NCBI RefSeq assembly: GCF_000787775.1
Contig: NZ_BBPM01000016.1
Location: 62,001-126,000 of the forward strand
DNA from: Streptacidiphilus carbonis
GTDB lineage: Bacteria > Actinomycetota > Actinomycetes > Streptomycetales > Streptomycetaceae
DNA: 64,000 nucleotides
Direction of reading: 5' to 3'
The position numbers were made by a program, and so were the translations under genes. Each line of letters begins with the position of its first letter. Positions within the stretch are counted from its first letter, which is position 1. The notes under the pieces are model-generated. The model made no database searches, was not told the origin of the DNA, and was given only the letters and a program-made list of their open reading frames with translations. Shown here piece after piece: positions 1-64,000 of this stretch.

Positions 1-2
1 AC

Positions 3-137
3 GGCGAGCAGTTGCTGGAGATCAACCGGCAGCAGTCGGAGATCCTCGCAAAGCTGGCCGACACGCGCCAGCAGGTCGCCGAGCTCCACGCCTGGCACCT
101 TCAGGGGAAGCTCCCGCCGGACACCCTCCAGCCCTGA
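3..137 (+). CDS. C-terminal 44 codons of an unidentified gene
   Basis: Only the tail end is present. It is rich in Glu, Gln and Leu (LLEINRQQSEILAKL) with heptad-like spacing, so it probably ends in a coiled coil. It lies directly upstream of lysis-type genes in a phage-like region and could be a tail or holin-associated protein. The function cannot be told from this fragment. Confidence 0.5.
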   Translation, partial: GEQLLEINRQQSEILAKLADTRQQVAELHAWHLQGKLPPDTLQP

Positions 138-151
138 CCCTTTCCCCTTCC

Positions 152-175
152 GCCCCCGCGCCACCGCCCGGGGGC
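152..175 (+). terminator. Stem-loop terminator
   Basis: Perfect 7-bp stem GCCCCCG/CGGGGGC with a 10-base loop, followed by TTCGTCTT, 14 bases after the preceding stop codon. Confidence 0.55.
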
Positions 176-209
176 TTCGTCTTGCTCACCCTCACCCTGG
201 AGGCCGTTG

Positions 210-662
210 ATGGCCGCACCCGTACCGGACCATGTCGTCGTCGCGCACGACCAGGCCGAGTCTCACCGCTACACCGTTCACTACCCGGAGCACGGTTCGC
301 GCCCGGGCGACCCGCACTACCGGGACTTCAACCACTACCACCAGGCCACGAAGCACGACCCCGAGGTGTACCAGTGCGCGGTCGGGAAGCGGCGCGGTGA
401 CTTCGCGGACTGCGTCCTGGACAAGCCGCTGGAGTTGCATCACACGCACATCGAGTGGGCGCTGCAGAACGAGGTCGACCTGGCTGCGCTGGAGCGCCAG
501 TACCCGGGTGTGTCGACGCCGGACGAGGTCGGGGCGTGGGTTGAGACAGCGGCCAACCTGGAGTGGCTCTGCCAGTTCCACCATCGCGGGCACGGCGGCG
601 CGCATGTCGCGTCTGCCTCCGATTTTGAAGGTCAGCACTTCGTGAAGGGGCTGATCTCGTGA
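210..662 (+). CDS. Small HNH-type nuclease-like phage protein
   Basis: A 150-residue protein with an HNH-like signature: ELHHTHIEWAL in the middle (adjacent histidines) and NLEWLCQFHHRGHGGAH near the C-terminus (Asn, then paired His). HNH proteins are metal-dependent nucleases, often found near packaging genes in phages. The ATG is preferred over an adjacent TTG because GGAG sits 8 bases upstream. Its stop overlaps the next gene's GTG start by four bases. The fold call is fairly safe; the DNA target and activity are unknown. Confidence 0.75.
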   Translation: MAAPVPDHVVVAHDQAESHRYTVHYPEHGSRPGDPHYRDFNHYHQATKHDPEVYQCAVGKRRGDFADCVLDKPLELHHTHIEWALQNEVDLAALERQYPGVSTPDEVGAWVETAANLEWLCQFHHRGHGGAHVASASDFEGQHFVKGLIS

Positions 663-1552
663 CTGCCGAGCTCGGCGTAGACATCGCGTGGGCGCGCCCG
701 ACGGTGGCCCAGATCCAGGCGACCGGCGCGAAGTGGGTCGCCCGCTACTTCTCCACGGACTCGTCGAAGAACCTGACCCCGTCGGAGGTCCACGCCTACT
801 CGGCGGCCGGTCTGGGCACGGTGGTGGTCTGGGAGACGACGACGGGCCGGGCGACGCAGGGCTATGCGGCTGGCGTGTCGGATGCGCGGGCGGCTGAGTC
901 TCAGCGGCAGACGGACGGGCTGCCGTCGAACATGCCGATCTACTTCGCCGTCGACGAGGACACCAGCTGGTCGTCGGTCGCGCAGTACTTCGCCGGTGCG
1001 GCCTCGGTCGTGGGCAGGGCCCTGACCGGCGTCTACGGCGGCTTCACGGTGATCGAGGGCGCTCACACCGCGGGCTACACCTACCTGTGGCAGACCGTCG
1101 CCTGGTCGGGCGGCCGGTGGTCGTCGCACGCCTCGATCCGTCAGACCGGCGCCATCGTCCTCGGCGGCAACGCGGACATCGACTACGCGGAGACGGCCGA
1201 CTTCGGCGAGTACCCGCGGCCCATCACCCCCACCCCGACTCCTCCGGAGGACGTTGTGACACCCCAGGACAAGCAGGACATCATCGACGGCGTCGCCGCG
1301 AAGCTGGAGTCGGGTTCGACCGGCGGCCAGTTCGACCGGGACCGCATGGCAGGCGCCACGGTGTACTGGCTGCGCCGCGCCCTGGACCCGTCGATCCCGC
1401 TGCCGACGGGCAAGGACCTGCCGTCGGTAGTGGGTGAGGTGGCGGCTCTGCGGGCCACGCTGGCGGCGGAGCGGGCGGCTGCCGCGGCGCAGATCGCGAC
1501 GCTGGAGAAGGCGGTCGCGGCGCTGACGCCTGCGCCCGTGAAGACGAAGTGA
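659..1552 (+). CDS. DUF1906 glycoside-hydrolase-like endolysin
   Basis: A 297-residue protein. The N-terminal 190 residues look like the Rv2525c/DUF1906 glycoside-hydrolase-like TIM-barrel family: opening GVDIAWARP, then WVARYFS, YFAVDEDTSW and a closing DIDYAE. A Pro/Thr linker (PTPTPP) follows, then an Ala-rich helical tail with a likely coiled coil. Proteins of this type are commonly annotated as actinophage endolysins or cell-wall enzymes. It overlaps the HNH gene before it and the papain-like gene after it, forming a three-gene run. Lysin function is inferred from family and position. Confidence 0.82.
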   Translation: MTAELGVDIAWARPTVAQIQATGAKWVARYFSTDSSKNLTPSEVHAYSAAGLGTVVVWETTTGRATQGYAAGVSDARAAESQRQTDGLPSNMPIYFAVDEDTSWSSVAQYFAGAASVVGRALTGVYGGFTVIEGAHTAGYTYLWQTVAWSGGRWSSHASIRQTGAIVLGGNADIDYAETADFGEYPRPITPTPTPPEDVVTPQDKQDIIDGVAAKLESGSTGGQFDRDRMAGATVYWLRRALDPSIPLPTGKDLPSVVGEVAALRATLAAERAAAAAQIATLEKAVAALTPAPVKTK

Positions 1553-2100
1553 CCGCGCCGGTTCTGCCAGGCGACTTCGGCCTGATCCCCGTCTCGGGCG
1601 TGGGCGGCGGGGCGCTTCGCGTGGCGGAGTTCCTGGACGAGGTGGCGCAGGGACATTGGCGCAGCGCGGATCGGGACTCGCTGTACCGGCATGTCTTCCT
1701 GGTCGAGCGGGTGGACGCGGACGGGACGGTGCACGCCTTGGAGGCGTGGCCGGGCGGCGCGCGCCGGAACACCTACCGACTGGACGACCCGCGCATCCTG
1801 TGGTCATCGGGCCACTTCGCTCTGACCCCGGAGCAGCGGCAGATCATCGTCGCCTGGGGTGTCGATCATCTCGGCGACGGCTACGCGTGGGACGTGTACC
1901 TGCGGCAGGCTGCTGTCCGGCTGCACGTCCCGTTCGCGGCGGCTGCGTTGAAGCGGCAGGTCGAGGACCGCAACGAGTACATCTGTTCGCAGTATCAAGA
2001 CTGTGCGTACCAGGCCGCGAAGGAGCACGTCTTCATGGACGGGCGCGCCCCTTACGACGTCGCGCCGAACGACCTCGCCGAGGTGCTGCGGGCGAAGTAG
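1549..2100 (+). CDS. Permuted papain-like (YiiX/NlpC-P60-type) hydrolase
   Basis: A 183-residue protein. An early GDFGLIPVSG segment, a His in LYRHVFLVER and a late Cys in YICSQYQDCAYQA follow the His-then-Cys order of circularly permuted NlpC/P60 (YiiX-like) enzymes. Such enzymes cleave amide bonds in peptidoglycan or lipids. The GTG start overlaps the endolysin stop, so the two are probably co-translated and may form a lysis pair. The call rests on motif order; the exact substrate is unknown. Confidence 0.6.
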   Translation: MTAPVLPGDFGLIPVSGVGGGALRVAEFLDEVAQGHWRSADRDSLYRHVFLVERVDADGTVHALEAWPGGARRNTYRLDDPRILWSSGHFALTPEQRQIIVAWGVDHLGDGYAWDVYLRQAAVRLHVPFAAAALKRQVEDRNEYICSQYQDCAYQAAKEHVFMDGRAPYDVAPNDLAEVLRAK

Positions 2101-2150
2101 TTCGCCCGTTCCCTTTGGGTACGGCACTGCGGGTAGTCGACGCTGGTGTC

Positions 2151-2357
2151 ATGACGATCAGTGATCTGAATGAGCGCCGTCGCCGTGCTGCTGAGCGGGT
2201 GTACGACGGATTGATGTGCCCGTGTGGCGACGCGTGGTTCGTGCTGCGGACCGACGATGGTCCGGGCGCGGTCGTGCTCGACTCCGAGGGCACGGTGACC
2301 GGGTACTCCGGTGTGCCGCACTGCATGTCCTGCGGGGCCGTCGTGAGCGTTCCCTGA
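2151..2357 (+). CDS. Small Cys-pair protein
   Basis: A 68-residue protein with MCPCGDAWF near residue 23 and HCMSCGAVV at the C-terminus, which could bind one zinc ion. The N-terminus is highly charged (NERRRRAAERVYD). It is the last gene of the rightward phage-like block before a long non-coding stretch. Not recognised beyond this. Confidence 0.6.
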   Translation: MTISDLNERRRRAAERVYDGLMCPCGDAWFVLRTDDGPGAVVLDSEGTVTGYSGVPHCMSCGAVVSVP

Positions 2358-2399
2358 AGAAGTGGCCCGACTTGTCGAAGAAGTCGGCCTACAGTTGAG

Positions 2400-2857
2400 G
2401 CTGCGGTATCCGGGTGGGAGTCCCGGTGAGCGTGATTCGCTCCGCTTGAGAGGCAGCCCCGTCGCCGGATCTCACAGGGGGTCGGACGGTGGACTCCTGT
2501 ACCGCCTTGTTGCTCCCAATTAGGGGTGGCGCGTAGGGAATGGGTTGTCCGGCGGCCCTCGGCTGCGGCCGTAGCACCGGCGGGCGTCAGCTGCCTGGAA
2601 GCTGATCCCTGCCACCCCGCCCTGATAGCCGGTTCGCCCGGCCTTCGGCCCGTCGTCGGCTTCGGCTGACGGCGGGCCGTTCTGCTGTTGGCGGCCGTAC
2701 GCTGGGGCCGGGTGGACTGCGGTCGACCCCTTGGCCCGTAGGGGCTTGCGCGGGAGGGGCCTGGCTAGGTTCCGGCCGGAGTCGGCCCCTCCCATCGACC
2801 CGGAGGACAAAGCCCCCGTCGCTCACCCCTTCCCGGGGTGGGCGAGGGGGGCTTCTT
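2400..2857 (+). ncRNA. Candidate structured non-coding RNA (hairpin-rich gap)
   Basis: No credible gene lies between 2358 and 2993. Instead there is a row of hairpins: CCGGG/CCCGG (2410-2426), GAGCG/CGCTC (2428-2442), TCAGCT/AGCTGA (2587-2605) and a 14-bp stem closed by a UUCG tetraloop (2647-2678, two G-U pairs). The row ends in a strong terminator at 2809. Stems on this scale in a prophage gap suggest a structured RNA, but a packaging or operator region is also possible. The boundaries are guesses. Confidence 0.35.
2809..2856 (+). terminator. Strong stem-loop terminator
   Basis: AAGCCCCC and GGGGGGCTT flank an inner CTCACCCC/GGGGTGGG stem with a short TTCC loop, followed by TCTTTGT. It closes the hairpin-rich gap. 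Confidence 0.7.
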
Positions 2858-2942
2858 TGTGATGCCCGACACGGAGATACGGGACGCCCGAGGCTGCTCT
2901 CCTTGAACGCGCCCCAGCAGGGGAGGCAGCCTCGGATTGTCA

Positions 2943-2968
2943 GTGCCGGGTGCGAGACTGCCCGGCAC
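2943..2968 (+). promoter_or_regulatory. Leader hairpin before a small gene
   Basis: Perfect 8-bp stem GTGCCGGG/CCCGGCAC with a 10-base loop, ending 9 bases before the AAAGGAGGT ribosome-binding site of the next gene. It may be an operator, an attenuator or the end of the upstream transcript. Confidence 0.4.
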
Positions 2969-2993
2969 CTACACCAGAAAGGAGGTACCCCCG

Positions 2994-3158
2994 ATGTCGA
3001 AGAAAGTTCAGCAGGTCGTGATCGGGTATGTCGTCGCGCACGTCATCCACATGCTGTTCAACGAGGAGATCGACGCTTTGGCGCGGAGACGCGGCTGGTC
3101 GGCGCAGCAGGTCGAGTTCGCGAAGATAGTGGCCAGCGGTTTGATGCTGGCCGTGTAG
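2994..3158 (+). CDS. Small phage-type protein, unknown function
   Basis: A 54-residue protein with a near-perfect ribosome-binding site (AAAGGAGGT, 7 bases before ATG), which fixes this start. It is largely helical and amphipathic, with a hydrophobic start (VVIGYVVAHVIHMLF) and end (ASGLMLAV). This could be a holin-like or membrane-associated peptide, but the hydrophobic stretches are short. A strong terminator follows directly. Confidence 0.68.
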   Translation: MSKKVQQVVIGYVVAHVIHMLFNEEIDALARRRGWSAQQVEFAKIVASGLMLAV

Positions 3159-3164
3159 TGACTG

Positions 3165-3201
3165 AATCGCCCGGCCCCGGCGCAATCGGGGCCGGGCGAT
3201 T
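3165..3201. terminator. Bidirectional terminator
   Basis: Perfect 15-bp stem, arms AATCGCCCGGCCCCG and CGGGGCCGGGCGATT, with a 7-base loop. It lies between convergent genes ending at 3158 and 3220, and its A/T ends let it work in both directions. Confidence 0.85.
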
Positions 3202-3219
3202 CTGCGTGTCTAGGATGCC

Positions 3220-3564
3220 TCAGCTCTGCTCGCCGCTGCCCCGCGCCGCCTTCTGCCGCGCTTCCTGTATGGCGGGCCACTGTCCCTCGGCCATGGCCTG
3301 TCGCATGACGGGGTGCTGGTTCATGGCGGCGAGCGCGGCGACCTGGGCAGCGCGTAGCTGGTCGAGCATGGCGTTGTCTTCGTCGCTCCAGGTCGCTCGG
3401 AGCAGGGCTTGGTCGGCGTCGTGGATCACACCGGGCGGGTCGGGGAATCGTTCCTTCTGCTCGGCGGTGACGCGGGCCACGTGCTCGTTGAGCTCGGCTG
3501 TGGCCTGGTCGTAGGCGCGCTGGAGCTGGATCAGGTCGTCGGGGATGGGGAGTGCATCGGGCAT
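3220..3564 (-). CDS. Helical hypothetical protein
   Basis: A 114-residue acidic, Ala/Gln-rich protein predicted to be mostly helical (LIQLQRAYDQATAELNEHV, LDQLRAAQVAALAAM), with no catalytic motif seen. It is the last gene of a leftward run of small genes in element A. Not recognised. Confidence 0.72.
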   Translation of the reverse strand: MPDALPIPDDLIQLQRAYDQATAELNEHVARVTAEQKERFPDPPGVIHDADQALLRATWSDEDNAMLDQLRAAQVAALAAMNQHPVMRQAMAEGQWPAIQEARQKAARGSGEQS

Positions 3565-3615
3565 GGCCGCACCCTACGGCGAGGGTCGGACAATCGTGCG
3601 GGAGGCGGGGCCGGG

Positions 3616-3837
3616 CTACTTGTCCACCCAGGTGACGATGGGGCGTCCGCCCGACGGGGTGTTCATCTTGATCTTGCCGTCATCGACAAGCTCACGCAGC
3701 GCCTGCTCGGTCGCTTCCTGGTCGTAGTGCTTGAAGCGACACAGGACAGTGGAGGTCGGATAGGCGATCTCCGTCTTCGCGAACTCCGCCTCGATGGACG
3801 CCAGGACATCGGCCTTGATTTCTTGCGGTGTACTCAT
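3616..3837 (-). CDS. Small winged-helix-like protein
   Basis: A 73-residue protein. A helical first half, a conserved-looking turn (YDQEATEQALRELVDDGKI) and a closing beta-hairpin (GGRPIVTWVDK) resemble a compact winged-helix DNA-binding fold. DNA binding is an inference from this pattern only. Confidence 0.7.
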   Translation of the reverse strand: MSTPQEIKADVLASIEAEFAKTEIAYPTSTVLCRFKHYDQEATEQALRELVDDGKIKMNTPSGGRPIVTWVDK

Positions 3838-3882
3838 GGCAGAACGCTATGCCCCGACGCCCTGGCGTGCGCAGCGAAACGG

Positions 3883-4131
3883 TCACACACCTACCAGCGC
3901 CCGGCCTCTGTCGCCCTCCGGCTCGTCCGCCCGCTCCCGGGCGCGCGCGGCCTTCCTCAGCCCGAGCGCTTCCTGGTACTGCTCCAGTAGCGCCCCGTAC
4001 CGGGCCTGCTGCTCCTCCAGGACGATCCGGCCCCCAGGCAGCGAGCGCACGTAGCTGCGGATCGCCCGGTTCGCTGCCTCGACCAGGCGCTGCGGGTCCA
4101 CGGCGTCGGGGTCCTCGGGGAGATGGTGCAC
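3883..4131 (-). CDS. Small helical hypothetical protein
   Basis: An 82-residue protein with a central coiled-coil-like segment (VLEEQQARYGALLEQYQEAL) and an Arg/Ala-rich tail. Nothing identifies a function. It lies in the same leftward series as the pterin dehydratase and its coupled regulator. Confidence 0.66.
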   Translation of the reverse strand: MHHLPEDPDAVDPQRLVEAANRAIRSYVRSLPGGRIVLEEQQARYGALLEQYQEALGLRKAARARERADEPEGDRGRALVGV

Positions 4132-4178
4132 TGATCCATCATCCCAGTTGGCATAGTCCCCGCACCCCGGAGGAGGCG

Positions 4179-4508
4179 TCAGCCCAGCGGCGCGAGATCC
4201 CAGGCTGCGGCATGCCCCGAAGCGATCACGTCGATCCGCTCGGCGAGGTCGAAGTCGGCGGCCGTCAGCACCCCGCCGGCATCGTGCGTCGTGATCGTGA
4301 ATCGCACCCCGTCGAACGTCAGGTTGATGTCGGCGTGGTGGTGGGTGAGGCGCGAAATGTCGGCGACGTGGACAATCAGCGCCACCCCGGCGTGATACCG
4401 CACCGGCACCAGGCGGGTGATCGTGTCACCGACCCGCTCCCACTGCGGCGGCAGCTGCGCCAGCCGCGCACCGATCTCGTCCTCGGTCAGTGCCACCGGT
4501 CCGCTCAC
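4179..4508 (-). CDS. 4a-hydroxytetrahydrobiopterin dehydratase-like protein
   Basis: A 109-residue protein with the typical length and pattern of pterin-4a-carbinolamine dehydratase: LPPQWERVGDTITRL at the N-terminus and the active-site HHHADI motif in the middle. The family dehydrates 4a-hydroxytetrahydropterin to recycle the cofactor of aromatic amino-acid hydroxylases; many bacterial members have no known partner. No hydroxylase is nearby. Its start overlaps the stop of the upstream XRE/TPR regulator by four bases (ATGA), so the two are translated together. It is an odd cargo for a phage-like element. Confidence 0.88.
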   Translation of the reverse strand: MSGPVALTEDEIGARLAQLPPQWERVGDTITRLVPVRYHAGVALIVHVADISRLTHHHADINLTFDGVRFTITTHDAGGVLTAADFDLAERIDVIASGHAAAWDLAPLG

Positions 4509-5767
4509 GACGCTCCCTCAAGTGCTGGTGCGAGGGCCTCCGACAGCTCCCGCCCGACCGGTGCATCCTGCCACGGCCGCATCGCAACCGACAGGGCAGC
4601 CAACTCCCGCCGCATCCTCGCGGATCCGGTCTCGACGGCGATTTGCGCGGCCTGCGCGCCGAGCTCCGCCGCCTGATCCGCTTGCTTCGCCCGGGCGCAC
4701 ACGGTGGCATGGCGGGCCATCCAAACGCCGGTGTCGCGCCGGCCGATACTGGCTGCAGGTGCGATGACCTGCTGCCACAGGGCTGCGGCTTCGGTGTAGG
4801 CGCCGAGGCGGCCGTAGCAGGTGGCTCGCTGCACTTCCAGGTAGCCGGGTGTGCGGCGGACGGCGTTGCCCCAGGGCATGTCGTCCTGGACGCGGGCCAC
4901 CAGGCGTGAGGCTTGGGTGAGGAGGCGGTCGACTTCGGCGCGGTCGCCGGTCAGTGACGCCCCGTGGGCTTGCTGCTGCAGCGCCATCACGCGGACCTTT
5001 GGGGCGAGCTGCCGCGGATTGGCGAGCGCGGCTTCGCACAGGTCGGTGACGCCGACGCCGTCGCCCAGGTCGGTGCGGACGGAGGCGTGGTTGACCAGGG
5101 CGTAGCCGTACAGCTGCGCGTCGCGGGACCGTGCCGCTATCTCCCCGGTGACGCCGCGCCAGAACGCGGCTGCGGCGAGGTCTCCGGCGTCCTGGTACAG
5201 CCAACCGATCAACGCCGCGTAGGCCGCCCCGGAGCGCAGCAGGGCGCGGCGGGTTTCGCCGGAGGCGACACGGGACAGCTTGTCGATCAGGGCGTACTGC
5301 TCCGACACCGTGCCGATGAGTTCCAGCGGGCCCAGCATCATGTCCGCGCGGTAGTGGCCCTCCAATTGCTGCTGGAAGTACGGAACCAGCTCGGGGTCCA
5401 CGACCCGGGCCGGGATGGGCCCGGCAGTGAGCGCGGCGGCCGTGGCCGTCACGAAGGCGCGGCGGTCCACGTCGTCCTCGGTGGCATCTGAGGGATAGTC
5501 CTTGGGGGGCTTGAACCCGAGACGGGTCAAGGGCTCACCGATCGCGGCCTCGATGGCAGCCTGGTACTCCTCGCGTGGCCAGCCCGGGTCGTTCGACTCC
5601 CACTTGCGGTAGGTGCGTACCGCGACCTCGAAGGAGGGGTCTTCCAGGACGCGGCGCCCGGCGCGGCTGATCGCGGCGGCGGCGGTCTCCTGGGAGCGCC
5701 ACCCCTGCTTGAGCCGGGCCGCGCGGAGCCGGTTGTTGCCGCCATGTGGTGGATCGTTGCGCGTCAT
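4505..5767 (-). CDS. XRE/TPR-type transcriptional regulator
   Basis: A 420-residue protein. The N-terminal 75 residues hold an HTH-like segment (LRAARLKQGWRSQETAAAAI, then VRTYRKWES). The rest is a long array of alpha-helical repeats with TPR-like spacing (for example GDLAAAAFWRGVTGEIAARS and LGAYTEAAALWQQVI). This architecture is very common in Streptomyces regulators, where the repeat domain usually senses a small ligand. It is coupled to the pterin dehydratase, which it may control together with itself. Confidence 0.82.
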   Translation of the reverse strand: MTRNDPPHGGNNRLRAARLKQGWRSQETAAAAISRAGRRVLEDPSFEVAVRTYRKWESNDPGWPREEYQAAIEAAIGEPLTRLGFKPPKDYPSDATEDDVDRRAFVTATAAALTAGPIPARVVDPELVPYFQQQLEGHYRADMMLGPLELIGTVSEQYALIDKLSRVASGETRRALLRSGAAYAALIGWLYQDAGDLAAAAFWRGVTGEIAARSRDAQLYGYALVNHASVRTDLGDGVGVTDLCEAALANPRQLAPKVRVMALQQQAHGASLTGDRAEVDRLLTQASRLVARVQDDMPWGNAVRRTPGYLEVQRATCYGRLGAYTEAAALWQQVIAPAASIGRRDTGVWMARHATVCARAKQADQAAELGAQAAQIAVETGSARMRRELAALSVAMRPWQDAPVGRELSEALAPALEGAS

Positions 5768-6001
5768 GAGGGTCTCCGCAGGGTGATGCCGCTGAGATGA
5801 CGGTGAGATGCCGCTGGCGTACCTCGTGGCCGAAATGGCCTACGCACCATGCTGACGTATGTGAGCACAGGGCGTGACCGAACGGTCTCAAAATCACTGA
5901 ACTGCGCGGAGTTTCCCGGCGAGTCCTTGACCCCGGGGGCGGTTCCACGGTGGCGCGTGTCTCTGGCCGGTTGTCGTATTTCGAGAGCAGCAGGGGGAGC
6001 A
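5768..6001. promoter_or_regulatory. Divergent intergenic region
   Basis: 234 bp between the leftward regulator gene and a rightward four-gene run, so it should hold promoters for both directions. A short GGCC-GAAAT-GGCC dyad (around 5830) and a locally AT-richer patch (CTCAAAATCACTGAA) are the only motifs I see. Confidence 0.35.
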
Positions 6002-6424
6002 GTGTCACAGCTAGGCCCGTCGTGGCCCACTTGGCTGGGCCCGATGCCGATCCCGACCCGGGGCACGCGCACGGCCCTGATCACGGTCGGCGGTGACCGC
6101 CCGGTGGTCCGCGTCCCCGACGCACTCGGCCTACCTGCCCTGGCGCGCCTGCTGGACGAGGAAGCGGACCGGGGCCTCGTCGGCCCTGTGCTGCATCACC
6201 GGCCGTCGCAGGTGACGTACTGGTGGGTGCGGCCGGGCTCCAGCGGCTCCTACCCGGACGGCTGCCGGCTGCTGGCCACGGACGCGCTGGTCGTCGTCCC
6301 GGATCCGCACGCCGACCACTGCGCGGTCGCGAGCTGGCTGTTCATGCCCGACCGCGAAGTCCTCACCGGCCCGGCGTGGCTTGCCGCCGCGCTGGATGCC
6401 GAGCGTACTTCCACCGCCGCCTGA
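6002..6424 (+). CDS. Hypothetical protein, first of a four-gene run
   Basis: A 140-residue protein starting at GTG with GGGGAG seven bases upstream. It is rich in short beta-type segments (TALITVGG, QVTYWWVRPGSSGSYP, DALVVVPDP) and has no recognised catalytic motif. The family is not identified. It opens a tight run of rightward small genes that continues to 7059. Confidence 0.65.
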   Translation: MSQLGPSWPTWLGPMPIPTRGTRTALITVGGDRPVVRVPDALGLPALARLLDEEADRGLVGPVLHHRPSQVTYWWVRPGSSGSYPDGCRLLATDALVVVPDPHADHCAVASWLFMPDREVLTGPAWLAAALDAERTSTAA

Positions 6425-6446
6425 CTCTCACCTTGGAGACACCCTC

Positions 6447-6638
6447 ATGCTCGAGACCTCATCCTTCGAGTCCGTCGACACGCAGTGCGAGATGTGCACC
6501 GAGCCGCCGTCCGGCACCGTCGTGCACCGGATAGGAGACGACGGGCCGATCGTCGACCTGGGCCACCTGACCTGCTACGCAGACGCGTTGGAGGCCATGC
6601 GGCGGCGCAGGCGCGAAGCTGCGGGGGCGGTGCGGTGA
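6447..6638 (+). CDS. Small Cys-containing protein
   Basis: A 63-residue protein. CEMC near residue 13 and a later HLTCY could form a small zinc site, and the tail is strongly basic (RRRRREA). TTGGAGA upstream serves as ribosome-binding site. Its stop codon overlaps the GTG of the next gene. Function unknown. Confidence 0.66.
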   Translation: MLETSSFESVDTQCEMCTEPPSGTVVHRIGDDGPIVDLGHLTCYADALEAMRRRRREAAGAVR

Positions 6639-6877
6639 TCCGCGACTTCCTCGGCAAGGACCGCCCCACGGATTACCCGCGCCCCGTGCAGCACCTGTCC
6701 ACGGGCCTGCCCCCACCACCGCCCGAACCGGTCCCGGGCTGTGCCCAATGCGCTCGGCTCGCCCGGGAGACGACCGCCCGGGCGCCGCGGACCGAGCTGA
6801 TCGACGCCCGCGTGCTACTGCAGCGGCACCTCACCGAGGACCACCAGCCTCCGGCCGGCGAGGGCTGCGAGCAGTGA
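6635..6877 (+). CDS. Small DFLGxDRP-family protein
   Basis: An 80-residue protein that opens IRDFLGKDRP, has a Pro-rich linker and a Cys pair (CAQCARLA), and ends with LLQRHLTEDH. A clear relative with the same start, Cys pair and HLTEDH end is encoded at 27242-27460 in the other element. Overlapping starts and stops (GTGA) join it to both neighbours. Function unknown; recurrence beside regulators suggests an accessory or regulatory role. Confidence 0.72.
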   Translation: MIRDFLGKDRPTDYPRPVQHLSTGLPPPPPEPVPGCAQCARLARETTARAPRTELIDARVLLQRHLTEDHQPPAGEGCEQ

Positions 6878-7059
6878 CCGTCGCCGACGCCCTTGACGCC
6901 CTCGCCTGGACGCTGGGGCATTGCGGCTGCTGCACGCAGCTCGCCGACGTGACCGCCACGGACGAGCCGGCATGCCGCGGCGAGTACTGCCGGACGTGCC
7001 TGACGGCGATCTGGACCCTGGCGCACGAGCGGCTTGCCGAGACTGAGGGCTGCCGGTGA
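6874..7059 (+). CDS. Small Cys-rich protein
   Basis: A 61-residue protein. CGCC near residue 17 and CRGEYCRTC around residue 35 could hold one zinc ion. It is the last gene of the overlapping run, starting at the GTG inside the previous stop. Not recognised. Confidence 0.66.
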   Translation: MTVADALDALAWTLGHCGCCTQLADVTATDEPACRGEYCRTCLTAIWTLAHERLAETEGCR

Positions 7060-7067
7060 GGGCGGGC

Positions 7068-7514
7068 TCAGCCGGCTGTGTCGCTGACCCAGGCCTGCCG
7101 CAGCAGCCCGTCGCCGACGATGCGCCGCAGGTATGCGTTGATCTGGTCGCGGAACCGTTCCGTCATGTGGTCGCGGTGGACACGCCACACCAGGTCGCCC
7201 GCGGTCTCGACGGCGAAGCAGAGCTTCCCGTCGGGCAGCAGGTCCGCGTCGACCAACTCGTAGCGGGCGCGGGCGACACCGCGGCCCTCGTTGCGTTCGG
7301 GCGCCACGGCCTCGGTGCTGGCGTCGGGCTGCAGCTGCCACTGGCCCGACTGCATGTGGTACCGCTTCGCCTCGTCGAGGTCGTCGATGAGAGCCTGCGT
7401 GATCTCGCCGGGCGCGCACCAGGTGACGATGTTGTCGCCGTCGATGGTGACGCGGCATGCCTCGCCCGGCTCCAGGAGTCCTGGCTCGGCGATGCGGTAG
7501 ACGGATGCGGGCAT
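7068..7514 (-). CDS. Hypothetical protein
   Basis: A 148-residue protein starting MPASVYRIAEPG. GGGGAGG sits 7 bases upstream of this ATG, so it is preferred over an in-frame start 19 codons earlier. Beta-rich N-terminus (CRVTIDGDNIVTWCAPGE), helical C-terminus (ERFRDQINAYLRRIV). It lies just downstream of a repressor-like gene on the same strand and may be co-transcribed with it. Function unknown. Confidence 0.62.
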   Translation of the reverse strand: MPASVYRIAEPGLLEPGEACRVTIDGDNIVTWCAPGEITQALIDDLDEAKRYHMQSGQWQLQPDASTEAVAPERNEGRGVARARYELVDADLLPDGKLCFAVETAGDLVWRVHRDHMTERFRDQINAYLRRIVGDGLLRQAWVSDTAG

Positions 7515-7574
7515 GTCGTCCTCCCCTGTGGCGCGGCGCGGGTCCATCACGATGCCAGGTCTGTGATCCACGGG

Positions 7575-7976
7575 CTAGGGTGCGTCGAGGGCCACGGACG
7601 CGACGGAGTCCGCGACAACCTTGTCAATCTCGTCGTCGCTGAGGCCCTCGATGCTCAGGATGACCTTGACCTTCTGGCCGGGCTTCGTGGGGTGCGGGCG
7701 CACGATGGCGCGGATGCCCAGCCACTGTTCGATGGCGACGATCGTGACCTCGCGCGGGTCCATGTCCATGCCCGTGGCGAGGGCTTCGAGGCGCATCGGC
7801 TTGGGGATCTCATTGAACGTGTTGTTTTCCAGCTGGTTGATCCAGGAACGGGACAGGGTGCTGTCGCCGTCGGGCAGCACGCACGCCTTGGCGAAGGCGT
7901 CCAGGTTGATCCCGTTGTCGGTGCGGTAGGCGTGGACCAGGTCGGACAGGTTCGTGCGGGGCGGCGGCTGGGCCAT
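7575..7976 (-). CDS. Repressor-like XRE-type protein
   Basis: A 133-residue protein. The N-terminal half has an HTH-like pattern (LSDLVHAYRTDNGINLDAFAK, then SRSWINQLENNTFNEIPKP), followed by LEALATGMDM and a small C-terminal domain ending in DDEIDKVVADSVASVAL. This fits a small phage or element repressor. A promoter with two dyads overlapping it lies about 100 bases upstream, consistent with autoregulation. The start chosen is the internal MAQPPP; an ATG 17 codons earlier is possible. Confidence 0.62.
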   Translation of the reverse strand: MAQPPPRTNLSDLVHAYRTDNGINLDAFAKACVLPDGDSTLSRSWINQLENNTFNEIPKPMRLEALATGMDMDPREVTIVAIEQWLGIRAIVRPHPTKPGQKVKVILSIEGLSDDEIDKVVADSVASVALDAP

Positions 7977-8072
7977 GCGTACCTGCCGTTCGGGGCGTCG
8001 GGGTGTGTCCAGGTTTCCGAGACACATGTTCGCTGCTGTTGGGCCATTGCGCCAGCCTTGGCGAAGGCGGGA

Positions 8073-8120
8073 TTTGGAAAATATCCCAAAAATCTAGACA
8101 CAGGGGCAAAGCCCTGTCAC
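8073..8120 (-). promoter_or_regulatory. Leftward promoter with overlapping operators
   Basis: Read leftward: -35 GTGACA, 18-base spacer, -10 TAGATT. A dyad with arms ACAGGG and CCCTGT fills most of the spacer. A second dyad, TTTGG/CCAAA, lies at the expected transcription start. This is a locally AT-rich patch in GC-rich DNA, and it faces the repressor-like gene that starts near 7976. Confidence 0.5.
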
Positions 8121-8207
8121 GATCCTTACCGTGCCGTAACGGAAGGCACTCAACCGGATCAGCGATCGGGAGCATCATGTCGGACTTATAGGGCAGTTGA
8201 AGCTGTG

Positions 8208-8567
8208 TCAGTCCTGCGGTTCACCCTCCGCCTCCGGGCACTCCTGCTCCTCGGCGAAGCGCGGCCAGTCCTCGGTGTACAGCCAGAACAGCGGCACTCG
8301 CAGGGCACGGGCGATACGGATGTGGAAGCTCAGGCCGAGGTCGCTGGAGCCGGCTTCCATGTGCTGGATCTGGCGGTCGCTGACGCCGGAAAGGTCCCGC
8401 AGTGCCTCTTGCCCGAGTCCGCGCCATTTGCGGAGGCCCGCGATGTTGCGGCCGACGCGCTGGATCTCCTGGCGCACGGACGGGTCGATTTGATCTTTCG
8501 GCACACAGCAACGCTGGAGGTGGAACCGCTGATAGACCACGAAAAGCTTTTCGGGTTTCTGGATCAT
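8208..8567 (-). CDS. Cro/C1-type XRE regulator
   Basis: A 119-residue protein with a full helix-turn-helix domain around residues 37-90: VGRNIAGLRKWRGLGQEALRD, then SGVSDRQIQHMEAG, and RIARALRVPLFWLY. The tail is acidic. With the 7575 protein it forms a two-regulator set typical of phage lysogeny control; here both are on the same strand as the integrase. No strong ribosome-binding site is seen before the ATG, so a later start is possible. Confidence 0.72.
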   Translation of the reverse strand: MIQKPEKLFVVYQRFHLQRCCVPKDQIDPSVRQEIQRVGRNIAGLRKWRGLGQEALRDLSGVSDRQIQHMEAGSSDLGLSFHIRIARALRVPLFWLYTEDWPRFAEEQECPEAEGEPQD

Positions 8568-8780
8568 GAAAGGGTTCGGCCTCCGCGGTTAGGTGTGCTC
8601 GCGGGCCACCCGCCCCGCTAGCGGTCGCATCCCGGCCCCCGCACCGACACCCCACCAACCCCTGTCGACCAGAGGCGCGCACGCCGCGCTCTGACGTCGC
8701 AGGCCCACAAGCGGGCTGCGGAAGGCGTTACTCGCGAGGTACGCCGCTCCGCCCATATGACGGAGACGCAGTCCAACAGG
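8568..8780. other. Intergenic stretch, no gene seen
   Basis: No ORF with a plausible ribosome-binding site is seen in this gap. It separates the integrase terminator from the XRE gene upstream end and probably carries that gene's promoter, though no clear -35/-10 pair stands out. Confidence 0.4.
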
Positions 8781-8806
8781 CCGCCCCCACCTTCCGGCGG
8801 GGGCGG
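8781..8806 (-). terminator. Terminator of the integrase gene
   Basis: 8-bp stem CCGCCCCC/GGGGGCGG with a 10-base loop, starting 5 bases past the integrase stop codon. Confidence 0.7.
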
Positions 8807-8811
8807 TCGCT

Positions 8812-9846
8812 CTACTTGAGATTGTCACCCGGACTCAGGTTCTTGTGGGCGTTTCTCGCTCTCTCGGCGCCGGCGCTGGCCGCATACCGGGCCAGCATCT
8901 GCCGGGACCGCCAGCCGGTGATCCGCATCAGGTCGTCCTCGTTGCCGCCGTTGACCTTCCACAGGTGCGCGAACGTATGCCTGAACTGGTGCGGGTGGAT
9001 GTGCCCGAGGCCGGCCTCTTCGGCCCGGCGCTCCAGCATGGTGCCCACGCCCCAGATCGTGAACGGCGCCTTGCTCTTGACCCCGACCCACAGCGGGGCG
9101 TCCGGCTCCGTGGAGCAGCCGTGCTTGGACAGGGCGCGCAGGTAGCGGTCGACGGCAGTCGCCGCGGTGCGGCCGATGGGCACCGCCCGCTCGCGGTTGC
9201 TCTTCCCCAGCACCCGCAGGACCTGCAGGTCGAGGTCGATGTCGCCGATGCTGCGCGCCGTCAGCTCGGTCAGGCGCACGCCAGTGTCGATGAACAGCAT
9301 GATGATCGCCAGGTCGCGGCGGGACGCGAAGTCCTTCCCGGAGCAGACGGTGATCAGCGCCTTCAGCGCGTTGTCGGAGATGACGGGCACCTCCTTCTCG
9401 CCCGGCGTCGGCGCCCGCATGCTCCGCATCGGGGAGCGGTCGAGCTCCTCCTCGTCGACGAGCCAGTTGAAGAACGTCTTCATCGGCCGGAACCTGACGT
9501 TTGCGGACGACGCGGAGGTGGTTTCGATCTCGTGGGTGATCCACGCCTCCAGATGCTCGCGGTGGACGGCGTCCAGAGTTTCGGGCGCGGGTAGGGCGTC
9601 GGGCTCCGGCGGCTTGTACGTGAGGATGTAGCGGCGCATCCGCTCGCCGGCCGTGCCGTAGACCTTGAGGGTCTGCTCGGCGACGTTGCGCGATTTCAGG
9701 GACCGCTTCCAGGAGTTGAGGAGGGGTCCGAAGTCGAAGGGGGCCGGCTGGTCGCTGCTGCTGAAACTCACGGCTGTGGTCATGTTCGTGAAGGTAGACC
9801 ACTGACCCCGTTGCTCATAGGCACTTGGCGGAAGAGCGATATGCAC
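8812..9846 (-). CDS. Tyrosine-type site-specific integrase
   Basis: A 344-residue protein with an N-terminal SAM-like core-binding domain (about residues 38-135) and a C-terminal catalytic domain. The catalytic set is present: R191 (TGVRLTEL), K215 (LGKSNRER), H286-x-x-R289 (HQFRHTF), W312 (GWRSRQML) and Y321 (ARYAAS). Xer/phage integrases use these residues for DNA strand exchange. The gene runs toward the element interior and starts 52 bases from the 3' end of a tRNA-Arg gene, its likely target. The first in-frame start is GTG; an ATG 21 codons later is an alternative, and neither has a good ribosome-binding site. Confidence 0.92.
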   Translation of the reverse strand: MHIALPPSAYEQRGQWSTFTNMTTAVSFSSSDQPAPFDFGPLLNSWKRSLKSRNVAEQTLKVYGTAGERMRRYILTYKPPEPDALPAPETLDAVHREHLEAWITHEIETTSASSANVRFRPMKTFFNWLVDEEELDRSPMRSMRAPTPGEKEVPVISDNALKALITVCSGKDFASRRDLAIIMLFIDTGVRLTELTARSIGDIDLDLQVLRVLGKSNRERAVPIGRTAATAVDRYLRALSKHGCSTEPDAPLWVGVKSKAPFTIWGVGTMLERRAEEAGLGHIHPHQFRHTFAHLWKVNGGNEDDLMRITGWRSRQMLARYAASAGAERARNAHKNLSPGDNLK

Positions 9847-9898
9847 AGGCCGGGCGGACTATGATGCTCCGCTGCACTGCTGGTCAGACTGGGTTTGT

Positions 9899-9970
9899 GC
9901 CCCCGGCAGGACTCGAACCTGCGGCCAAGTGCTTAGAAGGCACCTGCTCTATCCACTGAGCTACGGGGGC
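9899..9970 (-). tRNA. tRNA-Arg (anticodon UCU)
   Basis: A 72-nt cloverleaf with a 7-bp acceptor stem GCCCCCG/CGGGGGC, a D-arm AGCTCAGTGGATAGAGC, an anticodon loop CTTCTAA giving UCU, and a T-arm with GGTTCGAGTCC. No CCA is encoded. Its 3' end faces the integrase gene, so the attachment core probably lies in the T-arm and acceptor region; integration has left the tRNA sequence intact. Confidence 0.95.
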
Positions 9971-10156
9971 GGGGCGGGACAGACGCCGGGGTGGTGTGCC
10001 GGGCTGGGTCCTGCCGTGGGACAGGATAAGCGCCGGTTGGCTCCGCACCTGGTGTGCCGACGGGGGTGGTGTAGGCCTTAACCCCCGCTTGGGCGGTCTG
10101 ATAATCGCAGGTGGGATCCTTGGGCGCAGCGGTGCGGGAGCCAAGAGGGCGGGCTG

Positions 10157-10331
10157 TTGTCCACTCGTTACGGCGCTGCTGCCTCAGCCGTTATGGTCGG
10201 GCCGGTTACTGAGCGTGTACGGTCAGGGACCTGCGGGGGAGCTGGCCGCGACCGCCGTGACACACGGGTACGGGCCCCTAAGTACACCCGATCGAGTGAG
10301 GGCCTTTTCCACACCCTCCAGGTTGTCCACA
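10157..10331. promoter_or_regulatory. DnaA-box-like words upstream of ssb
   Basis: In the 446-bp gene-free gap between the tRNA and ssb I see TTGTCCACT (10157), TTTTCCACA (10305) and TTGTCCACA (10323). The last is the actinobacterial DnaA-box consensus and the other two are one-base variants. All have the same orientation. The gap also has to hold the ssb promoter. Nothing else was found in it. Confidence 0.4.
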
Positions 10332-10416
10332 GATCCGCGGCCACCGCCACCGCAGGGCGGCGTTCTGCTCCAGGCTGGTTCCCGGACAGCAGCTCACGGG
10401 ACAGGGGTACGGCGCG

Positions 10417-10599
10417 ATGAACAGCACGCTGGTGACGGTCGTGGGGCATGTGGCCTCGGATGTGCGGTACGCGACCACCGCGAACGGGGTGCCGGTGGCC
10501 AGCTTTCGGCTGGCGGCCACCGACCGGCGGTTCGACAAGCAGCGGGAGGTGTGGGTGGACGGGGACACCAGCTTCTACACCGTCTGGTCGTGCTCCTGA
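10417..10599 (+). pseudogene. ssb: 5' part of a split single-stranded DNA-binding protein gene
   Basis: The first 58 codons match an OB-fold SSB: TLVTVVGHVASDVRY, then GVPVASFRLAATDRRFD and DTSFYTVW. The frame then runs into element DNA and stops after two element-derived codons (CS). The rest of the gene resumes in frame at 36342, and together they would give a 177-residue SSB. Within Streptomycetaceae a second ssb elsewhere is common, which could explain tolerance of the disruption. Whether the 60-residue fragment is made is unknown. Confidence 0.88.
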
Positions 10600-10603
10600 A
10601 CGC
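10588..10603. other. attL of element C
   Basis: Junction at the GTG at 10590-10592. To the left the ssb reading frame is intact; to the right lies the dyad arm CTGAACGC (10596-10603), whose mate GCGTTCAG sits at the other junction. A serine-integrase gene begins 21 bases further on. Confidence 0.82.
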
Positions 10604-10608
10604 CTGAC

Positions 10609-10616
10609 TATAGAAT
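10609..10616 (+). promoter_or_regulatory. Possible -10 element of the integrase gene
   Basis: TATAGAAT lies 7 bases upstream of the integrase ATG, so the transcript would be nearly leaderless. The matching -35 position falls exactly on the integration junction: it reads GGTCGT in the integrated state and would read TTCAGT in the excised circle. Confidence 0.4.
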
Positions 10617-10623
10617 AGCCCGC

Positions 10624-12225
10624 ATGGCTCTCGGGAAACACCCCCTTCGCGTTGTCGGCGTACTTCGATTGAGTAACGAGACGGACGAGTCGACGTCCAT
10701 CGAGCGACAGCGCGCCCTCGTCAAGAACTGGGCCCAGGCCACCGGGAACGTGATGGTCGGCTGGTCGGAGGACGTGGACGTGTCCGGCGGCATCCGACCA
10801 TTCGCCCGCCCCGAGCTCGGCCCGTGGCTGGCCACCCCGGAGCGGTTCGACGCCCTAGTCGTATGGAAGCTCGACCGCCTCACCCGACGCGCCGCCCACT
10901 TCGTCGAGCTGCGGGACTGGGCCGAAGAGCACGGCATCGCCATCGTCAGCGTGACCGAGGGCTTCGACCTCAGCACCGCCATGGGCAAGATGTTCGCCAC
11001 GATCATCGCCGCGTTCGCCGAGGGCGAGCTGGAGACCATCCGGGAGCGCACCCGCGGCTCCCATGCCAGGCTCCGTCAGATCGGCCGCTACGCGGGCGCT
11101 CCGTGGCCCATGGGCTACCGCGCAGTGGATCTGCCCACCGGGGGCAAGACGCTCGTCCCAGAGCCCGAATACGCCGAGATCCTGCGCGGCATCATCCGCG
11201 ACGTCACCGAGGGCGTCTCCACCGCCGAGATCGCCCGGCGCCTCAACGCCGCGGGAGTGCTCACCTGGGGCGACAAGCGCGCGGAGCTGCGTGGTGCGGA
11301 GCCTGCGGAGACGCGTCAGCGGTGGACTGCGGACGTCGTGCAGCAGATCGTGCGGAACCCGGTCTGCGCCGGCTACCGGACCGAGAAGACCAAGGCGGAG
11401 GACGGCCGCTTCCTCCGGGCAGCGAAGATCGTCTATGACGAGGACGGCAACCCCGTGATGGCCACCACCACGCCGGTGGTGACGCCGTCGGAGTGGATGA
11501 AGGCCAGGACGGCGATGATGGCCCGCGGCACCACGGTGGAGCGTGCGGCCCGAGCTGAGTCGATGCTGCAGGGCGTCGCCAAGTGCGGCAGCTGCGGTAC
11601 CAACTTGTACCAGCATCGGCAGACCAAGAAGCTCAAGAGCGGGACCCGCGAGTACTGCTACTACCGCTGCCAGGGCGAACGAAAGGGGCACGACTGCGCC
11701 AGCCCCGCCAACATCGACGTCGACTCGGCCGAGCGCGAGGTCGGCGCCGCCCTGCTGTTCATCCTCGGGCAGAGCGAGATCACCCGGCTCGACCATGATC
11801 CCGGCGAGGACTACAGCGCCGAGATCATGGAGGCGCGTCGGCGGCTCGACGAGTTGGAGGATGACTACCTGGTGGGCAAGTACGACTCCCCCGAGGGCAA
11901 GCGCCGGTACGAGCGGCTGCACGCCCGCGCCTGCGACCAGGTCGACCGGCTGCTCGCCCTGCCGGTACGCCGGGCTTCGACCCGGACCGTGGGCAGCGGG
12001 GAGACGTACGGGCAGCGCTGGGAGCGGTGCGACCGACTGGAGCGGCGCGCGTTCTTGCTGGAGCAGGAGTTCGCCGTCACGGTCCACGCTCCGGGCACGC
12101 TGGAGCATCCGGTGACCGGGGAACTCAACACGGCCCCCGCGGTCGTCCTGGAGGTCCCTGAGAGGCTTCGTGGGACCCCTGGGGCTCCCGTGTTCACCGT
12201 GCCGCCGGGCACTCGACTGGGATAG
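10624..12225 (+). CDS. Large serine integrase
   Basis: A 533-residue protein. The catalytic domain starts VVGVLRLSNETDESTSIERQ with nucleophile Ser17, followed by LDRLTRR and a FATIIAAFAEGELE helix (about residues 90-145). A recombinase domain follows, then a zinc ribbon (CGSCG near 321 with YYRC and CASP around 345-360), a coiled-coil segment and a C-terminal tail. Large serine integrases join attP and attB through a 2-bp staggered cut and need a separate directionality factor to excise. Its position next to attL and the reconstructed attP dyad make it the enzyme that inserted element C into ssb. Confidence 0.95.
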   Translation: MALGKHPLRVVGVLRLSNETDESTSIERQRALVKNWAQATGNVMVGWSEDVDVSGGIRPFARPELGPWLATPERFDALVVWKLDRLTRRAAHFVELRDWAEEHGIAIVSVTEGFDLSTAMGKMFATIIAAFAEGELETIRERTRGSHARLRQIGRYAGAPWPMGYRAVDLPTGGKTLVPEPEYAEILRGIIRDVTEGVSTAEIARRLNAAGVLTWGDKRAELRGAEPAETRQRWTADVVQQIVRNPVCAGYRTEKTKAEDGRFLRAAKIVYDEDGNPVMATTTPVVTPSEWMKARTAMMARGTTVERAARAESMLQGVAKCGSCGTNLYQHRQTKKLKSGTREYCYYRCQGERKGHDCASPANIDVDSAEREVGAALLFILGQSEITRLDHDPGEDYSAEIMEARRRLDELEDDYLVGKYDSPEGKRRYERLHARACDQVDRLLALPVRRASTRTVGSGETYGQRWERCDRLERRAFLLEQEFAVTVHAPGTLEHPVTGELNTAPAVVLEVPERLRGTPGAPVFTVPPGTRLG

Positions 12226-12240
12226 ACACCGAGAACGCGC

Positions 12241-12272
12241 GCGGCCTGGCAGCACGATTCCTGCCAGGCCGC
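12241..12272. terminator. Bidirectional terminator
   Basis: Perfect 12-bp stem, arms GCGGCCTGGCAG and CTGCCAGGCCGC, with an 8-base loop, between the convergent integrase and the 12282 gene. Confidence 0.85.
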
Positions 12273-12281
12273 TCATTCTGC

Positions 12282-13178
12282 CTACGCCCCGGCCTGGTCC
12301 AGCCTTTCGCCGATCTCGGCGACGATCTGGTCGAACGCCTCGTCCTCGTCAGCGCCGGCGGCAACGCGCGCCGCGAGCTCCTCGTCAGCGGTGCGCTCGT
12401 AGAGGATCTCTGCAGCGACGTACACCTCGGAGGGCCTGATGCCGGTCCGGTGCGGGAAGTCGGACAGGCCAAAGCTGCGCCAGGCGCGGAGTGCCCCCGC
12501 TGCCACCGCAGCCGGATCGTCGGCGTGCAGAGCCGTCGCCAGGCGGGCGAACTCCTTGATCAGCACCTCATCACTATTCATCTGCTCGCCCAGCCACAGA
12601 AGCAACTTCGTGCCGGGCTCCGCACCCATACGCCCCTGGACTGCAGCGCCGAGCCAGCCAGCTTCGCGGGCGCGCTGGACCCACCCGCGGACCGTTCCCT
12701 TTGGTCGGCCGAGCCGCTCCTCCAAGCGCTGCAGCACTGCCCGGTCCTTCCCGGGCGCGCTCTCTTCCAGGTACACGAGAGCAACGTGACGAAGGAGCTC
12801 ATCGGTCACGAGCACGCGCCCCGGCGGGATCACGTAGTCATCGGCCGGCCGCGCCGGTCGAATCCCGGTAGTCAGGGCCACGATGTTCGGGTCGTTGACC
12901 ATGCTCGAGGTGTTCGCGAAGCGCAGCACATCCCCCAGCGGGACGCGCCGGAGCAGCCCATGAGTGATACCCGCACGGCTCGGCGCGGTGATCTCCACCC
13001 GAGTGACCACAAGGCCCTGCTCGCCGCGTGAGACATCCCCGGTTGCGCGGAGGTCGCCGCTCCCCCAGGCGAAATGGCAGGCAACTCCCCGTGCAGCCGC
13101 ATCCGGCTCCGGGCTGCTGATCTGCACGCTCCCGCTCTGGGCCGCGCCGGAGTCGGGCGAGTGCTGGTTGGGGCTCAT
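12282..13178 (-). CDS. Hypothetical protein with a C-terminal HTH-like segment
   Basis: A 298-residue protein. The N-terminal 130 residues are beta-rich (LVVTRVEITAPSRAG). Around residue 160 there is a helix-turn-helix-like stretch (LEERLGRPKGTVRGWVQRAREAG), and the tail is acidic and helical (EILYERTADEELAARVAAG). The start MSPNQHSP is chosen because the upstream in-frame region runs into the divergent promoter; a start 33 codons earlier is possible. Divergent to a small XRE gene. The family is not identified; it may be a replication or regulatory factor. Confidence 0.7.
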   Translation of the reverse strand: MSPNQHSPDSGAAQSGSVQISSPEPDAAARGVACHFAWGSGDLRATGDVSRGEQGLVVTRVEITAPSRAGITHGLLRRVPLGDVLRFANTSSMVNDPNIVALTTGIRPARPADDYVIPPGRVLVTDELLRHVALVYLEESAPGKDRAVLQRLEERLGRPKGTVRGWVQRAREAGWLGAAVQGRMGAEPGTKLLLWLGEQMNSDEVLIKEFARLATALHADDPAAVAAGALRAWRSFGLSDFPHRTGIRPSEVYVAAEILYERTADEELAARVAAGADEDEAFDQIVAEIGERLDQAGA

Positions 13179-13293
13179 GGCCGGAGCATCCCACAAGTCG
13201 ACATGTCGGATCGAGATGCCATCGCCGCATTGGCTAGAACTAGGCAGGTTCGTCTGTCTTGCTAAAGTCGGAAACATAGACGATGATGACTAC

Positions 13294-13545
13294 GTGAAAC
13301 CTACGCAGCAGATTGCGGAGCTAGTCCACGAGCGCGTGGCCATGCACGCCGACCTGCCAACTCCTGCTCAGCGGCGAGCTTTGCGGGAGGCGGCTGGTCT
13401 GTCTCAGGCCGAGGTCGCTCGCATCGTCGGAGTGACCACGGCTGCGGTCGGCCACTGGGAAACGGGTGTTCGTCAGACGCCCCGCAACCCCACGGTCTTC
13501 GAGCGATACGTGCAGGTACTTCGAGCACTCCGGGAGGCGATCTGA
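13294..13545 (+). CDS. Small XRE-type HTH regulator
   Basis: An 83-residue protein with a complete helix-turn-helix (ALREAAGLSQAEVARIVGVT, then AAVGHWETGVR). The GTG is the only in-frame start close to the domain; CATAGA 14 bases upstream could be a -10 for a near-leaderless transcript. It opens a rightward operon of overlapping genes leading to the primase-helicase, which it may regulate. Confidence 0.75.
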   Translation: MKPTQQIAELVHERVAMHADLPTPAQRRALREAAGLSQAEVARIVGVTTAAVGHWETGVRQTPRNPTVFERYVQVLRALREAI

Positions 13546-13730
13546 TGGCCGATCAGACCGATTCGCCCCGTTGGTTCGTCGTCATGCCGCTACTCGACAG
13601 CGAAGACGGAACCGAGCCGCTGTTCCAGCGCGCAGGCACCTGGCTTCTCGACAGCACGACCGGCTCGATGTACAGCGCCAGCGGCTGGCCCCAGCAGGTC
13701 ACCAGCACCTTGGCCCACACAGCGGCCTAA
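13545..13730 (+). CDS. Small hypothetical protein
   Basis: A 61-residue protein whose ATG overlaps the stop of the XRE gene (TGATG), which implies coupled translation. Aromatic and beta-prone (PRWFVVMPLLD, TWLLDSTTGSMYSA). Function unknown. Confidence 0.62.
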   Translation: MADQTDSPRWFVVMPLLDSEDGTEPLFQRAGTWLLDSTTGSMYSASGWPQQVTSTLAHTAA

Positions 13731-13844
13731 CCCAGAAAACGGCGAAGGCCCCGGGGTCTTCACACCACCGAGGCCATGTTCGCCAACCAAATCGCGTCCG
13801 CAGCTAGCAGGCGAGGGCGCACGAATTGGAAGGAGCTACTGGCA

Positions 13845-14180
13845 ATGATGCCAGCCCAACAGCTCGAAGGCACCACCACCGTCGGCACACCGCCGTCGAT
13901 CTTCAGCGGTGACGACGCGACCACCCACCCCCGCACCGCCTACGCCCGCTACAGCACCCCGGTGGCGGACCTCCCCAAGCCGTTCAGCGCGGGCCTCATC
14001 CGCTTCACGAAGCCCAGGAAGGGCAGCGTGCTCTCCTGCGCCTGGGTCGCCGCCTACCCGGGTGCCGAGCCGGTCCTGATGGTCGGATACGACGGCACCC
14101 GCATCGGCCGGGACCTGGTGGAAGCGATCATCCACGACCGGTACGGCATCCCCGACGAGGTCATCGAGGTGTCGATGTGA
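13845..14180 (+). CDS. Hypothetical protein
   Basis: A 111-residue protein. AAGGAG lies 9 bases before this ATG, so it is preferred over a start 23 codons upstream. Compact alpha/beta pattern with VLSCAWVAAYPGAEPVLMVGYDG and VEAIIHDRYGIP. Its stop overlaps the next gene's start (ATGTGA). Not recognised. Confidence 0.68.
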   Translation: MMPAQQLEGTTTVGTPPSIFSGDDATTHPRTAYARYSTPVADLPKPFSAGLIRFTKPRKGSVLSCAWVAAYPGAEPVLMVGYDGTRIGRDLVEAIIHDRYGIPDEVIEVSM

Positions 14181-14473
14181 TCGCCACCGTGGACGAGTCG
14201 ACCGCCGTGAACAACGACCCCATCGAGGGCGCCAAGACCGAGATCGTCGTCACCGACGGGTCCGACGGCATCACCCTCGTCGGACAGATCCAGTCCTGGC
14301 TGGCGGAGCCGGGCTTCCCCGCCCTGACGGAGATCCTCCTGTCCGTCCAGACCGGGCAGGGCCTCGCCGCGCTCACGCCGGCTGCGGTCCGCGCCCTGGC
14401 GCCGGGCCTGCACCGGTTCGCCGACGACCTGGTCGTCCTCGCCGACCAGGTCGACGCCCTCGGAGGTGCGTGA
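14177..14473 (+). CDS. Hypothetical protein
   Basis: A 98-residue acidic protein, probably an N-terminal beta segment (EIVVTDGSDGITLVGQ) followed by helices. GTG start overlapping the previous stop. Not recognised. Confidence 0.68.
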   Translation: MIATVDESTAVNNDPIEGAKTEIVVTDGSDGITLVGQIQSWLAEPGFPALTEILLSVQTGQGLAALTPAAVRALAPGLHRFADDLVVLADQVDALGGA

Positions 14474-14826
14474 TGCCCAAGGGCAACAACACCTTCACCC
14501 ACCCCACCGCCGCGCCCGCCTGGGCCGCGGAGACCTTCACCGGCAACTCCGGCGATCGGCGGCAGTACGGATGGACGTCGCACCACGGCGACTCCGCCAA
14601 GCTCGACGCACCCGGCCCCGAGGGCGGGCTCGTTGTCGAGGCCCAGCTGTTCCAGCTCGTCGAGGACGGCGAGGCCGTCCAGACGTACCTGCGCTTCATG
14701 GGGGCCGAGGACAGCAGCATCGAGACCGACCTGACGGCGGGTGAGGCCGACGAGCTGATCGCCGCCGCCGAGCAGTGGCTCACCAAGATCCGCGGCTTCC
14801 GGGCCCAGATGGGCAGGGGCCAGTGA
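14473..14826 (+). CDS. Hypothetical protein
   Basis: A 117-residue protein. CGGAGG sits just upstream of this ATG. Central beta-rich part (GGLVVEAQLFQLVEDGEAVQ) and a helical C-terminus (ADELIAAAEQWLTKIRGF). Member of the coupled small-gene operon; function unknown. Confidence 0.72.
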   Translation: MPKGNNTFTHPTAAPAWAAETFTGNSGDRRQYGWTSHHGDSAKLDAPGPEGGLVVEAQLFQLVEDGEAVQTYLRFMGAEDSSIETDLTAGEADELIAAAEQWLTKIRGFRAQMGRGQ

Positions 14827-15143
14827 ACGCCGACGAGATCCACATGCACCTGGACTTCCTCCTGGCCGTCCAGCCTCTCGGGGTCGGGGACGAGATCGCC
14901 GAGGCCTCGTACAAGTTGGTGCTCCGGATGATGCAGGACAACCCGGCGCCGTGGGCCGACGACGACCCCTTCGCCGCCGAGCGCTGGCTCGCCGCGCACG
15001 GGGCCTCCCCGGAGATCGCGGCGAAGAACGCCGCCGAGTTCGAGGTCTCCGCCCGTGCCTTGACCGCCATCAAGTTGGGCTACCCGCCGATCACGTTCAA
15101 CGAGGTCGCCGAGGTCTTCAACGAGGTCATCCGTGACGGCTGA
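14823..15143 (+). CDS. Hypothetical helical protein
   Basis: A 106-residue protein starting at the GTG inside the preceding stop. Helical, with FAAERWLAAHGASPEIAAKNAAE in the middle and NEVAEVFNEVIRDG at the end. Function unknown. Confidence 0.72.
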   Translation: MNADEIHMHLDFLLAVQPLGVGDEIAEASYKLVLRMMQDNPAPWADDDPFAAERWLAAHGASPEIAAKNAAEFEVSARALTAIKLGYPPITFNEVAEVFNEVIRDG

Positions 15144-15317
15144 TCCTCCGCGCCGGGACGGCCAGTAGCTCCGCTGCTGGCAAGGCCGGCGGTCCGGGCG
15201 CGGGGACGCCCAGCAAGGACCACACAGCACCGCAGCACCCGGGACCGGGGCAAACCCTCCAGCTCCACCGCCCCGTCCCGGGCCCCATACCAAGCACCTC
15301 CAGATGGAGAACCGCAA
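15144..15317. other. Short intergenic gap, no gene seen
   Basis: A 174-bp break in an otherwise gapless operon. It is GC-rich with short partial dyads, and I see no clear promoter or terminator. Confidence 0.35.
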
Positions 15318-15632
15318 GTGACCATGGACCAAGGCGGCTGCCGCGAGGGTGGTTGCCGCCGCCGCACCCCCGCAGAGAAGCTCGCCCAGCTGTGCGACGC
15401 CGACCTGCGCACCACCGACCCGGAGCTCAGGCTCCTGTCCGGTGCCGTCACGGCCGGCGAGCTGCCGCCCGACCCGTACGCCAGCCGACGGGCTTTCGAA
15501 GACCTGCTGCACAGGGTGCGCGGCTACCTCCGCACCCAGCCTTCCGCCCGCTCCGTCCACGCCGCCGGACAGCGCCTCCAGCGCGCTATCGGCGGCGTGA
15601 CCGCCGACGTGGCGAAGGAGGTGAGCGAGTGA
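15318..15632 (+). CDS. Hypothetical protein
   Basis: A 104-residue protein. GGAG lies 8 bases before the GTG; an ATG two codons later is an alternative. N-terminal CREGGCRRR could bind metal; the remainder is helical and basic. Upstream partner of the primase operon; not recognised. Confidence 0.68.
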   Translation: MTMDQGGCREGGCRRRTPAEKLAQLCDADLRTTDPELRLLSGAVTAGELPPDPYASRRAFEDLLHRVRGYLRTQPSARSVHAAGQRLQRAIGGVTADVAKEVSE

Positions 15633-15886
15633 TGGAGATGAGCGACACCATCTTCGAGGCCTTCATGGAGCAGTTCGAGGAGCACGTCCGCGCCGACGAG
15701 CGGCGCCGCGTGGAGGCCGAGGACAACGCTCGGTGGGAGCCGATCCGCCAGCAGCTGATCCGGTCCCGCAAGCAGCCGCCCTGGGCAGAGCTGAACGCCA
15801 CCTGGCAGGCGGCCCGCCAGCAGCGGTACGACGAAGCCGACGCGGCCCGCGCGGCGCGTGAGCACGACCTGCGGGAGTCCGCGTGA
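15632..15886 (+). CDS. Small charged helical protein
   Basis: An 84-residue protein with a strong AAGGAGGT ribosome-binding site 9 bases upstream. Very rich in Glu, Arg and Gln, probably one long helix (FEEHVRADERRRVEAEDN). Its stop overlaps the primase-helicase start, so it may be made in step with that enzyme. Function unknown. Confidence 0.72.
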   Translation: MEMSDTIFEAFMEQFEEHVRADERRRVEAEDNARWEPIRQQLIRSRKQPPWAELNATWQAARQQRYDEADAARAAREHDLRESA

Positions 15887-17475
15887 CCGTCGACCGGAAC
15901 GACGACGGTCAGCCGGACGTCATGCCCGACTACCGAGACGGGGTGGAGAAGGCGCCCTTCTGGGACGAAGACCCGAACGACCTCGGTGACTATCCCGACT
16001 ACCTGCGCGAGGCGGACGAGGCCGAAGCCCGCGACACGCGGTACCAAGGAGAACCGCCGGACGAGGTGGACCCGGCGGAGGGCGTGGCTCGGGAGGAGCA
16101 GATCCTCCCGAGCCCGACCAATCCGATGGCCGTCGCACGTGAGCTCCTGCCTGCGTGGCTGCACGGGCGAGCTCTGAAGCTCCGCCGGTGGCACGGAGAT
16201 TGGGTGCTCTGGGTAGGACCGCACTGGATTGCGGTCGACGGCGATGCGATGCGGGCTGACCTGTACCCGCGGCTGGAGCACGCGACCTATCAGTACGTCG
16301 ACAGGAAGGGCGAGCAAAAGACTGCTCCCTGGGCGCCGACATCCGGCAAGGTCGGCAACCTCATGGAGGCTCTGGCGTCCATCGTCCACCTTCCTTCCGA
16401 TGTTGAGACCCCCGGATGGTTGGCCGCTCCGGAGTCGACTGCCAGCCGGGCGCCCGTGATCGCCTGCCGCAACGGGTTGCTGGACATCTCGACGCGACAG
16501 CTGCAGCCGCTGACGCCTCTGTACTTCAACCGGGTCTCCGTCCCGTTCGACTACGTCGCCGACGCGCCCGTGCCCGTTCGCTGGATCGGATTCCTGTCCT
16601 CCCTGTGGCCCGGGGATCCCGAGGCGGTCTTGGCCGTGCAGGAGTGGTTCGGCTACATCCTCTCGGGGCGCACCGACCTGCAGAAGATGATGCTGATCAT
16701 CGGGCCGCCGCGCTCCGGGAAGGGCACTATCGCCCGAACCCTGACCGCGCTGGTCGGCAAGGCGAACATGGCTGGCCCGACCCTGGCTGGCCTGTCGACG
16801 AACTTCGGCCTGTCGCCACTGCTGGACAAGACGCTGGCCATCGTCTCCGACGCCCGCCTCCCCCGGATCGGCACCGAGGTCGTGGTCGAGCGCCTCCTGT
16901 CCATCTCGGGCGAGGACACCCTCGACGTGGACCGCAAGTACCGCGACCCGTGGACCGGCCGCATCCCGGTCCGGTTCCTGCTGCTGTCCAACGAGCTGCC
17001 CGCCTTCGCGGACGCATCCGGCGCTATCGCCAGCCGGCTGATCGTGCTGACGATGGTGAACTCGTTCCTCGGCAAGGAGGACCGAGCCCTGGAGGGCGAC
17101 CTCAACCGGGAGCTGCCGGGCATCTTGAACTGGTCGCTCGACGGCCTGCAGAGCCTCATCGAGCGCGGCCGGTTCAGCGAGCCGAAGTCCTCGGCCGACG
17201 CGGTCGCCATGCTCGCCGCCTCGGTCTCGCCGATCAAGGCGTTCCTCGGAGAGCTGTGCACCGTCGGTCCCGAGCACCGCGTACCGACCGACCTTCTGTA
17301 CGAGGCCTGGGCTGACTGGTGCAAGGACTCGGGCCGCGATCACAAGGGCACCAAGGAGACCTTCGGCCGCAACCTGCTGGCCGCAGTTCCCGGGTTGCGA
17401 CAGACCCGGCCGCTCGTGAACAAGGTCAAGGTCCGGATGTACCAGGGCGTCACGCTCGGGCAGGTCGGGTCATGA
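15883..17475 (+). CDS. P4-type primase-helicase (SF3 helicase) replication protein
   Basis: A 530-residue protein. The N-terminal 230 residues include a D5-type region (WIGFLSSLWPGDPEAVLAVQ) leading into an SF3 helicase core with Walker A GPPRSGKGT (about residues 271-279), a later DARLPRIG segment and the arginine-rich sensor region FLLLSNELP. The C-terminal domain is winged-helix-like. This is the phage/plasmid primase C-terminal (P4 alpha) family, which opens and unwinds the origin. No separate zinc-binding primase domain is obvious, so it may act only as helicase and initiator. It stops 8 bp before an iteron array that is its natural candidate target. Confidence 0.9.
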   Translation: MTVDRNDDGQPDVMPDYRDGVEKAPFWDEDPNDLGDYPDYLREADEAEARDTRYQGEPPDEVDPAEGVAREEQILPSPTNPMAVARELLPAWLHGRALKLRRWHGDWVLWVGPHWIAVDGDAMRADLYPRLEHATYQYVDRKGEQKTAPWAPTSGKVGNLMEALASIVHLPSDVETPGWLAAPESTASRAPVIACRNGLLDISTRQLQPLTPLYFNRVSVPFDYVADAPVPVRWIGFLSSLWPGDPEAVLAVQEWFGYILSGRTDLQKMMLIIGPPRSGKGTIARTLTALVGKANMAGPTLAGLSTNFGLSPLLDKTLAIVSDARLPRIGTEVVVERLLSISGEDTLDVDRKYRDPWTGRIPVRFLLLSNELPAFADASGAIASRLIVLTMVNSFLGKEDRALEGDLNRELPGILNWSLDGLQSLIERGRFSEPKSSADAVAMLAASVSPIKAFLGELCTVGPEHRVPTDLLYEAWADWCKDSGRDHKGTKETFGRNLLAAVPGLRQTRPLVNKVKVRMYQGVTLGQVGS

Positions 17476-17483
17476 ACGATCTT

Positions 17484-17747
17484 GGACCGGGTTCGGACCG
17501 GGTTCGGACCGGGTTCCAGGCCGCACCCGGGCCGGTAAAGCCGCAGATCAGAGCGTGCGTGGACCGGGTGGACCGGGTGGACCGGGTTCTACAGAGAACT
17601 TCTCGTGTGCGGGCGCATGCGCAGGAACGACAGCTCCAAACAATGCAGCGGAACCCGGTCCACCCGGTCCACGCCACTCAAAACGGCCTCCCACCTGCAC
17701 CTTTCCTGGACCGGGTTCCTTCGGTCCGACCCGGTCCAACCCGGTCC
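17484..17747. repeat. Iteron array, candidate replication origin
   Basis: Eleven exact copies of the 9-mer GGACCGGGT. Rightward copies start at 17484, 17495 and 17506 (11-bp steps), 17561, 17570 and 17579 (9-bp steps) and 17708. Leftward copies (ACCCGGTCC) start at 17653, 17662, 17729 and 17739. Two copies plus flanks form a perfect 22-bp inverted repeat (17568-17589 against 17651-17672). The array fills the gap after the primase-helicase gene. Phage P4 initiates at iterons bound by its own primase-helicase, so this is most simply the element's origin; a partition site is the main alternative. Confidence 0.85.
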
Positions 17748-17771
17748 ATCTCCGATCAAGAGAAGCCGCCC

Positions 17772-18008
17772 ATGAACCACGACCCAGAACGGGACCCTGC
17801 AGCCGACCTCGCCGTGATCCTCCGCGCCTCGGCCGAGCGCCGCATCGCCGAGCAGGTCGCCGCGGCAGCCCGGCGCCGGGAAGCCCAGCAGCAGACCCGC
17901 GCCGAGTTCACGGCAAGCCGTACAGCCGGAGTCCGCAGGCGCAATTCCGCCCGGGAAGCACGACTCCGCATGATCGCCAACCACCAGCAGGCCGAGGAGG
18001 CACCATGA
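17772..18008 (+). CDS. Small Arg/Ala-rich helical protein
   Basis: A 78-residue protein, almost all predicted helix and strongly basic (SAERRIAEQVAAAARRREAQ, VRRRNSAREARLRM). An in-frame ATG 100 codons upstream exists, but the intervening sequence is the iteron array, so the later ATG is chosen. Overlaps the next gene's start. Could bind nucleic acid; function unknown. Confidence 0.62.
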   Translation: MNHDPERDPAADLAVILRASAERRIAEQVAAAARRREAQQQTRAEFTASRTAGVRRRNSAREARLRMIANHQQAEEAP

Positions 18009-18727
18009 CCCGGCCCGAAGACCACACCCCGCCCTCGATCATCTGGGGACGCTGCCCCGGCGGAGGCCGATGGTTCTGGACCGCCCGCATCGTCGGCGGT
18101 GAAGACCGGCACGGCTGGGCCTCCAACCGCAACGACGCCGCCAGGAAAGCCAACCGCGCGGCCGTCCTGCTCGCCGTCGGCCAGTACGCCAGCATCCGCA
18201 TCAACGACGACGACGCCGAACTGAAGCTCGCGGCCGTCATCGCCGAGAAGCACGCCCAGGCCAAGGCCGAGGACAAGAAGCGCACAGCCGCCGGCGAGAC
18301 CCCGGTCAACCTCTACGCCGTCGAACGCGGCTACTACGACCACGGCGCCTGCCACTGGGTCCACTCCAGGATCGTGCGACTCCCGGTCACCAAGACCACG
18401 CCCCGGCGGATCTACTTCCTGCGCAGCAGCGAGCCCGGCGAGTACGAACGCGGCTACATCGACCGGCAGGACTTCGAGGCCCGCGGCTGGGTCTACTCCA
18501 GCCGCTACAACAAGATCTACGCCAAGCCGCCGGAGCTCCCGAACGACAAGCCGTTCATCCCGCCGCCGTTCCGCTCCGAGTACCCGTACGCACCGGTCTC
18601 CGAGCTGGAGTTGAAGCGGCTCAAGATCGCCATGCGCGACGCCCACCCCGACAAGGGCGGCAGCAGCGAGGCGTTCATCAAAGCGCGAGCCGAGTACGAG
18701 CACGCCCGCGACCGAGTCAGCCGATGA
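18005..18727 (+). CDS. J-domain-like protein next to the origin
   Basis: A 240-residue protein. The N-terminal part (to about residue 95) has SIIWGRCPGGGRWFWTARIV and a Lys/Ala-rich helix. The C-terminal 40 residues match the core of a J-domain: LKRLKIAMRDAHPDKGGSSE (HPD at 214-216), then a second helix FIKARAEYEHARD. J-domains stimulate Hsp70 ATPase, and DnaJ-DnaK helps remodel replication initiators in lambda and several plasmids. GAGGAGG lies upstream of the ATG. A role in activating the origin complex is an inference from position. Confidence 0.78.
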   Translation: MTRPEDHTPPSIIWGRCPGGGRWFWTARIVGGEDRHGWASNRNDAARKANRAAVLLAVGQYASIRINDDDAELKLAAVIAEKHAQAKAEDKKRTAAGETPVNLYAVERGYYDHGACHWVHSRIVRLPVTKTTPRRIYFLRSSEPGEYERGYIDRQDFEARGWVYSSRYNKIYAKPPELPNDKPFIPPPFRSEYPYAPVSELELKRLKIAMRDAHPDKGGSSEAFIKARAEYEHARDRVSR

Positions 18728-18882
18728 CCCCGCTCACTTCGGGTCGACGCGGCTCCGCACCCACCGAACACCGAAACCCACCACAACCCCGACCCCGACC
18801 AACTCCAACAGATGCATCCACGTCATGCGGCGGAACCTACCCCAACGCCCCAACCGGCACCGCACCGACCAAGGAGACCAAG

Positions 18883-19089
18883 TTGACCAGCCGCCTCACC
18901 AGGGTCAGTCGGAGCAGCAAGCCGGCCATCGTGAAGCTCATGTGCCCGTCCTGCCGATCCGTCCGCCGATGCAGCCCGGTCGGGATCGCCACCATCGGCC
19001 GGCGCCGCCGAGAAGTCCTGGAGTGCTCCGAGAGCACCTGCGGGCTCCAGTGGATCCCCGTCCGCGACCACATCGTCAACCCCACCTGA
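18883..19089 (+). CDS. Small zinc-ribbon-like protein
   Basis: A 68-residue protein with CPSC near residue 21 and CSESTC near residue 48, the spacing of a single zinc ribbon, in a basic context. The TTG start is chosen because AAGGAG lies 6 bases upstream; an ATG at 18724 overlapping the J-domain gene would add a Pro/Thr-rich, unlikely N-terminus. Possibly DNA-binding. Confidence 0.6.
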   Translation: MTSRLTRVSRSSKPAIVKLMCPSCRSVRRCSPVGIATIGRRRREVLECSESTCGLQWIPVRDHIVNPT

Positions 19090-19106
19090 ACAGCACGGAG
19101 ACCAAC

Positions 19107-19304
19107 ATGCTCAGCGCTCCCGTCCCGCCCACCGTCGTCGGCGCCGTCCTCGTAACCAGCGGCGCCGAACAGGTCATCGTCACCCGCTGCCCCGGCTGCG
19201 GCGCCGCCCACCGACACCTCGCCCTCGGCCTCCGCACCCCCGTCTGCGGCCGGCCCTACATCGTCGAACTCCACCAGGTTGCGGCACCCCGAGCCGTCGC
19301 CTAA
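19107..19304 (+). CDS. Small Cys/His protein
   Basis: A 65-residue protein with a hydrophobic start (PTVVGAVLVTSG) and CPGCGAAHRHLALG, a possible zinc site. CGGAG precedes the ATG by 6 bases. Same series as the zinc-ribbon gene just upstream; not recognised. Confidence 0.58.
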   Translation: MLSAPVPPTVVGAVLVTSGAEQVIVTRCPGCGAAHRHLALGLRTPVCGRPYIVELHQVAAPRAVA

Positions 19305-19484
19305 GAGGCCCATCCCACACGCGCGCTGGACAGCACCCGACCGGTCACGAACGGCCCTATCGGCCGTCCCACAAGGCCTGCCGCAACCGCCGCACCAACC
19401 ACAGCCCGCCGTCCGGTTCGCGAAACAACAGCCCGCCGTCCAACTCACCACCCCCTTGACCCCAGCACCCCCGAAGGACCGCAC
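19305..19484. other. Intergenic gap before the duplicated HTH cassette
   Basis: 180 bp, rich in CA and Pro-type codons. An in-frame ORF starting at TTG 19279 covers it, but its composition is low-complexity Pro/Gln. No promoter motif is clear. Confidence 0.35.
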
Positions 19485-20063
19485 ATGACCCACCCAGCCA
19501 CGACAGCCGCTAGCGGAACACCACCGGACATGATCAGCGCAGCGCACGTTGCGGGCCCGTCCCACGCGCGCGGGAAGGTGGTGGAGGCGATGCCGCTGAC
19601 GGATCAGCAGCGTTTGACGATCTGCGAGCGCGCTGACGCGGGCATGTCGGTGCGCCAGATCGCGGCCGAGTTGTCCGTCGCGCCGAGCACGGTGACGCGG
19701 GCCGCCAAGAGCCTCGGTGTGGTCTTCGACCGGTCGGCGACCGAGCGGGCGACGGCGGCCCGGGTCGCGGACGGCCGTGCCCGGCGTGCCGAGCTCGCCG
19801 AGCGGCTCATCGAGCTGGCCAACGGCGAGCTGGACCAGTTGTCACGCCCGTGCCGGGTGCACGCGTTCGTGGGCGGACAGGCACCGACGTTCCTGGAGCA
19901 CGTGCTGCCGCAGCCGGACGCCACGACGCGGCTGGCGATCGCCCGGACCGCAGCGGTGTTCCTGGACCGGCACGTGCGACTCCTCGACGCGGACCGCACG
20001 GCCGCCGACAGCTGCTCGGATGTCGACGCATGGCTGTCGGCGCTGACGGGAGGCGCCCTGTGA
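19485..20063 (+). CDS. HTH protein, copy 1 of a duplicated cassette
   Basis: A 192-residue protein. After a 35-residue variable N-terminus comes a helix-turn-helix (MSVRQIAAELSVAPSTVTRA), then FDRSATERATAARVADGRAR, and a C-terminal domain with FVGGQAPTFLEHVLPQPDA and AAVFLDRHVRLL. The pattern recalls small HTH proteins of actinophages annotated as terminase small subunits, but no large terminase is present here. A close relative lies at 20308. Probably DNA-binding; role unknown. Confidence 0.8.
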   Translation: MTHPATTAASGTPPDMISAAHVAGPSHARGKVVEAMPLTDQQRLTICERADAGMSVRQIAAELSVAPSTVTRAAKSLGVVFDRSATERATAARVADGRARRAELAERLIELANGELDQLSRPCRVHAFVGGQAPTFLEHVLPQPDATTRLAIARTAAVFLDRHVRLLDADRTAADSCSDVDAWLSALTGGAL

Positions 20064-20314
20064 GCGTGGACCGGGCCACCCGCGACGCCCTGGCCGTGAT
20101 GGCAGCGCAGCTGCGTGGTGACGAGCAGGGCGTGGCCGCGCTGATCGGGGACTGTGACCTTCCGGCGGTGGCGGTGGTCCTGGCGGACTACGCCGCCGAG
20201 GCCGTGCGCTTGGCGGGCGGCCGGGAGGTCGGTGACGGGGATCTCGCCGAGCTCCTCGGGGTGCACCTGAGGCGCCTCGCGGGCGGCAGCACCCGGGGTG
20301 GTGGGTCGTGCTGA
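20060..20314 (+). CDS. Small helical partner, copy 1
   Basis: An 84-residue protein that starts at the GTG inside the previous stop. AAQLRGDEQGVAALIGDC and AVVLADYAAEAVRLAGG resemble the 20804 product (GARLRGDVDGERVLLGDC), so it is the partner gene of the duplicated cassette. It has no catalytic motif. Confidence 0.75.
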   Translation: MSVDRATRDALAVMAAQLRGDEQGVAALIGDCDLPAVAVVLADYAAEAVRLAGGREVGDGDLAELLGVHLRRLAGGSTRGGGSC

Positions 20315-20814
20315 GCGATGAGCAGCGGCTGCGCCTGTGCGAGCTCGCGGAGGGCGGCATGTCAGTGCGGCAGATCGCCGAGCATCTGGGTGTGGCGCCG
20401 TCGACGGTGACCCGGAACGCGAAGGGCCTCGGAGTCCTGTTCGACCGGTCGGCCACGGAGGCGGCTACCGCGGCGAGGATCGCGGACGGGCAGGCCCGGC
20501 GTACCCAGTTGGCGTCGAGGCTGCTGGACTTGGCGAACAGCGAGCTGGACCGGCTCTCGCGCCCGTACCGGATGTCGTCGTTCGTGGGCGGCCAGGCGCC
20601 GGCCTATCTGGAGCATGTGGTGCCGCAGCCGGATGCCGTGTCGCGTCTTGCGATCATCCGTGGCGCGGCGACGCTGCTGGATCGTCACGTCCGGCTGGCC
20701 GGGATGGCGGGCAGTGAGGGCCTGGAGTCGGCGAAGAGCCTGCTCGGTTCCCTGGCGCAGAGCCTGGGCGAATACCAGACCGACCGGGATGCGGAGGCCG
20801 ACGGTGCGAGTTGA
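20308..20814 (+). CDS. HTH protein, copy 2 of a duplicated cassette
   Basis: A 168-residue protein. The same order as copy 1: MSVRQIAEHLGVAPSTVTRN, FDRSATEAATAARIADGQAR, FVGGQAPAYLEHVVPQPDA and LLDRHVRLAG, with a different C-terminal tail (AKSLLGSLAQSLGEYQ). It lacks copy 1's N-terminal extension. The copies have diverged at many positions, so the duplication is not recent. Confidence 0.84.
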   Translation: MLSDEQRLRLCELAEGGMSVRQIAEHLGVAPSTVTRNAKGLGVLFDRSATEAATAARIADGQARRTQLASRLLDLANSELDRLSRPYRMSSFVGGQAPAYLEHVVPQPDAVSRLAIIRGAATLLDRHVRLAGMAGSEGLESAKSLLGSLAQSLGEYQTDRDAEADGAS

Positions 20815-21043
20815 TGACCTGGGTCGGGCGGTCGCGCTGGTGGGTGCCCGGCTGCGCGGCGACGTCGACGGCGAGCGGGTTCTCCTCGGTGACTGCGGCG
20901 AGGATCTGCCGCTGGTCGAGGGCCTGCTGCTGGTCGCCGAGTTGTCGTTGACGGTGATGGCGCAGCGGGACGGGGTGAGTCGGGAGCAGGCGGCCGAGAC
21001 GACGGCCGTGCTGCTGCGGTCGCTGGCTGGTGGTGGCGGGTGA
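20804..21043 (+). CDS. Small helical partner, copy 2
   Basis: A 79-residue protein; GGAG lies 8 bases before its GTG, and it overlaps both neighbours. Shares the LRGD...LLGDC core with the 20060 product, then diverges (LLLVAELSLTVMAQRDGVSR). Likely a small binding partner of the HTH protein; inferred only from linkage. Confidence 0.75.
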   Translation: MRVDDLGRAVALVGARLRGDVDGERVLLGDCGEDLPLVEGLLLVAELSLTVMAQRDGVSREQAAETTAVLLRSLAGGGG

Positions 21044-21432
21044 CCGAGACCGACGTGCCCGGCGTGGTGGTGCCACCGGAGTTGGCCGCCCTGGTCGGCG
21101 CCCTGCTCCACTACGGCGTCGCGGCGTTCGCGTCCCGCAACGGCGCCCTGCCTACCGTTCCGGGCCTGGAGGAACTGCGCGAACAGCTGCGCGTGACGGC
21201 TGGGGCCGCTAGCGGACGGCGTCCGCGCATGCTGGGCCTGCCAGGACCGGTGACCCGCTACTTGACGGTCGACGAGGCCGCCGAGCTGATGGGTGTCTGC
21301 CCGCGGCAGGTACGACGCCTCTCGAAGACGGGGGCGTTGATCGCCCGCAAGCCGGGACGGGACTGGCAGGTCGACGCAGAAAGCGCGACCGACTACGGCA
21401 GGAGACAGCAGGCATGGCAGCGAGCAGCGTGA
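21040..21432 (+). CDS. Excisionase/MerR-like HTH protein
   Basis: A 130-residue protein. The C-terminal 55 residues form an excisionase-family DNA-binding domain: YLTVDEAAELMGVCPRQVRR, then SKTGALIARKPGRDWQV. Proteins of this kind bend DNA and include several recombination directionality factors, although those of serine integrases vary widely. The N-terminal half is helical. It is one candidate for the factor that lets the serine integrase excise the element; a simple regulator is equally possible. Confidence 0.78.
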   Translation: MTETDVPGVVVPPELAALVGALLHYGVAAFASRNGALPTVPGLEELREQLRVTAGAASGRRPRMLGLPGPVTRYLTVDEAAELMGVCPRQVRRLSKTGALIARKPGRDWQVDAESATDYGRRQQAWQRAA

Positions 21433-22142
21433 TGAAGGGCCCCGACGTCGAGCAGGCGCGCGCCGAGGTACACCAGGCGGAGACCGAGCTTGCCTCGGGC
21501 GGGAAGGTCGCCTTCGAGCACCTGCACCGACTCCGGGATCGGTGGCGTCACGCGGACCTCGCCGCCCAGGGTGCGCAGGCGCGGGCCGAGTCGGAGCGGG
21601 TCCGGGCCCGCCTGGAGGCGCTGACGGCGGTGGGGGCGGAGGTCGAGAACACTGCGGCTGCGGAGCCGGGCCAGGCGCTGCGGGAGGCCCTGGCCGAGGT
21701 CGCCCGGGTCTGCGCCAGGGTGCGTGCCCTCGCGGACGGGCACGATGCCACGGTGGCGGCCCTGGTGGCCGCGGCGGTGGACCTGCAGGTCGAGGCGAAG
21801 GCGCCGGCGGGTCCGCGCGCCACCTCGGGGCACGTGGCCGTGGAGGGCCGCGCGATCGTGCACAAGGCGGTCAAGCTGGTGCCGGTGCGGGACCTGGTCG
21901 AGCAGGCGTTGCAGCACGCCGTCACGGGTGATGTGGAGCGCGCCGCGGGCATGGCGCGGCCGGTCGTCGAGGTGCCGGCGGCCAAGCGCCCCGATCACCT
22001 GCTGCGGGGCCGTAACGGCGTCCTGCACCCGATCAGCGGGGACCTCAACAACGGCATGCAGGCGCACGTGCGCTCGGGCGAGGTGGTGCCGCTGTCCGAC
22101 ACGGACGTCGACCGGTGGATGCGCGGTGAGCTCGGTGAGTGA
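21414..22142 (+). CDS. Coiled-coil hypothetical protein
   Basis: A 242-residue protein with long Ala/Glu/Arg helices (HLHRLRDRWRHADLAAQGAQ, ALREALAEVARVCARVRAL), then a more structured C-terminus (HLLRGRNGVLHPISGDLNNG, VDRWMRGELGE). It overlaps the HTH gene before it and the next gene. Function unknown. Confidence 0.78.
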   Translation: MAASSVMKGPDVEQARAEVHQAETELASGGKVAFEHLHRLRDRWRHADLAAQGAQARAESERVRARLEALTAVGAEVENTAAAEPGQALREALAEVARVCARVRALADGHDATVAALVAAAVDLQVEAKAPAGPRATSGHVAVEGRAIVHKAVKLVPVRDLVEQALQHAVTGDVERAAGMARPVVEVPAAKRPDHLLRGRNGVLHPISGDLNNGMQAHVRSGEVVPLSDTDVDRWMRGELGE

Positions 22143-22572
22143 GTCCACGGCCGAGCTGGCGGTGCACTTCGCGGCTGCGGCGCATCACGCGGACGCGGCG
22201 GCGCTGTGCGACTCGGCGGCGTTTATGGCCCGGGTCGCGGCCTTGGGGCCCGATTCGCCGGGCTTCGTGGCGCGGGTGTCCGCTGCCGTGCAGGAGGCCG
22301 CCGCAGGGGCGCAGCAGCCCGTCCAGGCCCCGGAGACCGGGCAGGACGCCGGTGCGGCCGGTAGCGGGCCGTCGGGGCTGTCTGGTGCGAATGTGCGGGT
22401 GCTGCAGCAGTCGGCGCGGCGGGCGATGCTGACCCAGGACTACGCGGGTGAGATCACCGAGCAGGAGGTGCGGGACGCTGAGCCGCACGTGGTGGCCGCC
22501 TGGGCGACCGCGGGCAAACTCGCCGGCCTGGGCATCCCCGCGCAGAAGCCCCGCGGACGCCGGAGGGCTTGA
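22135..22572 (+). CDS. Hypothetical helical protein
   Basis: A 145-residue protein with an Ala-rich helical N-terminus (AVHFAAAAHHADAAALCDSA), a low-complexity Gln/Pro/Gly linker, and a C-terminal helical part (VLQQSARRAMLTQDYAGEIT). A second in-frame GTG nine bases upstream could be the start. Last gene of the overlapping operon. Not recognised. Confidence 0.72.
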   Translation: MSESTAELAVHFAAAAHHADAAALCDSAAFMARVAALGPDSPGFVARVSAAVQEAAAGAQQPVQAPETGQDAGAAGSGPSGLSGANVRVLQQSARRAMLTQDYAGEITEQEVRDAEPHVVAAWATAGKLAGLGIPAQKPRGRRRA

Positions 22573-22727
22573 CCCCTTGACCCCCCGTCGGCTGTTCGCG
22601 GTCCCCACCGCCGCGCCGGCTGGAAGCCCGGCCTACGCGTGCGGCCGAGCTGCGCGCCGCCCCTGCTCGTGACCAATCCGGGCAGGGCGGCGCGTTGTGC
22701 AGTACCACCATCGAGAGGAGCACGGCC

Positions 22728-23027
22728 ATGGAGCCGATGATCAGGGAGCGCCGTCTCCCGCCGCCCGAGCTCGGGCCGATGCTCGCCGCCGCCCGGATGC
22801 GGGCCGGGCTGCGCGGGCGCGAGGCGGCACGGCTGCTCGGTCTGTCCCAGAGCTACCTGGTGCGGTTGGAGTCCGGGCAGCGGGTGCCCTCCATGACGGT
22901 CGCCGGCAGGCTGGCCGAGCGGTTGGGGCTGAGCGAGGACGAGCGAGCGGCGCTACTGACCGCGGCGGTCGACGACGCCGGCGCGGACCATCCGGCCCGG
23001 ACCACAGCCGCAACCCACCCCCGGTGA
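22728..23027 (+). CDS. XRE-type HTH regulator
   Basis: A 99-residue protein with a clean XRE domain: LGPMLAAARMRAGLRGREAA, LLGLSQSYLVRLESGQRVPS and AERLGLSEDERAAL. GAGAGGAG precedes the ATG. It stands alone after a 155-bp gap and upstream of the membrane protein and Cre-like genes, which it may control. Confidence 0.83.
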   Translation: MEPMIRERRLPPPELGPMLAAARMRAGLRGREAARLLGLSQSYLVRLESGQRVPSMTVAGRLAERLGLSEDERAALLTAAVDDAGADHPARTTAATHPR

Positions 23028-23090
23028 TCGACGTCGCTGATCCCCGCCCATACTGATGCGTCACATTCGCGCGGGACCGGGGGGCAATCC

Positions 23091-23549
23091 GTGGCCAACA
23101 TCAGCTTCGGGATCTTCATGCTGGTCTTCGTGACTTGCATGTCCGTGTTCATGGTGCGGGCCGCATGGCTTCACTGGATCGACTCCGATCGCGCACCAGA
23201 GATGCCCGGAGTCCGCACGACGAACCCGTCCGTGATCAGGGGACACGAAAGGGGGATCGTGCCCCTCGCAGGCTGGCTGGCACTGACGAACGCATCAATC
23301 CTGATCGGCTTGATCAACAGCCAGGCCACGACGGGCGTCGCCCTAGTTCTTCTGTTCAGCTCCTTCGTGATGCTGCTCCTGCACGCCTCGGTCGCATGGT
23401 TCAACTGGCCCAAGTTCCTCGTACCGCCGCACCTGCGTCACGACACCGGGTCAATCGTCGAGTGGTACGAGCACCGCCGAGACCTCCGCGCAGCCCTCGC
23501 CGAGGCCGCCGAGCGTGATGCCCTAGGACATCGTTCTGACCCTCGATAA
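23091..23549 (+). CDS. Small membrane protein
   Basis: A 152-residue protein with three likely membrane segments: residues 5-27 (FGIFMLVFVTCMSVFMV), about 58-77 and about 79-98 (VALVLLFSSFVMLLLHASV), with a charged C-terminal cytoplasmic tail. GTG start. Its last codons lie inside the lox-like palindrome. The function is unknown; small membrane proteins of this size are frequent in spread loci of actinomycete elements. Confidence 0.72.
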   Translation: MANISFGIFMLVFVTCMSVFMVRAAWLHWIDSDRAPEMPGVRTTNPSVIRGHERGIVPLAGWLALTNASILIGLINSQATTGVALVLLFSSFVMLLLHASVAWFNWPKFLVPPHLRHDTGSIVEWYEHRRDLRAALAEAAERDALGHRSDPR

Positions 23550-23569
23550 GCCATGTTATCGAGGGTCAG
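23536..23569. repeat. 34-bp loxP-architecture palindrome
   Basis: Arms CTGACCCTCGATA and TATCGAGGGTCAG (13 bp, perfect) flank the asymmetric 8-bp spacer AGCCATGT, the 13-8-13 plan of P1 loxP; counting one more pair gives 14-6-14. It lies 17 bases before a Cre-like recombinase gene. I found no second copy in the window, as expected for a site used to resolve multimers of a circle. A transcription terminator is the main alternative, but there is no T tract after it. Confidence 0.68.
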
Positions 23570-23573
23570 GCCG

Positions 23574-23579
23574 GTAGAC
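23574..23579 (+). promoter_or_regulatory. Probable -10 for a leaderless recombinase transcript
   Basis: TAGACT ends 7 bases before the recombinase ATG, the spacing of a leaderless start. The -35 position falls within the right arm of the palindrome, so recombinase bound there could repress its own gene. Confidence 0.45.
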
Positions 23580-23586
23580 TGATGGC

Positions 23587-24585
23587 ATGTCAGCCGAACT
23601 GGTCCCCGCCTCCGTGCCGCTGCCCGCCACGGTCGACTCCACCGTCTCGGACAGCACCCGGGACCGGCTCGACCGCTCGGTGCCGGAGAATACCCGCCGC
23701 GCCTACGCCCGCCAGTGGAACATCTTCACCGACTGGTGCGGCTCGACCGGGCGCACCCCGATGCCGGCCACCGCGCACACCCTCGCGGAGTACGTCAGCC
23801 ACCTCGCCGACCTCGACCGCGCCCCCAGCACCATCGAGCAGGCCATCGCAGCGATCCGCACCGCCCACCGGACCGCCGGGCACCGCGGCCTGCCCGAGAC
23901 CGACGCCGCCCTGGCCGTACTGAAGGTCCACCGACGGGACCGGGCCGCCGCGGGCAAGCGGAAGCGGAAGGCTCCGCCGGTCACCCTCAAGCCGCTCCGG
24001 GCGATGATCGAGGCCACCGACCCGAAGACGCCGAAGGGGCTGCGGGATCGCGCCCTGATCGTGCTCGGCTTCGCGGCGATGGCCCGCCGCTCCGAGCTCG
24101 CCGCGCTGCAGATCGAGGACATCCGGTTCACCGACGACGGGCTCACCGTTCTGGTGCGGTCCAGCAAGACCGACCAGGACGCTGTCGGTGCCGAGGCCCA
24201 CATCCCGCACGGCGTCCACCCCGACACCGACCCCGTCCGCGTGGTCCGCGCCTGGCTCCAGGTCCTGGCGGAGCACGACGTCACCGCGGGTCCGCTGCTG
24301 CGCCGCATCAACCGCTGGGGCCAGCTGCAGCCCGGCGGGATGTCCGGGGCGGCCGTGAACGAGGCGGTGCAGCGGCTCGCCGAGGCCGCGGGCCTGGACG
24401 GCGCGGCGGACTTCACCGCGCACGGTCTGCGCGCCGGCGGTCCAACCGAGGCTGCGAAGGCCGGTCACCCGACCAGCTTCATCGCCGAGCACGGCCGCTG
24501 GTCCAAGACCAGCCCGCAGGTGCTGGAGTACATCCGGCCCGTCGAAAAATGGCGGGACAACCCGATGCGCGGCATCGGGCTGTGA
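23587..24585 (+). CDS. Cre-like tyrosine recombinase
   Basis: A 332-residue protein close in length to P1 Cre (343). Catalytic residues are R168 (ARRSEL), K194 (SSKTDQ), H279-x-x-R282 (HGLRAG), W305 (GRWSKTSP) and Y315 (LEYIRP). The Trp before the nucleophile and the YIR ending match Cre (GGWTN, NYIRN) rather than the His of XerC/D. The N-terminal domain shares the Cre feel of NTRRAYARQWNIFTDWC and GRTPMPA. Cre resolves phage-plasmid dimers at loxP. Here a serine integrase already handles integration, so a separate resolvase role is plausible. Confidence 0.88.
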   Translation: MSAELVPASVPLPATVDSTVSDSTRDRLDRSVPENTRRAYARQWNIFTDWCGSTGRTPMPATAHTLAEYVSHLADLDRAPSTIEQAIAAIRTAHRTAGHRGLPETDAALAVLKVHRRDRAAAGKRKRKAPPVTLKPLRAMIEATDPKTPKGLRDRALIVLGFAAMARRSELAALQIEDIRFTDDGLTVLVRSSKTDQDAVGAEAHIPHGVHPDTDPVRVVRAWLQVLAEHDVTAGPLLRRINRWGQLQPGGMSGAAVNEAVQRLAEAAGLDGAADFTAHGLRAGGPTEAAKAGHPTSFIAEHGRWSKTSPQVLEYIRPVEKWRDNPMRGIGL

Positions 24586-24610
24586 CGGGCCACGCTGGTA
24601 CGACGGAGCG

Positions 24611-25390
24611 CTAACCGAGCAGCTTGGCCTTGGCTGCTTCGAACTCGGCGCCGGACAGGATGCCCTGCTGGAACAGTCGCCCGAGCTTGTCCAGCTCGTC
24701 GGCGACCGAGTAGCCCGGCGCCGTGGTCGGCGCGGTGGGCGTCGCCGAGGTGGCGGCCATCGCGGGGCGGACGTTGGCGGAGAGCAGGTTGCGCAGCTGC
24801 TCGTACCGGGCGCGCTGCTGCCAGGTGAACATGATCGCGTGCGTGTTGCGGGCCGTAGCCGCCGTTCGGTCGCCGTTGCCCGTCGAGGTCAGACCCCGCG
24901 GATCCGTGGCTGTCACGAAGTGGATGTGCCCGTTCCTGGCCCGGGTGGGTTCGAGGAAGTCCACCGCGACGATCTGCGGCCACGGGATGCTCGACGACCG
25001 GTTGCCGGTGAGCTTGCCCATGACGGTGCGGCTGATCTCGATCCGGTTCGGGTGCAGGGTCACCGTTGCCAGGTAGCCCTTGAACGGCAGGGGCTTCATG
25101 CCGGCGGGCGGCTGCTCGGGGAGCACTGTGGACCGCTGGCCGTTGGTCGGGACTGGCCGCACCGCCGGGGCCGGCTGGGTGCTGCGGGTCGTCTTGCCCG
25201 CGGACTTCCTGCCGCTGCCGGTGGTGTAGCTGAGCCCGGTACCCGGCGCCGAGACGCGGGTGGTCACCCGGCCGTTGGCGCGCTTGGTGACCCGGGCGCC
25301 CTTCACGCCGGCGCTGTAGCTGATGCCGGACTTGGACGCGGTGACGCGGATCGGTCCGGCCTTGAACGACTTGCGGTAGCTGAAACCCAT
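24611..25390 (-). CDS. DUF4236/SHOCT-type protein
   Basis: A 259-residue protein. The N-terminus, MGFSYRKSFKAGPIRVTASK with GISYSAGVKGARV, is the DUF4236 signature. A middle beta-rich domain (YLATVTLHPNRIEISRTVMG, PQIVAVDFLEPT) follows, and the last 33 residues form a SHOCT domain (DELDKLGRLFQQGILSGAEF). Such proteins are widespread, membrane- or cell-surface-linked and of unknown function. AGGGGG precedes the ATG. It is convergent with the recombinase gene. Confidence 0.84.
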   Translation of the reverse strand: MGFSYRKSFKAGPIRVTASKSGISYSAGVKGARVTKRANGRVTTRVSAPGTGLSYTTGSGRKSAGKTTRSTQPAPAVRPVPTNGQRSTVLPEQPPAGMKPLPFKGYLATVTLHPNRIEISRTVMGKLTGNRSSSIPWPQIVAVDFLEPTRARNGHIHFVTATDPRGLTSTGNGDRTAATARNTHAIMFTWQQRARYEQLRNLLSANVRPAMAATSATPTAPTTAPGYSVADELDKLGRLFQQGILSGAEFEAAKAKLLG

Positions 25391-25543
25391 GGCTGCCCCC
25401 TGGTGAGAGGGCCCCAGCGTGGCACCACAGCTCTGGTGATCGTCGCGGTGTTGCCGAGCCGTTACCCAGCGTGCTGGCCTTCGGCTGCTTTCAGGATGCC
25501 CGCTTGCCTGCTCGGCCGGACGATGGAGGTGGAGGCGATCGGC
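25391..25543. promoter_or_regulatory. Divergent intergenic region
   Basis: 153 bp between the leftward SHOCT gene and the rightward 25544 gene, so promoters for both are expected. No clear paired boxes are visible. Confidence 0.3.
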
Positions 25544-25810
25544 ATGTACGAGATCCGCGCCCAGTACGGCCCTGCGAAACCGGCTCCCGACGGCCGCGCA
25601 CTCCGGGGCCCCTTGCATCTCTGGCACATCTGCGAACCGCCGTCTCTCAAGGCGCTGTGTGATCAGCAACTGAGCTCCAGCGCCAAGACCTGGCCTATCG
25701 AGGACTGGAGCGGCTGGCTCCCGGGCGACGTCAGCGTCAACGAGAACCGGCGCTGCGCGGCCTGCGCGAACGCCTACGGCTCGGGCCCCGACGCCCCGAC
25801 GCCGCTCTAG
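25544..25810 (+). CDS. Small hypothetical protein
   Basis: An 88-residue protein. GGAGGTGGAGG lies just upstream of this ATG; a start 7 codons earlier is possible. Tryptophan-rich (HLWHICEPP, EDWSGWLPGDV), with CAAC near the C-terminus. Resembles short proteins that often accompany element-borne regulators; function unknown. Confidence 0.58.
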   Translation: MYEIRAQYGPAKPAPDGRALRGPLHLWHICEPPSLKALCDQQLSSSAKTWPIEDWSGWLPGDVSVNENRRCAACANAYGSGPDAPTPL

Positions 25811-25965
25811 TCGCGGGGGTGCAGCCCCCAGGCTGGGCACTCCGGGTCGTGCGGCTCCTGCCCGCCGAGTCCTCGGCAGCGGGGGCACTTCGGCCGGTCC
25901 TCGCCGCTGGTGCCGCCCTAGGCGGAGGCGCTCCTGGGCCCGCGCGAGTCGTAGCGGCGCGTGGT

Positions 25966-26736
25966 CTACAGCTGTGGCCGGTGGCCGTACTCGCTGACCC
26001 AGCGCGACCCGAGCAGCACGATGTCCGCGGTCTCCACCGGCCGCCCGTTGGCCTGGTCGTAGTACGTGCGCATGATGGCCATGACCGGTGCTGCGGGCGC
26101 GCAGCCGAGTTGCTGGGCCTCGGCCCGGGTAGCCGTGCGGGCGCGGACCTGCTCGACCGGCACGCCGACGTCGACGCCGACCACCGCCATCCGGTCGGCC
26201 ACACCGATACCGGCGTAGGGGCCGGCCTCCGGGAGCACGATCAGTGATCCGCCGGTGATGTCGAGCGGCTCCCAGCTCTCCGCGATCTGCACCGGCTCGC
26301 CGTTCGCCAGGTAGGTGTACCGGGTGTGCATGACGCCGTCGCCCACGGGGATCTCCAGGCGCGCGGCCACAGCCTCGCTGGCCCGGTCGGTGCCGGATTC
26401 GTGCTGCCAGCTGCCGACGACTCCCTGTTCGGCGAGCAGTTGGGCGACGGGTGAGCCCTGGCCGGCGCGGACGCGCTGACGGCGGAACATGACCGTCGGC
26501 GCTGCCTGGCTGCGGACGTAGTGGCCAGCTCCGGGGCGGGAGATGACGAGGCCCTCGTCGACGAGCAGCGCGTAGGCGCGCTGTCCGACGGTGCCGCTGT
26601 AGCCGAACTCGTCGGACAACTCGGTCAGCGAGGGGAGGCGCGCGCCCGCTTCGAGTGCGCCGGTAGCGATCCGGGTGCGGAGAGCGTCGGCGACCTGCAA
26701 ATACGGCGGTGTCGCCTCGGTGTCGGTCACATTCAC
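25966..26736 (-). CDS. GntR-family regulator (KorSA-like)
   Basis: A 256-residue protein. The N-terminal winged helix (YLQVADALRTRIATGALEAG, LPSLTELSDEFGYSGTVGQR) is classic GntR. The C-terminal 170 residues form a UTRA-type ligand domain (MHTRYTYLANGEPVQIAESW, VMAIMRTYYDQANGRPVETA). In pSAM2 a GntR protein, KorSA, represses excision and transfer. Position, size and divergent control region fit that role. AGGGAG lies before the ATG. The ligand is unknown. Confidence 0.88.
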   Translation of the reverse strand: MNVTDTEATPPYLQVADALRTRIATGALEAGARLPSLTELSDEFGYSGTVGQRAYALLVDEGLVISRPGAGHYVRSQAAPTVMFRRQRVRAGQGSPVAQLLAEQGVVGSWQHESGTDRASEAVAARLEIPVGDGVMHTRYTYLANGEPVQIAESWEPLDITGGSLIVLPEAGPYAGIGVADRMAVVGVDVGVPVEQVRARTATRAEAQQLGCAPAAPVMAIMRTYYDQANGRPVETADIVLLGSRWVSEYGHRPQL

Positions 26737-26740
26737 TCCC

Positions 26741-26811
26741 TAGCACGGTCGAGCGGTAGTGACAGGGTATCGACACCGTCGCTACTGTATTGGCACAGTC
26801 ACACCGTGCTA
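26741..26811. promoter_or_regulatory. GntR operator region between divergent genes
   Basis: TAGCACGGT at 26741-26749 and its exact inverse ACCGTGCTA at 26803-26811 bracket the gap between the GntR gene and the rightward 26824 gene. A third related half-site, GACACCGTC, lies at 26772-26780. The symmetry suggests one regulator controlling both directions. Confidence 0.55.
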
Positions 26812-26823
26812 ATAGGGGTCGGT

Positions 26824-27066
26824 ATGCAGCTCAGCACCCGTGCGTCCACATTGCTCGCCGAAGTCGAGGACGCGGCGCACGCCCCGGCGCAGGTAACCCG
26901 GGTCGGCGCACGCCTGCGCATCGCCGCACCCATCGCCGCCGACCTCACGATCGCTCAGTTCCAGTGCGCCTTAGAGGTGGTGCAGCGGGGCGACGACTGG
27001 GGCAGCACCAGCGCCAACGGCACGGTCATCGTCTGGTCCGAGATCAACGAGACGGAGGTGCCATGA
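26824..27066 (+). CDS. Small hypothetical protein, first gene under the GntR region
   Basis: An 80-residue alpha/beta protein (STLLAEVEDAAHAPAQVTRV, LTIAQFQCALEVVQRGDDWG). First of three overlapping rightward genes, divergent from the GntR repressor and so probably its target. Function unknown. Confidence 0.68.
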   Translation: MQLSTRASTLLAEVEDAAHAPAQVTRVGARLRIAAPIAADLTIAQFQCALEVVQRGDDWGSTSANGTVIVWSEINETEVP

Positions 27067-27242
27067 GCCAAACCGTCGAGGTCTACCTGACCCCGTCCTG
27101 CCGCAGTGGAAAGCGTGACCCGAACTTCCCCTACGGGCACTCGCACTGCAACGCCCCGGGCTACGAGCATCCCGCGCTCGGCTGGATCGACGTTCCGTGC
27201 GGGTGCGACTGCCACACCAAGACCACGGAGGCGGCGCGGTGA
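27063..27242 (+). CDS. Small Cys/His-rich protein
   Basis: A 59-residue protein. CRSGKRDPNF, HSHCNAPGYEHPA and CGCDCH provide many metal ligands. ATGA overlap with the previous gene and TGATG with the next. Not recognised. Confidence 0.68.
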   Translation: MSQTVEVYLTPSCRSGKRDPNFPYGHSHCNAPGYEHPALGWIDVPCGCDCHTKTTEAAR

Positions 27243-27460
27243 TGGGTGACTTCCTGGGCGAGGACCGCCCCTCGGACCTGCCGCGCGTGGCCAGCCTGAC
27301 GGATCCGCTGACGTTCACTCCGCCGAAGCCGGTCCCGAACTGCTCCGAGTGCCAGCGCTACGTCCGGCTCGCCGCGAAGGTAGCCGGCGACGGGAGCGCC
27401 TCGACGGACGTCCGTGTGCTGCTGTCCCGCCACCTGACCGAGGACCACGCGGCGCAATGA
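27242..27460 (+). CDS. DFLGxDRP-family small protein
   Basis: A 72-residue protein: MGDFLGEDRP start, PPKPVPNCSECQRYVRLA middle and LLSRHLTEDH end. It is the counterpart of the gene at 6635 in element A; both sit in overlapping small-gene runs near regulators. Function unknown. Confidence 0.74.
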   Translation: MGDFLGEDRPSDLPRVASLTDPLTFTPPKPVPNCSECQRYVRLAAKVAGDGSASTDVRVLLSRHLTEDHAAQ

Positions 27461-27464
27461 TCTC

Positions 27465-27634
27465 CCGTCCGGCCGGCCCCCTGCGGTGGTGCCGCGGCCG
27501 GACGGGGAACGCCGCCCGGGTCGCCTTGGTCTGCAGGGCACCCGGGCGGCACCAGACGGCCGCCCGTCGCCTGTGGAGGGACGACGGGCGGCAACACCTC
27601 GGGGTGCCGGCGTAGGCGCATCCGCCGGCACCCC
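27465..27634. repeat. Row of four perfect hairpins
   Basis: Four consecutive stems with perfect arms: CCGTCCGGCCG (27465/27495, 19-base loop), GCCGCCCGGGT (27511/27540, 18), GCCGCCCGTCG (27559/27582, 12) and GGGGTGCCGGCG (27601/27623, 10). They fill the 194-bp gap between two rightward genes and end 20 bases before the next ATG. Candidates are a structured RNA leader, an attenuator, or a protein- or DNA-processing site. Confidence 0.6.
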
Positions 27635-27654
27635 CACCACCGAGGAGCAGCACC

Positions 27655-28074
27655 ATGGACGTGGACGACGACGGACCGCCGGAGCGGCATCCGCTGCCGC
27701 TGTACGGGCCGCTGATCCCGAACGAGGTCCTCGGACCGTGCCCGACATGGTGCGACGGGATCCACGCACCCGCGGAGGAGTGGGGCGTCGGCCAGTACCA
27801 CTCCGCCGCGCCCGTCGAGCTGGAGGTCGCCACCACAACGGGCATGCTGGCGCTGCGGGCGATGGCGGAGATCACCCAGTACCCGCGGGCCGAAGACCCA
27901 GCGAAGCGGCAGATCTACGTGTCGATGGCTTGGGAGGACGGCTGCCAAGAGTACGAGCCTGAGGACATCGCCAACGTCGCCGACGCCCTGGCCGTGTACG
28001 CCGAGCAGCTGCGCGCGCTGGCTGTGCGGGTTGTCGAGCTGCGGGCCGCTGACGAGGTGCAGCAGGCGCGGTAA
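27655..28074 (+). CDS. Hypothetical protein (DUF6907-like)
   Basis: A 139-residue protein. The start contains CPTWCDGIHAPAEEW, and the remainder alternates beta and helix (LEVATTTGMLALRAMAEIT, IANVADALAVYAEQLRALAV). This CPxWC...H start is frequent in small Streptomyces proteins of unknown role. GAGGAGC precedes the ATG. The family name is tentative. Confidence 0.72.
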   Translation: MDVDDDGPPERHPLPLYGPLIPNEVLGPCPTWCDGIHAPAEEWGVGQYHSAAPVELEVATTTGMLALRAMAEITQYPRAEDPAKRQIYVSMAWEDGCQEYEPEDIANVADALAVYAEQLRALAVRVVELRAADEVQQAR

Positions 28075-28110
28075 AACTACGCGGATCGCTACAGCCGGGC
28101 CGACCGAAGG

Positions 28111-28160
28111 GTGTCCGCGGCGCCGGACACCCCCGCGTGAGGTTGCGACACCCCGCGGGG
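28111..28160 (+). terminator. Two tandem stem-loops
   Basis: GTGTCCG/CGGACAC (6-base loop) is followed at once by CCCCGCG/CGCGGGG (16-base loop). They lie 37 bases beyond the previous stop and likely end that transcript. Confidence 0.5.
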
Positions 28161-28263
28161 GAGTCACAAATCCCGGTAGTCCCGTGGGCAGAGTGAAGGT
28201 GATCGACGGGCCGCAGCCGCAGAGGCGACGTAGCGTTGAAGTCCCAGATGGGACGTGGTCACC

Positions 28264-28632
28264 ATGTCGGATCAGCAACCCAGGACGCCCGGCCCGGAAC
28301 CGCCTCCGGCGTCCACCCGATGGCAGCCGGGCGCGCTGCCGCAGAACACCCAGTGGCAGCAGCAGCCAACCGTGATCGCCCCGCCGGGCACCGTGGTGCC
28401 GAAGTCGCCGGGGATCGCCGTGATCGCGTCGCTCTTCCTGCCCGGCCTCGGCTCGATGATCAGCGGGAATGTTGCCATCGGCGTGATGATCCTGTGCCTG
28501 TGGCTGGCGTCGTGGCTGCTGACAGTGATCCTTATCGGCTTCGTCGGAGTGTTCGTGTTCTGGGTGTGGGGGATGGCCCAGGCATACCGTGACGCGGTTT
28601 CGTGGAACCGCCACCACGGCATGATCAGCTGA
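28264..28632 (+). CDS. TM2-like small membrane protein
   Basis: A 122-residue protein. The Pro/Gln-rich cytoplasmic start (about 45 residues) leads to two hydrophobic segments: SPGIAVIASLFLPGLGSMIS and VMILCLWLASWLLTVILIGF, continuing to VFVFWVWGMAQAYRDAV. The Gly-rich LPGLGSMISGN turn is TM2-like. Role unknown. Confidence 0.74.
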   Translation: MSDQQPRTPGPEPPPASTRWQPGALPQNTQWQQQPTVIAPPGTVVPKSPGIAVIASLFLPGLGSMISGNVAIGVMILCLWLASWLLTVILIGFVGVFVFWVWGMAQAYRDAVSWNRHHGMIS

Positions 28633-28690
28633 GCCGGCCTCCGACCCCGCACCAGGTGCGACCGACCCGGAGCAGGCGGACGCTGGAGCC

Positions 28691-28930
28691 ATGACCGATC
28701 ATCCCGAGCATTCCGCCGCCCATCGGCCGCACGTCGTGGTGCACCCCGTGGTCGAGGCCCCGCGGCCGTTCCGACGCGTCGACATCCTGGGCATGTACGT
28801 GGGCAGCGCGTACGGCGTCGTCGACGTGATCGAGTTCACCCGCCGCGCCGGACTGGACGACATCACCCTCGACGACCCGGAGTCGGTGCGGTGGCAGGGC
28901 GGCGGCCCCGAGGTGTGGAGCGTCGAATAG
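28691..28930 (+). CDS. Small hypothetical protein
   Basis: A 79-residue protein with a His-rich start (HPEHSAAHRPHVVVHPVV) and an alpha/beta end (VDVIEFTRRAGLDDITLDD). No recognisable motif. Last rightward gene before the transfer locus. Confidence 0.62.
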   Translation: MTDHPEHSAAHRPHVVVHPVVEAPRPFRRVDILGMYVGSAYGVVDVIEFTRRAGLDDITLDDPESVRWQGGGPEVWSVE

Positions 28931-29208
28931 GGCCGTCGACACCATTCGGTTGCCCTGCCCGAGGTGGCCATCAGCCCGAGGGGCCCAGACCCTTGATTGC
29001 CTGACCAGGCAGGGGGAAGATGCTTGGTCCGGCCGGCGGGCCGGGGTCCGGGGCGACCTGGTGCTGAGCGGCCTCACGGTCGCCCCCAGGACCATTCGGC
29101 CCTGCGAGTCGTGACCCAGACGGTCACGGCCGGCCAGCACCCGAGGGGCACGCACTGGCGCGTACCCGTGCGACCCGGGCTGCGCGGCGGCACGAAGATC
29201 AGCGGGGA
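28931..29208. other. Intergenic, no gene seen
   Basis: GC-rich stretch between the last rightward gene and the repeat cluster beside traB. No convincing ORF, ribosome-binding site or promoter was found. Confidence 0.4.
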
Positions 29209-29371
29209 GGGAGGCGCAGCACCCCCGCCGCAGTAGCCGCTCCGGGCTGCTGGACGGTGCCGGATCACCCGCCTCCCTGCCTCCCTAAACAGCCATCTAT
29301 GCAGGTCAGCCCGAGGGAGGCGGCCCAGGGAGGCGGTGAGGGAGAACTCCCCGCCTCCCCGGCCGCCTCCC
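29209..29371. repeat. Cluster of 8-bp repeats beside traB (clt-like)
   Basis: GGGAGGCG occurs exactly three times rightward (29209, 29315, 29328) and three times inverted as CGCCTCCC (29270, 29352, 29364), plus a one-mismatch copy (29278). All lie within 165 bp directly downstream of the traB stop. Streptomyces TraB proteins recognise clustered 8-bp repeats (TRS) in a non-coding clt locus next to traB; this is the same layout with a different word. Confidence 0.72.
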
Positions 29372-29375
29372 CGGA

Positions 29376-31532
29376 TCAAAACTCGTCGGAGTCGCCCTCC
29401 GCGGCCCGCTCGGCAAGGGCTTCCAAGACCCGATCCCGGCTGACGACCATGTTGCCGTTGGACTTGTACGGCGCCGCCCCGAACGGCTCCAGTGCCTGCT
29501 TGAGATCGGATGCGGTCCAGCTGCGGTACTCGGCCGGGTTGAGGACGGTCAGCCGCTGGCGGATGTCGTCGGTGCCGACGCGGGCCTCGTCGCCGATCAC
29601 AGTGGCGATGTCGGCCAGGTGGTCGACCGGCGCGGCCGGCTCGACGCCGCGGGTGGTGACGCCGGAGCGCAGGGCCTTGGCGCGGTCGGTGATCTGCATG
29701 GCCTCCTCGTCGTTGACGTAGTGCGTGCGCACGTTCAGCGACACCTGGCCGGGCGGGAGCTGCACGCCGTCGCCGGCGACGACCAGCTGTCCCTTGTCCA
29801 GGCCCTGCCGCAGCTTGTGCGGCGCAGCACCCGCCTCGACCGGGGACTCGCCGAGCGCCATCTTGGCCTGCGACTCCGTGCCCAGGACCAGCGCGGCCCG
29901 GATGTGGTTGCCCTCGCGCGAACGCTTGGGCAGGTTCTGGTCGGTCGGGTCCTGGGTGCCCTCCCAGATCGTGACGTTCACCGCCCGCCCCTGGTCGTGG
30001 ATGCCCTTCACGGCCTGGAAGTAGCGGCTGAGGGCCTTGGCGCCGCCGTAGGGCCGCTTGTCCACGCCGATGGCGCCGGAGCCGTAGGCGACCTGGGCCT
30101 CGTCGACGATGACGACCAGGGGCGGGAACACGGTGCCCTTGGGTGCCATCAGGCGGCGCTGCTGCTCGGCGAACACGGCCTCGACCATCTCGGTCACGGC
30201 GATGACGTGCTCGTCGGTCGGGCCCTCGATCAGGACCGAGGCCAGGCCCTCGAACATCTCCCAGTCCCCAACGCCCTTGAGGTCCCCGATGCGGAAGTCG
30301 ACGGTGGGGTCGAGGGCGAGCCACAGCGCCAGGGCCCGCAGGCTGGCGGTCTTGCCCTGGTTGGACAGGCCGGTCACCAGCACGTGTTTCTGGAACAGGC
30401 TGAGGCTGGCGGCGTCGCCACGCAGGTCCAGGCCCCAGGGTGCGCGGCCTGTCTTGTAGCTGGCGGTCATGGTGGGGTCGGTGACCAGCGGCGAGGCGGG
30501 CACGGGCTCGTCCAGGGCGCCACTGTCCGCGATCCACAGACGCACGGTGCGGGCGGCAGGGGCGACGCTGATGTACAGCTCATGCTCGTGGCGGCCCATG
30601 TTCTCCGCCAGCTTCCGGCGCCGGTTCATGACGTCCTCGGTCGACGAGCCGGTGGGCAGATGGACGTCGACCTCGACCCCGCAGCCGGCCATGGTGATCG
30701 GGCCGAGCATCGCGGCCCCGGCGTCGCCCATCTCCTTGATGGAGGTGCGCAGCGGGGCGACGCCCAGGTCGCGCAGGGCGACGACGACGATCGACGGGGT
30801 GATCGGCGCGCCCTCATTGCTGAGCTTGCCGCCGGGCAGCATCCACGCCGGAGCCGCGCCGTGCTTACGGCCGACCGCCCACAGCGCCGCCAGGGCGACG
30901 AACGGGACCGCGGTCAGGGTCGGGTCCCACAGGAACGCGACGACGGCGCAGACCCACGCCACGGTGTCGACGGCGCCGGTGACCGGGACCAGGACGTCGG
31001 CGATCTGGTGCTCGGCAATCGCCATGACGATGCCGATGACGAGGAGCGTGCCGACGCCCAGGACGGTCGCGATGGCGGCGCCGCGGGCGACGTGGATCGG
31101 TGCGGCGAGCAGGTCCATGCGGCGCCGGTGGCGGGCGGCGCGGAACGAGGCCCCGCGCGCTTCCCACTCCTGCGCGGCCTCGACGTTGCCGACGGCCTCC
31201 GCCGCGCGGATCATCCGCTCGTACCGGGCCGCTGTACGCCCGTCCCAGGCCCGGCGGCCGGCGACCAGTCCGCCGGCGACCACGAACGAGGGGTGACGGA
31301 CTAGGAAGCGGCCGAGCGCGGCCGTGCGCTCATGGGTGGCAGCCACCCGCACGGCACGGGTGCTACGCCGAACCAGCCCCGGGCGCCCCGGCGGAGCGCT
31401 GATGGCCTCGGCGGCCAGCTGCTCGGCGCCGGTGCTGATGACGGTGCCCTCGATGGGCTGGCGCGGCCCGGGGACCGTCTTGTCGAGCCGGACGGGCTGC
31501 GGGTGCCCGTTGACCCTGTCGGTGATGGCCAT
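29376..31532 (-). CDS. traB: TraB/FtsK-type DNA translocase
   Basis: A 718-residue protein. Two membrane segments (about 149-172 and 188-222), then an FtsK/SpoIIIE motor with Walker A GLSNQGKT (388-395) and Walker B VVIVDEAQ (473-480), and a C-terminal winged-helix-like domain (about 640-718) suited to reading DNA repeats. TraB hexamers move double-stranded plasmid DNA between mycelial compartments without a relaxase. The start chosen overlaps the stop of the upstream membrane-protein gene (ATGA). Candidate recognition repeats lie just past its stop codon. Confidence 0.9.
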   Translation of the reverse strand: MAITDRVNGHPQPVRLDKTVPGPRQPIEGTVISTGAEQLAAEAISAPPGRPGLVRRSTRAVRVAATHERTAALGRFLVRHPSFVVAGGLVAGRRAWDGRTAARYERMIRAAEAVGNVEAAQEWEARGASFRAARHRRRMDLLAAPIHVARGAAIATVLGVGTLLVIGIVMAIAEHQIADVLVPVTGAVDTVAWVCAVVAFLWDPTLTAVPFVALAALWAVGRKHGAAPAWMLPGGKLSNEGAPITPSIVVVALRDLGVAPLRTSIKEMGDAGAAMLGPITMAGCGVEVDVHLPTGSSTEDVMNRRRKLAENMGRHEHELYISVAPAARTVRLWIADSGALDEPVPASPLVTDPTMTASYKTGRAPWGLDLRGDAASLSLFQKHVLVTGLSNQGKTASLRALALWLALDPTVDFRIGDLKGVGDWEMFEGLASVLIEGPTDEHVIAVTEMVEAVFAEQQRRLMAPKGTVFPPLVVIVDEAQVAYGSGAIGVDKRPYGGAKALSRYFQAVKGIHDQGRAVNVTIWEGTQDPTDQNLPKRSREGNHIRAALVLGTESQAKMALGESPVEAGAAPHKLRQGLDKGQLVVAGDGVQLPPGQVSLNVRTHYVNDEEAMQITDRAKALRSGVTTRGVEPAAPVDHLADIATVIGDEARVGTDDIRQRLTVLNPAEYRSWTASDLKQALEPFGAAPYKSNGNMVVSRDRVLEALAERAAEGDSDEF

Positions 31533-31735
31533 CAGCGGGACCTGACCTGTGCGGTCGGGTGCTTGGCCCGCCAGTAGAGGGCGGCGACCAGCAGGAGCAG
31601 GACGGCGCCCGGCTGGGCGACGATCCACGGCACCAGCACGGTGGTCGCGGGGACCACGACGGCGCGCAGCTGGTAGCAGAGGAGGAGCAGCAGGCCGAGC
31701 AGGAGCAGGGTCGAGGGGCGGGCGGTGCGGAGCAT
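31532..31735 (-). CDS. Small membrane protein coupled to TraB
   Basis: A 67-residue protein with two hydrophobic segments (STLLLLGLLLLLCYQL and VAQPGAVLLLLVAALYW). GGAGGT lies 5 bases before the ATG, and its stop overlaps the TraB start. Spread (Spd) proteins of Streptomyces plasmids are often small membrane proteins encoded beside tra; that role is an inference. Confidence 0.74.
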   Translation of the reverse strand: MLRTARPSTLLLLGLLLLLCYQLRAVVVPATTVLVPWIVAQPGAVLLLLVAALYWRAKHPTAQVRSR

Positions 31736-31756
31736 CGGTACCTCCGGAGGGTGGGG

Positions 31757-31802
31757 CCGGGCAGCGCGGCCTTCAGAGACTGAAGGGGCCGAGGCTGCCC
31801 GG
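31757..31802 (-). terminator. Long hairpin upstream of the TraB pair
   Basis: Outer stem CCGGGCAGC/GCTGCCCGG and inner stem CCTTCAG/CTGAAGG with a 3-base loop. It lies just after the 31813 gene and before the ribosome-binding site of the 31735 gene, so it could end or damp transcription into traB. Confidence 0.6.
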
Positions 31803-31812
31803 ACGGGGTGGG

Positions 31813-31977
31813 CTACTGCTTGGGTTTGGCCGCGGCGTGCGGTGTGGCCGAGTGGTGCGGCGTGAGGGTCACGTGGATGGCCGGGTGATGGGCCGGAGTG
31901 CTGGCGGCCTCGCCTCGGGCCATCAGGCAGACAGCGAGGAGAGCGACCGCGACGGCGGCTACGCCTTTGAAGGTCAT
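31813..31977 (-). CDS. Small secreted-looking His-rich peptide
   Basis: A 54-residue protein. A signal-peptide-like start (MTFKGVAAVAVALLAVCLMA, cleavage plausible after EAAS) is followed by a His/Pro/Ala-rich tail (HHPAIHVTLTPHHSATPH). It could be exported and bind metal. The ATG is internal to a longer frame that is otherwise a shadow. Confidence 0.58.
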   Translation of the reverse strand: MTFKGVAAVAVALLAVCLMARGEAASTPAHHPAIHVTLTPHHSATPHAAAKPKQ

Positions 31978-32020
31978 GGCGGTCACCCGGCCGTGATGCG
32001 GGCGAGGGTACGGAAGACGG

Positions 32021-33412
32021 TCACAGGTATCCCTCGGTTCCGGCCTGGGCTTCGGCTTCCTGGGCCTGCTTGGCGGCACGGGAAAGGACGGTGCGGATGT
32101 AGGCGGTATCCACGGCGAGGCCGCTCTGAGCCAGGTGCAGGGCGATGTCGGCGGGCGTCGCCTCGGGGTGAAGCATCGATGATGCGGCGAGGATCGCGGC
32201 CGTCTTCGTCGCCGGGAGCGCGGCATCGTCCGACTCCGTGAGCTGGGGCGCATCATCAGGCGCATCACCGTGCATCACAGGCACCGGCCCCACCTGACCA
32301 GTCATGGCGGCGAGGTACTGGGCGACGTCGCCGGCGAGGTCGAACCACTCCGTGGCGCCAACCCGCTGCTCGGCGAAACGCAGGTGGAGATCCCGCTCCG
32401 TGCGCGCGTTGCCGTGGACGACCAGGAGCACGTCCTCCATACGCAGGCACAGGGTGTCGATGCGCCGCTTGAGGTTCTGCGACGTGCCGATCTTGACCCG
32501 GTCGCCGTTCTGCACGAAGTACACGATCGGCGGGTGCGCCGAGCCCAGGAGCGCAGCCACGTCGGCGACCCGGACCCCTGGCGTTCCCGCCAGCTCCCCG
32601 GTGGGCTGACGCCGCGACGCCTTGCGCTTCTGCTCCCTGTCGAGCGCGGCATGGACGACCTTGCCGAAGCTCTCCCGGGTGGCGTCGAGTTCCCGACGCA
32701 GCTGGGCACTGGTCCGCGAATCGGCCTGCAGCGGCTCACCCTTGGCGCCGACCGCGACGTGCTGCCCTGCGGCGGTGCCGACGCCCGGAGTACCGCGGCG
32801 GCTGGCTTCCATTGCGAGCAGCTGCGCGACGGCGTTGTCCTCGGTGCGCTGGACCTGTCGGCGGGCGGAGGCGACGGCGAGCTTCGCGGATGCCTCGGAC
32901 AGGGTGATCTCGATCCACTGCCGGTCGGCTGCGGTGAGGGTGGGCTCGGTGACCTTCGCGGACACCCACCACAGCAGCTTGGCCAGGATGGAGACGGTGG
33001 CCCCGACGCAGGCGAGTGCGAGAGACCGCGACCGCATCCCTTCAACGAACAGGGCCGTCACGGTGACGGCGAGCAGGACCCACGAAAGCCTGTCTGCGAC
33101 GCGTCGCCGGTCCGGCCGGTGGCGTGCGATGAACGCCAGCCCGAGGGCGGTGAGCCACGACAGGTCGAACAGGGAGGCGGCGAGGTAGGACACCCAGGTC
33201 GCGCCCAGGAGAGCGGCGATGCTGGTCGTACTCCAGATCACGGAGATCAGGGTGAGGGCCAGGACGATGCCGTGGACGCCCCGGACGACGATGGCGTCCC
33301 AGTCCTTGGGGGCCACGGGGACCAGGGTTTCCCTTGGGATGTCGACCATGACGGTGGTGCCGTCGATGGTGTGCGGCGTCCTGATGTACTCGGTGACGCT
33401 TTTGAACTTCAC
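32021..33412 (-). CDS. SpdB/DUF2637-like membrane protein fused to a GIY-YIG-type domain
   Basis: A 463-residue protein. Four membrane segments lie within residues 41-150 (VHGIVLALTLISVIW, ATWVSYLAASLF, LSWVLLAVTVTALFV, LALACVGATVSIL), a plan seen in SpdB/DUF2637 proteins of Streptomyces elements. A coiled linker leads to a GIY-YIG-like domain at about 296-360 (VYFVQNGDRVKIGTSQNLKR, then TERDLHLRFAEQRVGATEWF), with R316 and E339 as likely key residues. The last 100 residues are helical. A membrane-anchored DNA-binding or nicking role in transfer is inferred. Confidence 0.8.
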   Translation of the reverse strand: MKFKSVTEYIRTPHTIDGTTVMVDIPRETLVPVAPKDWDAIVVRGVHGIVLALTLISVIWSTTSIAALLGATWVSYLAASLFDLSWLTALGLAFIARHRPDRRRVADRLSWVLLAVTVTALFVEGMRSRSLALACVGATVSILAKLLWWVSAKVTEPTLTAADRQWIEITLSEASAKLAVASARRQVQRTEDNAVAQLLAMEASRRGTPGVGTAAGQHVAVGAKGEPLQADSRTSAQLRRELDATRESFGKVVHAALDREQKRKASRRQPTGELAGTPGVRVADVAALLGSAHPPIVYFVQNGDRVKIGTSQNLKRRIDTLCLRMEDVLLVVHGNARTERDLHLRFAEQRVGATEWFDLAGDVAQYLAAMTGQVGPVPVMHGDAPDDAPQLTESDDAALPATKTAAILAASSMLHPEATPADIALHLAQSGLAVDTAYIRTVLSRAAKQAQEAEAQAGTEGYL

Positions 33413-33473
33413 GGTCTACTCCAGGTGGTTCTGGTGACCGACCCTCAGCCCGAGGGTCGGTCGGTGGACGGTG

Positions 33474-33719
33474 TCAGTGGTCGGTGTCGGGCTGGGGGGT
33501 GGAGCGGCAGGTGCCGGCGTGGTCGTTGGCGGTGTCTCGGGCGTCGGCGTAGTCGGTGTGGCTGCTGTAGCGGCGCCGGATGGTGCAGCCGGCGCACTGC
33601 CAGGCGTAGACGGGGGTGTGGTCGCAGGGGTTGGGCTGCGGGTCGTAGGCGACGGTGAGGACGACGTGGGCGCCGCCCAGGGTGAGGAAGCGGGCGATAG
33701 TGCCCGGGGTGCTGGTCAC
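33474..33719 (-). CDS. Small zinc-binding-like protein
   Basis: An 81-residue protein with CDHTPVYAWQCAGC and HAGTCRS, enough Cys/His for one zinc site. Lies between the SpdB-like gene and a run of coupled small genes. Not recognised. Confidence 0.66.
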   Translation of the reverse strand: MTSTPGTIARFLTLGGAHVVLTVAYDPQPNPCDHTPVYAWQCAGCTIRRRYSSHTDYADARDTANDHAGTCRSTPQPDTDH

Positions 33720-33824
33720 GGTGGTGTCCTTCAGGTCCGCGGCACGGCGGTGACCTCGGCGGAACCTCCGCCACGCTGGCGGTGGTTTCTGCTGGCCTTC
33801 CGCCGGCCGCTGGGGTGGGTTGGG

Positions 33825-33974
33825 CTAGAACTTCACGACGGCAACGACACGGACATAGCCGGGCCTGTCGGGGACGGGTACGGGCTGGCCGGGCTCCACG
33901 GAGGAGAAGGCGATTTTGAGGCGGCACACCCCGAGCAGGACCACGTCGGGCGGGCCGATCAGGAGGACGGTCAC
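33825..33974 (-). CDS. Very small ORF in the transfer operon
   Basis: 49 codons starting at a GTG that overlaps the stop of the 33971 gene in the same GTGA fashion as its neighbours. The product is beta-prone and hydrophobic (VTVLLIGPPDVVLLGVCRLK, then VRVVAVVKF). The start/stop coupling is the main evidence that it is real; function unknown. Confidence 0.5.
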   Translation of the reverse strand: MTVLLIGPPDVVLLGVCRLKIAFSSVEPGQPVPVPDRPGYVRVVAVVKF

Positions 33975-34165
33975 GGCTCGCCGACCCTGCCGAGGACGGC
34001 GCGGAGGATGGCGTGGCCGACGAGGCCGAAGCCCTCGCGGTCCCGCCGCCGGCGGGTGACGGCGAGGTCGGAGAACAGGGCCGTGCGGTCCGGGGTGCGG
34101 CGGGGCTGCAGGCGGGCCAGGGCCGCCGTCTCGGTGGGCCGGGGGATGGGGAACTTGGCGGCCAT
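33971..34165 (-). CDS. Small basic protein
   Basis: A 64-residue Arg-rich protein (MAAKFPIPRPTETAALARLQ, TRRRRDREGFGLVG). Its ATG overlaps the preceding stop (ATGA) and its stop overlaps the next start. May bind nucleic acid; not recognised. Confidence 0.62.
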   Translation of the reverse strand: MAAKFPIPRPTETAALARLQPRRTPDRTALFSDLAVTRRRRDREGFGLVGHAILRAVLGRVGEP

Positions 34166-34512
34166 CAGGACGCCTCCCCGACGGGGGGAGTGGCGTGCCG
34201 GGTGTAGGTCACCATCGACCAGCTCGCCCCGCCCCAGCGCCCTTCGATCCGCAGCACCTGAGAGAGGTGGCCGGCCGCCGCGGCGTAGCTGGACACGTGC
34301 ACGTCCAACTCCAGGGCGGCGCCCAGCAGCCGGGTGGCGCGCTCCCCGTCGGGGTGGTCGACGGCGATGGACGGGCGGATGGTGTGGTCCAGTTCGATCT
34401 GCCAGACGATGGGCAGTTCGTCGAGTTCGAGGTGCGTGGCGAGCAGCAGGTGCAGGACTGTGGCAGACATCGACGCCGATGCGCGCGGCCGGGTGGTCGT
34501 CATCGCGGTCAC
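34165..34512 (-). CDS. Hypothetical protein
   Basis: A 115-residue protein starting at a GTG inside the upstream stop (an ATG 9 bases later is also possible). Alternating strand/helix (VLHLLLATHLELDELPIVWQ, LLGAALELDVHVSSYAAAAG). Coupled member of the transfer operon, not recognised. Confidence 0.66.
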   Translation of the reverse strand: MTAMTTTRPRASASMSATVLHLLLATHLELDELPIVWQIELDHTIRPSIAVDHPDGERATRLLGAALELDVHVSSYAAAAGHLSQVLRIEGRWGGASWSMVTYTRHATPPVGEAS

Positions 34513-34994
34513 CGGCCCGACAGGTACGAGCGGTACGCGGAGTAGTCCTCGGCGCTGGTGTCGCTGCGGTGGCAGTCGACGCACACCGGGTCGCCGTCAC
34601 CGTCGGGGTGCAGGTCGCCGCAGTCCCAGGTGCGCTCGCAGACGGCGCACACGCCGGTGGTGTCCTCGGGCAGCAGGTCGACTGCGGCCTCGATCAGCGC
34701 CGCCACGTCCGCGAACTGTCCGGCCAGCGCCAGGAGCTCGCCGCGGGTGCGGCAGCGCTGGATCAGGGCCTCGTCGTGGTGCGCGCCCATGCCGAGGACG
34801 GACACGTGCAGGCCGGTGGCGGAGGCGACCAGCTCGGTGCTGACCTCCAGCTGTCCGGCGACGGCAACCTCGCCGAGTAGGCGGGTGCACTCCTCCGGGT
34901 GGCCCGCACTGTCGCACTCGGTCAGCAGGCACGGAGCGGTGGTCTCGGCGGCCTGTGCGGCGGTCCGCACGGCGGCGACCAGGGCCGGGCTCAC
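34509..34994 (-). CDS. Zinc-ribbon-containing hypothetical protein
   Basis: A 161-residue protein. Helical N-terminal 110 residues, then CAVCERTWDCGD and CVDCHRSD, a treble-clef or ribbon-like zinc site. The GTG start overlaps the HNH gene's stop. Function unknown. Confidence 0.68.
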   Translation of the reverse strand: MSPALVAAVRTAAQAAETTAPCLLTECDSAGHPEECTRLLGEVAVAGQLEVSTELVASATGLHVSVLGMGAHHDEALIQRCRTRGELLALAGQFADVAALIEAAVDLLPEDTTGVCAVCERTWDCGDLHPDGDGDPVCVDCHRSDTSAEDYSAYRSYLSGR

Positions 34995-35722
34995 CGGACA
35001 CCGGCCAGGGCGTCGAGCTCGGCCGGGCTCTGGGCAGGCTGGGCGTGGTGCTTGCCAGCGTGGCCAGCCTGCCGTGTGCAGCTCTTTCCGTCGGCGCTGA
35101 AGTGTCCGCACTGCGGTCCGGCGTGAAGTCGGGCTAGCCGCCGCCGTGCACGGTCACGCTCGCGTCGGCACTCGCGGCATCCACGCGCCCCTTCGGGACC
35201 GACAACCGTGTTGGCCTCGTCGTAGGCGTGATCCTGCGGACACCGCGTCTTCCCGGCGTTGACCGCCGCGAGCGTGTGGCGCGACCGGAGGAGGTTCGTC
35301 CCGGGTGGCACGGCTTCCAGGTGGCCCACGTTGAGGCACCTCCGGTGCAGGCAGGTCGCACCGCCAGCGCAGGACGCGTCCCGGTTGTGGCAGGTGTGGT
35401 CGACGTGCAGGCCCTCCGGGACCGGGCCGATCAGCAACTCGTGAGCGGCACGGTGAACCAGGACGGGACCGCCGCCGAAGGACAGGACTCCGTAGCCGGT
35501 CCTCTTGGCCACGTGACCGGTCCAGATGTGGCAGCCGCCCCATCCGGCGGCGACCTTCTCCATGAGCCGGTCGATCAGCGGGCGGTCCGGCTGCAGGCTG
35601 GTGTAGTCGCCGGCCTGCTTGAGCGCCTTGAGGTGGCGCTGGTAGCAGGCGCCGCAGCGGCCCCGGCGGAGGCCGGTCTTATCGGGGTGTCCGCCGCAGT
35701 CGGCGCAGAGGTTGATGGTCAT
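34991..35722 (-). CDS. HNH endonuclease
   Basis: A 243-residue protein. N-terminal CADCGG and CGACYQRH form a zinc knuckle. The HNH core is GCHIWTG, LVHRAAHELLIGPVPEGLHV, DHTCHNRDASC and CLNVGHLEAV, the order seen in HNH_3-type homing-like nucleases. A second Cys cluster (CRECRRER) follows. Nucleases of this kind are common in phages and conjugative elements; whether it processes the element's own DNA is unknown. Confidence 0.85.
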   Translation of the reverse strand: MTINLCADCGGHPDKTGLRRGRCGACYQRHLKALKQAGDYTSLQPDRPLIDRLMEKVAAGWGGCHIWTGHVAKRTGYGVLSFGGGPVLVHRAAHELLIGPVPEGLHVDHTCHNRDASCAGGATCLHRRCLNVGHLEAVPPGTNLLRSRHTLAAVNAGKTRCPQDHAYDEANTVVGPEGARGCRECRRERDRARRRLARLHAGPQCGHFSADGKSCTRQAGHAGKHHAQPAQSPAELDALAGVR

Positions 35723-36249
35723 CGCACACCCGCCAGGGCAACGAACTCCGCGTTGACGGCCTCGGACGGGGTGTCCAGCTGTACGCGCCGGACCTTGAGG
35801 CTGGGGGCCGAGGAGCGCATCGGCACGACCCCGAGTCCCAAGCGTTTATACGTGGCCCGGATTTCCTCCAGGTCGGCCACCATGCGGCCGGACGGCTCGC
35901 GGGTGACCTCCCAGTCGCCGTACCTGCCCGGCATCAAGCGGCTGAGGACCTTCTTGCTGGCCCGCTTCTGCCGGTCGGCGGTGCGGGCGGCGTCGGCGGC
36001 GCGGAAGTAGGAGGCGGCTGCGGTCTCGATGTCGGCGACCGGCGGCATGTCCGCGTCGGTGAACAGCTCGGCCGCCTCGACCTCGGCCAGCTCGGGCTGC
36101 GTGGCCGGCTGGACCACGGGGGTGCGGAACTCGGAGGTTGCCGCGGTGACGCGGGCAACGATTCGAGTGGTGAACTCGCGGACGGAGCGGAGGCTCGACA
36201 TGCGCGAGCGGGGTGCGAACGTGGTCTGAGGGGTGCGAAGATCCTGCAC
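35719..36249 (-). CDS. First gene of the transfer operon, unknown function
   Basis: A 176-residue protein. GTG start with AAGGAG 7 bases upstream. Basic helical N-terminus, an acidic middle (AEVEAAELFTDADMPPVADI), Lys/Arg-rich helices (RTADRQKRASKKVLSRLMPG), then a beta-type end. Being first in a nine-gene overlapping series, it is likely made at the highest level. Not recognised. Confidence 0.7.
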   Translation of the reverse strand: MQDLRTPQTTFAPRSRMSSLRSVREFTTRIVARVTAATSEFRTPVVQPATQPELAEVEAAELFTDADMPPVADIETAAASYFRAADAARTADRQKRASKKVLSRLMPGRYGDWEVTREPSGRMVADLEEIRATYKRLGLGVVPMRSSAPSLKVRRVQLDTPSEAVNAEFVALAGVR

Positions 36250-36340
36250 AGCCGTCTCCTTGTTTGCTCAAGGTGCTCGGTCAGGCCCTGCCCGGAGCTG
36301 GAATCTCCTGGTGGGGCCGCTTTCTCTGCTAGCGCGTTCA
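36250..36340 (-). promoter_or_regulatory. Promoter region of the leftward transfer operon
   Basis: 91 bp between attR and the first transfer gene must hold the operon's promoter, unless it is read from ssb DNA. No clear -35/-10 pair can be assigned. Confidence 0.35.
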
Positions 36341-36343
36341 GTG
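36334..36343. other. attR of element C
   Basis: Arm GCGTTCAG (36334-36341) is the exact inverse of CTGAACGC at attL. The shared GTG (36341-36343) joins element DNA to the in-frame continuation of ssb. Rejoining the ends gives arms separated by 5 bases (TGCTC), a symmetrical attP-like site. Confidence 0.82.
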
Positions 36344-36701
36344 GTGGAGGTGGTTGGCGGAGAACGTGCTCGCCTCCGTCGGACGGGGCGATCCACTGCT
36401 GGTGACCGGGCGGATGCGGGTGAGGGAGTGGGACAACGGGGAGGGGAAGGCCCGGGGCTACGCCGCCGAGATCGAGGCGACTGCGATCGGGCACGATCTG
36501 TCTCGCGGAACCTCGGCGTTCCGCCGGGCCGTGCGGGCGCGGCCCGAACTGGTGGCCAAGGCCTCGACGCGGGCCGCCGGGCCGGAGGAGGTACTGCCCG
36601 GCGACCAGGGAAAGGGGACACCGGCCGATCCGCGGTCCGCGGCACCCGCTCCGGTCCTGGTAGGAGCCGCCGCGGCGGGGGACGGCGAACCGGGTGTGTA
36701 A
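36342..36701 (+). pseudogene. ssb: 3' part of the split ssb gene
   Basis: 119 codons in frame with the fragment at 10417. They carry the second half of the OB fold (WLAENVLASVGRGDPLLVTG, RMRVREWDNGEGKARGYAAE, IEATAIGHDLSRGTSAFRR) and a low-complexity tail. No start codon or ribosome-binding site suits independent translation, though a TTG at 36354 exists. It lacks the usual acidic DDDIPF-type C-terminal tip, as in some Streptomyces SSB paralogues. Confidence 0.86.
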
Positions 36702-36802
36702 CGGGTGTGTGAGCCCCGCCTCACCGGGGTACGGGGCGCCGCCCCGGGTGCGGCACAATGGAAGGCTGTAAACCAACCCCCTACGACGCCGGACGGTTCA
36801 CC

Positions 36803-38467
<1,665 letters not shown>

Positions 38468-38571
38468 TCCAAGCGACACCCGCCCGCGACACCGCCGGGG
38501 CAGGCTCTGCGGCAGCAGATGACCGCACCGCCCGCCCCGGCTCCCTCCCAGCCCCGTTCTGGAGACCCACC

Positions 38572-38994
38572 GTGCCCCGCCACATATACGCTTGCCCGCT
38601 GCGCTGGTCCGACATGGACGCGTTCGGACACGTCAACAACGTGGTCTTTCTGCGCTATCTCGAGGAGGCGCGGATCGACTTCACCTTCACCAATGCCGGA
38701 GAGGCCGGTGAGAAGGCGTTCTCCGAGGGCTCCGTGGTGGCGCGGCACGAGGTCGACTACCTCCGTCCCCTGGTCTACCGGCCGGAGCCGATCATCATCG
38801 AGACCTGGCTGACCAAGCTCGGCAACGCCTCCTTCACGGTCGCCTACGAGATCAAGGACGAGGAGACCGTCTACGTCCGCGCCTCCACGATCGTGGTCCC
38901 CTACGACCTGGCCGCGGCCCGTCCCCGTCGGCTCACCCCCGGCGAGCGCGCGTTCCTGTTCGACTACCTGGAAACCGCAGCGGTAGCCGCGTGA
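38572..38994 (+). CDS. Hotdog-fold acyl-CoA thioesterase
   Basis: A 140-residue protein with the 4HBT signature WSDMDAFGHVNNVVFLRYLE, in which the Asp is the likely catalytic residue, then EVDYLRPL and a helix-strand end. It hydrolyses acyl-CoA thioesters of unknown chain type. GGAGA precedes the GTG. Its stop overlaps the next GTG, so the two are co-translated. Confidence 0.9.
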   Translation: MPRHIYACPLRWSDMDAFGHVNNVVFLRYLEEARIDFTFTNAGEAGEKAFSEGSVVARHEVDYLRPLVYRPEPIIIETWLTKLGNASFTVAYEIKDEETVYVRASTIVVPYDLAAARPRRLTPGERAFLFDYLETAAVAA

Positions 38995-39674
38995 CCACCG
39001 TGACCGCGCTCCGGTTCGCCGACCCTGGGGAGCTGCCCGAACTGGGCGCCTTCCTCACCAGGCTGCTCCGCTACGACAAGGCTGCCGCCGTCCGGTTGCA
39101 GACCGCGAAGGGGGCCCTGGCCGTCTTCGGTCGGCTGCCGCTGGGCGAGAGCGGACCACTGGTGGTGCGGACCGTGCCGCTGGCCGAGGGCCAGGGGACA
39201 GAACTGGACACGACCGTCTCGGCGGGGCAGCTGCTGGACGGCATCGACGGCGATACGGATGGTGAGGGTGATGGCAGCGGCGTCTCCGGCACCGGCGACC
39301 TGATCCTCCCGCCGCCGGTCACCGGACCCTCCTGGGCCGGGCTGCTGCCGCCGCGCACCTCCTGGGAGCACGTCACCGACCTCGACACGGCCCTGCTGGA
39401 CGCCGCCGTTCGGGCCGCGATCACCGAGTTCCGTCGGGACGGCGCCGACCCCGACGCCCTGGCCGAGTCGATCTGGTCCCGGCAGCTGCACCCCAGCGGG
39501 CTGACCATGCGCGCCGCACACGCCGCCCATCTGATCGGCCTGCTCCGGCAGTCCCGGACGCTCGCCCTGCACCGGCACCCCGCCTGGCTGCGGATCACCG
39601 CCCCACGCGGCGCAGTGATCATCCGCAGGGCTCCGGCCCTCGGCGCGGGCCTGGGCCTGTCCCCCACCCGCTGA
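38991..39674 (+). CDS. Conserved-looking hypothetical protein
   Basis: A 227-residue protein. N-terminal helical domain (LPELGAFLTRLLRYDKAAAV), an acidic low-complexity spacer (GDTDGEGDGSGVSGTG), then an alpha-helical C-terminus (LIGLLRQSRTLALHRHPAWL). Coupled to the thioesterase. Not recognised. Confidence 0.75.
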   Translation: MTTVTALRFADPGELPELGAFLTRLLRYDKAAAVRLQTAKGALAVFGRLPLGESGPLVVRTVPLAEGQGTELDTTVSAGQLLDGIDGDTDGEGDGSGVSGTGDLILPPPVTGPSWAGLLPPRTSWEHVTDLDTALLDAAVRAAITEFRRDGADPDALAESIWSRQLHPSGLTMRAAHAAHLIGLLRQSRTLALHRHPAWLRITAPRGAVIIRRAPALGAGLGLSPTR

Positions 39675-39805
39675 ACGACAGTCCGATGGACAACGGCCCA
39701 ACGGACGACGGCCCGCTGAACAACGGCCCGACGACGCGGATGACGACGACGCAGATGACGCCGCCGCTTGACCCTCGACCTGGTCGAGCCAGCAGAGTCA
39801 CGGCT

Positions 39806-40930
39806 GTGGAGAGCCAGACAGATTTGCTCAGCATCGGCGAGATGGCCCGAGCCAGCGGACTGACCGTCAGCGCCCTGCGGTTCTACGACGGCGCGGGAGT
39901 CCTGCTCCCGGTCCGAGTGGATCCGGGTACCGGCTACCGCTGGTACGGGCCCGACCAGCGCGCCGAGGCGCGACTGCTGGCCCGGCTGCGCCGGGTCGGT
40001 ATGCCGTTGGCGGACCTGCGGCTGGTCCTGGCCGGTTGGGCCGGACGGGACGCCGCGCTGGTCTGCAAGCTGCTGGACGCGCATCTGCTGCGCCTGCAGG
40101 ACGGCTTGGACGATGCCCGTCGTGAGCTCTCCACGGTCCGGGACCTACTCGCCCAGAGGGAGCACCACATGTCCGACACGCCCAGCACCACCGGCACCAC
40201 CGCCCCCGTACGCCTGACGCTGCCCGCCCGGGCGCTCGCCGCCGCCCTGGACGCCGTCCGCTTCGCGGTGAGTACCGATCCCGAACTGCCCATGCTCGGC
40301 GGGGTCTGCTTCGACGTCGACCCCGAGGAGCAGGCCCTGCGCCTGGTGGCCACCGACCGCTACCGCCTCGCCCACGCCCAGGTCCCCCTCGGCAAGGGCG
40401 CGACCGCCCCCGCGACGCAGGTCCTGGTCCCGGCCGCGCTGGTGGACGCCGTCCGCGCGCTGCTCGACGCCGGTGACGAGGGGGTGCTGACCATCGAGCC
40501 CGAACGCGTCTCCCTGGAGGCCGGCGGCAGCCAGGCCGGCGGTCCGGTCCTGGACCACGACTTCCCCGACTTCCGCAGGCTCACCCGGCTGTCCCCGGGC
40601 CGCAGGCTGTCCGTGGACGTCCCCGGCCTGCGCGCGGCGCTGGCCACGGCCGAGGTCCGGACCAGCCGACGGGGCCAGGACAGCCGCGACTTCGACGTCG
40701 CAGTCCTCGGCATCTCGTCCGACGGCGTCCTCACCGTCGCCAGCCGGGACGACCACCCCGCAGCCCACTTCGCCGTCAACCGCGAGTTCCTGCTGGAGGC
40801 CCTCTCCGTCCCGGCTCGGGACCAGTTGGTGCTGGAACTGGGCGGCCCGGTCGCCCCGCTCGCGATCCGGCTCCCCGACGGCGAGCACGACTTCTCGCTG
40901 CTGATGCCGGTCCGCCTCGACGACGAGTGA
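39806..40930 (+). CDS. MerR-type regulator fused to a DNA clamp-like domain
   Basis: A 374-residue protein. Residues 1-115 are a MerR HTH and dimerisation helix (LLSIGEMARASGLTVSALRF, then RVDPGTGYRWYGPDQRAEAR). Residues 130-374 resemble the beta sliding clamp of DNA polymerase III: LPARALAAALDAVRFAVSTD, LRLVATDRYRLAHAQVPLG and LLMPVRL at the end. Such fusions are known in Streptomyces but their role is unclear; control linked to replication is a guess. The GTG is chosen by the MerR N-terminus; an ATG 40 codons upstream would add a low-complexity leader. Confidence 0.82.
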   Translation: MESQTDLLSIGEMARASGLTVSALRFYDGAGVLLPVRVDPGTGYRWYGPDQRAEARLLARLRRVGMPLADLRLVLAGWAGRDAALVCKLLDAHLLRLQDGLDDARRELSTVRDLLAQREHHMSDTPSTTGTTAPVRLTLPARALAAALDAVRFAVSTDPELPMLGGVCFDVDPEEQALRLVATDRYRLAHAQVPLGKGATAPATQVLVPAALVDAVRALLDAGDEGVLTIEPERVSLEAGGSQAGGPVLDHDFPDFRRLTRLSPGRRLSVDVPGLRAALATAEVRTSRRGQDSRDFDVAVLGISSDGVLTVASRDDHPAAHFAVNREFLLEALSVPARDQLVLELGGPVAPLAIRLPDGEHDFSLLMPVRLDDE

Positions 40931-40944
40931 CGCTGCGCCGTCAT

Positions 40945-40994
40945 CAGGCAGGGGTCTGCGTCGACGCTTCCGCCCCGGAGCCGGCCCCTGCCTG
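40945..40994. terminator. Terminator between convergent genes
   Basis: Perfect 10-bp stem CAGGCAGGGG/CCCCTGCCTG around a 30-base loop, between the MerR fusion and the transporter gene. A long loop makes it weaker than a typical terminator. Confidence 0.45.
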
Positions 40995-41143
40995 CCGTGC
41001 AGTGCACAATTCCTGACGCTTGATCAGCCCTGCTCCCGTGACGCCCGGCACTCCGCCGCCCTCCGATCGCCGGTCCCGGGACGGCGACCGCAACCGCGCC
41101 CGCGCCCGCAATGGCGGCCACCTGGGGTTGGCTCCCTCAGGTG

Positions 41144-42103
41144 TCATACGTTCGCATTGACCGTTTCCGGAACAGGCATGATGACCGGCTCCGCCGGAAC
41201 GCTCCTCCCCGCCGCCACGCGCCCCCAGGACGTGCCGACCAGGACCAGGCCCGCGCCCACCATCCCCAGCGCCCCCAGCTTGTCCCCGCCGATCTCCACC
41301 CCGATCAGGGCCGCCCACAGCGGCTCCGTGCCCAGTAGCAGGCTGACCCGCGACGGCGAGGTCCGCCGCACCGCCCACATCTGCACGAAGAAGGCGAACA
41401 CGGTGCACATCAGTCCGAGATAGAGCAGATCGGCCCACTGCCCGCCGTCGAACGTGGCCGCCAGCCGCCACGGCGCCGGACCGCTGAAGGGCGAGACCAG
41501 CACGAACACCCCCAAGCAGGTGGCGAGCTGAACGAAGGTCAGCGCGCCCGACTCGGTCCGGCGGACGGACTTCATCCGGTGCATCACCACCACGTGGATC
41601 GCCCGGATCACCGCCACCAGGAGGACCAGCAGGTCGCCGAGGCCCGGCCGCTCGAAGCCGGCGCCCTGGGTCAGCAGCGCCACGCCGACCACCGACAGCA
41701 CCGCGGCGGCGACGAAGGCCGCCGAAGGCCGGGTGCGGGCCAGCAGGCTCTCCACGAGCGGAGTGAACACCATCGTCAGACTGATGATCAGACCGGCATT
41801 GGTGGCCGAGGTGTGCACCACCCCGTAGGTCTCCACGAGGAAGATGGTGGCGAGGATCAGCCCCAGGACCACCCCGCCGCGTATCTCACGCAGCGTCAGC
41901 CGGCGCAGCCGTCCGGCCACCAGCGCCGCCATCGGCAGCAGTGCCACCAGGAAGCGCAGCACCAGCAGCGGGACCACGGTGTCACCGGTCGCGATGGTCT
42001 TGACGGAGAGATAGCTGGATCCCCAGATCGCCGCCACCACCAGCACGGGCAGATCGGTCAACCAGAGGCGCGGGGCACGGGGCGGTGTAGGCATGGCGCT
42101 CAT
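41144..42103 (-). CDS. EamA/DMT-family transporter
   Basis: A 319-residue protein with ten membrane segments in two EamA repeats: WGSSYLSVKTIATG and VVPLLVLRFLVALLPMAALV in the first, LLYLGLMCTVFAFFVQMWAV and SLLLGTEPLWAALIGVEIGG in the second. The family exports small metabolites (amino acids, nucleobases, drugs). Substrate unknown. Two ATG starts three codons apart are possible. Confidence 0.9.
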   Translation of the reverse strand: MSAMPTPPRAPRLWLTDLPVLVVAAIWGSSYLSVKTIATGDTVVPLLVLRFLVALLPMAALVAGRLRRLTLREIRGGVVLGLILATIFLVETYGVVHTSATNAGLIISLTMVFTPLVESLLARTRPSAAFVAAAVLSVVGVALLTQGAGFERPGLGDLLVLLVAVIRAIHVVVMHRMKSVRRTESGALTFVQLATCLGVFVLVSPFSGPAPWRLAATFDGGQWADLLYLGLMCTVFAFFVQMWAVRRTSPSRVSLLLGTEPLWAALIGVEIGGDKLGALGMVGAGLVLVGTSWGRVAAGRSVPAEPVIMPVPETVNANV

Positions 42104-42286
42104 CCTGGAGGTACCGAGCTCGTCCCCGCCCGGGATTTCGCATCCCGGACGGCCAGGACCGGCCCGGACCGGCCCGACCGGGTTTGTCGGTACCCGGTGG
42201 TACGTTCCGCACACGAGGCGGGAAGCGCCGAACAGCCGGCGGGAACCGTCGACGGCGACAGCCGGCGGGCAGCGAGAGGACGGCAG

Positions 42287-44077
42287 GTGGCGGCGCAGCG
42301 GGTCGCGGTGGCGGCGGAGCAGGACGGCCCGGGCGGGCGGCTGCAGCCACTGGACGAGAGCGGGACACCGCTGGACGGGCCGGTGCGGGTGCCGGACCTG
42401 GCCGCCGCGATGGCCGAACGGGAGGCGGCCGAGTCCCCCCGGTGGGTGTGGGCGGCGACGGACGAGGTGTACGGGCGGCTGCTGCCGCGACTGGCGGAGC
42501 GGCAGCCGGCGAAGAACCGGCTGGCCCGCTGCCATGACCTGAAACTGGTCGAGCCGCTGCTGCTCGGCCTGGAGGACCGCTACGGGCAGCCGCGCTCCCT
42601 CGGCGCGGCCTGGGCCCGGCTGCACGGGCTGCCGGTCCCCGCCGACCTGCCGGAGGGTCCGGCCGCGACCGACAGCGACCAGGACTCGCTGTTCGCGCCG
42701 GACCGCAGCCTGCTGCCGCCGGGCACCGACCCGCTGGAGGCCCTGGTCGCCGTGCACGCCGAGCAGCAGCGCCGGATCGCCGCGAGCGCCGAGCCCGGCC
42801 GCACCCGGCTGCTCTGCGCCGCGGAGTCCGCGGGCGGCCTGGTCGCCGCCGAGATGGGCTTCGACGGGCTGCCCTGGAGCGCCCGGGTCCATGACGACCT
42901 GCTGTACGACCTGCTGGGCCCGCGCCCGCGCGGCGGCGCCCAGCCGGCCAAGCTGGCGGCACTGGCCCACGACCTGCAGGAGGCCCTGGGGGGCAAACCG
43001 CTCAACCCCGACTCCCCCAGCCAGGTGCTGCGGGCCTTCGCCGAGCAGGGCGTCTCGCTGACCACCACCCGCAACTGGGAACTGCGCAACGTCGACCACC
43101 CGGCCGCGCCGCTGCTGCTGCGCTACAAGGAGCTGTCCAGGATCCACGCCGCGCACGGCTGGGCCTGGCGCGACACCTGGGCCCGCGACGGCCGGTTCCG
43201 CCCCGAGTACGTGGTCGGCGGCGTGGTCTCGGGCCGCTGGGCCAGCCGGGGCGGCGGGGCGCTACAGATCCCGCGGATCCTGCGCGGTGCCGTGGTCGCG
43301 GACCCCGGCTGGCGGCTGGTGGTGGCGGACGCCGGACAGTTGGAGCCGCGGGTGCTGGCGGCGATGTCCAACGACCCGGGCATGATCCGGGCCGGCGCCG
43401 CCGGCGACCTCTACGCCGGACTGGCGGCCGAGGCGTTCAAGGGCGACCGGGCCCGGGCCAAGCTGGGCCTGCTGGGTGCGATGTACGGGCAGACCACCGG
43501 CGAGACCGGGCAGTTGGTCGCGGTGCTGCGGCGACGCTTTCCGCAGGCCATGGGCCTGGTGGAGGCGGCCGCGCGGACCGGCGAGGCGGGCGGGGTGGTC
43601 CGGTCCCAGCTGGGCCGGGTCTGCCCGCCGCCGTCGGCCGGCTGGCTGGACCAGACGGCGGGCGCCTTCACCACCGACGAGGGCGACCTCGACGGCACCG
43701 GCACCGCCGCCGGCGGCAACGCGGCCCGCGACGCCCGCTCGCGGGGCCGCTTCACCCGCAACTTCGTGATCCAGGCCAGCGCCGCAGACTGGGCCCTGGC
43801 CCTGATCGCCGGGCTGCGACGGCGGCTCGCGGCGATCCCGGTGGACGTCCCCGGCGACCGTCCGCGACTGGTCTTCTTCCAGCACGACGAGGTGATCGTG
43901 CACACCCCGGCCCAGCTCGCCGACGCCGTCCGGGCCGCCGTGGCCGAGTCCGGCGAGGAGGCGCGCCGACTGGTGTTCGGGGCGACCCCGGTGCGCTTCC
44001 CGCTGGACACCCATGTGGCCGTCAGCTACCTGGACGCCAAGGGCGGCAGCGACGACGACTCCGACGAGGAGGACTGA
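42287..44077 (+). CDS. PolA-like bifunctional exonuclease/DNA polymerase
   Basis: A 596-residue protein. A degenerate 3'-5' exonuclease-type N-terminus is followed by a family A polymerase domain: QIPRILRGAVVADPGWRLVV, motif A VADAGQLEPRVLAAM, the fingers helix AKLGLLGAMYGQTTGE, and motif C QHDEVIV. Motif A keeps the catalytic Asp and the Glu but replaces the usual DYSQ with DAGQ. Streptomyces carry such paralogues besides PolA. GAGAGGA lies before the GTG. Its cellular role (repair or a specialised polymerase) is not clear. Confidence 0.86.
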   Translation: MAAQRVAVAAEQDGPGGRLQPLDESGTPLDGPVRVPDLAAAMAEREAAESPRWVWAATDEVYGRLLPRLAERQPAKNRLARCHDLKLVEPLLLGLEDRYGQPRSLGAAWARLHGLPVPADLPEGPAATDSDQDSLFAPDRSLLPPGTDPLEALVAVHAEQQRRIAASAEPGRTRLLCAAESAGGLVAAEMGFDGLPWSARVHDDLLYDLLGPRPRGGAQPAKLAALAHDLQEALGGKPLNPDSPSQVLRAFAEQGVSLTTTRNWELRNVDHPAAPLLLRYKELSRIHAAHGWAWRDTWARDGRFRPEYVVGGVVSGRWASRGGGALQIPRILRGAVVADPGWRLVVADAGQLEPRVLAAMSNDPGMIRAGAAGDLYAGLAAEAFKGDRARAKLGLLGAMYGQTTGETGQLVAVLRRRFPQAMGLVEAAARTGEAGGVVRSQLGRVCPPPSAGWLDQTAGAFTTDEGDLDGTGTAAGGNAARDARSRGRFTRNFVIQASAADWALALIAGLRRRLAAIPVDVPGDRPRLVFFQHDEVIVHTPAQLADAVRAAVAESGEEARRLVFGATPVRFPLDTHVAVSYLDAKGGSDDDSDEED

Positions 44078-44107
44078 CGGCCTGTCGGACAGCGCGCCGG
44101 GGCCGAC

Positions 44108-44163
44108 TTGAAGTGTTCGACCACATGCGTACACTCATGAGTGTTCGCAAATCATCGAACACT
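44108..44163 (+). promoter_or_regulatory. Promoter and operator of the quinone oxidoreductase gene
   Basis: -35 TTGAAG (44108), 16-base spacer, -10 TACACT (44130). A perfect dyad AGTGTTCG/CGAACACT with an 8-base spacer (44140-44163) lies over the expected start site, and a third half-site AGTGTTCG sits at 44112. This fits a repressor, perhaps redox- or ligand-responsive; its gene is not adjacent. Confidence 0.6.
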
Positions 44164-44180
44164 TACTTCGGGGGTACACC

Positions 44181-45161
44181 ATGCGTGCAGTCGTCGTCGA
44201 ACAGCTCGGTGCGCCGGAGGTGCTGACTCTGCGTGAGGTTCCGGCACCGCAGCCGGGGCCGGGACAGGTGCTCATCGACACCGCCTACGCCGGGATCAAC
44301 TTCGCCGAGATCAAGGCCCGGTCCATCGGCTACCGGGTCACCGGGCTGCCCTTCGTCCCCGGCCTCGAGGTGTCCGGCCTGGTCCGCGCCGTCGGCGAGG
44401 GCGTGACCGGATTCCGGCCCGGGCAGCCGGTCGTCGCCTTCCTGGACAACGGCGGCTACGCCGAGGCGGTCGTCGCCGACGCCGCCCGCACCTTCGCCGT
44501 CCCCGAGGGGCTCGATCTGCGCGACGCCGCGACCCTCCCCTCGGTGCTGCCCACCGCCTACGCCCTGGTGCACCACGCCGGACGGCTCCGCGCGGGCGAG
44601 ACCGTGCTGGTCCAGGGCGCGGCGGGCGGCGTCGGCACGGCGCTCGGCCAGGTGGCCAGGCTCGCCGGGGCGGGACGGGTGTACGGCGTGGTGTCGCGCT
44701 CCGACAAGGCGAAGTACCCCCTGGACTTCGGCTACGACGAGGTGTTCACCGGTGCCGACTTCGACGGGCAACTGGCCCGCGCCACCGGCGGCCGCGGCGT
44801 CGACCTGCTGCTCGACCCGGTCGGCGGCGACACCTGGCGGCGCGGGCTGGCCTCGCTGGCCCGCTACGGACGGGCCGTCTCCTTCGGCAACGCCAGTGAC
44901 GCCGAAGCCTGGAGCGCCGGCTTCGCCGACCTCGCCGCCAAGGCCCTGTCGGTCTCCGCCTTCAGCATCCTGGGCCTGGCCGCCGCCGACCCGCAGGGCC
45001 TGCGCGACCTCACCGACGCCGCGTTCGGCCTGGCGGCCGGCGAAGGCGTACGGCTCCCGGTCACCGCCGAGTTCCCGCTGGAGCAGGCCGCCGAGGCGCA
45101 CCGCCTGGTCGAGAGCCGCAGCAGCACCGGCAAGCTGCTGCTCCGCGTCGACAGGCACTGA
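44181..45161 (+). CDS. Quinone oxidoreductase-like NADPH dehydrogenase (zinc-independent MDR)
   Basis: A 326-residue protein with a GroES-like N-terminus (GQVLIDTAYAGINFAEIK, FVPGLEVSGLVRAVGEG) and a Rossmann domain with VLVQGAAGGVGTALGQVARL. No zinc-ligand cluster is seen. The family reduces quinones or enones with NADPH and is often induced by oxidative stress. The expected start follows a repressor-type dyad. Confidence 0.9.
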   Translation: MRAVVVEQLGAPEVLTLREVPAPQPGPGQVLIDTAYAGINFAEIKARSIGYRVTGLPFVPGLEVSGLVRAVGEGVTGFRPGQPVVAFLDNGGYAEAVVADAARTFAVPEGLDLRDAATLPSVLPTAYALVHHAGRLRAGETVLVQGAAGGVGTALGQVARLAGAGRVYGVVSRSDKAKYPLDFGYDEVFTGADFDGQLARATGGRGVDLLLDPVGGDTWRRGLASLARYGRAVSFGNASDAEAWSAGFADLAAKALSVSAFSILGLAAADPQGLRDLTDAAFGLAAGEGVRLPVTAEFPLEQAAEAHRLVESRSSTGKLLLRVDRH

Positions 45162-45219
45162 CACGTCACCACCCGCCGACGCGTCAACACCCGCCGGCCG
45201 GCGGACCATACTGGGTCGG

Positions 45220-45705
45220 GTGATCAGCACTCCGCGGCTTCACCTCCCCGCCGTCACCCCCACCGCGGCACTGGACCTCGCCTACGGGGGCGGCGGCGGG
45301 TGGGCGTGGCTCGGGGACGGCCCCGGCGAGGGGACCCGGTCGATGGCCGGAGCGGTCGCCCGGGCGGACGAGGTCGGCTGGCACCGTCCGCCGTGGGGGC
45401 TCTACGCGATCATCCGCCGCGAGGACGGCCCCGCCATAGGCAGCATCGGCTTCCACGGACCGCCCGCCGCGGACGGCACCGTGGAGATCGGCTACGACCT
45501 GGTCCCGCAGGCCCGCGGCGCCGGACACGCCACGGAGGCCGTGCACGCGCTCACCTCCTTCGCCTTCGTCGACCCCGCCGTCCGCAGCGTGCTGGCGCTC
45601 ACCTCACGGGAGAACACCGCCTCCCAGCGGGTGCTGGCCCGCAGCGGCTTCGTCCGCGCCGAGGAGGACCCGGACGGGCTGCGCCGATATCGGGTCGACA
45701 GGTGA
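45220..45705 (+). CDS. GNAT acetyltransferase, RimJ/RimL-like
   Basis: A 161-residue protein. Motif A RGAGHATEAVHALTSFAFVD and the end SQRVLARSGFVRAEEDPDGL fit the ribosomal/N-terminal acetyltransferase subgroup. It transfers acetyl from acetyl-CoA to an amine; substrate unknown. The GTG start is supported by the RimJ-like opening (STPRLHLPAVTP). Confidence 0.84.
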   Translation: MISTPRLHLPAVTPTAALDLAYGGGGGWAWLGDGPGEGTRSMAGAVARADEVGWHRPPWGLYAIIRREDGPAIGSIGFHGPPAADGTVEIGYDLVPQARGAGHATEAVHALTSFAFVDPAVRSVLALTSRENTASQRVLARSGFVRAEEDPDGLRRYRVDR

Positions 45706-45735
45706 GGGGGCCGTTTGCGTAGGCTGGAGCACGCA

Positions 45736-48700
45736 ATGGGTACCCCGCAGAGCTCCGCCGCCGTCGACTCCTCCGCAGTCGCCCCCTCCCCCGCCGCTCC
45801 GGCCGGCGATTCCGCACGCCCCGACGCCCCCGCGGAGGCCCCTTCGGGCACCCCGGCGGAGGCTCCCGCGCGACGTCCGCGCGGCAGGCGCTCACGCGGC
45901 GGCGGCCGCCGGAGCGAAGGCGTCGACGCCCCGCGCCGGGACACCGGGGAAGGCCGGGACGGCGACCCTCGGCGCCGGGACCCCGACGCCCCGCGCAAGG
46001 ACCGTGACGGCCGGGACGGCCACGGCGGCCGGGACAGGCGCGAGGTCCGCGAGCGCCGGAACACCGCCCCCGCGACGGCCACCCTGGCCGAGCTGATCGC
46101 CAAGCTCCCCACGCTGACCCTCCGGGACGAGGAGCGGCTCGGCCGCCGCCTGGAGAGCCTGCGCAAGCAGCGCGAACCCGAGAAGCGCGAACGCGCCCAG
46201 GCGGCCGTGGCCGCCGAGATCGAGGCCGCCGAGCTGCGCGTCGCCAACCGCCGTGCCTCCGTCCCCACCCCGACCTACCCGGAGTCGCTGCCGGTCAGCG
46301 CCCGCCGCGAGGACATCCTCGAAGCGATCAGGGACAACCAGGTCGTGATCATCGCCGGTGAGACCGGCTCCGGGAAGACCACCCAGATCCCCAAGATCTG
46401 CCTGGAGCTCGGCCGCGGCGTCCGCGGCCTGATCGGCCACACCCAGCCGCGCCGGATCGCCGCCCGCACCGTCGCCGAGCGCGTCGCCGAGGAGCTGGGC
46501 ACCGAGCTGGGGAGGACCGTCGGCTGGAAGGTCCGCTTCACCGACCAGGTCGGTCCCGAGACCGCCGTCAAGGTGATGACCGACGGCATCCTGCTCGCGG
46601 AGATCCAGAACGACCGCCTGCTGCGCCAGTACGACACTCTGATCATCGACGAGGCGCACGAGCGCAGCCTCAACATCGACTTCATCCTGGGCTACCTCAA
46701 GCAGCTGCTGCCCAAGCGCCCCGACCTCAAGCTGGTCATCACCTCGGCGACCATCGACCCGGAGCGCTTCGCCCGCCACTTCGCCGACTCCCGCACCGGC
46801 GAGGACGCCCCGATCATCGAGGTGTCCGGCCGCACCTACCCGGTCGAGGTCCGCTACCGCCCGGTGGTCGAGGAGGGCGACGAGGACGGTGAGGACGGTC
46901 CGGACCGCGACCGCGACCAGGTCCAGGCGATCTGCGACGCGGTGGACGAGCTCGGCGAGGAGGGTCGCGGCGACATCCTCGTGTTCCTCTCCGGGGAGCG
47001 CGAGATCCGCGACACGGCGGACGCTCTGGAGAAGCAGAACTACAAGTTCACCGAGGTCGTCCCGCTCTACGCCCGGCTCTCCTCGGCCGAGCAGCACCGG
47101 GTGTTCCAACCGCACAGCGGCCGCCGCATCGTGCTGGCCACCAATGTCGCCGAGACCTCACTCACCGTCCCCGGCATCCGCTACGTCATCGACCCCGGCA
47201 CCGCCCGCATCTCCCGCTACAGCCACCGCACGAAGGTCCAGCGGCTGCCCATCGAAGCCGTGTCGCAGGCCAGCGCCAACCAGCGCAAGGGCCGCTGCGG
47301 CCGTACCTCGGACGGCATCTGCATCCGGCTGTACTCGGAGGAGGACTTCCTCTCCCGCCCCGAGTTCACCGACCCGGAGATCCTGCGGACCAACCTGGCC
47401 TCGGTCATCCTGCAGATGACCGCGGCCGGCCTGGGCGACATCGGCGCCTTCCCGTTCCTGGAGCCGCCGGACCGCCGCAACATCAAGGACGGCGTGGACC
47501 TGCTCCAGGAGCTGGGCGCGCTGCAGACCAGCGGCAGGGTCAACACCCTCACGCCGGTCGGCCGCAAGCTCTCCGCCCTGCCGGTCGACCCCCGGCTGGC
47601 CCGGATGGTGCTGGAGGCCGAGAAGCACGGCGTGGTCCGCGAGGTCATGGTGATCACCGCCGCGCTGTCCATCCAGGACCCGCGCGAGCGCCCGGTGGAG
47701 AAGCGGGCGCACGCCGACCAGCTGCACGCCCGCTTCACCGACCCGACCTCGGACTTCCTCACCTACCTCAACCTCTGGCGCCATCTGAAGGACCAGCAGA
47801 AGGCGCTGTCCTCCAGCCAGTTCCGCCGGATGTGCAAGTCGGAGTTCCTGAACTACCTGCGGATACGCGAGTGGCAGGACATCGACGCGCAGCTGCGCCA
47901 GGTGGCCAGGTCGCTGGAGATCGAGCTGGGCCACCCCGCCGACGAGGTGGACGGCGACGCGGTGCACCGCTCTCTGCTGGCCGGGCTGCTCTCCCACATC
48001 GGCCTCAAGGACGCCGAGAAGCAGGAGTACTTCGGCGCCCGCAGCGCCAAGTTCGCGATCTTCCCGGGCAGCGCGCTGTTCAAGAAGACGCCGCGCTGGG
48101 TGATCGCCGCCGAGCTGGTGGAGACCTCCCGGCTGTGGGCCCGGATCGCCGCCAAGGTCGAACCCGAATGGATCGAGGAACAGGCCGCCCACCTGCTCAA
48201 ACGCAGCTACAGCGAACCGCACTGGGAGAAGGACCGAGGCCAGGTGGTGGCCTTCGAGAAGGTCACCCTGTACGGGGTGACCCTGGTGGCCCAGCGCAGG
48301 GTCGGATACGGCTCGATCGACCCCGAGCTCTCCCGCGAGCTGTTCATCCGCCGGGCCCTGGTCGAGGGCGAGTGGCGCACCCACCACCGCTTCTTCCACG
48401 ACAACCGCAAGCTGCTGGACGAGGTCGAGGAGCTGGAGAACCGGGCCCGCCGCCGGGACATCCTGGTCGACGAGGAGACCCTGTTCGACTTCTACGACCA
48501 GCGGATCGCCTCCGACGTCGTCTCCGGGGCGCACTTCGACAGCTGGTGGAAGAAGACCCACCGCACCCGCCCCGACCTGCTGACCTTCACCCCCGACCTG
48601 CTGGTCAACGACAACGCGGCCACCGTCACCGAGCGGGACTACCCGTCCGTCTGGTATCAGGGCGACATCGCGCTGCCGCTCACCTACCAGTTCGAGCCCG

Positions 48701-50022
48701 GCGCGGAGGCGGACGGCGTGACCGTCCACATCCCGCTGACCCTGCTCAACCAGGTGCGGCCGGTCGGCTTCGACTGGCAGATCCCGGGCCTGCGCGAGGA
48801 CCTGGTCACCGCGTTGATCCGGTCGCTGCCCAAGGCGCTGCGCCGCAACTTCGTGCCGGCCCCGGACTACGCCAAGCACCTGATGCGCGGGCTGGGCAAG
48901 CTCGACCCGTCCACCCCCTCCACCGAGGACAAGCCGCTGGTGGAGCTGCTGGAGTGGGAGCTGCACGAGCTGCGCGGCATCCCGGTCCCGCGCGAGAGCT
49001 GGAACTACGACGCGGTCCCGGACCATCTGCGGATCACCTTCCGGGTGGTGGACGAGAAGAACCGCAAGCTGGCCGAGTCCAAGGACCTGGAGACCCTCAA
49101 ACTCGACCTGCGCAGCCGCACCCAGGCCGCCATCGCCGAGGCCGCCGGCGGTCTGGAGAAGCGCGGGCTGACCGACTGGACCATCGGCGAGCTGCCGTAC
49201 ACCTTCGAACAGAAGCGCGGAAAGCAGACCGTCAAGGGCTTCCCGGCCCTCGTCGACGACGGCGACTCGGTGTCGGTACGGCTGCTGGACACGGTGCGGG
49301 CACAGCAGCGGGCGATGCTGGCCGGCACCCGCAGGCTGCTGCTGCTCGGGGTGAACTCCCCCGTCAACGCGATCCAGTCGCGGCTGGGCAACGGCGCGAA
49401 GCTGGCCCTGGCGGCCAATCCGCACGGCAGCACCGACGCCCTGTTCGCCGACTGCCTGACGGCCGCCGCGGACCGGCTGATCGCCGACGCGGGCGGTCCG
49501 GCCTGGGACGAGGAGTCCTACAAGCGGCTGCGGGACTCGGTGCGCGCCGAACTCTACGACGTCACCGCCGACACGGTGGTCAAGGTCGCCAACATCCTCG
49601 CGGTGAACCACCGGGTGACCGAGCGGCTCAAGGGCATCAGCAACAGCCTCGCCGTGCTCACCGGCCTCACCGACGTACGGGCCCAGCTCACCGAGCTGAT
49701 CCACCCCGGCTTCGTCGCCGAGACCGGCCAGCGCCGGCTGCCGGACCTGCTGCGCTACCTCAAGGCGATCGAACGCCGGCTGGTCAAGCTCCCCGAGGAC
49801 CCGCATCGCGACCGGGACCGCACGGTCGCGGTGATCCGCATGCAGGACGCCTACGCGGAGCTCCTGGCCCAACTGCCGCCGGACCGCCGCGACGAGGACG
49901 GCGTGCTGCAGATCCGCTGGATGATCGAGGAACTCCGCGTCAGCCTGTGGGCCCAGCCGCTGGGCACCCCGTACACGGTCTCCGAACAGCGGATCCTGAA
50001 AGCCGTCGAGGCCCTCCGCTGA
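45736..50022 (+). CDS. hrpA: ATP-dependent RNA helicase HrpA (DEAH box)
   Basis: A 1428-residue protein. A low-complexity Ala/Arg/Asp N-terminal extension (about 130 residues) precedes the helicase: Walker A GETGSGKTTQ at about 208, DEAH at about 305, SAT (SATIDPERFARHF), then the helicase C-terminal domain (QRKGRCGRTSDGICIRLYS), HA2/OB and a long C-terminal DUF3418 region. HrpA remodels RNA and rescues stalled ribosomes in E. coli. GGAG precedes the ATG; a TTG seven codons upstream is possible. The longest gene in the window. Confidence 0.95.
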   Translation: MGTPQSSAAVDSSAVAPSPAAPAGDSARPDAPAEAPSGTPAEAPARRPRGRRSRGGGRRSEGVDAPRRDTGEGRDGDPRRRDPDAPRKDRDGRDGHGGRDRREVRERRNTAPATATLAELIAKLPTLTLRDEERLGRRLESLRKQREPEKRERAQAAVAAEIEAAELRVANRRASVPTPTYPESLPVSARREDILEAIRDNQVVIIAGETGSGKTTQIPKICLELGRGVRGLIGHTQPRRIAARTVAERVAEELGTELGRTVGWKVRFTDQVGPETAVKVMTDGILLAEIQNDRLLRQYDTLIIDEAHERSLNIDFILGYLKQLLPKRPDLKLVITSATIDPERFARHFADSRTGEDAPIIEVSGRTYPVEVRYRPVVEEGDEDGEDGPDRDRDQVQAICDAVDELGEEGRGDILVFLSGEREIRDTADALEKQNYKFTEVVPLYARLSSAEQHRVFQPHSGRRIVLATNVAETSLTVPGIRYVIDPGTARISRYSHRTKVQRLPIEAVSQASANQRKGRCGRTSDGICIRLYSEEDFLSRPEFTDPEILRTNLASVILQMTAAGLGDIGAFPFLEPPDRRNIKDGVDLLQELGALQTSGRVNTLTPVGRKLSALPVDPRLARMVLEAEKHGVVREVMVITAALSIQDPRERPVEKRAHADQLHARFTDPTSDFLTYLNLWRHLKDQQKALSSSQFRRMCKSEFLNYLRIREWQDIDAQLRQVARSLEIELGHPADEVDGDAVHRSLLAGLLSHIGLKDAEKQEYFGARSAKFAIFPGSALFKKTPRWVIAAELVETSRLWARIAAKVEPEWIEEQAAHLLKRSYSEPHWEKDRGQVVAFEKVTLYGVTLVAQRRVGYGSIDPELSRELFIRRALVEGEWRTHHRFFHDNRKLLDEVEELENRARRRDILVDEETLFDFYDQRIASDVVSGAHFDSWWKKTHRTRPDLLTFTPDLLVNDNAATVTERDYPSVWYQGDIALPLTYQFEPGAEADGVTVHIPLTLLNQVRPVGFDWQIPGLREDLVTALIRSLPKALRRNFVPAPDYAKHLMRGLGKLDPSTPSTEDKPLVELLEWELHELRGIPVPRESWNYDAVPDHLRITFRVVDEKNRKLAESKDLETLKLDLRSRTQAAIAEAAGGLEKRGLTDWTIGELPYTFEQKRGKQTVKGFPALVDDGDSVSVRLLDTVRAQQRAMLAGTRRLLLLGVNSPVNAIQSRLGNGAKLALAANPHGSTDALFADCLTAAADRLIADAGGPAWDEESYKRLRDSVRAELYDVTADTVVKVANILAVNHRVTERLKGISNSLAVLTGLTDVRAQLTELIHPGFVAETGQRRLPDLLRYLKAIERRLVKLPEDPHRDRDRTVAVIRMQDAYAELLAQLPPDRRDEDGVLQIRWMIEELRVSLWAQPLGTPYTVSEQRILKAVEALR

Positions 50023-50041
50023 CGCGGAGAGGTGCGGGACC

Positions 50042-50503
50042 TCAGCTCTTCTGTTCCAGCACCGGCCGCAACCGCGTCAGCAGCTCGAACAGCACGCTCC
50101 GCTCACCATCGCTGAGCAGGTCCAGTGCCTGGTGCGTGGTCTGCATGTCCGCGCGGACCGCGCGGATCGCCGCCTCCCCCGCCTCCGTCGCGGCCACGAT
50201 CTTGATCCGCCGGTCGCTGGCCCCCACCTCCCGCCGGACCAGCCCGCGCGTCTCCAGCCGGTCGACCAGCCCGGTGACATTGGACGCGTCACAGACCAGC
50301 TGCTCCGCGATGCCGCGCATCGGCAGCGGCTGCCGCACCAGCACCGCGAGCGCCTTGGCCTGCACAGACGTCAGTCCGTGCCTCGCGGCGACGGCGGCGA
50401 AGTCCTGGTAGTAGGCGTTCCCTATGGCGGCGAACTCCTCGATGAGGTCGGCCTTGGTCGGGACGGCGGGGGCGGTGGCGGACTGCGCGGTGGTGCCATT
50501 CAT
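50042..50503 (-). CDS. MarR-family regulator
   Basis: A 153-residue winged helix: LTSVQAKALAVLVRQ, MRGIAEQLVCDASNVTGLVD, RLETRGLVRREVGASDRR and LLTRLRPVLEQ. The start is set by a promoter whose -10 lies 7 bases before the ATG, giving a leaderless transcript. It is divergent from the 50704 gene. MarR proteins usually sense phenolic or oxidising compounds; ligand unknown. Confidence 0.9.
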   Translation of the reverse strand: MNGTTAQSATAPAVPTKADLIEEFAAIGNAYYQDFAAVAARHGLTSVQAKALAVLVRQPLPMRGIAEQLVCDASNVTGLVDRLETRGLVRREVGASDRRIKIVAATEAGEAAIRAVRADMQTTHQALDLLSDGERSVLFELLTRLRPVLEQKS

Positions 50504-50510
50504 GCCATCG

Positions 50511-50539
50511 AGGGTACTGCAACAACTTGACGTCATCAA
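50511..50539 (-). promoter_or_regulatory. Leaderless promoter of the MarR gene
   Basis: Leftward -35 TTGATG, 17-base spacer, -10 TACCCT; the ATG begins 7 bases later. A TGACGTCA palindrome overlaps the -35 side of the spacer and may be the MarR's own operator. Confidence 0.55.
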
Positions 50540-50703
50540 TCATTCTTGCCTCAGGGGCGCACAGCATCAGCTGACCCGGCGTTACTGGCCTGTGTCTGAG
50601 CCGTGATCGAGGTGCCGCCCTCGGCGGGAACCCGGCCAGGGCGATCCACGTCACACTCGCACGAGGGGGCGTCGGCACCCGACTGACGAGGAGGCGGATC
50701 ACC

Positions 50704-50898
50704 ATGACACAGCTGGATCGGCGGATGAACGGGGCGCCGCAGGACACCCCGGCGGCGGGACCCCGCCGGAGCCGGACCCGGCTCGCCCTGCTGCTGTCAC
50801 TGCTGGGCCTGGCCTGCCTCGCCGGCGCGGCCGTCGCGATGGTGCTGCTGTTCTCACCCTCCGCCTCGGCCTTCGGCGGCTGCGGCGGAGCGCCCTGA
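50704..50898 (+). CDS. Small single-pass membrane protein
   Basis: A 64-residue protein with a basic N-terminus (PRRSRTRLALL), one membrane segment (LSLLGLACLAGAAVAMVLLF) and a Gly/Cys tip (FGGCGGAP). GAGGAGG precedes the ATG. It is divergent from the MarR gene and may be its target. Its 3' end overlaps the next gene, on the other strand, by 45 bp. Confidence 0.62.
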   Translation: MTQLDRRMNGAPQDTPAAGPRRSRTRLALLLSLLGLACLAGAAVAMVLLFSPSASAFGGCGGAP

Positions 50899-51924
50899 CA
50901 GCAGGTACGGCAGTCGCGGGGCGAGGAACCTCCGGGGGAACTCGTCCCGCAGCCGCCAGAGTCCGGCGTCGACCACGAAGTGCGCCATCACCACGCCCAG
51001 GTAGGCCCCGTACACCGCGCGGGCCGGGGCCGGGCCGGTGTGCAGGTGCGAGGCCAGATTCAGGGCCAGGCCCAGGATCAGGCCGATGTTCAGCAGGACG
51101 CCCAGGGATATCAGCCGCAACTGGCGGCCGCCGGGGCCGCCGCCCGCCACCAGGCCCATGATCAGCAGGTACTGGAAGCCGTGCGCCGCGGTCAGCCCGG
51201 CGACGGCCGCATAGGGCGAGTCGAACAGGAACACCGGTAGGAAGAAGGCCAGCGAGGTCAGGTAGACCGCGCTGACCGGCACGGGCCGCCCGGCCCGGGG
51301 ACGGCGCATCAGCTGGACCGCGCCGTAGCCCGCGCCGAGCGCGTACGCCCACGCTGCGAGCGGGAAGAGCGCTCTGAGCGCGGGCGCGTTGCTGAGCGAC
51401 AGCAGCGCGGGGTGGCACAGCAGCCCCGCCGTCCCGGCGATCCCGGTCCCGGTGAGGGCCAGCCGCTCGCCGGTCCGCAGCGGCCCGCAGCCGTAGGCGC
51501 CGGAGGCGAGCGCGGCCAGACCGAGGTTCTGCTTCTGGAAGTGGAAGAACTGCCAGGCGAAGAAGGCCATCAGGACCAGTACGAAGGCCCGCGCCGGGAC
51601 CAGGGCCGCCAGTACGGCCGTCGCCGCGATCAGTGCCGCCGGGGCCACCAGGTAGCGGCCGGGGTTGGCCCGCAGGTGCTGCCGCACCTCGGGCACCGTG
51701 TAGAACCAGCCGGTGCTGGCGACATGGACCGAGGAGCCCACGAAGAGCAGCAGCCCCAGCCCCGCGCCGGGGGCCGTACCCGTCCGCGGCGCCACCAGCA
51801 CCGCACCGAGCAGCGGACCGAGGGTGAGCAGCAGGGTGGCGGCCAGCCAGGACCGGCGCAGCGAGCCACCCGCTGCGGGTCCGGTCGCCACCGGGGCCCC
51901 GGCCGTCGGCTCTGCTGTCGGCAT
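50854..51924 (-). CDS. Polytopic membrane protein, unknown
   Basis: A 356-residue protein with about eight or nine membrane segments. Polar motifs HFQKQNLGLAAL, HGFQYLLIMG and HFVVDAGLWRLRDEF place histidines within or near the membrane, which could bind metal, as in membrane oxygenases such as Brp/Blh-type enzymes; the resemblance is weak. No family is assigned. Confidence 0.8.
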   Translation of the reverse strand: MPTAEPTAGAPVATGPAAGGSLRRSWLAATLLLTLGPLLGAVLVAPRTGTAPGAGLGLLLFVGSSVHVASTGWFYTVPEVRQHLRANPGRYLVAPAALIAATAVLAALVPARAFVLVLMAFFAWQFFHFQKQNLGLAALASGAYGCGPLRTGERLALTGTGIAGTAGLLCHPALLSLSNAPALRALFPLAAWAYALGAGYGAVQLMRRPRAGRPVPVSAVYLTSLAFFLPVFLFDSPYAAVAGLTAAHGFQYLLIMGLVAGGGPGGRQLRLISLGVLLNIGLILGLALNLASHLHTGPAPARAVYGAYLGVVMAHFVVDAGLWRLRDEFPRRFLAPRLPYLLSGRSAAAAEGRGGG

Positions 51925-52063
51925 CGCGCCAGTCTAGGCGGGCCGCACGGGCGCCGGAGCCACCGCGAAGCCGAACGCCGAAGGAGCGGCCCGTCCGCGA
52001 ACCGGCGCGGGCCCCTGGCGCACCGTCAGGCGGCGTGCCAGGGGCCCGGGAGAGCGTGGGCGG

Positions 52064-52333
52064 TCAGTTCCTGGACCTGGCCTGCGGCCAGAACGAGGCG
52101 CCGGCGCCGACCACGACCAGCGCGCCGACCAGCTGCAGCAGGTGTCGGATCCAGTCGACGCCACTGGTGTGGCGGACCCCGATCCAGGAGGCGAGCAGAT
52201 TGCCGAGCAGCGCGCCGACGATGCCGCAGATCACGGTCAGCCAGAACGGGATCGCCTGCTTGCCGGGGAGGAGCATCTTCGCCAGGACGCCCAGCACGGC
52301 GCCCACGATCACGATCCAGACGAGCTGAAACAT
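52064..52333 (-). CDS. GlsB/YeaQ/YmgE-type stress membrane protein
   Basis: An 89-residue protein with three hydrophobic segments (LVWIVIVGAVLGVLAKMLLP, FWLTVICGIVGALLGNLLAS and LVGALVVVGAGASFW) and the Gly-rich pattern of the transglycosylase-associated family. Usually induced by general stress; molecular function unknown. GAGGAGG precedes the ATG. Confidence 0.85.
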   Translation of the reverse strand: MFQLVWIVIVGAVLGVLAKMLLPGKQAIPFWLTVICGIVGALLGNLLASWIGVRHTSGVDWIRHLLQLVGALVVVGAGASFWPQARSRN

Positions 52334-52435
52334 GTGGATCCTCCTCGGTCGATCTGTCGCCCAAGCCTCGGACCCGGCGGCAGCGGTCGCACTCCGGCGC
52401 GGACCATCCGGGTGACGCCCCGCGGGCCATCGTGG

Positions 52436-53605
52436 TCACGCCCCCGGCCACCGCGGTCCCGCCTCCCTGGCCAGCAGCAGCAGCGCGGCGTCGTCCCGCA
52501 GCGATCCGCCCGCGTGCCGGAGCAGATCGGCGTAGACGCGGGCGACGGCCGCCTCCACGTCGCCGCCGCTGTCGGACACCAGCGCGGGGGCGCGCTGCGC
52601 GAGCGGGTAGAAGTCGCCCGCGCCCCTGAGCCTGGCCTCGACCACCCCGTCCGTGCAGAGCACCAGCACGTCCCCGGGCCCGAACGGCACGGTCCAGGGC
52701 TGCGGCCCGCCGGAGGCGAGGTGGGCGAGGCCCAGCGGTACCCAGGGGTCCGGGGGGTTCAGCAGCGTCCCGCTGCCGTCGGCCGAGACCAGCAGCGGTG
52801 GAACGTGTCCGCAGTGCAGCAGTTCGACGGAGTCGCGTTCACCGAAGCCGACCAGCATCGCGGTGATGAACTCCCCCGAGGGCACATGCCGCATCACGCT
52901 GGCCTCCAGCCGCCGGGCCACCCCGGTCAGCCCGGGCTCGTCGTAGGCGGCCTCACGGAAGGCGCCGAGCACCACGGCGGCGGACTGCACCGCGGCCAGT
53001 CCCTTGCCGCGGACGTCGCCGATGATCGCGCGCACCCCGTACGGGGTGTCCAGCACTCCGTACAGGTCCCCGCCGATCTTCGCGGCGTCGGCGGCCGAGA
53101 CATAGCGGGCGGCCAGCCGGATGTCGCCGACCATCGGCTCCGGCGGGCGCAGCAGTGCCAGTTGGGCGGCCTCGGCGACGGTGCTCATGGCGACCAGGTG
53201 CCGGGTCCGGATGATGCGGAGGTGCGCGATCACCACACTTGCGGCGGACAGCGCGACATAGGAGACCAGGGTGCCGTAGAAGAGCCGCCGGTCGTACTGC
53301 TGGTCCAGCCCGTCGTAGCGGCTCAGCACCACCAGCAGCGCCATGCCGAGGGCGCTGGTCAGCACCAGTTCCAGCGGGTAGAGCGTGAGTGCGGCGAGCG
53401 GCGGGACCACCGACAGCAGCGAGGCCAGGTAGGTGTTGTCCCCGGCCAGCACGTCCAGCACCGAGACCAGGGTCATCACCAGGCAGGGGGCCAGCAGCCG
53501 CACCCAGAGCCTGGCCTTGAGCACCGCGGCCGCGTCGTAGCCGAGCGCGTAGGTCCCCACCTCGCCGATGCGCGGCTGGTTCCGGTCCGGCTGATCCCCT
53601 GTCAC
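52436..53605 (-). CDS. Membrane-bound PP2C (SpoIIE-type) phosphatase
   Basis: A 389-residue protein. An N-terminal membrane part (about 30-125) is followed by a PP2C/SpoIIE domain: GGDLYGVLDTPYGVRAIIGD and VRGKGLAAVQSA with metal-binding Asp residues, and VLVLCTDGVVEAR later. This family dephosphorylates anti-anti-sigma factors in stress and development pathways. No partner anti-sigma gene is adjacent. GTG start. Confidence 0.9.
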   Translation of the reverse strand: MTGDQPDRNQPRIGEVGTYALGYDAAAVLKARLWVRLLAPCLVMTLVSVLDVLAGDNTYLASLLSVVPPLAALTLYPLELVLTSALGMALLVVLSRYDGLDQQYDRRLFYGTLVSYVALSAASVVIAHLRIIRTRHLVAMSTVAEAAQLALLRPPEPMVGDIRLAARYVSAADAAKIGGDLYGVLDTPYGVRAIIGDVRGKGLAAVQSAAVVLGAFREAAYDEPGLTGVARRLEASVMRHVPSGEFITAMLVGFGERDSVELLHCGHVPPLLVSADGSGTLLNPPDPWVPLGLAHLASGGPQPWTVPFGPGDVLVLCTDGVVEARLRGAGDFYPLAQRAPALVSDSGGDVEAAVARVYADLLRHAGGSLRDDAALLLLAREAGPRWPGA

Positions 53606-53761
53606 ACCGTGAATCTACCCGAATACTGGATAAACCAGGGCATAGTGTTCACCCGCCCAAATCCCACCCGACTATTCCCGCCCTCTACGTGGGCCATATC
53701 ACCGCCGTCAACGCATACCTACGATGGCGTAGCTCACTTGAGGTGGTGAAGTATTTTCGCC
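53606..53761. promoter_or_regulatory. Divergent intergenic region
   Basis: 156 bp between the phosphatase and the lipase/esterase gene, locally AT-richer (GAATACTGGATAAACC, GAAGTATTTTCGCC). It must serve promoters in both directions. Confidence 0.35.
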
Positions 53762-54562
53762 ATGGCCGCGCAGACCGATCCTCCCGTGTTCACCTCCTAC
53801 GTCGCCCTCGGGGACAGTTTCACCGAGGGCCTCAACGACCCTGACCCGGACGGCGGCTTCGCCGGTTGGGCCGACCGGCTGGCCCGACTGCTCGCCGAGG
53901 ACCGCCCGCGCACCCCCGAGGGCCCGCACGACTTCCGCTACGCCAACCTGGCGGTGCGCGGCCGACTGCTGGACCAGATCGTCGACGAGCAGGTGCCGGA
54001 GATCGAGCGGATGCGGCCCGACCTGGTCAGCTTCACCGCCGGCGGCAATGACATCCTGCGGCCCGGCAGCGACCCGGACGAGGTCGCCGAACGCTTCGAG
54101 GCGGCCGCCGTCCGGCTGCGCGGGTCCGCCGGGACCGTGCTCATCTGCACCGGCTTCGACACCCGGGACACCCCGGTGCTCAAGCATCTGCGCGGCAAGA
54201 TCGCCACCTACAACGCCCATCTGCGCGCCATCGCCGACCGCAACGGCCTCGCCGTCACCGACATCTGGGCGCTGCGGCCGCTGCGGGAGCGGCAGGCCTG
54301 GAGCGAGGACCGGCTGCACCTCTCCCCCGAGGGCCACCAGCGGGTCGCGTTGCTGGCAGCCCGGGCGCTCGGCCTGGACACTGTCGAGGCCCCGGACGCC
54401 CCCTGGCCCTCCACCCCGCCGCACACCCCGGCCGAGCTGCGCCGGGAGAACCTGCACTGGGCCCGCGAGCACCTGCTCCCCTGGGTCGGCCGCCGGCTGC
54501 GCGGGGAGTCCTCAGGGGACACGGTCTCCGCCAAGCGCCCCGACCTGCTACCGCTCGGCTAG
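53762..54562 (+). CDS. SGNH/GDSL hydrolase
   Basis: A 266-residue protein with block I ALGDSFTEG (catalytic Ser), block III GGNDILRP and block V DRLHLSPEGH (Asp and His). No signal peptide, so cytoplasmic. Acts on ester bonds; the substrate is unknown. Followed by a good terminator. Confidence 0.9.
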   Translation: MAAQTDPPVFTSYVALGDSFTEGLNDPDPDGGFAGWADRLARLLAEDRPRTPEGPHDFRYANLAVRGRLLDQIVDEQVPEIERMRPDLVSFTAGGNDILRPGSDPDEVAERFEAAAVRLRGSAGTVLICTGFDTRDTPVLKHLRGKIATYNAHLRAIADRNGLAVTDIWALRPLRERQAWSEDRLHLSPEGHQRVALLAARALGLDTVEAPDAPWPSTPPHTPAELRRENLHWAREHLLPWVGRRLRGESSGDTVSAKRPDLLPLG

Positions 54563-54596
54563 CGCCGCCCCGATGCGTCCGCGTCGCGCACCCGCC

Positions 54597-54624
54597 AGGC
54601 CCGCCCCTTCCGAGGAGCGGGCCT
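54597..54624 (+). terminator. Terminator
   Basis: 8-bp stem AGGCCCGC/GCGGGCCT with a 12-base loop, 34 bases past the hydrolase stop. Confidence 0.6.
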
Positions 54625-54679
54625 CCGGCGTTTCCGACGGGCGCATGTGAACAGATGGTGTTCATCTGGTTACCCTCTG

Positions 54680-54705
54680 TATCGGGTGGCCGGGATCACC
54701 CGATA
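54680..54705. promoter_or_regulatory. Dyad upstream of the copper genes
   Basis: Perfect 9-bp arms TATCGGGTG/CACCCGATA around an 8-base spacer, about 30 bp upstream of the CsoR-like site. It could be a second regulator site. Confidence 0.4.
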
Positions 54706-54736
54706 TCCGAAAACCCTTGGCCGACGCTTCTGCGGA

Positions 54737-54753
54737 ATACCCCCTAGGGGTAT
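54737..54753 (+). promoter_or_regulatory. CsoR-like copper operator
   Basis: ATACCCCCTAGGGGTAT, arms ATACCCC/GGGGTAT around CTA, closely resembles known CsoR sites that release the repressor on Cu(I). It lies 47 bp before copZ. No csoR gene is in this window. Confidence 0.72.
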
Positions 54754-54799
54754 GGTGTTGGATAAGCGAGCGAGCAAGGAACGACCCCTGGAGGAACAC

Positions 54800-55012
54800 A
54801 TGTCCACTGCCGTCTTCACCGTATCCGGCATGAGCTGCGGTCACTGCGAGAAGTCGGTGAGCGAGGAGATCAGCGCCCTGCCCGGGGTCACCGGGGTCAG
54901 CGCGGACGCGAAGGCCGGAACGGTCACCGTGGACTTCGAGCAGCCGCTGGCGGACGAGGCCGTGCGCAGCGCCGTCGACGAGGCGGGCTACCAGCTGGTC
55001 GGCCGGGTCTGA
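54800..55012 (+). CDS. copZ: Copper chaperone CopZ-like
   Basis: A 70-residue protein: one heavy-metal-associated domain, GMSCGHC near residues 10-16, closing EAGYQLVG. Delivers Cu(I) to the CopA ATPase. GGAGGA precedes the ATG. The copA gene follows after 59 bp, so the two form an operon. Confidence 0.92.
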
Positions 55013-55071
55013 GTGCCCCGGGGTCCGGGCCGGGCGACCGGGCCGGACCCCGCGAGAGGAGAGTACGCACC

Positions 55072-57456
55072 ATGAGCACTGCCACCTCCAGGACGGACGA
55101 CGCTCCCCGGCTCCGGGTCGAGCTCGCCATCGGCGGAATGACCTGTGCCTCCTGCGCCGCGCGGGTCGAGAAGAAGCTCAACCGGATGGACGGCGTGGAG
55201 GCCACCGTCAACTACGCCACCGAGAAGGCGACCGTCAGCCACGCCCCGGAGGTGGGCGTGGACGAGCTCATCGCCACCGTCGAACGCACCGGCTACACCG
55301 CCGAGGCCCCGCGACCGGAGCCCGAGCCCGCAACCGGATCCGGGACCGGGGCGGCGCCGGACGACGGGAGCACCGACGACGAGCTCGCCCTGCTGCGGCA
55401 GCGGCTGCTGGTCGCCGTCGTGCTCGGGGTGCCGGTGGTGCTGCTCGCCATGGTCCCCGCGCTGCAGTTCCGCAACTGGCAGTGGCTCTCCTTCGCCCTG
55501 GCCGGACCGGTGGTGGCGTACACGGGATGGCCGTTCCACCGCGCCGCCTGGACCAATCTGCGGCACGGTGCGGCCACCATGGACACCCTGGTCTCGCTGG
55601 GCACCCTGGCCGCCTTCGGCTGGTCCACCTGGGCGCTGTTCCTGGGCACCGCCGGAATGCCGGGGATGACCCACGGCTTCAGCCTGGAGGTCGGCGCCGG
55701 TGACGCCTCCTCCACGCTCTACCTGGAGACCGCCGCCGGGGTCACCGCCTTCATCCTGCTCGGCCGCTACCTGGAGGCCAGGGCCAAGCGCCGGGCCGGT
55801 GCCGCGCTGCACGCCCTGCTGTCGCTGGGCGCCAAGGACGCCGCCGTGCTGCGCGGGGGGCGCGAGGAGCGGGTGCCGGTCTCCGCGCTGGCGGTCGGCG
55901 ACCTGATCGTGGTCCGCCCCGGTGAGAAGATCGCCACCGACGGCGTGGTCGCCGAGGGCAGCTCCGCCGTGGACACCTCGCTGCTGACCGGCGAGTCGGT
56001 TCCCACCGAGGTCTCCCCCGGCGACCCGGTCACCGGAGCCACCGTCAACTGCGGCGGGCGGCTGGTGGTCCGGGCCACCGGCGTGGGCGCCGACACCCGG
56101 CTGGCCCGGATGGCCCGACTGGTCGAGGAGGCGCAGAGCGGCAAGGCCGCGGCCCAGCGGCTGGCCGACCGGATCTCGGCCGTCTTCGTACCGGTGGTGC
56201 TGGTCATCGCGGTGGCCACGCTGCTGGGCTGGCTGGCCGTCAGCGGCAACGCCGCCGAGGCGTTCACCGCCGCGGTGGCCGTGCTGATCATCGCCTGCCC
56301 CTGCGCCCTGGGCCTGGCCACCCCCACCGCGCTGATGGTCGGCACCGGGCGCGGCGCCCAACTGGGCATCCTGATCAAGGGACCCGAGGTGCTGGAGTCC
56401 ACCCGCGCGGTGGACACCGTGGTGCTGGACAAGACCGGCACGGTGACGACCGGTCAGATGGCACTGCGCTCGGTGCACACCGCCGAGGGCGTCGACCGGG
56501 CGCAGGCGCTGCGGCTGGCCGGCGCGCTGGAGCACGCCTCCGAGCACCCGATCGCCCGGGCCGTCGCCGAGGCCGCGGCGGCCGTCGAGCCGGGCGGCGT
56601 GCTGCCGCCGGTCGAGGGCTTCCGCAACACCGCCGGACTGGGCGTCCGGGGCACCGTGCAGGGGCATGCCGTGGTGGCCGGCCGGGAGGCCTTCGTGCTG
56701 GGGCAGGAGCGGTCCGGCCCGGCGCAGCCGCCGGAGGCGGTGCGGGGCGCGCCGCAGCAGCCGCTGCCGGAGCCGCTGCGGGCCGCGAGGGCTGCCGCGG
56801 AGGCCGAGGGGCTCACCGCGGTCCTGGTGGGCTGGGACGGGGCGGTACGGGCCGTCCTGGTGGTCGCCGACGCGGTCCGGCCGACCAGCGCAGAGGCGGT
56901 GCGCCGGCTCCGGGCCCTGGGCCTGACGCCGGTGCTGCTGACCGGGGACAACCGGGCGGTGGCGGCGAGCGTGGCCCGGGAGGTCGGCATCGACCAGGAC
57001 CGGGTGATCGCCGAGGTGCTGCCGGAGGACAAGGCCGCCGTGGTGGCCAGGCTCCAGGCGGAGGGCCGTACCGTCGCGATGGTCGGCGACGGCGTGAACG
57101 ACGCCGCCGCGCTCGCCCGGGCGGACCTCGGTCTGGCGATGGGCACCGGCACCGACGCGGCGATCGAGGCGGCGGACCTCACTCTCGTCCGCGGCGACCT
57201 CAGAGCGGCGGCGGACGCCATCCGGCTGTCCCGGCGGACCCTCGGCACCATCAAGGGGAACCTGTTCTGGGCCTTCGGCTACAACGTGGCCGCACTGCCG
57301 CTGGCGGCGTTCGGGCTGCTCAACCCCATGATCGCGGGAGCGGCGATGGCCTTCTCGTCGGTCTTCGTGGTGAGCAACAGCCTGCGGCTGCGGAGCTTCC
57401 GGGCCCAGTCGGACCGACCCGGCCCGACGTCACGCCGCCACTACTCTGCGACATGA
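55072..57456 (+). CDS. copA: Copper-exporting P1B-type ATPase CopA
   Basis: A 794-residue protein. N-terminal HMA domain [17 protein letters not shown], eight membrane segments, CPC motif [17 protein letters not shown] (about 409), phosphorylation site [11 protein letters not shown] (D453), [11 protein letters not shown] and [10 protein letters not shown]. Exports Cu(I) from the cytoplasm. One N-terminal HMA domain, as usual for actinobacteria. Confidence 0.95.
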
Positions 57457-57467
57457 GAGCGGAGTCA

Positions 57468-57497
57468 CAGGGGACCGGCGTAACTTCCGGCCCCCTG
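57468..57497. terminator. Terminator between convergent genes
   Basis: Stem CAGGGG-A-CCGG against CCGG-C-CCCCTG with an 8-base loop; one mismatch. Just past the copA stop. Confidence 0.6.
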
Positions 57498-57665
57498 TTG
57501 TGTGTTACAACACGTGAATCGGGGTTCCGGCGGACCCCGTACGTCGGCCTCCGTCGCTGGGTGGCCGACAGCGCACGGCGCGGCCGGGGGGTGGTTGAGC
57601 GGCCTCCCCCTACGGTCCGCGCCGTGCGCGTCTCCGGACGGCCCGGGGCAGCCCCGGGCGAGGGG
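57498..57665. other. Intergenic, no gene seen
   Basis: Between the copA terminator and the citrate synthase stop, read from the other side. A GTGTT/AACAC dyad around 57502 is the only motif. Confidence 0.35.
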
Positions 57666-58955
57666 TCAGCGCGCCGCGACGGGCACGTAGTCGCGGGTCT
57701 CGATGCCGGTGTAGATCTGCCGCGGACGGCCGATCTTGCTGGTCGGGTCGGTGATCATCTCCTGCCAGTGGGCGATCCAGCCCGGCAGCCGGCCCATCGC
57801 GAACAGCACGGTGAACATGCTGGTGGGGAAGCCCATCGCGCGGTAGATCAGACCGGTGTAGAAGTCCACGTTGGGGTAGAGCTTTCGCGAGACGAAGTAG
57901 TCGTCGGTGAGCGCGTGCTCCTCCAGCTTCAGCGCGATGTCCAGTAGTTCGTCGGCCTTGCCCAGCTGGGCCAGGACGTCGTGGGCGGCGCTCTTGATGA
58001 TCTGGGCGCGCGGGTCGAAGCTCTTGTAGACGCGGTGCCCGAAGCCCATCAGCTTCACGCCGTCTTCCTTGTTCTTCACCTTGCGGATGAAGGCGTCGAC
58101 GTCGCCGCCGTCGTTCTTGATCGCGGTGAGCATCTCCAGCACCGCCTGGTTGGCGCCGCCGTGCAGCGGCCCCCAGAGCGCGTTGATGCCGGCCGAGATG
58201 CTGGCGAAGAGGTTGGCCTGGGAGGAGCCGACCAGACGGACGGTGGAGGTGGAGCAGTTCTGCTCATGGTCCGCGTGCAGGATCAGCAGCTTCTCCAGGG
58301 CACTGACGACGACCGGGTTCAGCTCGTAGTCCTCGGCGGGCACCGCGAAGGTCATCCGCAGGAAGTTCTCGACGTAGCCGAGGTCGTTGCGCGGGTAGAC
58401 GAAGGGGTGGCCCTGGGCCTTCTTGAACGCGTAGGCCGCGATGGTGGGCAGCTTGGCGATCAGCCTTATGGCGGACAGCTCGCGCTGCTCGGCGTCGAAC
58501 GGGTTGTGGCTGTCCTGGTAGAACGTGGACAGCGCGCTGACCACCGACGACAGCATCGCCATCGGGTGCGCGTCACGCGGGAAGCCCTGGTAGAACCGCT
58601 TGACGTCCTCGTGCAGCAGGGTGTGCTGGGAGACGTCGCGCTGGAACGCGGCGAGCTGGGCAGCGTCCGGGAGCTCACCCTTGATCAGCAGGTGCGCGGT
58701 CTCCAGGAAGGTGCCCTGCTCGGCGATCTGCTCGATGGGGTAGCCCCGGTAGCGCAGGATCCCCTTGTCGCCGTCGATGTAGGTGATCGCCGATTTACAG
58801 GCCGCGGTGTTGCCGAAGCCGTTGTCCAGCGTGGTCAGGCCGGTCTGGCTGAGCAGCTTCGAGATGTCGAAGCCTGCGTTGCCGACGGTGGAGTTCACCA
58901 CCGGGTACTCGTACTCGTCGCCGTGGTAGCTGAGTACTACAGAGTTGTCGCTCAC
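57666..58955 (-). CDS. gltA: Citrate synthase
   Basis: A 429-residue protein, the usual type II bacterial length. Catalytic elements are the His of [13 protein letters not shown], the His of MGFGHRVYK and the Asp of [10 protein letters not shown]. Condenses oxaloacetate and acetyl-CoA at the entry of the TCA cycle. The GTG start ([12 protein letters not shown]) matches the family N-terminus; an ATG 11 codons upstream is also open. Confidence 0.95.
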
Positions 58956-59002
58956 GTCTTCCCTCACCAGCGAAATGAACCTCTTCAAGGGGTGCCCTGA
59001 CT

Positions 59003-59031
59003 ACTAACACTGTCCACCACTTGCCGTACAA
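59003..59031 (-). promoter_or_regulatory. Promoter of citrate synthase
   Basis: Leftward -35 TTGTAC, 17-base spacer, -10 GTTAGT, about 45 bases before the chosen start codon. Confidence 0.5.
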
Positions 59032-59120
59032 AGGTGCAGTCAGGGTGCCCACAAAGAGCTGAACACCACAAAGAACAAGCCGCCGTGCGTTCACTTCTCG
59101 ACAGCAACCGCACAGCCTGA

Positions 59121-61367
59121 TCACCCTACGCGCAGCCGGTGGTCCAGCGCGGTATGCCTGCGACCGGCGGAAACGGCGCGGACCGCCTGGGCCAGCGCGC
59201 GCCGCGAACCCACCAGCACCACCAGTTGCTTCGCCCGGGTGACGGCGGTGTAGAGCAGGTTCCGCTGCAGCATCATCCAGGCGCTGGTGGTGACCGGGAT
59301 CACCACGCAGGGGTACTCGCTGCCCTGCGACCGGTGGATGGTCACCGCGTAGGCGTGCGCCAGCTCGTCCAGCTCGTCGAAGTCGTAGGGCACCTCCTCG
59401 TCCTCGTCGGTGACCACGGTGAGCCGCTGCTCCTCCGGGTTGAGCGCGGTGACCACCCCGACGGTGCCGTTGAAGACCCCGTTGGCGCCCTTCTCGTAGT
59501 TGTTGCGGATCTGGGTGACCTTGTCGCCGACCCGGAAGGTGCGGCCGCCGAAGCGGCGCTCGGGCAGGTCAGGACGGGAGGGGGTGACCGCGGCCTGCAG
59601 CAGGGTGTTGAGGTTCCCGGCGCCGGCCGGGCCCCGGTGCATCGGGGCCAGTACCTGCACGTCGCGGCGCGGGTCCAGGCCGAAGCGGGCCGGGATCCGG
59701 CGGGCCACCACGTCCACGGTGAGACCGGCGGCGAGCTCGGCGTCCTCCTCGGCGAAGAGGAAGAAGTCGGCCATGCCCTCGGTGATCGGCGGGACGCCCT
59801 CGTTGATCCGGTGGGCGTTGGTGACCACCCCGGACTGCTGAGCCTGGCGGAAGATCCGGGTGAGCCGGACCGCGGGGACCGGGCTGCCGGGGGCCAGCAG
59901 GTCCCGCAGCACCTCCCCGGCGCCGACCGAGGGCAGCTGGTCCACGTCGCCGACCAGCAGCAGGTGCGCGCCCGGGGCGACCGCCTTGACCAGCTTGTTG
60001 GCCAGCAGCAGGTCCAGCATCGAGGCCTCGTCGACCACCACCAGGTCCGCGTCGAGCGGCCGGTCCCGGTCGTAGGCGGCCTCCCCGCCCGGCTTCAGCT
60101 CCAGCAGCCGGTGCACCGTGGACGCCTCACAGCCGGTCAGCTCGGCCAGCCGCTTGGCGGCCCGCCCGGTAGGGGCGGCCAGGACCACCTTCGCCTTCCG
60201 CGCCAGCGCGAGGGTGACGATGGAGCGCACGGTGAAGGACTTGCCGCAGCCGGGGCCGCCGGTCAGCACCGCGACCTTCTCGGTGAGGGCCAGCCGCACC
60301 GACTGCTCCTGCTCCGGCGCGAGGTCGGCACCGGTCTGCCCCTTGAGCCAGGTCAGCGCCTTGCCCCAGTCCACCGAGGCGAAGCCGGAGAGCCGGTCCT
60401 CGGGCCCCTTCAGCAGCCGCAGCAGTTGGTTGGCCAGCGAGATCTCGGCGCGGTGGAAGGGGACCAGGTAGACGGCTGTGCGCTGTTCGACGTGCCCCTC
60501 GGACCCGCCGCCCTCGTCGGCGGGGACCTGCTCGCGGACCACGCCCTCCTCGCCCACCAGTTCCGCCAGGCACTCGATGACCAGGCCGATCTCCACCGCA
60601 AGCAGCTTCACCGCGTCGGAGATCAGCTGCTCCTCGGGCAGGTAGCAGTGGCCCTGGTCGGAGCCCTGCGACAGCGCGTACTGCAGCCCCGCCTTGATCC
60701 GCTGCGGACTGTCGTGCGGGATGCCGACGGCCTGGGCGATCCGGTCGGCGGTGAGGAAGCCGATGCCCCAGACGTCGGCCGCGAGCCGGTAGGGCTCCTC
60801 CTTGACCACCCGGATGGAGTCGTCGCCGTACTTCTTGTAGATGCGGACGGCCAGGGAGGTGGAGACGCCGACGCTCTGGAGGAAGATCATGACCTCCTTG
60901 ATCGCCTTCTGCTCCTCCCAGGCGGCGGCGATCAGCTTGGTCCGCTTGGGACCCAGCTTGGGGACCTCGATCAGCCGCTCCGGCCGCTGCTCGATCACCT
61001 CCAGGGTCTCGGTGCCGAAGTGGTCCACGATCCGGTCGGCCAGCCGCGGGCCGATGCCCTTGATCAGCCCGGAGCCCAGGTAGCGGCGGATGCCCTGGAC
61101 CGTCGCGGGCAGCACGGTGGTGTAGTTCTCGACGGTGAACTGCTTGCCGTACTGGGGGTGGCTGCCCCAGCGGCCGTGCAGCCGCAGGCTCTCCCCGGGC
61201 TGGGCGCCGAGCAGCGCGCCGACGACGGTGAGCAGGTCCCCGGCGCCGCGGCCGGTGTCGACCCGGGCCACCGTGTAGCCGGTCTCCTCGTTGGCATAGG
61301 TGATCCGCTCCAGCACGCCGGTGACCTCGGCGAGTTGGATCGGCGGAGTACTGGCGCGGTCGGGCAT
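59121..61367 (-). CDS. recD2: RecD2-type DNA helicase
   Basis: A 748-residue protein. N-terminal OB-like and helix-hairpin-helix region (IKGIGPRLADRIVDHFG, VPKLGPKRTKLIA), then SF1B helicase motifs: Walker A TGGPGCGKSFT, motif II VVDEASMLD, motif III GDVDQLPSVGAGE and motif VI HRSQGSEY. It stands alone without RecBC, as is usual for RecD2, which unwinds 5'-3' in repair. The ATG at codon 6 of the longest frame fits MPDRAST and the ribosome-binding region. Confidence 0.93.
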   Translation of the reverse strand: MPDRASTPPIQLAEVTGVLERITYANEETGYTVARVDTGRGAGDLLTVVGALLGAQPGESLRLHGRWGSHPQYGKQFTVENYTTVLPATVQGIRRYLGSGLIKGIGPRLADRIVDHFGTETLEVIEQRPERLIEVPKLGPKRTKLIAAAWEEQKAIKEVMIFLQSVGVSTSLAVRIYKKYGDDSIRVVKEEPYRLAADVWGIGFLTADRIAQAVGIPHDSPQRIKAGLQYALSQGSDQGHCYLPEEQLISDAVKLLAVEIGLVIECLAELVGEEGVVREQVPADEGGGSEGHVEQRTAVYLVPFHRAEISLANQLLRLLKGPEDRLSGFASVDWGKALTWLKGQTGADLAPEQEQSVRLALTEKVAVLTGGPGCGKSFTVRSIVTLALARKAKVVLAAPTGRAAKRLAELTGCEASTVHRLLELKPGGEAAYDRDRPLDADLVVVDEASMLDLLLANKLVKAVAPGAHLLLVGDVDQLPSVGAGEVLRDLLAPGSPVPAVRLTRIFRQAQQSGVVTNAHRINEGVPPITEGMADFFLFAEEDAELAAGLTVDVVARRIPARFGLDPRRDVQVLAPMHRGPAGAGNLNTLLQAAVTPSRPDLPERRFGGRTFRVGDKVTQIRNNYEKGANGVFNGTVGVVTALNPEEQRLTVVTDEDEEVPYDFDELDELAHAYAVTIHRSQGSEYPCVVIPVTTSAWMMLQRNLLYTAVTRAKQLVVLVGSRRALAQAVRAVSAGRRHTALDHRLRVG

Positions 61368-61420
61368 GGGGGAACCGTACAACCGGGGTCTGACAGGCGC
61401 GGACCGGCATCATTTGCGAC

Positions 61421-61464
61421 TATCGAACGTGATCGAAAATGACCGAAATAATTTCTTTTCGATC
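61421..61464 (+). promoter_or_regulatory. AT-rich repeat region upstream of the glyoxalase gene
   Basis: Three CGAA words at 10-bp steps (ATCGAAC, ATCGAAA, ACCGAAA) lead to an inverted repeat GATCGAAAA/TTTTCGATC with a 16-base gap. Strikingly AT-rich in this genome. One-turn spacing suggests a protein binding along one DNA face. Confidence 0.45.
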
Positions 61465-61577
61465 CTGCCGTCCTGAGGGCTCCGCATTGTCAGTGCCTGG
61501 CGCAAGACTGTGAGCCGGCAATGAATCGCGCACAACCAAGGGACCGCACACCCACACTCACACCGCAGGAGCACACC

Positions 61578-62357
61578 ATGCTCAGCAGCACGAACTCCCC
61601 GGGCGCGCCCACCTGGATCGACCTCGGCAGCAACGACGTCGAGGCGAGCAGCGCCTTCTACACCGCCCTCTTCGGCTGGACCGCCCGCTCGGCCGGCCCC
61701 GACACCGGCGGCTACGTCTTCCTGGAGCTCGACGGGCGGATGATCGGCGGCCTCGGCCCGAACATGGAGCCCGGCAGCCAGAGCGCCTGGACGCCGTACT
61801 TCGGCACCGCCGACGTCGAGACCACCTCCAAGGCCGTCGAGCAGTCCGGCGGAACGGTCCGGATGCCGGTGATGGAGGTCATGACGATGGGCCGGATGGC
61901 CCAGTACACCGACCCCACCGGCGCGAGGTTCGCCGTCTGGCAGCCGCTGGAGCACTCCGGCTTCCAGGTCGTCGACGTCCCGGGCAGCGTGTCCTGGCTC
62001 GAACTGCAGACCCATGACGGCCCGGCCGCGACAGCCTTCTACGAGTCCGTGCTGGGCTGGCACTTCGAGGCGATGCCGATGGGCGAGGGGATGGTCTACA
62101 ACATCATCTCGATCCCCGGCGGCCCGGAGACGGGCTTCGCCGGGATGATGGCGGACCCGCAGTTCCCGGCGGTGCTGTGGCACCCGTACTTCGAGGTGGC
62201 GGACTGCGACGCCTCGGTCGCCAAGGCCACCGCCCTCGGCGCGAGCACGCTGATGGGACCGGACACCCTCCCCGGTGTGGGCCGGATGGCCCAGCTGACC
62301 GACCCGCTGGGGGCCCGCTACGCGGTGATCGCCACCGAGCCGCGGCCCCAGGGCTGA
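61578..62357 (+). CDS. Two-domain VOC (glyoxalase/bleomycin-resistance fold) protein
   Basis: A 259-residue protein made of two VOC modules: residues 12-125 (WIDLGSNDVEASSAFYTALF, GWTARSAG) and 138-255 (SWLELQTHDGPAATAFYESV, LGWHFEAM). The VOC fold holds a metal-dependent active site. Streptomyces paralogues are often called hydroxylases of unknown role. GGAGCACACC precedes the ATG. Confidence 0.88.
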   Translation: MLSSTNSPGAPTWIDLGSNDVEASSAFYTALFGWTARSAGPDTGGYVFLELDGRMIGGLGPNMEPGSQSAWTPYFGTADVETTSKAVEQSGGTVRMPVMEVMTMGRMAQYTDPTGARFAVWQPLEHSGFQVVDVPGSVSWLELQTHDGPAATAFYESVLGWHFEAMPMGEGMVYNIISIPGGPETGFAGMMADPQFPAVLWHPYFEVADCDASVAKATALGASTLMGPDTLPGVGRMAQLTDPLGARYAVIATEPRPQG

Positions 62358-62360
62358 ACC

Positions 62361-62374
62361 GGGTCACGTGACCC
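62361..62374. repeat. Perfect palindrome
   Basis: GGGTCACGTGACCC is perfectly self-complementary with no spacer and starts just after the VOC stop codon. Operator or weak terminator. Confidence 0.4.
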
Positions 62375-62393
62375 CGGGCGATCGGGAAGAGCA

Positions 62394-62458
62394 CGTGATG
62401 GGGCACTGTTGTCGCGGAGTGGCAGTTGTCACCCACAGACACGAAGTGCCCCATCACG
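62394..62458 (+). promoter_or_regulatory. Long inverted repeat ending at the glutathione peroxidase ribosome-binding site
   Basis: 14-bp perfect arms CGTGATGGGGCACT (62394) and AGTGCCCCATCACG (62445) with a 37-base loop. The 3' arm touches the GGAGG ribosome-binding site, so in the RNA folding could limit translation; in DNA it could be a wide operator. Confidence 0.5.
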
Positions 62459-62468
62459 GAGGTCCCGC

Positions 62469-62957
62469 ATGAGCCTGTACGACATCCCGCTGCACACCCT
62501 GTCGGGCGAGGCGACCAGCCTCGACGCCTACCAGGGCAAGGCGGTGCTGCTGGTGAACGTCGCCTCCAAGTGCGGCCTGACGCCGCAGTACACCGGCCTG
62601 GAGCGACTGCAGCAGCAGTACGGCGACCGCGGCTTCACCGTGCTCGGCGTGCCGTGCAACCAGTTCGCCGGGCAGGAGCCGGGCAGCGCCGAGGAGATCC
62701 AGACCTTCTGCTCCACCACCTACGGGGTCTCCTTCCCGCTGCTGGAGAAGATCGACGTGAACGGCGAGTCCCGGCACCCGCTCTACACCGAACTGACGAA
62801 GACCGCGGACGCCGACGGCGAGGCCGGCGATGTGCAGTGGAACTTCGAGAAGTTCCTGCTGTCGCCGAAGGGCGAGATCGTCGGCCGGTTCCGTCCGCGG
62901 ACCGAGCCGGAGGCGACCGAGGTGGTCGCCGCGATCGAGGCGCAGCTGCCGGCCTGA
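62469..62957 (+). CDS. Glutathione peroxidase-family protein (Cys type)
   Basis: A 162-residue protein. Active-site Cys35 in NVASKCGLTPQY, then PCNQFAGQEPG and W124 in QWNFEKFL complete the Cys-Gln-Trp-Asn set. A Cys enzyme rather than a selenoprotein; actinobacterial members probably use thioredoxin or mycothiol-linked reductants. Reduces peroxides. Confidence 0.93.
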   Translation: MSLYDIPLHTLSGEATSLDAYQGKAVLLVNVASKCGLTPQYTGLERLQQQYGDRGFTVLGVPCNQFAGQEPGSAEEIQTFCSTTYGVSFPLLEKIDVNGESRHPLYTELTKTADADGEAGDVQWNFEKFLLSPKGEIVGRFRPRTEPEATEVVAAIEAQLPA

Positions 62958-62983
62958 CCCGGACCGGGCCTAAGCTTGCGATC

Positions 62984-63439
62984 ATGACGGATCATCTCTT
63001 CAGGCCGGCCGTGGTCGACGACGTCCCGGCGATAGTGGCCCTGCTGGCCGCCGACTCACTCGGAGCCGGCCGGGAGACGCCGGACGACCTGGCGCCGTAC
63101 CTGGCCGCGTTCGACCGCCTGGCGGCCGATCCCAACCAGCACCTGCTGGTCGCGGAACGGCAGGGCGAGGTGGTCGGGACGTTGCAGCTGACGGTGATTC
63201 CGGGCCTGTCCCGGGCCGGAGCGACCCGTACCGTCGTGGAGGCGGTACGGGTCCGTTCGACCGAACGGGGGCTGGGTCTCGGCACCCTGCTGATGGAGCA
63301 CGCCATCGAGGAGTCCCGCCGGCTCGGCGCGAGCCTGGTCCAGCTCACCTCCGACTCCAGCCGGGTCGACGCCCACCGCTTCTACGAGCGGCTGGGCTTC
63401 ACCGGGTCCCATGTGGGCTTCAAACTGGCGCTGAGCTGA
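62984..63439 (+). CDS. GNAT acetyltransferase
   Basis: A 151-residue protein with motif A ERGLGLGTLLMEHAIEESRR and the end VDAHRFYERLGFTGSHVGFK. Starts MTDHLFRPAVVDDVPA. Substrate unknown. Confidence 0.9.
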   Translation: MTDHLFRPAVVDDVPAIVALLAADSLGAGRETPDDLAPYLAAFDRLAADPNQHLLVAERQGEVVGTLQLTVIPGLSRAGATRTVVEAVRVRSTERGLGLGTLLMEHAIEESRRLGASLVQLTSDSSRVDAHRFYERLGFTGSHVGFKLALS

Positions 63440-63471
63440 CCCTCGTTCCTTCCGGACCCGCAGGAGACCCC

Positions 63472-63999
63472 GTGGCCGCCCCGAACCCCGTACCCGTCGA
63501 GGTCGACCTCGCGGACGCCGTCCTGCGCGCGGCCAAGCGGATCAGGCGGGGCACCTTCGACCGGCTGTCGCCCTTCGGCATCACCCCCTCACAGGGGCGC
63601 GCGCTGGACGTGCTGGCGCGCGGCGCGCACCACGGCGGGCAGATGATCCGGCTGAACCAGCTCGCCGAGCGGCTGCACATCGCCCCCCGCTCGGTCACCA
63701 CCGTGGTGGACGCGCTGGAGACGGCGGGCCTGGTCGGGCGGGTGCAGGACCCCGACGACCGGCGGGCGATCCTGCTGCGGCTGACCGAGGAGGGCGAGCG
63801 GATGGTCGCGCGGATCGACGGAGTCCGCCGTGAGTTCGCCAGGGAGTACTTCGGCGCGATCAGTCCGGACGACCGGACCGGGCTGCTGCGGCTGCTGCAG
63901 ACGGCCGACGGGGTGTACGAGCAGGCGCATCCCCATCCCCATGCCCATCCGCAGCCGCAGCCTCCGACGGGCTCAGCGGGCGGCTCCGGCCGGGAGTGA
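63472..63999 (+). CDS. MarR-family regulator with a His/Pro-rich tail
   Basis: A 175-residue protein with a winged helix: ITPSQGRALDVLARGAHHGG, LNQLAERLHIAPRSVTTVVD, ALETAGLVGRVQDPDDRRA and LRLTEEGERMVARIDGV. The C-terminus (HPHPHAHPQPQPP) is His/Pro-rich and could bind metal. AGGAG precedes the GTG. It may control the GNAT or peroxidase genes just upstream. Confidence 0.88.
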   Translation: MAAPNPVPVEVDLADAVLRAAKRIRRGTFDRLSPFGITPSQGRALDVLARGAHHGGQMIRLNQLAERLHIAPRSVTTVVDALETAGLVGRVQDPDDRRAILLRLTEEGERMVARIDGVRREFAREYFGAISPDDRTGLLRLLQTADGVYEQAHPHPHAHPQPQPPTGSAGGSGRE

Positions 64000-64000
64000 A

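Follow-up and report, generated by a model that had tools for sequence, protein, structure and literature searches.

The alpha protein of phage P4 is a D5/P4-type SF3 helicase that works on iterons; primase and helicase are fused in this protein, and the P4 iterons lie in two separate regions. PICI origins are located immediately 3' of rep and contain an AT-rich region between two iteron sets, a layout that was once described as common to no other known replicon (PMC6092414). The Cch2 protein of SCCmec uses its C-terminal domain to bind and unwind repeats located just 3' of the cch2 gene itself (PMC7581432). For actinomycete elements, the part of an AICE survey consulted here mentions a Poxvirus_D5 protein in one AICE as an unusual replication gene, and the origin is not described in that part (PMC3218068).

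Within the 64-kb stretch of Streptacidiphilus carbonis DNA analyzed here (the window), a 264-bp iteron array directly follows an SF3 helicase gene that lies in an integrative element. As a precedent for this array, the SaPI/PICI rep-ori is closer than P4. Both the SaPI/PICI module and the window locus have an SF3 initiator helicase with a C-terminal domain (predicted to bind DNA in the window), an origin (a candidate in the window) that directly follows the initiator gene (the first iteron of the window is 8 bp past the helicase stop codon at 17475), and two iteron sets about an AT-rich region, which is modest here (57% vs 68% GC). The window element differs from the SaPIs and PICIs in that it is actinobacterial, has a serine integrase and an FtsK-like gene, and has no primase fused to the helicase or found nearby. 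Helper-phage induction or packaging is not in evidence, and we do not file the window element as a PICI. The P4 protein has a fused primase whereas the window helicase has none, and the likeness between the two is taken from the general description of P4. Cch2, a putative initiator, shares with the window helicase the position of the repeats just downstream of its gene (PMC7581432), but its iterons are three in number and 5 nt long and its partner is an A-family polymerase-primase, whereas the dyad of the window locus has eleven 9-mers and no partner of this type accompanies the helicase. The element also differs from the AICE Prim-Pol, RepPP and Pox_D5 modules in being without a Prim-Pol.

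The integrative element

In two relatives from the same genus, the match to the window ends at position 10592 and resumes at 36345 with a 2-bp overlap, and tRNA-Arg and ettA are close together. Because the flanks of both relatives abut without intervening DNA, the window contains an insertion of approximately 25.75 kb (Table 1). The empty-site ORF includes MNSTLVTVVGHVASEVRYATTASGVPVASFRL, and by our reading of the sequences the insertion target appears to be ssb-like; the names ssb and ettA were both assigned by such reading. A direct-repeat search revealed no att repeats of note, and the borders were set by the empty sites instead. As to the features by which AICEs are recognized, the serine integrase and the empty site are clear, and the FtsK-like protein is clear in the PHROG search and below the cut-off of Pfam. 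It is possible that the tyrosine recombinase of the element is a resolvase or a former integrase, and either this protein or the serine integrase may act as a multimer resolvase. A GntR regulator is among the element genes, and no capsid or terminase was identified with confidence among the element ORFs scanned.

Table 1. Features of the element, helicase gene and iteron array (window coordinates)
Feature	Position	Strand	Remarks
Integrative element, ~25.75 kb	10593-36344		In ssb-like gene (by our reading) between tRNA-Arg and ettA; empty site in two relatives
Large serine recombinase/integrase	10624-12225	+	Left end of element; Resolvase, Recombinase and Zn_ribbon_recom domains
SF3 helicase, presumed replication initiator, 530 aa	15883-17475	+	Pfam D5_N, DUF5906 AAA+ core, C-terminal winged helix (Pox_D5)
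C-terminal winged-helix domain, residues 459-530	17257-17472	+	From secondary structure of AlphaFold model and covariation
Left outer iteron block	17484-17514	+	3 direct copies, 11-bp step
Central dyad	17557-17674		22-bp perfect inverted repeats: 17557-17578/17653-17674 and 17568-17589/17651-17672
Left inner iteron set	17561-17587	+	3 direct copies, 9-bp step
Core, presumed melting region	17588-17652		65 bp, GC 57% vs 68% in helicase gene
Right inner iteron pair	17653-17670	-	2 inverted copies, 9-bp step
Right outer block	17708-17747		1 direct copy (17708-17716) and 2 inverted copies (17729-17737, 17739-17747)
Tyrosine recombinase, second of element	23587-24585	+	76% identical to one in a related Kitasatospora element (L205)
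GGGAGGC/GCCTCCC repeats, candidate transfer (clt) site	29209-29371		7 copies; 5 bp from end of FtsK-like gene
FtsK/SpoIIIE-like protein, candidate conjugative DNA translocase	29376-31628	-	PHROG FtsK-like, E 1.5e-13; Pfam below cut-off

The iteron array

By exact count, the 264 bp from 17484 to 17747 contain eleven copies of GGACCGGGT, seven on the plus strand and four on the minus strand, with steps of 11,11 / 9,9 / 9 / 10 bp, so that the copy number, the orientations, the span of the array and the two phased sets (11-bp and 9-bp steps) given in a preliminary description of this DNA were all recovered. The order of the array is that of a dyad: an outer block, an inner set, the 65-bp core, the inverted inner pair and a second outer block. 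The same description gave one perfect 22-bp inverted repeat in the middle; it is present and perfect, and there are two such repeats. At 43% A+T the core of the window is below most of the cores of its relatives, and the drop in GC relative to the gene is modest.

The number of GGACCGGGT copies expected by chance is 1.7 (1.69) per 64 kb and approximately 0.007 per 264 bp, in agreement with the earlier statement that the expectation for the array is far below one. Across the 8.46-Mb genome there were 616 occurrences, compared with 534 for a reversed-pattern control. Because these two counts are near each other, isolated copies of the 9-mer represent background, and the prediction that it would be concentrated at the array held for its clusters. 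A search for three copies separated by gaps of at most 30 bp yielded two matches in the genome, both inside the array, and none for the control, while the double-inverted core pattern has a single occurrence in the genome. The DnaA box TTGTCCACA, with up to one mismatch allowed, was not found in the array region.

The SF3 helicase

The AlphaFold model of the helicase has a mean pLDDT of 86, and when it was used in a fold search of the PDB the top six matches were all to the SaPI5 primase-helicase (best 7ola/7om0). The best sequence match of the family profile was also to the SaPI5 primase-helicase (7ola, E 4e-26), and no match was found between the helicase and RepSA, RepAM or Prim-Pol. In the model, the winged helix has a recognition helix at residues 491-501 and a wing at approximately 506-520, flanked by strands 506-508 and 519-525. 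The matches of the helicase to PHROG primase families, which are about 770-850 residues long, fall mainly in the C-terminal halves of those families, and the helicase therefore has no fused primase domain. A genome-wide search for Prim-Pol (PF09250) gave no match on the contig of the element. In the element ORFs scanned, no primase of another family turned up either, and host priming is therefore presumed. The gene beside the array had been called a P4-type primase-helicase; the P4/D5-type SF3 helicase of that name stands, and the primase does not, there being none fused and no Prim-Pol on the contig.

Arrays next to related helicases

Our scans provided 169 usable helicase loci, 122 of them non-redundant (<90% identity, with enough downstream DNA). 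Within the 500 bp that follow the helicase domain on its 3' side, a single 8-mer was present in at least five exact copies at 48 of the 122 loci (39%), compared with 29 of 1680 other windows (1.7%) used as a control. Sixty of the 122 had fewer than four exact copies, many of them in one Streptomyces clade in which copies are degenerate or few. The layout immediately follows homologous helicase genes with identities as low as approximately 31%, and in its recurring form has inner pairs 8-10 bp apart that are inverted about a core of 60-124 bp. For 19 loci, the mean GC content of the core was 0.45, compared with 0.67 in the gene (p = 8e-6). The large Streptomyces clade has a compact array, often with few or degenerate copies, in which the orientation of the arms is opposite. 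The association of gene and iterons that was anticipated for related elements thus exists at homologous helicase loci with arrays at the same place; what is conserved is the layout and not the 9-mer, as each lineage has its own iteron.

The iteron of the window lineage is TGGACCGGGT, while TGAGCCGGGT and TGTGCCGGGT occur with 70% and 66% identical helicases. The iteron is TGTTCAGGG on the S. virginiae plasmid NZ_CP108186.1 and GGGCCCCGCC on the Pseudonocardia plasmid NZ_CP053567.1; TGGTCCGCGA, TGGGCCGCGA and TGAGTCGCGA belong to the Streptomyces clade, and those of further lineages include TGTGCAGGGA and TGTCCCGG. A TG-nn-C frame can be seen in many of the iterons, not in all, and the layout is steadier than the sequence.

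An array at the same place accompanies the homologs on two complete circular plasmids, one of 16 kb and one of 27 kb, and in the two plasmid relatives a Prim-Pol gene is paired with the helicase homolog. The Pseudonocardia (L043) and S. virginiae (L042) plasmids named above are small circular plasmids with the helicase-origin module that also hold an integrase and phage genes (capsid and terminase, or terminase alone), making them candidate phage-plasmids or satellites. The minimum of GC skew was tried as an origin marker and set aside: for the element and the 16-kb plasmid it fell about 2 kb off the array, and for the 27-kb plasmid it was far away. Skew is confounded by gene strand and carried no clear origin signal.

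Several other short sequences recur at these loci. A second motif, CAGGTCA/TGACCTG, is present in 35% of origin regions and 11% of other windows, alongside iterons that differ, and the window has a near match to it (GCAGATCAGA) at 17543-17552; this motif could be a host-factor site. The sequence AGCAATGT occurs in 14% of origin regions and 0.2% of other windows, in Streptomyces relatives (L022 and L026, for example), and lies just 3' of the compact iteron arrays in the loci that were inspected by eye. In addition to the GGGAGGC/GCCTCCC cluster beside the FtsK-like gene of the window, the 8-mer AGGGAGGC forms clusters in many Streptomyces relatives, where it lies upstream of the helicase; these repeats are a candidate transfer site of the element family.

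Residue 516 of the wing and base 3 of the iteron

In order to compare iterons with helicases, 83 loci were labeled with iterons read off consensus sequences, partly by hand, a tree was made from the helicase core only (residues 72-440), and every protein column was scanned as a predictor of G at base 3 of the iteron. The top column was residue 516, which is in the wing and is K in the window: 12 of 14 independent pairs agreed and none opposed (sign test p = 0.0005, a value that depends on including weakly supported branches). The next-best columns were 513, 528, 518, 517 and 514. With strongly supported branches only, there were three to five pairs, none of them opposing, which is too few to reach significance. 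Loci with Q at residue 516 had AG in the iteron in 45 cases and TG in 7, those with R or K had G at base 3 in 22, and those with L had TT in 3. Exceptions to this rule were R with TGAG (L124), R with TGTC (4 cases), K with TGAC (L146) and M with TGTG (L373).

Pairs of loci with switched iterons have cores that are 94-96% identical and helix regions that are 91-98% identical, whereas their wings are just 43-57% identical. L055 and L058, for example, are 93.8% identical in the core, 91.1% in the helix region and 42.9% in the wing, with iterons TGGTCCGCGA vs TGAGTCGCGA; the corresponding values for L026 and L116 are 95.6%, 93.3% and 50.0%. Because the wing and the origin are neighbors in the DNA, recombination that exchanges them together and co-evolution in steps are equally likely. 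By either route, these comparisons suggest that wing and iterons must match. We regard as evenly balanced the proposal that the iteron specificity of these widespread SF3 initiators of actinobacterial integrative elements, plasmids and phages would come mainly from the C-terminal wing, with residue 516 as a main determinant (Q: TGAG/TGTG; R/K: TGG; L: TGTT), and that the compatibility group would be switched by way of a small wing-plus-origin cassette while the helicase is kept.

A search in the reverse direction began from DNA alone: 2.9 million viral contigs were searched for tandem iterons, and arrays with both orientations were checked for a helicase ORF pointing at them. A related helicase ORF was directed at 20 of 27 TGGTCAGGG arrays and at 9 of 10 TGTGCCGGG arrays. 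Most TGTTCAGGG clusters were small and only 2 of 19 had a helicase; the 17 without an adjoining helicase are probably unrelated repeats and were set aside. At the TGGTCAGGG loci with an alignable wing, residue 516 was R in 16 of 16 (11 distinct wings), as the rule predicts, a figure to be read with no baseline for the frequency of R among distant relatives. The sole alignable TGTGCCGGG case (L373) had M at this position, where Q was predicted.

Proposed origin function and alternative explanations

The genome has only one such array, homologous helicases have arrays of their own, and the iteron origin beside a P4/D5-type SF3 helicase that was first put forward for this DNA is the best-supported reading. 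We consider it very probable that the array is the oriV of the 25.75-kb integrative element, used by its own SF3 helicase through the C-terminal winged helix in theta replication with host primers. In this scheme the element would excise and the helicase would bind the iterons by its winged helix, two hexamers forming on the two inverted, 9-bp-phased inner sets. The hexamers would melt the 65-bp A+T-enriched core between these sets and load outward, giving bidirectional theta replication from primers that the host would supply, and the outer blocks may add affinity or copy-number control.

Were the element a relic with an array that no longer works, or its origin located elsewhere, the failure to find a primase in it would be accounted for, and excision or replication of this copy is something that we infer only. 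However, neither the 11 iterons nor the two 22-bp inverted repeats have any mismatch, and the helicase and integrase genes are intact; we judge this explanation very improbable. The array might instead be a conjugation site made up of short repeats for TraB, the FtsK-like translocase of actinomycete elements, as the element encodes an FtsK-like gene and the AICE survey, in the part consulted, has TraB proteins binding a cis-acting locus, clt (PMC3218068). However, 12 kb separate the array from the FtsK-like gene, and a GGGAGGC cluster belonging to that gene lies 5 bp from it. Many phage contigs and plasmids have an array after the helicase gene, and arrays track the wing of the helicase. Since the FtsK-like gene has repeats of its own and arrays follow the helicase, a conjugation site is very unlikely.

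We give equally little credence to an operator at which the helicase or an HTH protein of the element would control downstream genes rather than the start of replication. The array does occupy a 296-bp gap ahead of the next ORF (17772), and initiators of iteron replicons often autoregulate, but it lies downstream, not upstream, of the helicase gene, the genes 3' of it vary between relatives, and an operator would not need inner pairs inverted about a symmetric, A+T-rich core. An additional regulatory role for the array is possible. A partition site of the centromere type, to which a ParB-like protein would bind, the other suggestion of the preliminary description, is hardly credible: plasmid centromeres also have phased direct and inverted iterons, but positive evidence for such a site is lacking, no match to the ParA or ParB families was obtained among the element ORFs scanned, and in different lineages the array keeps to the 3' end of the helicase gene and covaries with the helicase.

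Taken as the iteron origin of an actinobacterial integrative element, the locus is new and of a kind already known; in our view the breadth of the layout and the link between wing and iteron are most striking. The element class gains a defined candidate origin, and the PICI-type origin layout extends widely across AICE-like elements, circular plasmids and phage contigs. Near-identical helicases with different iterons provide a natural test of how initiators recognize their own origin, a recognition that decides plasmid compatibility and could guide the design of new Streptomyces vectors.

Other features of the window

The ORF at 18005-18727, beside the candidate origin, encodes HPDKGG near its C-terminus; the J-domain protein to which this signature pointed was rejected, as the ORF matched nothing in Pfam or the PDB and has no counterpart in relatives, and the motif is absent near the other loci. 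Two tandem HTH genes of PHROG family 5536, with 73% DNA identity over 300 bp, are located at 19595-20609. A tyrosine recombinase gene at 8812-9846 lies to the left of tRNA-Arg and abuts its 3' end, outside the insertion studied here. Similarity to the relatives is lost left of 9897, and the 3' end of the tRNA has a 46-bp exact copy on another contig (G000:C82:29121-29166). A second element is probably integrated at tRNA-Arg (window 8812-9970).

Follow-up and report, generated by a model that had tools for sequence, protein, structure and literature searches.

A Cre/lox-type recombinase and its putative site, related to MrpA/mrpS, in an integrative element of Streptacidiphilus carbonis: a probable module for the resolution of element copies

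Few recombinase/site pairs of the Cre type have been tested, and locating the native site of an enzyme is a recurring difficulty (PMC4957104). MrpA, from plasmid SCP2 of Streptomyces coelicolor, has been described as resolving SCP2 multimers (PMC3218068). In E. coli, MrpA together with mrpS made from two oligonucleotides multimerised a plasmid (PMC4685060), which suggests that MrpA needs no Streptomyces factor, and a mutational analysis of mrpS (Warth and Altenbuchner 2013) is cited in PMC6486577. We compared this system with a recombinase gene and the palindrome that precedes it in a 64,000-nucleotide stretch of the genome of Streptacidiphilus carbonis, called here the window. SCP2.07c was taken as the gene of MrpA, being the sole gene annotated as putative integrase/recombinase in SCP2, and its product showed 36% identity to the window protein over 329 residues (4-332). 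The gene is preceded by CTGGCTCTTGATAA-CGTTCC-TTCTCTAGAGCCAG, the only such site in SCP2 and putatively mrpS. The centre of this site lies 34 bp before the gene start, and the centre of the window site is found at the same distance.

The putative lox-like recombination site of the window (23536-23569, forward strand) reads CTGACCCTCGATAA-GCCATG-TTATCGAGGGTCAG, an exact palindrome with inverted arms of 14 bp around an asymmetric spacer of 6 bp. The initial annotation of this DNA had given it arms of 13 bp and a spacer of 8 bp; the total of 34 bp stands and the division does not, because one symmetric pair had been counted into the spacer. The asymmetry of the spacer and the distance of 17 bp between the palindrome end and the ATG of the recombinase at 23587 agree with that earlier description. 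Only two perfect palindromes of this size (arms of at least 14 bp, spacer of at most 10 bp) were counted in the 64 kb and none in 20 resampled windows. When up to 3 mismatches were allowed, the site occurred once in the whole 8.46-Mb genome.

The gene that follows (23587-24585, forward strand) encodes a simple tyrosine recombinase of Cre/MrpA type with 332 residues, in which Pfam detected the phage-integrase catalytic domain and, weakly, SAM-like core-binding domains. By sequence, the best match among solved structures was Tre, an engineered Cre variant (E 2e-17, near full length), and the best natural one was Cre itself (E 5e-16, over nearly full length). With a profile built from 29 homologues Cre reached an E value of 2e-39, with XerD second at 6e-16. 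An AlphaFold model, for which the plasmid-derived rows of the alignment were left out, had a pLDDT of 90.6, and in the fold search ranks 1-33 were all Cre or Tre structures, followed by archaeal Xer enzymes. The nearest solved relative is Cre, ahead of Xer, lambda Int and integron IntI. The R-K-H-R-W-Y catalytic set is complete (R167, K194, H279, R282, W305, and Y315). R167, K194, R282, and Y315 do not vary among the 29 homologues, and E170, H279, and W305 hardly vary; W305 ahead of Y315, read as Cre-type catalytic residues in the initial annotation, were both correctly placed. Sequence and fold mark the protein as a simple tyrosine recombinase of Cre-like type whose active site is intact.

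How enzyme and site go together was analysed by a blind search of 395 Streptomycetaceae genomes with the pattern TGACCCTCGATAA-N6-TTATCGAGGGTCA, allowing up to 3 mismatches. The site was found in 7 genomes, in one place each, and the reversed pattern gave no match over the same genomes. These are exactly the 7 genomes in which the best recombinase reaches 70% identity or more to that of the window, counting one broken copy whose two pieces are 76% and 90% identical. In six of them the site precedes the matched reading frame by about 20-60 bp at most, and in the seventh (G292) by about 330 bp. The arms are near-constant and the spacers are GCCATG, GCCGAG, GGAAGG, GCCAAC, GTCAAG, and CCTGAC, the last being the reverse orientation of GTCAGG. 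This is what is expected for the core site of a tyrosine recombinase, since the spacer only has to match that of its partner. In three close relatives (L050, L051, and L092) the site is 250-470 bp from the gene with the spacer in the opposite orientation (CCTGAC). A recombinase copy (G070:C4:7030377-7031432) is split into two frames and one palindrome base of its site is changed; perhaps gene and site are decaying together.

The comparison was extended to a wider family of 101 loci, whose identities in local alignments run from about 29% to 100%. A core scan for TAA-Nn-TT[AC] (n between 3 and 11), requiring 10 or more of 14 pairs and a position within 400 bp upstream, found the palindrome in 43 of the 101, with n=6 in 40 and n=7 in 3; no locus matched with any other n in this range, and the downstream and shuffled controls gave 0. 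The initial annotation had proposed to look for the same palindrome beside homologous recombinases and had held that its lack in homologues, or its variation independently of the enzyme, would speak against the pair; homologues do carry an equivalent palindrome, and the arms follow the relatedness of the recombinases. With a slightly looser core applied to the whole fetched stretch a palindrome was seen in 60 of the 101 loci, and the other 41, among them a clade in which the arrangement differs or has been lost, had no recognisable site in that stretch. A laxer cut (9 pairs, n=6) gave 44 loci within 400 bp upstream versus 1 downstream, in a scan of even spacer centres that places 7-bp spacers outside its reach. 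Across these 44 loci the similarity of the half-sites outside the core tracks the identity of the recombinases (Mantel r 0.66, 0 of 5000 permutations), a correlation that supports co-evolution and does not prove it, since relatedness alone contributes. The consensus of 88 half-sites is roughly CTGACTCTCGATAA, and spacers vary among near-identical arms. Spacers of 7 bp instead of 6 bp were seen in L037, L126, L144, L146, and L147. Against 72,556 plasmids the window 34-mer gave 3 weak matches, 2 of them close to a tyrosine recombinase. On a Hymenobacter plasmid the site, with a 7-bp spacer, is directly upstream of a recombinase with 34.8% identity; on a Pseudorhizobium plasmid, also with a 7-bp spacer, a toxin-antitoxin pair stands between it and the recombinase further downstream (27%). 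With these two matches the site format spans Actinomycetota, Pseudomonadota, and Bacteroidota.

The pair is carried by an integrative element resembling the AICEs, whose ends were set against the uninterrupted ssb gene of a relative (G002). On the left the match to this gene runs up to 10592, and on the right it resumes at 36345 with the very next base of the intact gene, so that an element of 25.75 kb (10593-36344) is precisely inserted in ssb, of which the 5′ part (attL side, 10417-10599) and the 3′ part (attR side, 36345-36701) are both on the forward strand. Just inside the left end is a large serine integrase with Resolvase, Recombinase, and Zn ribbon domains (10669-12225, forward), probably the integrase of the element, in line with the earlier proposal that a separate serine enzyme handles integration. 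A P4-family primase/helicase-like replication protein (15883-17475, forward) and a FtsK/TraB-like DNA translocase (29376-31532, reverse), the latter a probable conjugal transfer protein assigned by similarity only, complete the Int, Rep, and Tra hallmarks of AICEs on one integrated element. Near the recombinases of relatives the integrase is of the serine type in G210 and of the tyrosine type in G035 and G164, which indicates that the recombinase/site module travels with different integrases. Other observations concern the surroundings. In a member of the same genus a serine recombinase (G046:C1:2927604-2929454) lies about 1.4 kb from ssb and perhaps belongs to another element targeting this gene. 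Next to the FtsK/TraB gene, the protein of 32021-33412 (reverse) matches MUG113/T5orf172 (GIY-YIG-like) in its C-terminal part and is hydrophobic, probably membrane-spanning, in its N-terminal part. The ORFs 19590-20063 and 20308-20814 are adjacent and clearly similar helix-turn-helix genes (tandem paralogues), and a short ORF comes after each of them. To the left of the ssb element there is a separate island (1-10400) with a tyrosine integrase (8812-9783, reverse) beside a tRNA-Arg (9897-9970, reverse); the island also encodes a glycoside hydrolase of Rv2525c-like type (659-1552). In IMG/VR, one contig of the genome, 98.7 kb long, is listed as viral.

The DNA itself shows the site and its pairing with a cognate enzyme, the catalytic residues, the presence of one copy only, and an integrase of another kind, and cleavage, resolution, and repression of the enzyme's own leaderless promoter by site occupancy belong to the mechanism that we infer. 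Each of the two 14-bp half-sites would be bound by one recombinase protomer, and two occupied 34-bp sites would synapse and swap strands across the 6-bp spacer, for which the spacers of the partners must match. As there is one site per element, recombination would take place between two copies of the element, and dimers of the excised, presumably replicating circle, or copies integrated in tandem, would be converted to monomers, integration into ssb being left to the serine integrase. We consider the pair very probably a Cre/lox-type module for site-specific recombination within the MrpA/mrpS family. Resolution of dimers, which the initial annotation had proposed for the excised circle, or of tandem copies of the element is the most likely role, as best we can infer, because of the one site per element, the separate integrase, and the kinship with MrpA. 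Against this reading stand the 41 of 101 loci that show no recognisable site in the fetched stretch and the three relatives (L050, L051, and L092) whose site is 250-470 bp away. Cre-type reactions are reversible, and the pair might instead serve mainly for fusion or exchange among elements or plasmids that share the site. The multimerisation of the mrpS plasmid by MrpA in E. coli (PMC4685060) points in the same direction. Such cointegration is nevertheless unlikely as the main role, considering that the spacers differ among relatives with similar arms, which should block exchange between elements. Intramolecular deletion is, moreover, usually favoured.

A regulatory function of the palindrome has also to be weighed. 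The initial annotation had placed the arms over a predicted promoter; no consensus sigma-70 promoter was found before the recombinase, and what holds is a conserved -10 box just after the site. This box, TAGACT (23575-23580, forward strand), is located 6 nt before the ATG and probably belongs to a leaderless promoter. The right arm ends 5 bp upstream of it, which would place the -35 region inside the site. The layout TANNNT-N6-ATG, a few bases past the right arm, is present in 5 of 5 close-clade members that have the site in place and the start aligned, the window included; it is not general, as MrpA and many relatives do not have it. This arrangement suggests, for the close clade, a leaderless transcript whose promoter is covered by the bound recombinase, so that the occupied site would repress the recombinase's own promoter; autoregulation is plausible in that clade only. 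An XRE-type HTH regulator is encoded at 22728-23027 (forward strand), and related genes occur near the recombinase in 4 relatives. It could be argued that the palindrome is only an operator for autorepression of the recombinase, or an RNA hairpin terminating the upstream gene, considering that it overlaps the probable promoter, that the TAA stop of the upstream ORF falls inside its left arm and that it is foldable (DNA z -5.7). Against this, no T-tract follows the stem when an intrinsic terminator (GC-rich stem with T run) is sought at the palindrome, so that the stem acting only as a terminator, foreseen by the initial annotation as a contrary outcome, is not what is seen, and a search of Rfam with the palindrome gave no match. 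Moreover, the site is retained beside different upstream genes, its spacer is fixed in length (6 or 7) and variable in sequence as in strand-exchange sites, and MrpA is preceded by a site of the same type, all of which leaves an operator or hairpin alone very improbable. Scarcely credible, too, is that the Cre-like enzyme would be the integrase of the element and the palindrome its attachment site, even if it is a tyrosine recombinase within an integrative element with integrases as its PHROG and Pfam matches: the site lies inside the element, with about 12.9 kb to either end, it has no second copy in this genome and is absent from those searched genomes that lack the recombinase, and the precise insertion in ssb beside the large serine integrase makes it very probable that this is another enzyme's task, so that integration at the lox-like site was rejected.

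Beyond the resolution module itself, a broader picture can be drawn tentatively, and we regard it as possible rather than probable: a large recombinase/lox family, of at least three bacterial phyla, whose arms change in step with the enzyme and whose freely drifting spacers act as identity tags of the replicon that restrict resolution to like with like, the site being fused in the close clade to the leaderless promoter so that its occupancy would set the dose of enzyme. From the rule of a TAA-N6/7-TTA/C palindrome upstream, whose arms vary with the enzyme, dozens of pairs are predicted that are probably orthogonal, among which the window pair has perfectly symmetric arms and comes from a GC-rich host. 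Recombinase specificity could be learned from this natural co-variation of enzymes and sites, and the pair suggests how integrative elements with serine integrases keep their excised or tandem copies single.

By comparison with P1 Cre/loxP, the locus is alike in the 34-bp site beside the gene and in the simple two-domain enzyme with all catalytic residues. Cre is, however, only about 22% identical to the window protein in the structural alignment, and the arms are unrelated to those of loxP, so that the equal length and unrelated sequence described in the initial annotation are confirmed; P1 is also a phage-plasmid and the window element is not. The site SloxP of the SCre/SloxP system of Shewanella sp. 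ANA-3, which we take to be CTCGTGTCCGATAACTGTAATTATCGGACATGAT, was found intact in NC_008573. It shares the GATAA-N6-TTATC core with the window site, in a comparison that concerns the sites only, whereas the outer arm bases differ and Shewanella belongs to another host phylum. Like the AICE family (pSAM2, SLP1, and others), the element combines an integrase with genes for replication and for FtsK/TraB-like transfer in a single chromosomal unit, but it differs by its serine integrase into ssb and by the added Cre/MrpA-type module. With MrpA/mrpS the likeness extends to the 34-bp format GATAA-N6-TTATC/TTCTC and to one site per replicon. The arms differ, CTGACCCTCGATAA in the window versus CTGGCTCTTGATAA in SCP2, as do the spacers; MrpA is encoded by a plasmid, the window recombinase by an integrative element that has a serine integrase, and no equivalent leaderless -10 box was seen before mrpA, unlike in the window. 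In the tree the window clade and the MrpA clade are distinct and have different arms, and the window protein falls outside the MrpA subclade; on this phylogenetic evidence it is a family relative of MrpA and not its orthologue. The pair had been called a new Cre/lox-type pair: the type is right, and the kind is not new, being the same family as the characterised MrpA/mrpS. It is a new, divergent member of the known Cre/lox, MrpA/mrpS kind, and what it adds beyond one more member is a rule from which the sites of dozens of relatives can be predicted.

Follow-up and report, generated by a model that had tools for sequence, protein, structure and literature searches.

Why should a short word be repeated, in both orientations, just behind the gene of a DNA translocase? 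The question arises in a window of 64,000 nucleotides from Streptacidiphilus carbonis (contig NZ_BBPM01000016.1, positions 62,001 to 126,000; all coordinates below are those of the window). Here seven GGGAGGC[GA] words in both orientations, plus half-words, form an array (29203-29371) in the non-coding DNA between two convergent genes, one of which is traB, and the slots that they occupy are conserved in relatives. We consider it very likely that this candidate array is the clt of a serine-integrase element of about 25.75 kb and that it is read by the C-terminal gamma domain of TraB, with gamma and array forming one specificity cassette. It very probably marks which DNA is transferred between bacteria.

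The earlier note on this DNA had reported six exact copies of GGGAGGCG, three per orientation, and one near copy in the non-coding DNA after the TraB stop, and the positions of all seven (29209-29371) were confirmed. The traB stop (TGA, minus strand) lies at 29376-29378 and the array begins four bases past it. Slots 1 (29364-29371, +4 from the stop) and 2 (29352-29359, +16) hold GGGAGGCG on the minus strand, which is that of traB. Slots 3 and 4 are the two facing half-words of a central palindrome, GGGAGAACTCCC (29340-29351), which could be aligned in 29 loci. The word then turns to the plus strand, opposite to traB, in slots 5 (29328-29335) and 6 (29315-29322). Slot 7 is the near copy, GGGAGGCA on the minus strand (TGCCTCCC on the plus strand; 29278-29285, +90), and is followed by an exact copy on the same strand in slot 8 (29270-29277, +98). 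The last slot holds GGGAGGCG on the plus strand (29209-29216), with an overlapping GGGGAG half-word at 29203-29208. The palindrome and this half-word were absent from the earlier note, as were the palindromic layout, the other word classes and the cassette behaviour described below.

The word itself is not rare; only its clustering is unusual. There are 18 copies of GGGAGGCG in the window, against 11.5 ± 3.5 in shuffled sequences, and 1034 sites (492 + 542) in the 8.457-Mb genome. This genome-wide count, proposed in the earlier note, gives 0.021 expected copies per 170 bp where six are present, i.e. the random frequency does not match the density of the array. The Poisson probability of six or more copies in 170 bp is 1e-13, and about 1e-6 after multiplying by all genome positions. 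The densest 170 bp in the rest of the window holds two copies. Pairs of GGGAGGC within 30 bp occur at 26 places in the genome, against 16 for a control with the reversed pattern; three of the 26 are inside the array and one is in an array beside the genome's second traB of the same class. Five regions around other GGGAGGC pairs (L101-L104 and L108) contained no orphan arrays: they had at most three GGGAGG per 200 bp and lacked traB.

Both traB and the array belong to an integrated element (10593-36344) that splits an ssb-like gene; this gene was identified by visual inspection of its translation rather than by profile. A related genome (G010) has the two outer sequences, up to 10592 and from 36345, joined directly to each other within the ssb-like gene, hence the size of about 25.75 kb. 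A large serine recombinase is encoded at the left end (10624-12225, plus strand; PF00239, PF07508 and PF13408), and a second recombinase, of the tyrosine type, lies inside the element (23587-24585). A GntR/UTRA regulator (25966-26736, minus strand) occupies a KorA-like position and may have the corresponding role. The gene upstream of traB (32021-33412, minus strand) encodes a GIY-YIG-type T5orf172/MUG113 domain, and a role as spread protein would be a guess. The presence of an integrase and traB on one integrated chromosomal element is shared with AICEs such as pSAM2. Unlike these, the element has a serine integrase in an ssb-like gene, and no replication initiator (rep) gene or replicase was recognised in the subset of its ORFs that was scanned.

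The product of traB (29376-31628, minus strand; P0001) is an FtsK/SpoIIIE-like translocase of 750 residues in its longest frame, and its true start is probably the Met of MAITDRV. The FtsK-like motor domain PF01580 was found in 21 of 22 members of the TraB family (best match 1e-10). The TraB of the window itself scored 17.9 bits against this profile, under the Pfam cut-off of 24, and matched the FtsK/SpoIIIE-like family phrog_1358 of PHROG with an E value of 1.5e-13. Its gamma domain (29379-29642, minus strand; residues about 663-750) is a predicted winged helix. Since the prediction for the full-length protein was poor (mean pLDDT 59), we judged the fold from an AlphaFold2 model of the last 88 residues (mean pLDDT 88), which shows the order helix-strand-helix-helix-hairpin. 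In the numbering of the full model, where the same elements appear, the helix spans residues 706-716, the wing strands 721-723 and 726-730, and the wing tip is N724. The best Foldseek matches of the gamma model include winged-helix proteins, e.g. SSV1 F-93 and forkhead domains, and VIA-align gave Z scores of up to 6.6. These fold searches are weak on their own, because the top VIA-align row is an EF-hand and no Foldseek match reached E ≤ 0.001; the FtsK gamma structure was absent among the 50 fold matches listed. Searches of solved structures gave no match with the single TraB protein and no convincing match with a gamma profile, while a profile of the whole protein matched FtsK (2ius) weakly (E 0.0036).

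To place the array in a comparative context, we gathered TraB relatives from the genus (10 of 14 genomes), GTDB contigs (12 loci), IMG/VR and further relatives (18 of 51 genomes); none was found among phage records. We removed duplicates (L001, L023, L032, L038, L042 and L079), a locus at a contig end (L071), one with a frame broken early (L035) and a fragment (L015). This left 77 distinct flanks of 205 bp, whose word counts were judged against 100 shuffles. A 6-mer occurs five times or more in 62 of them, and among 2139 random 205-bp windows drawn from these loci 209 have one; the other 15 flanks lack such a 6-mer. Comparison between flanks assigned a word to 73 of the 77. Class A, [AG]GGGAG(GC), accounts for 44 flanks, class B, AGTGA[CG], for 12, class C, GGTG[AG]G, for six, class D, GTTAGG, for four and class E, GCTAG, for seven, and the remaining four (L066, L068, L072 and L073) were left unclassed. 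The GCTAG-type words follow the traB of another TraB family, with five to nine copies in L008, L014, L018, L019 and L085 and three in L017 and L084. Two members of this family, L017 and L019, are encoded in the window's own genome.

The positions of the words are conserved as well. Relatives with 56-66% identical TraB have words at about +1, +13, 38 (inverted), 52 (inverted), 86, 94 and 156 (inverted) from the stop. An alignment of 29 flanks revealed a plan common to classes A, B and C. It opens with a pair of words on the traB strand, followed by a small palindrome and a pair of inverted words; after a spacer come two words in forward orientation, and a second spacer, variable and about 55 bp long, separates these from an inverted word near +156. 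In the 44 class A loci the forward words concentrate in two intervals, 0-30 and 80-100, and the inverted ones in 20-70 and 150-170; 190 words are on the strand of traB and 164 on its complement. In class B, AGTGA replaces AGGGA at nearly all slots, including the palindrome, while the stretches between slots remain alike. Such a change of nearly all slots together is unlike the independent drift of single copies and therefore calls for one reader of all copies. Applied to pJV1 as a positive control, this de novo counting of repeats recovered the genetically proven clt word of the plasmid, CCGCACA, in nine copies at +5 to +122 after traB, all on one strand. The repeat word of pSVH1 is GACCCGGA, and a DNA search with four copies of it led nowhere. 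In pIJ101, traB is followed by GC-rich triplet-like words and by nothing comparable to the array; the clt of this plasmid is described in the accessible text of PMC3583192 as lying by korB.

If the gamma domain reads the array, the word should follow gamma rather than the motor. The earlier note had suggested comparing the repeats beside traB homologues, and this comparison went in favour of gamma. In partial Mantel tests on 74 loci (rank correlation), the association of gamma with the word given the motor was 0.495, and none of 999 permutations was as high, whereas that of the motor with the word given gamma was -0.072, with 902 of 999 permutations as high. Similarly, the minimum number of word changes (71 rows) was 16 on the motor tree and eight on the gamma tree, against about 27 after shuffling, and nine on a gamma tree built without the helix and wing columns. 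Distant translocases can share a word: L006 and L012 (about 33% identical to the TraB of the window) and L082 and L087 (30%) have class A words, and L086 (35%) has class B words. Unrelated repeats beside homologous TraB proteins, which the earlier note regarded as a refutation, do occur, yet chiefly where the C-terminal domain also differs. This supports the idea of a domain-specific word instead of refuting it.

Loci of different class with otherwise similar sequences show how word and gamma change. L041 (class A) and L037 (class B) are mostly 72-95% identical up to about -200 bp, 42-60% identical from -160 to +155, and mostly 77-90% identical beyond, or about 80-90% overall on the two sides of the dip. 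The dip spans the recognition helix, the wing and the array only. In a control pair of the same class, L024 and L037, there is no dip (70-92% over the same interval). When L051 (class A) is compared with L057 and L059 (class B), the dip has the same left edge, and on the right the identity recovers in part. Such a pattern could result from exchange by recombination or from very fast joint change in place; both are possible and we favour exchange. The comparison of relatives suggests that the word and the DNA-reading domain of TraB change together and move as one exchangeable unit. Two loci, L034 and L045, have mixed class A and B words in the first 185 bp after traB, with wings (YDGYPVV) as in class B and a class A helix, and are possibly intermediates. 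Four others (L061, L070, L080 and L083) are scattered on the motor tree and have in common a gamma type, mostly GVKVPSTGN-like, and GTTAGG words.

Can single residues of gamma be matched with single bases of the word? Of the 18 loci that have T at base 3, 16 have Gly as the first helix residue, 706, and of the 44 with G none does, and the wing-tip residue, 724, varies with base 1: the ratio of A-first to G-first words is 230/31 for Asp, 3/32 for Gln and 47/47 for Asn, all these being counts that take no account of kinship and that come from the same alignment from which the rules were read. The exceptions to the Gly rule are L081 and L086. In kinship-independent pairs on well supported branches, the pairing of Gly-706 with T was seen in six pairs, contradicted in none and without difference in two (p = 0.031), and that of residue 724 with base 1 showed a trend that was not significant (median p = 0.125). 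We then used 21 new TraBs as a hold-out, leaving out the truncated L163 (n = 20). G at base 3 was predicted for all 20, of which 19 are class A and one (L182) has another word, an outcome that covers the G half of the rule only, as the hold-out had no Gly-706 newcomer. A at base 1 was predicted for the 11 Asp loci and was right in 11 of 11; the gamma domains of these loci closely resemble older ones (identity of 0.71-0.79 in the 10 for which it was measured). Three newcomers with His-724 (L159, L160 and L175) have G-first words in 9 of 11, 8 of 8 and 8 of 9 cases (25 of 28), a pairing made after the fact since no His rule existed before the hold-out. The unforeseen word of L182 is GATGGA/CTGATGG, in seven copies after traB, and its gamma has an unusual long wing. 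TraB conjugation may have a readable and exchangeable code, in which gamma and array are a swappable cassette, residue 706 sets base 3 (T for Gly, otherwise G) and residue 724 sets base 1 (A for Asp, Glu or Lys; G for Gln, Thr or His). We regard the chances of this full code as evenly balanced.

It is important to consider that the array might have another function, or none. Inverted words can pair, and the array could be an RNA or DNA hairpin without any protein reader, e.g. a terminator of traB transcription between the convergent genes that flank it. On the traB strand, the array has a predicted folding energy of -115.6 kcal/mol (z = -4.67 relative to shuffled sequences), and the first 65 nt after the traB stop (29305-29371) are one long stem, or inverted repeat, with a very stable predicted fold. 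When the non-word bases of the first 70 nt were shuffled in 62 relatives, the real sequences had a mean z of -1.37 and 35% were below -2. However, in the arrays of L041, L063, L048 and L022 shuffling the spacers left the predicted fold as stable as before or made it more so. Pairing requires no word common to copies on the same strand, yet all slots share one, and the word tracks gamma after controlling for the motor. No U-tract terminator was found at the array, which has little weight in actinobacteria, and Rfam gave no match at the gathering score (the 14 weak matches listed are mostly microRNA models). We thus find it unlikely that a hairpin accounts for the array, although a terminator or structural role may share its site.

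We give still less credence to a role of the words as iterons or operators of a different protein of the element (Rep or a KorA-like regulator), with gamma linked to them by hitch-hiking, and consider it quite improbable. Gamma and array adjoin, so recombination moves both, and linkage alone would make them travel together. The same kind of word cluster also occurs in contigs without traB, such as phage L121. Among 28 IMG/VR loci with the 16-mer AGGGAGGCAGGGAGGC, three of the 15 clusters of at least six words had no recognised traB, and one of them is a phage contig. A class B 16-mer was found in 15 loci: the four beside traB have seven or eight words, and six words were counted in one further locus, which is a plain tandem repeat. 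Clusters of AGGGAGG(C) without traB were seen in L121, which has an apparent phage terminase and portal region, L127 and L131, and are perhaps unrelated iterons. Against a different reader in the element, the scanned ORFs include no recognised rep gene, a word that changes in concert at nearly all slots calls for a reader that has changed as well, and TraB branches as distant as L006/L012 and L082/L087 use the word of the window. Another protein is also less likely because the word tracks particular residues of gamma. Finally, a GC-rich purine word could pile up by chance in GC-rich DNA, given that it is common in the genome and not significantly rare in the window. The density of the array, six words where 0.021 are expected, and the conservation of its slots across species make this extremely improbable, and we rejected a chance origin.

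Reading of the array by gamma would resemble a known process. KOPS and SRS are short GGG-rich words read by the winged-helix gamma of FtsK and SpoIIIE, pumps of double-stranded DNA, and the array likewise combines short GGG-rich words with the predicted winged-helix gamma of such a pump. KOPS are dispersed and oriented along the chromosome, whereas the words of the array are clustered and point in both directions, with no uniform orientation in class A (190 against 164 in 44 loci). A layout with words in both directions suggests that loading lacks the single polarity seen with KOPS. The closest parallels are the clt of pWTY27 and pJV1 and the repeats of pSVH1, which in the accessible text of PMC3583192 are, like the array, clusters of 7- to 9-bp repeats that begin where a tra gene ends, the product of this gene being FtsK-like, a translocase with a winged helix at its C terminus. 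There, the proven clt of pWTY27 is given as 16 bp of traA together with the following 159 bp, the clt words as TGACACC (pWTY27) and CCGCACA[CG][CG] (pJV1), and the TraB of pSVH1 as forming a hexameric ring and reading 8-bp repeats with helix alpha3 of its winged helix (PMC3583192). The array differs from the nine one-strand copies of pJV1 in its word, its two orientations, its conserved layout and its central palindrome. The clt of pWTY27 and pJV1 were proven experimentally, whereas the role of the array is predicted from sequence. At the level of sequence, both suggestions of the earlier note hold: a likely clt, given the position shared with the clt of pWTY27 and the recovery of the pJV1 control, and a possible new TraB specificity, given a word that differs from the published ones.

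These parallels lead to the following model. The winged-helix gamma of the adjacent TraB would directly bind [AG]GGGAGGC, with residues 706 and 724 setting bases of the word, presumably through direct contacts. On the excised circle, the many words in their fixed two-sided layout would serve to load TraB hexamers or to assemble them, and the loaded hexamers would pump double-stranded DNA into the recipient. The array would be needed in cis for transfer. The comparison of relatives shows the cluster and its conservation, the concerted word changes, the tie to gamma rather than to the motor, and the cassette: the word at nearly all slots matches the gamma present, and cassettes would pass between translocases that otherwise resemble each other.

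The concept of clt and of TraB recognition repeats is already known. In the open literature, most subscription papers being outside this scope, we found no paper with GGGAGGC in a clt or TraB context and, by titles and the starts of abstracts, no survey of clt words against gamma domains. The word, the layout, the cassette and the residue pattern appear to be new. If the full code holds, the sequence of a TraB could tell us which plasmids, AICEs and chromosomal sites are open to transfer by it, and cross-mobilisation would become predictable between elements of the same cell with a common word. The residue-to-base pattern is testable and would help explain how co-resident elements avoid or share transfer machinery. 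The tags would also help locate chromosomal sites where Streptomyces-type gene exchange may start.

Many TraB elements in IMG/VR (L032-L074) are filed as viral contigs, including that of the window (a 98.7-kb contig). A plasmid of 13.5 kb from Streptomyces sp. NBC_00859 (L091) is of class A. Another locus (L093, NZ_CP070247.1, 2501-3000), on a 265-kb linear plasmid, has only a gamma-like remnant of traB together with a class A array of seven core words, and is either a decayed traB or a tag usable in trans.
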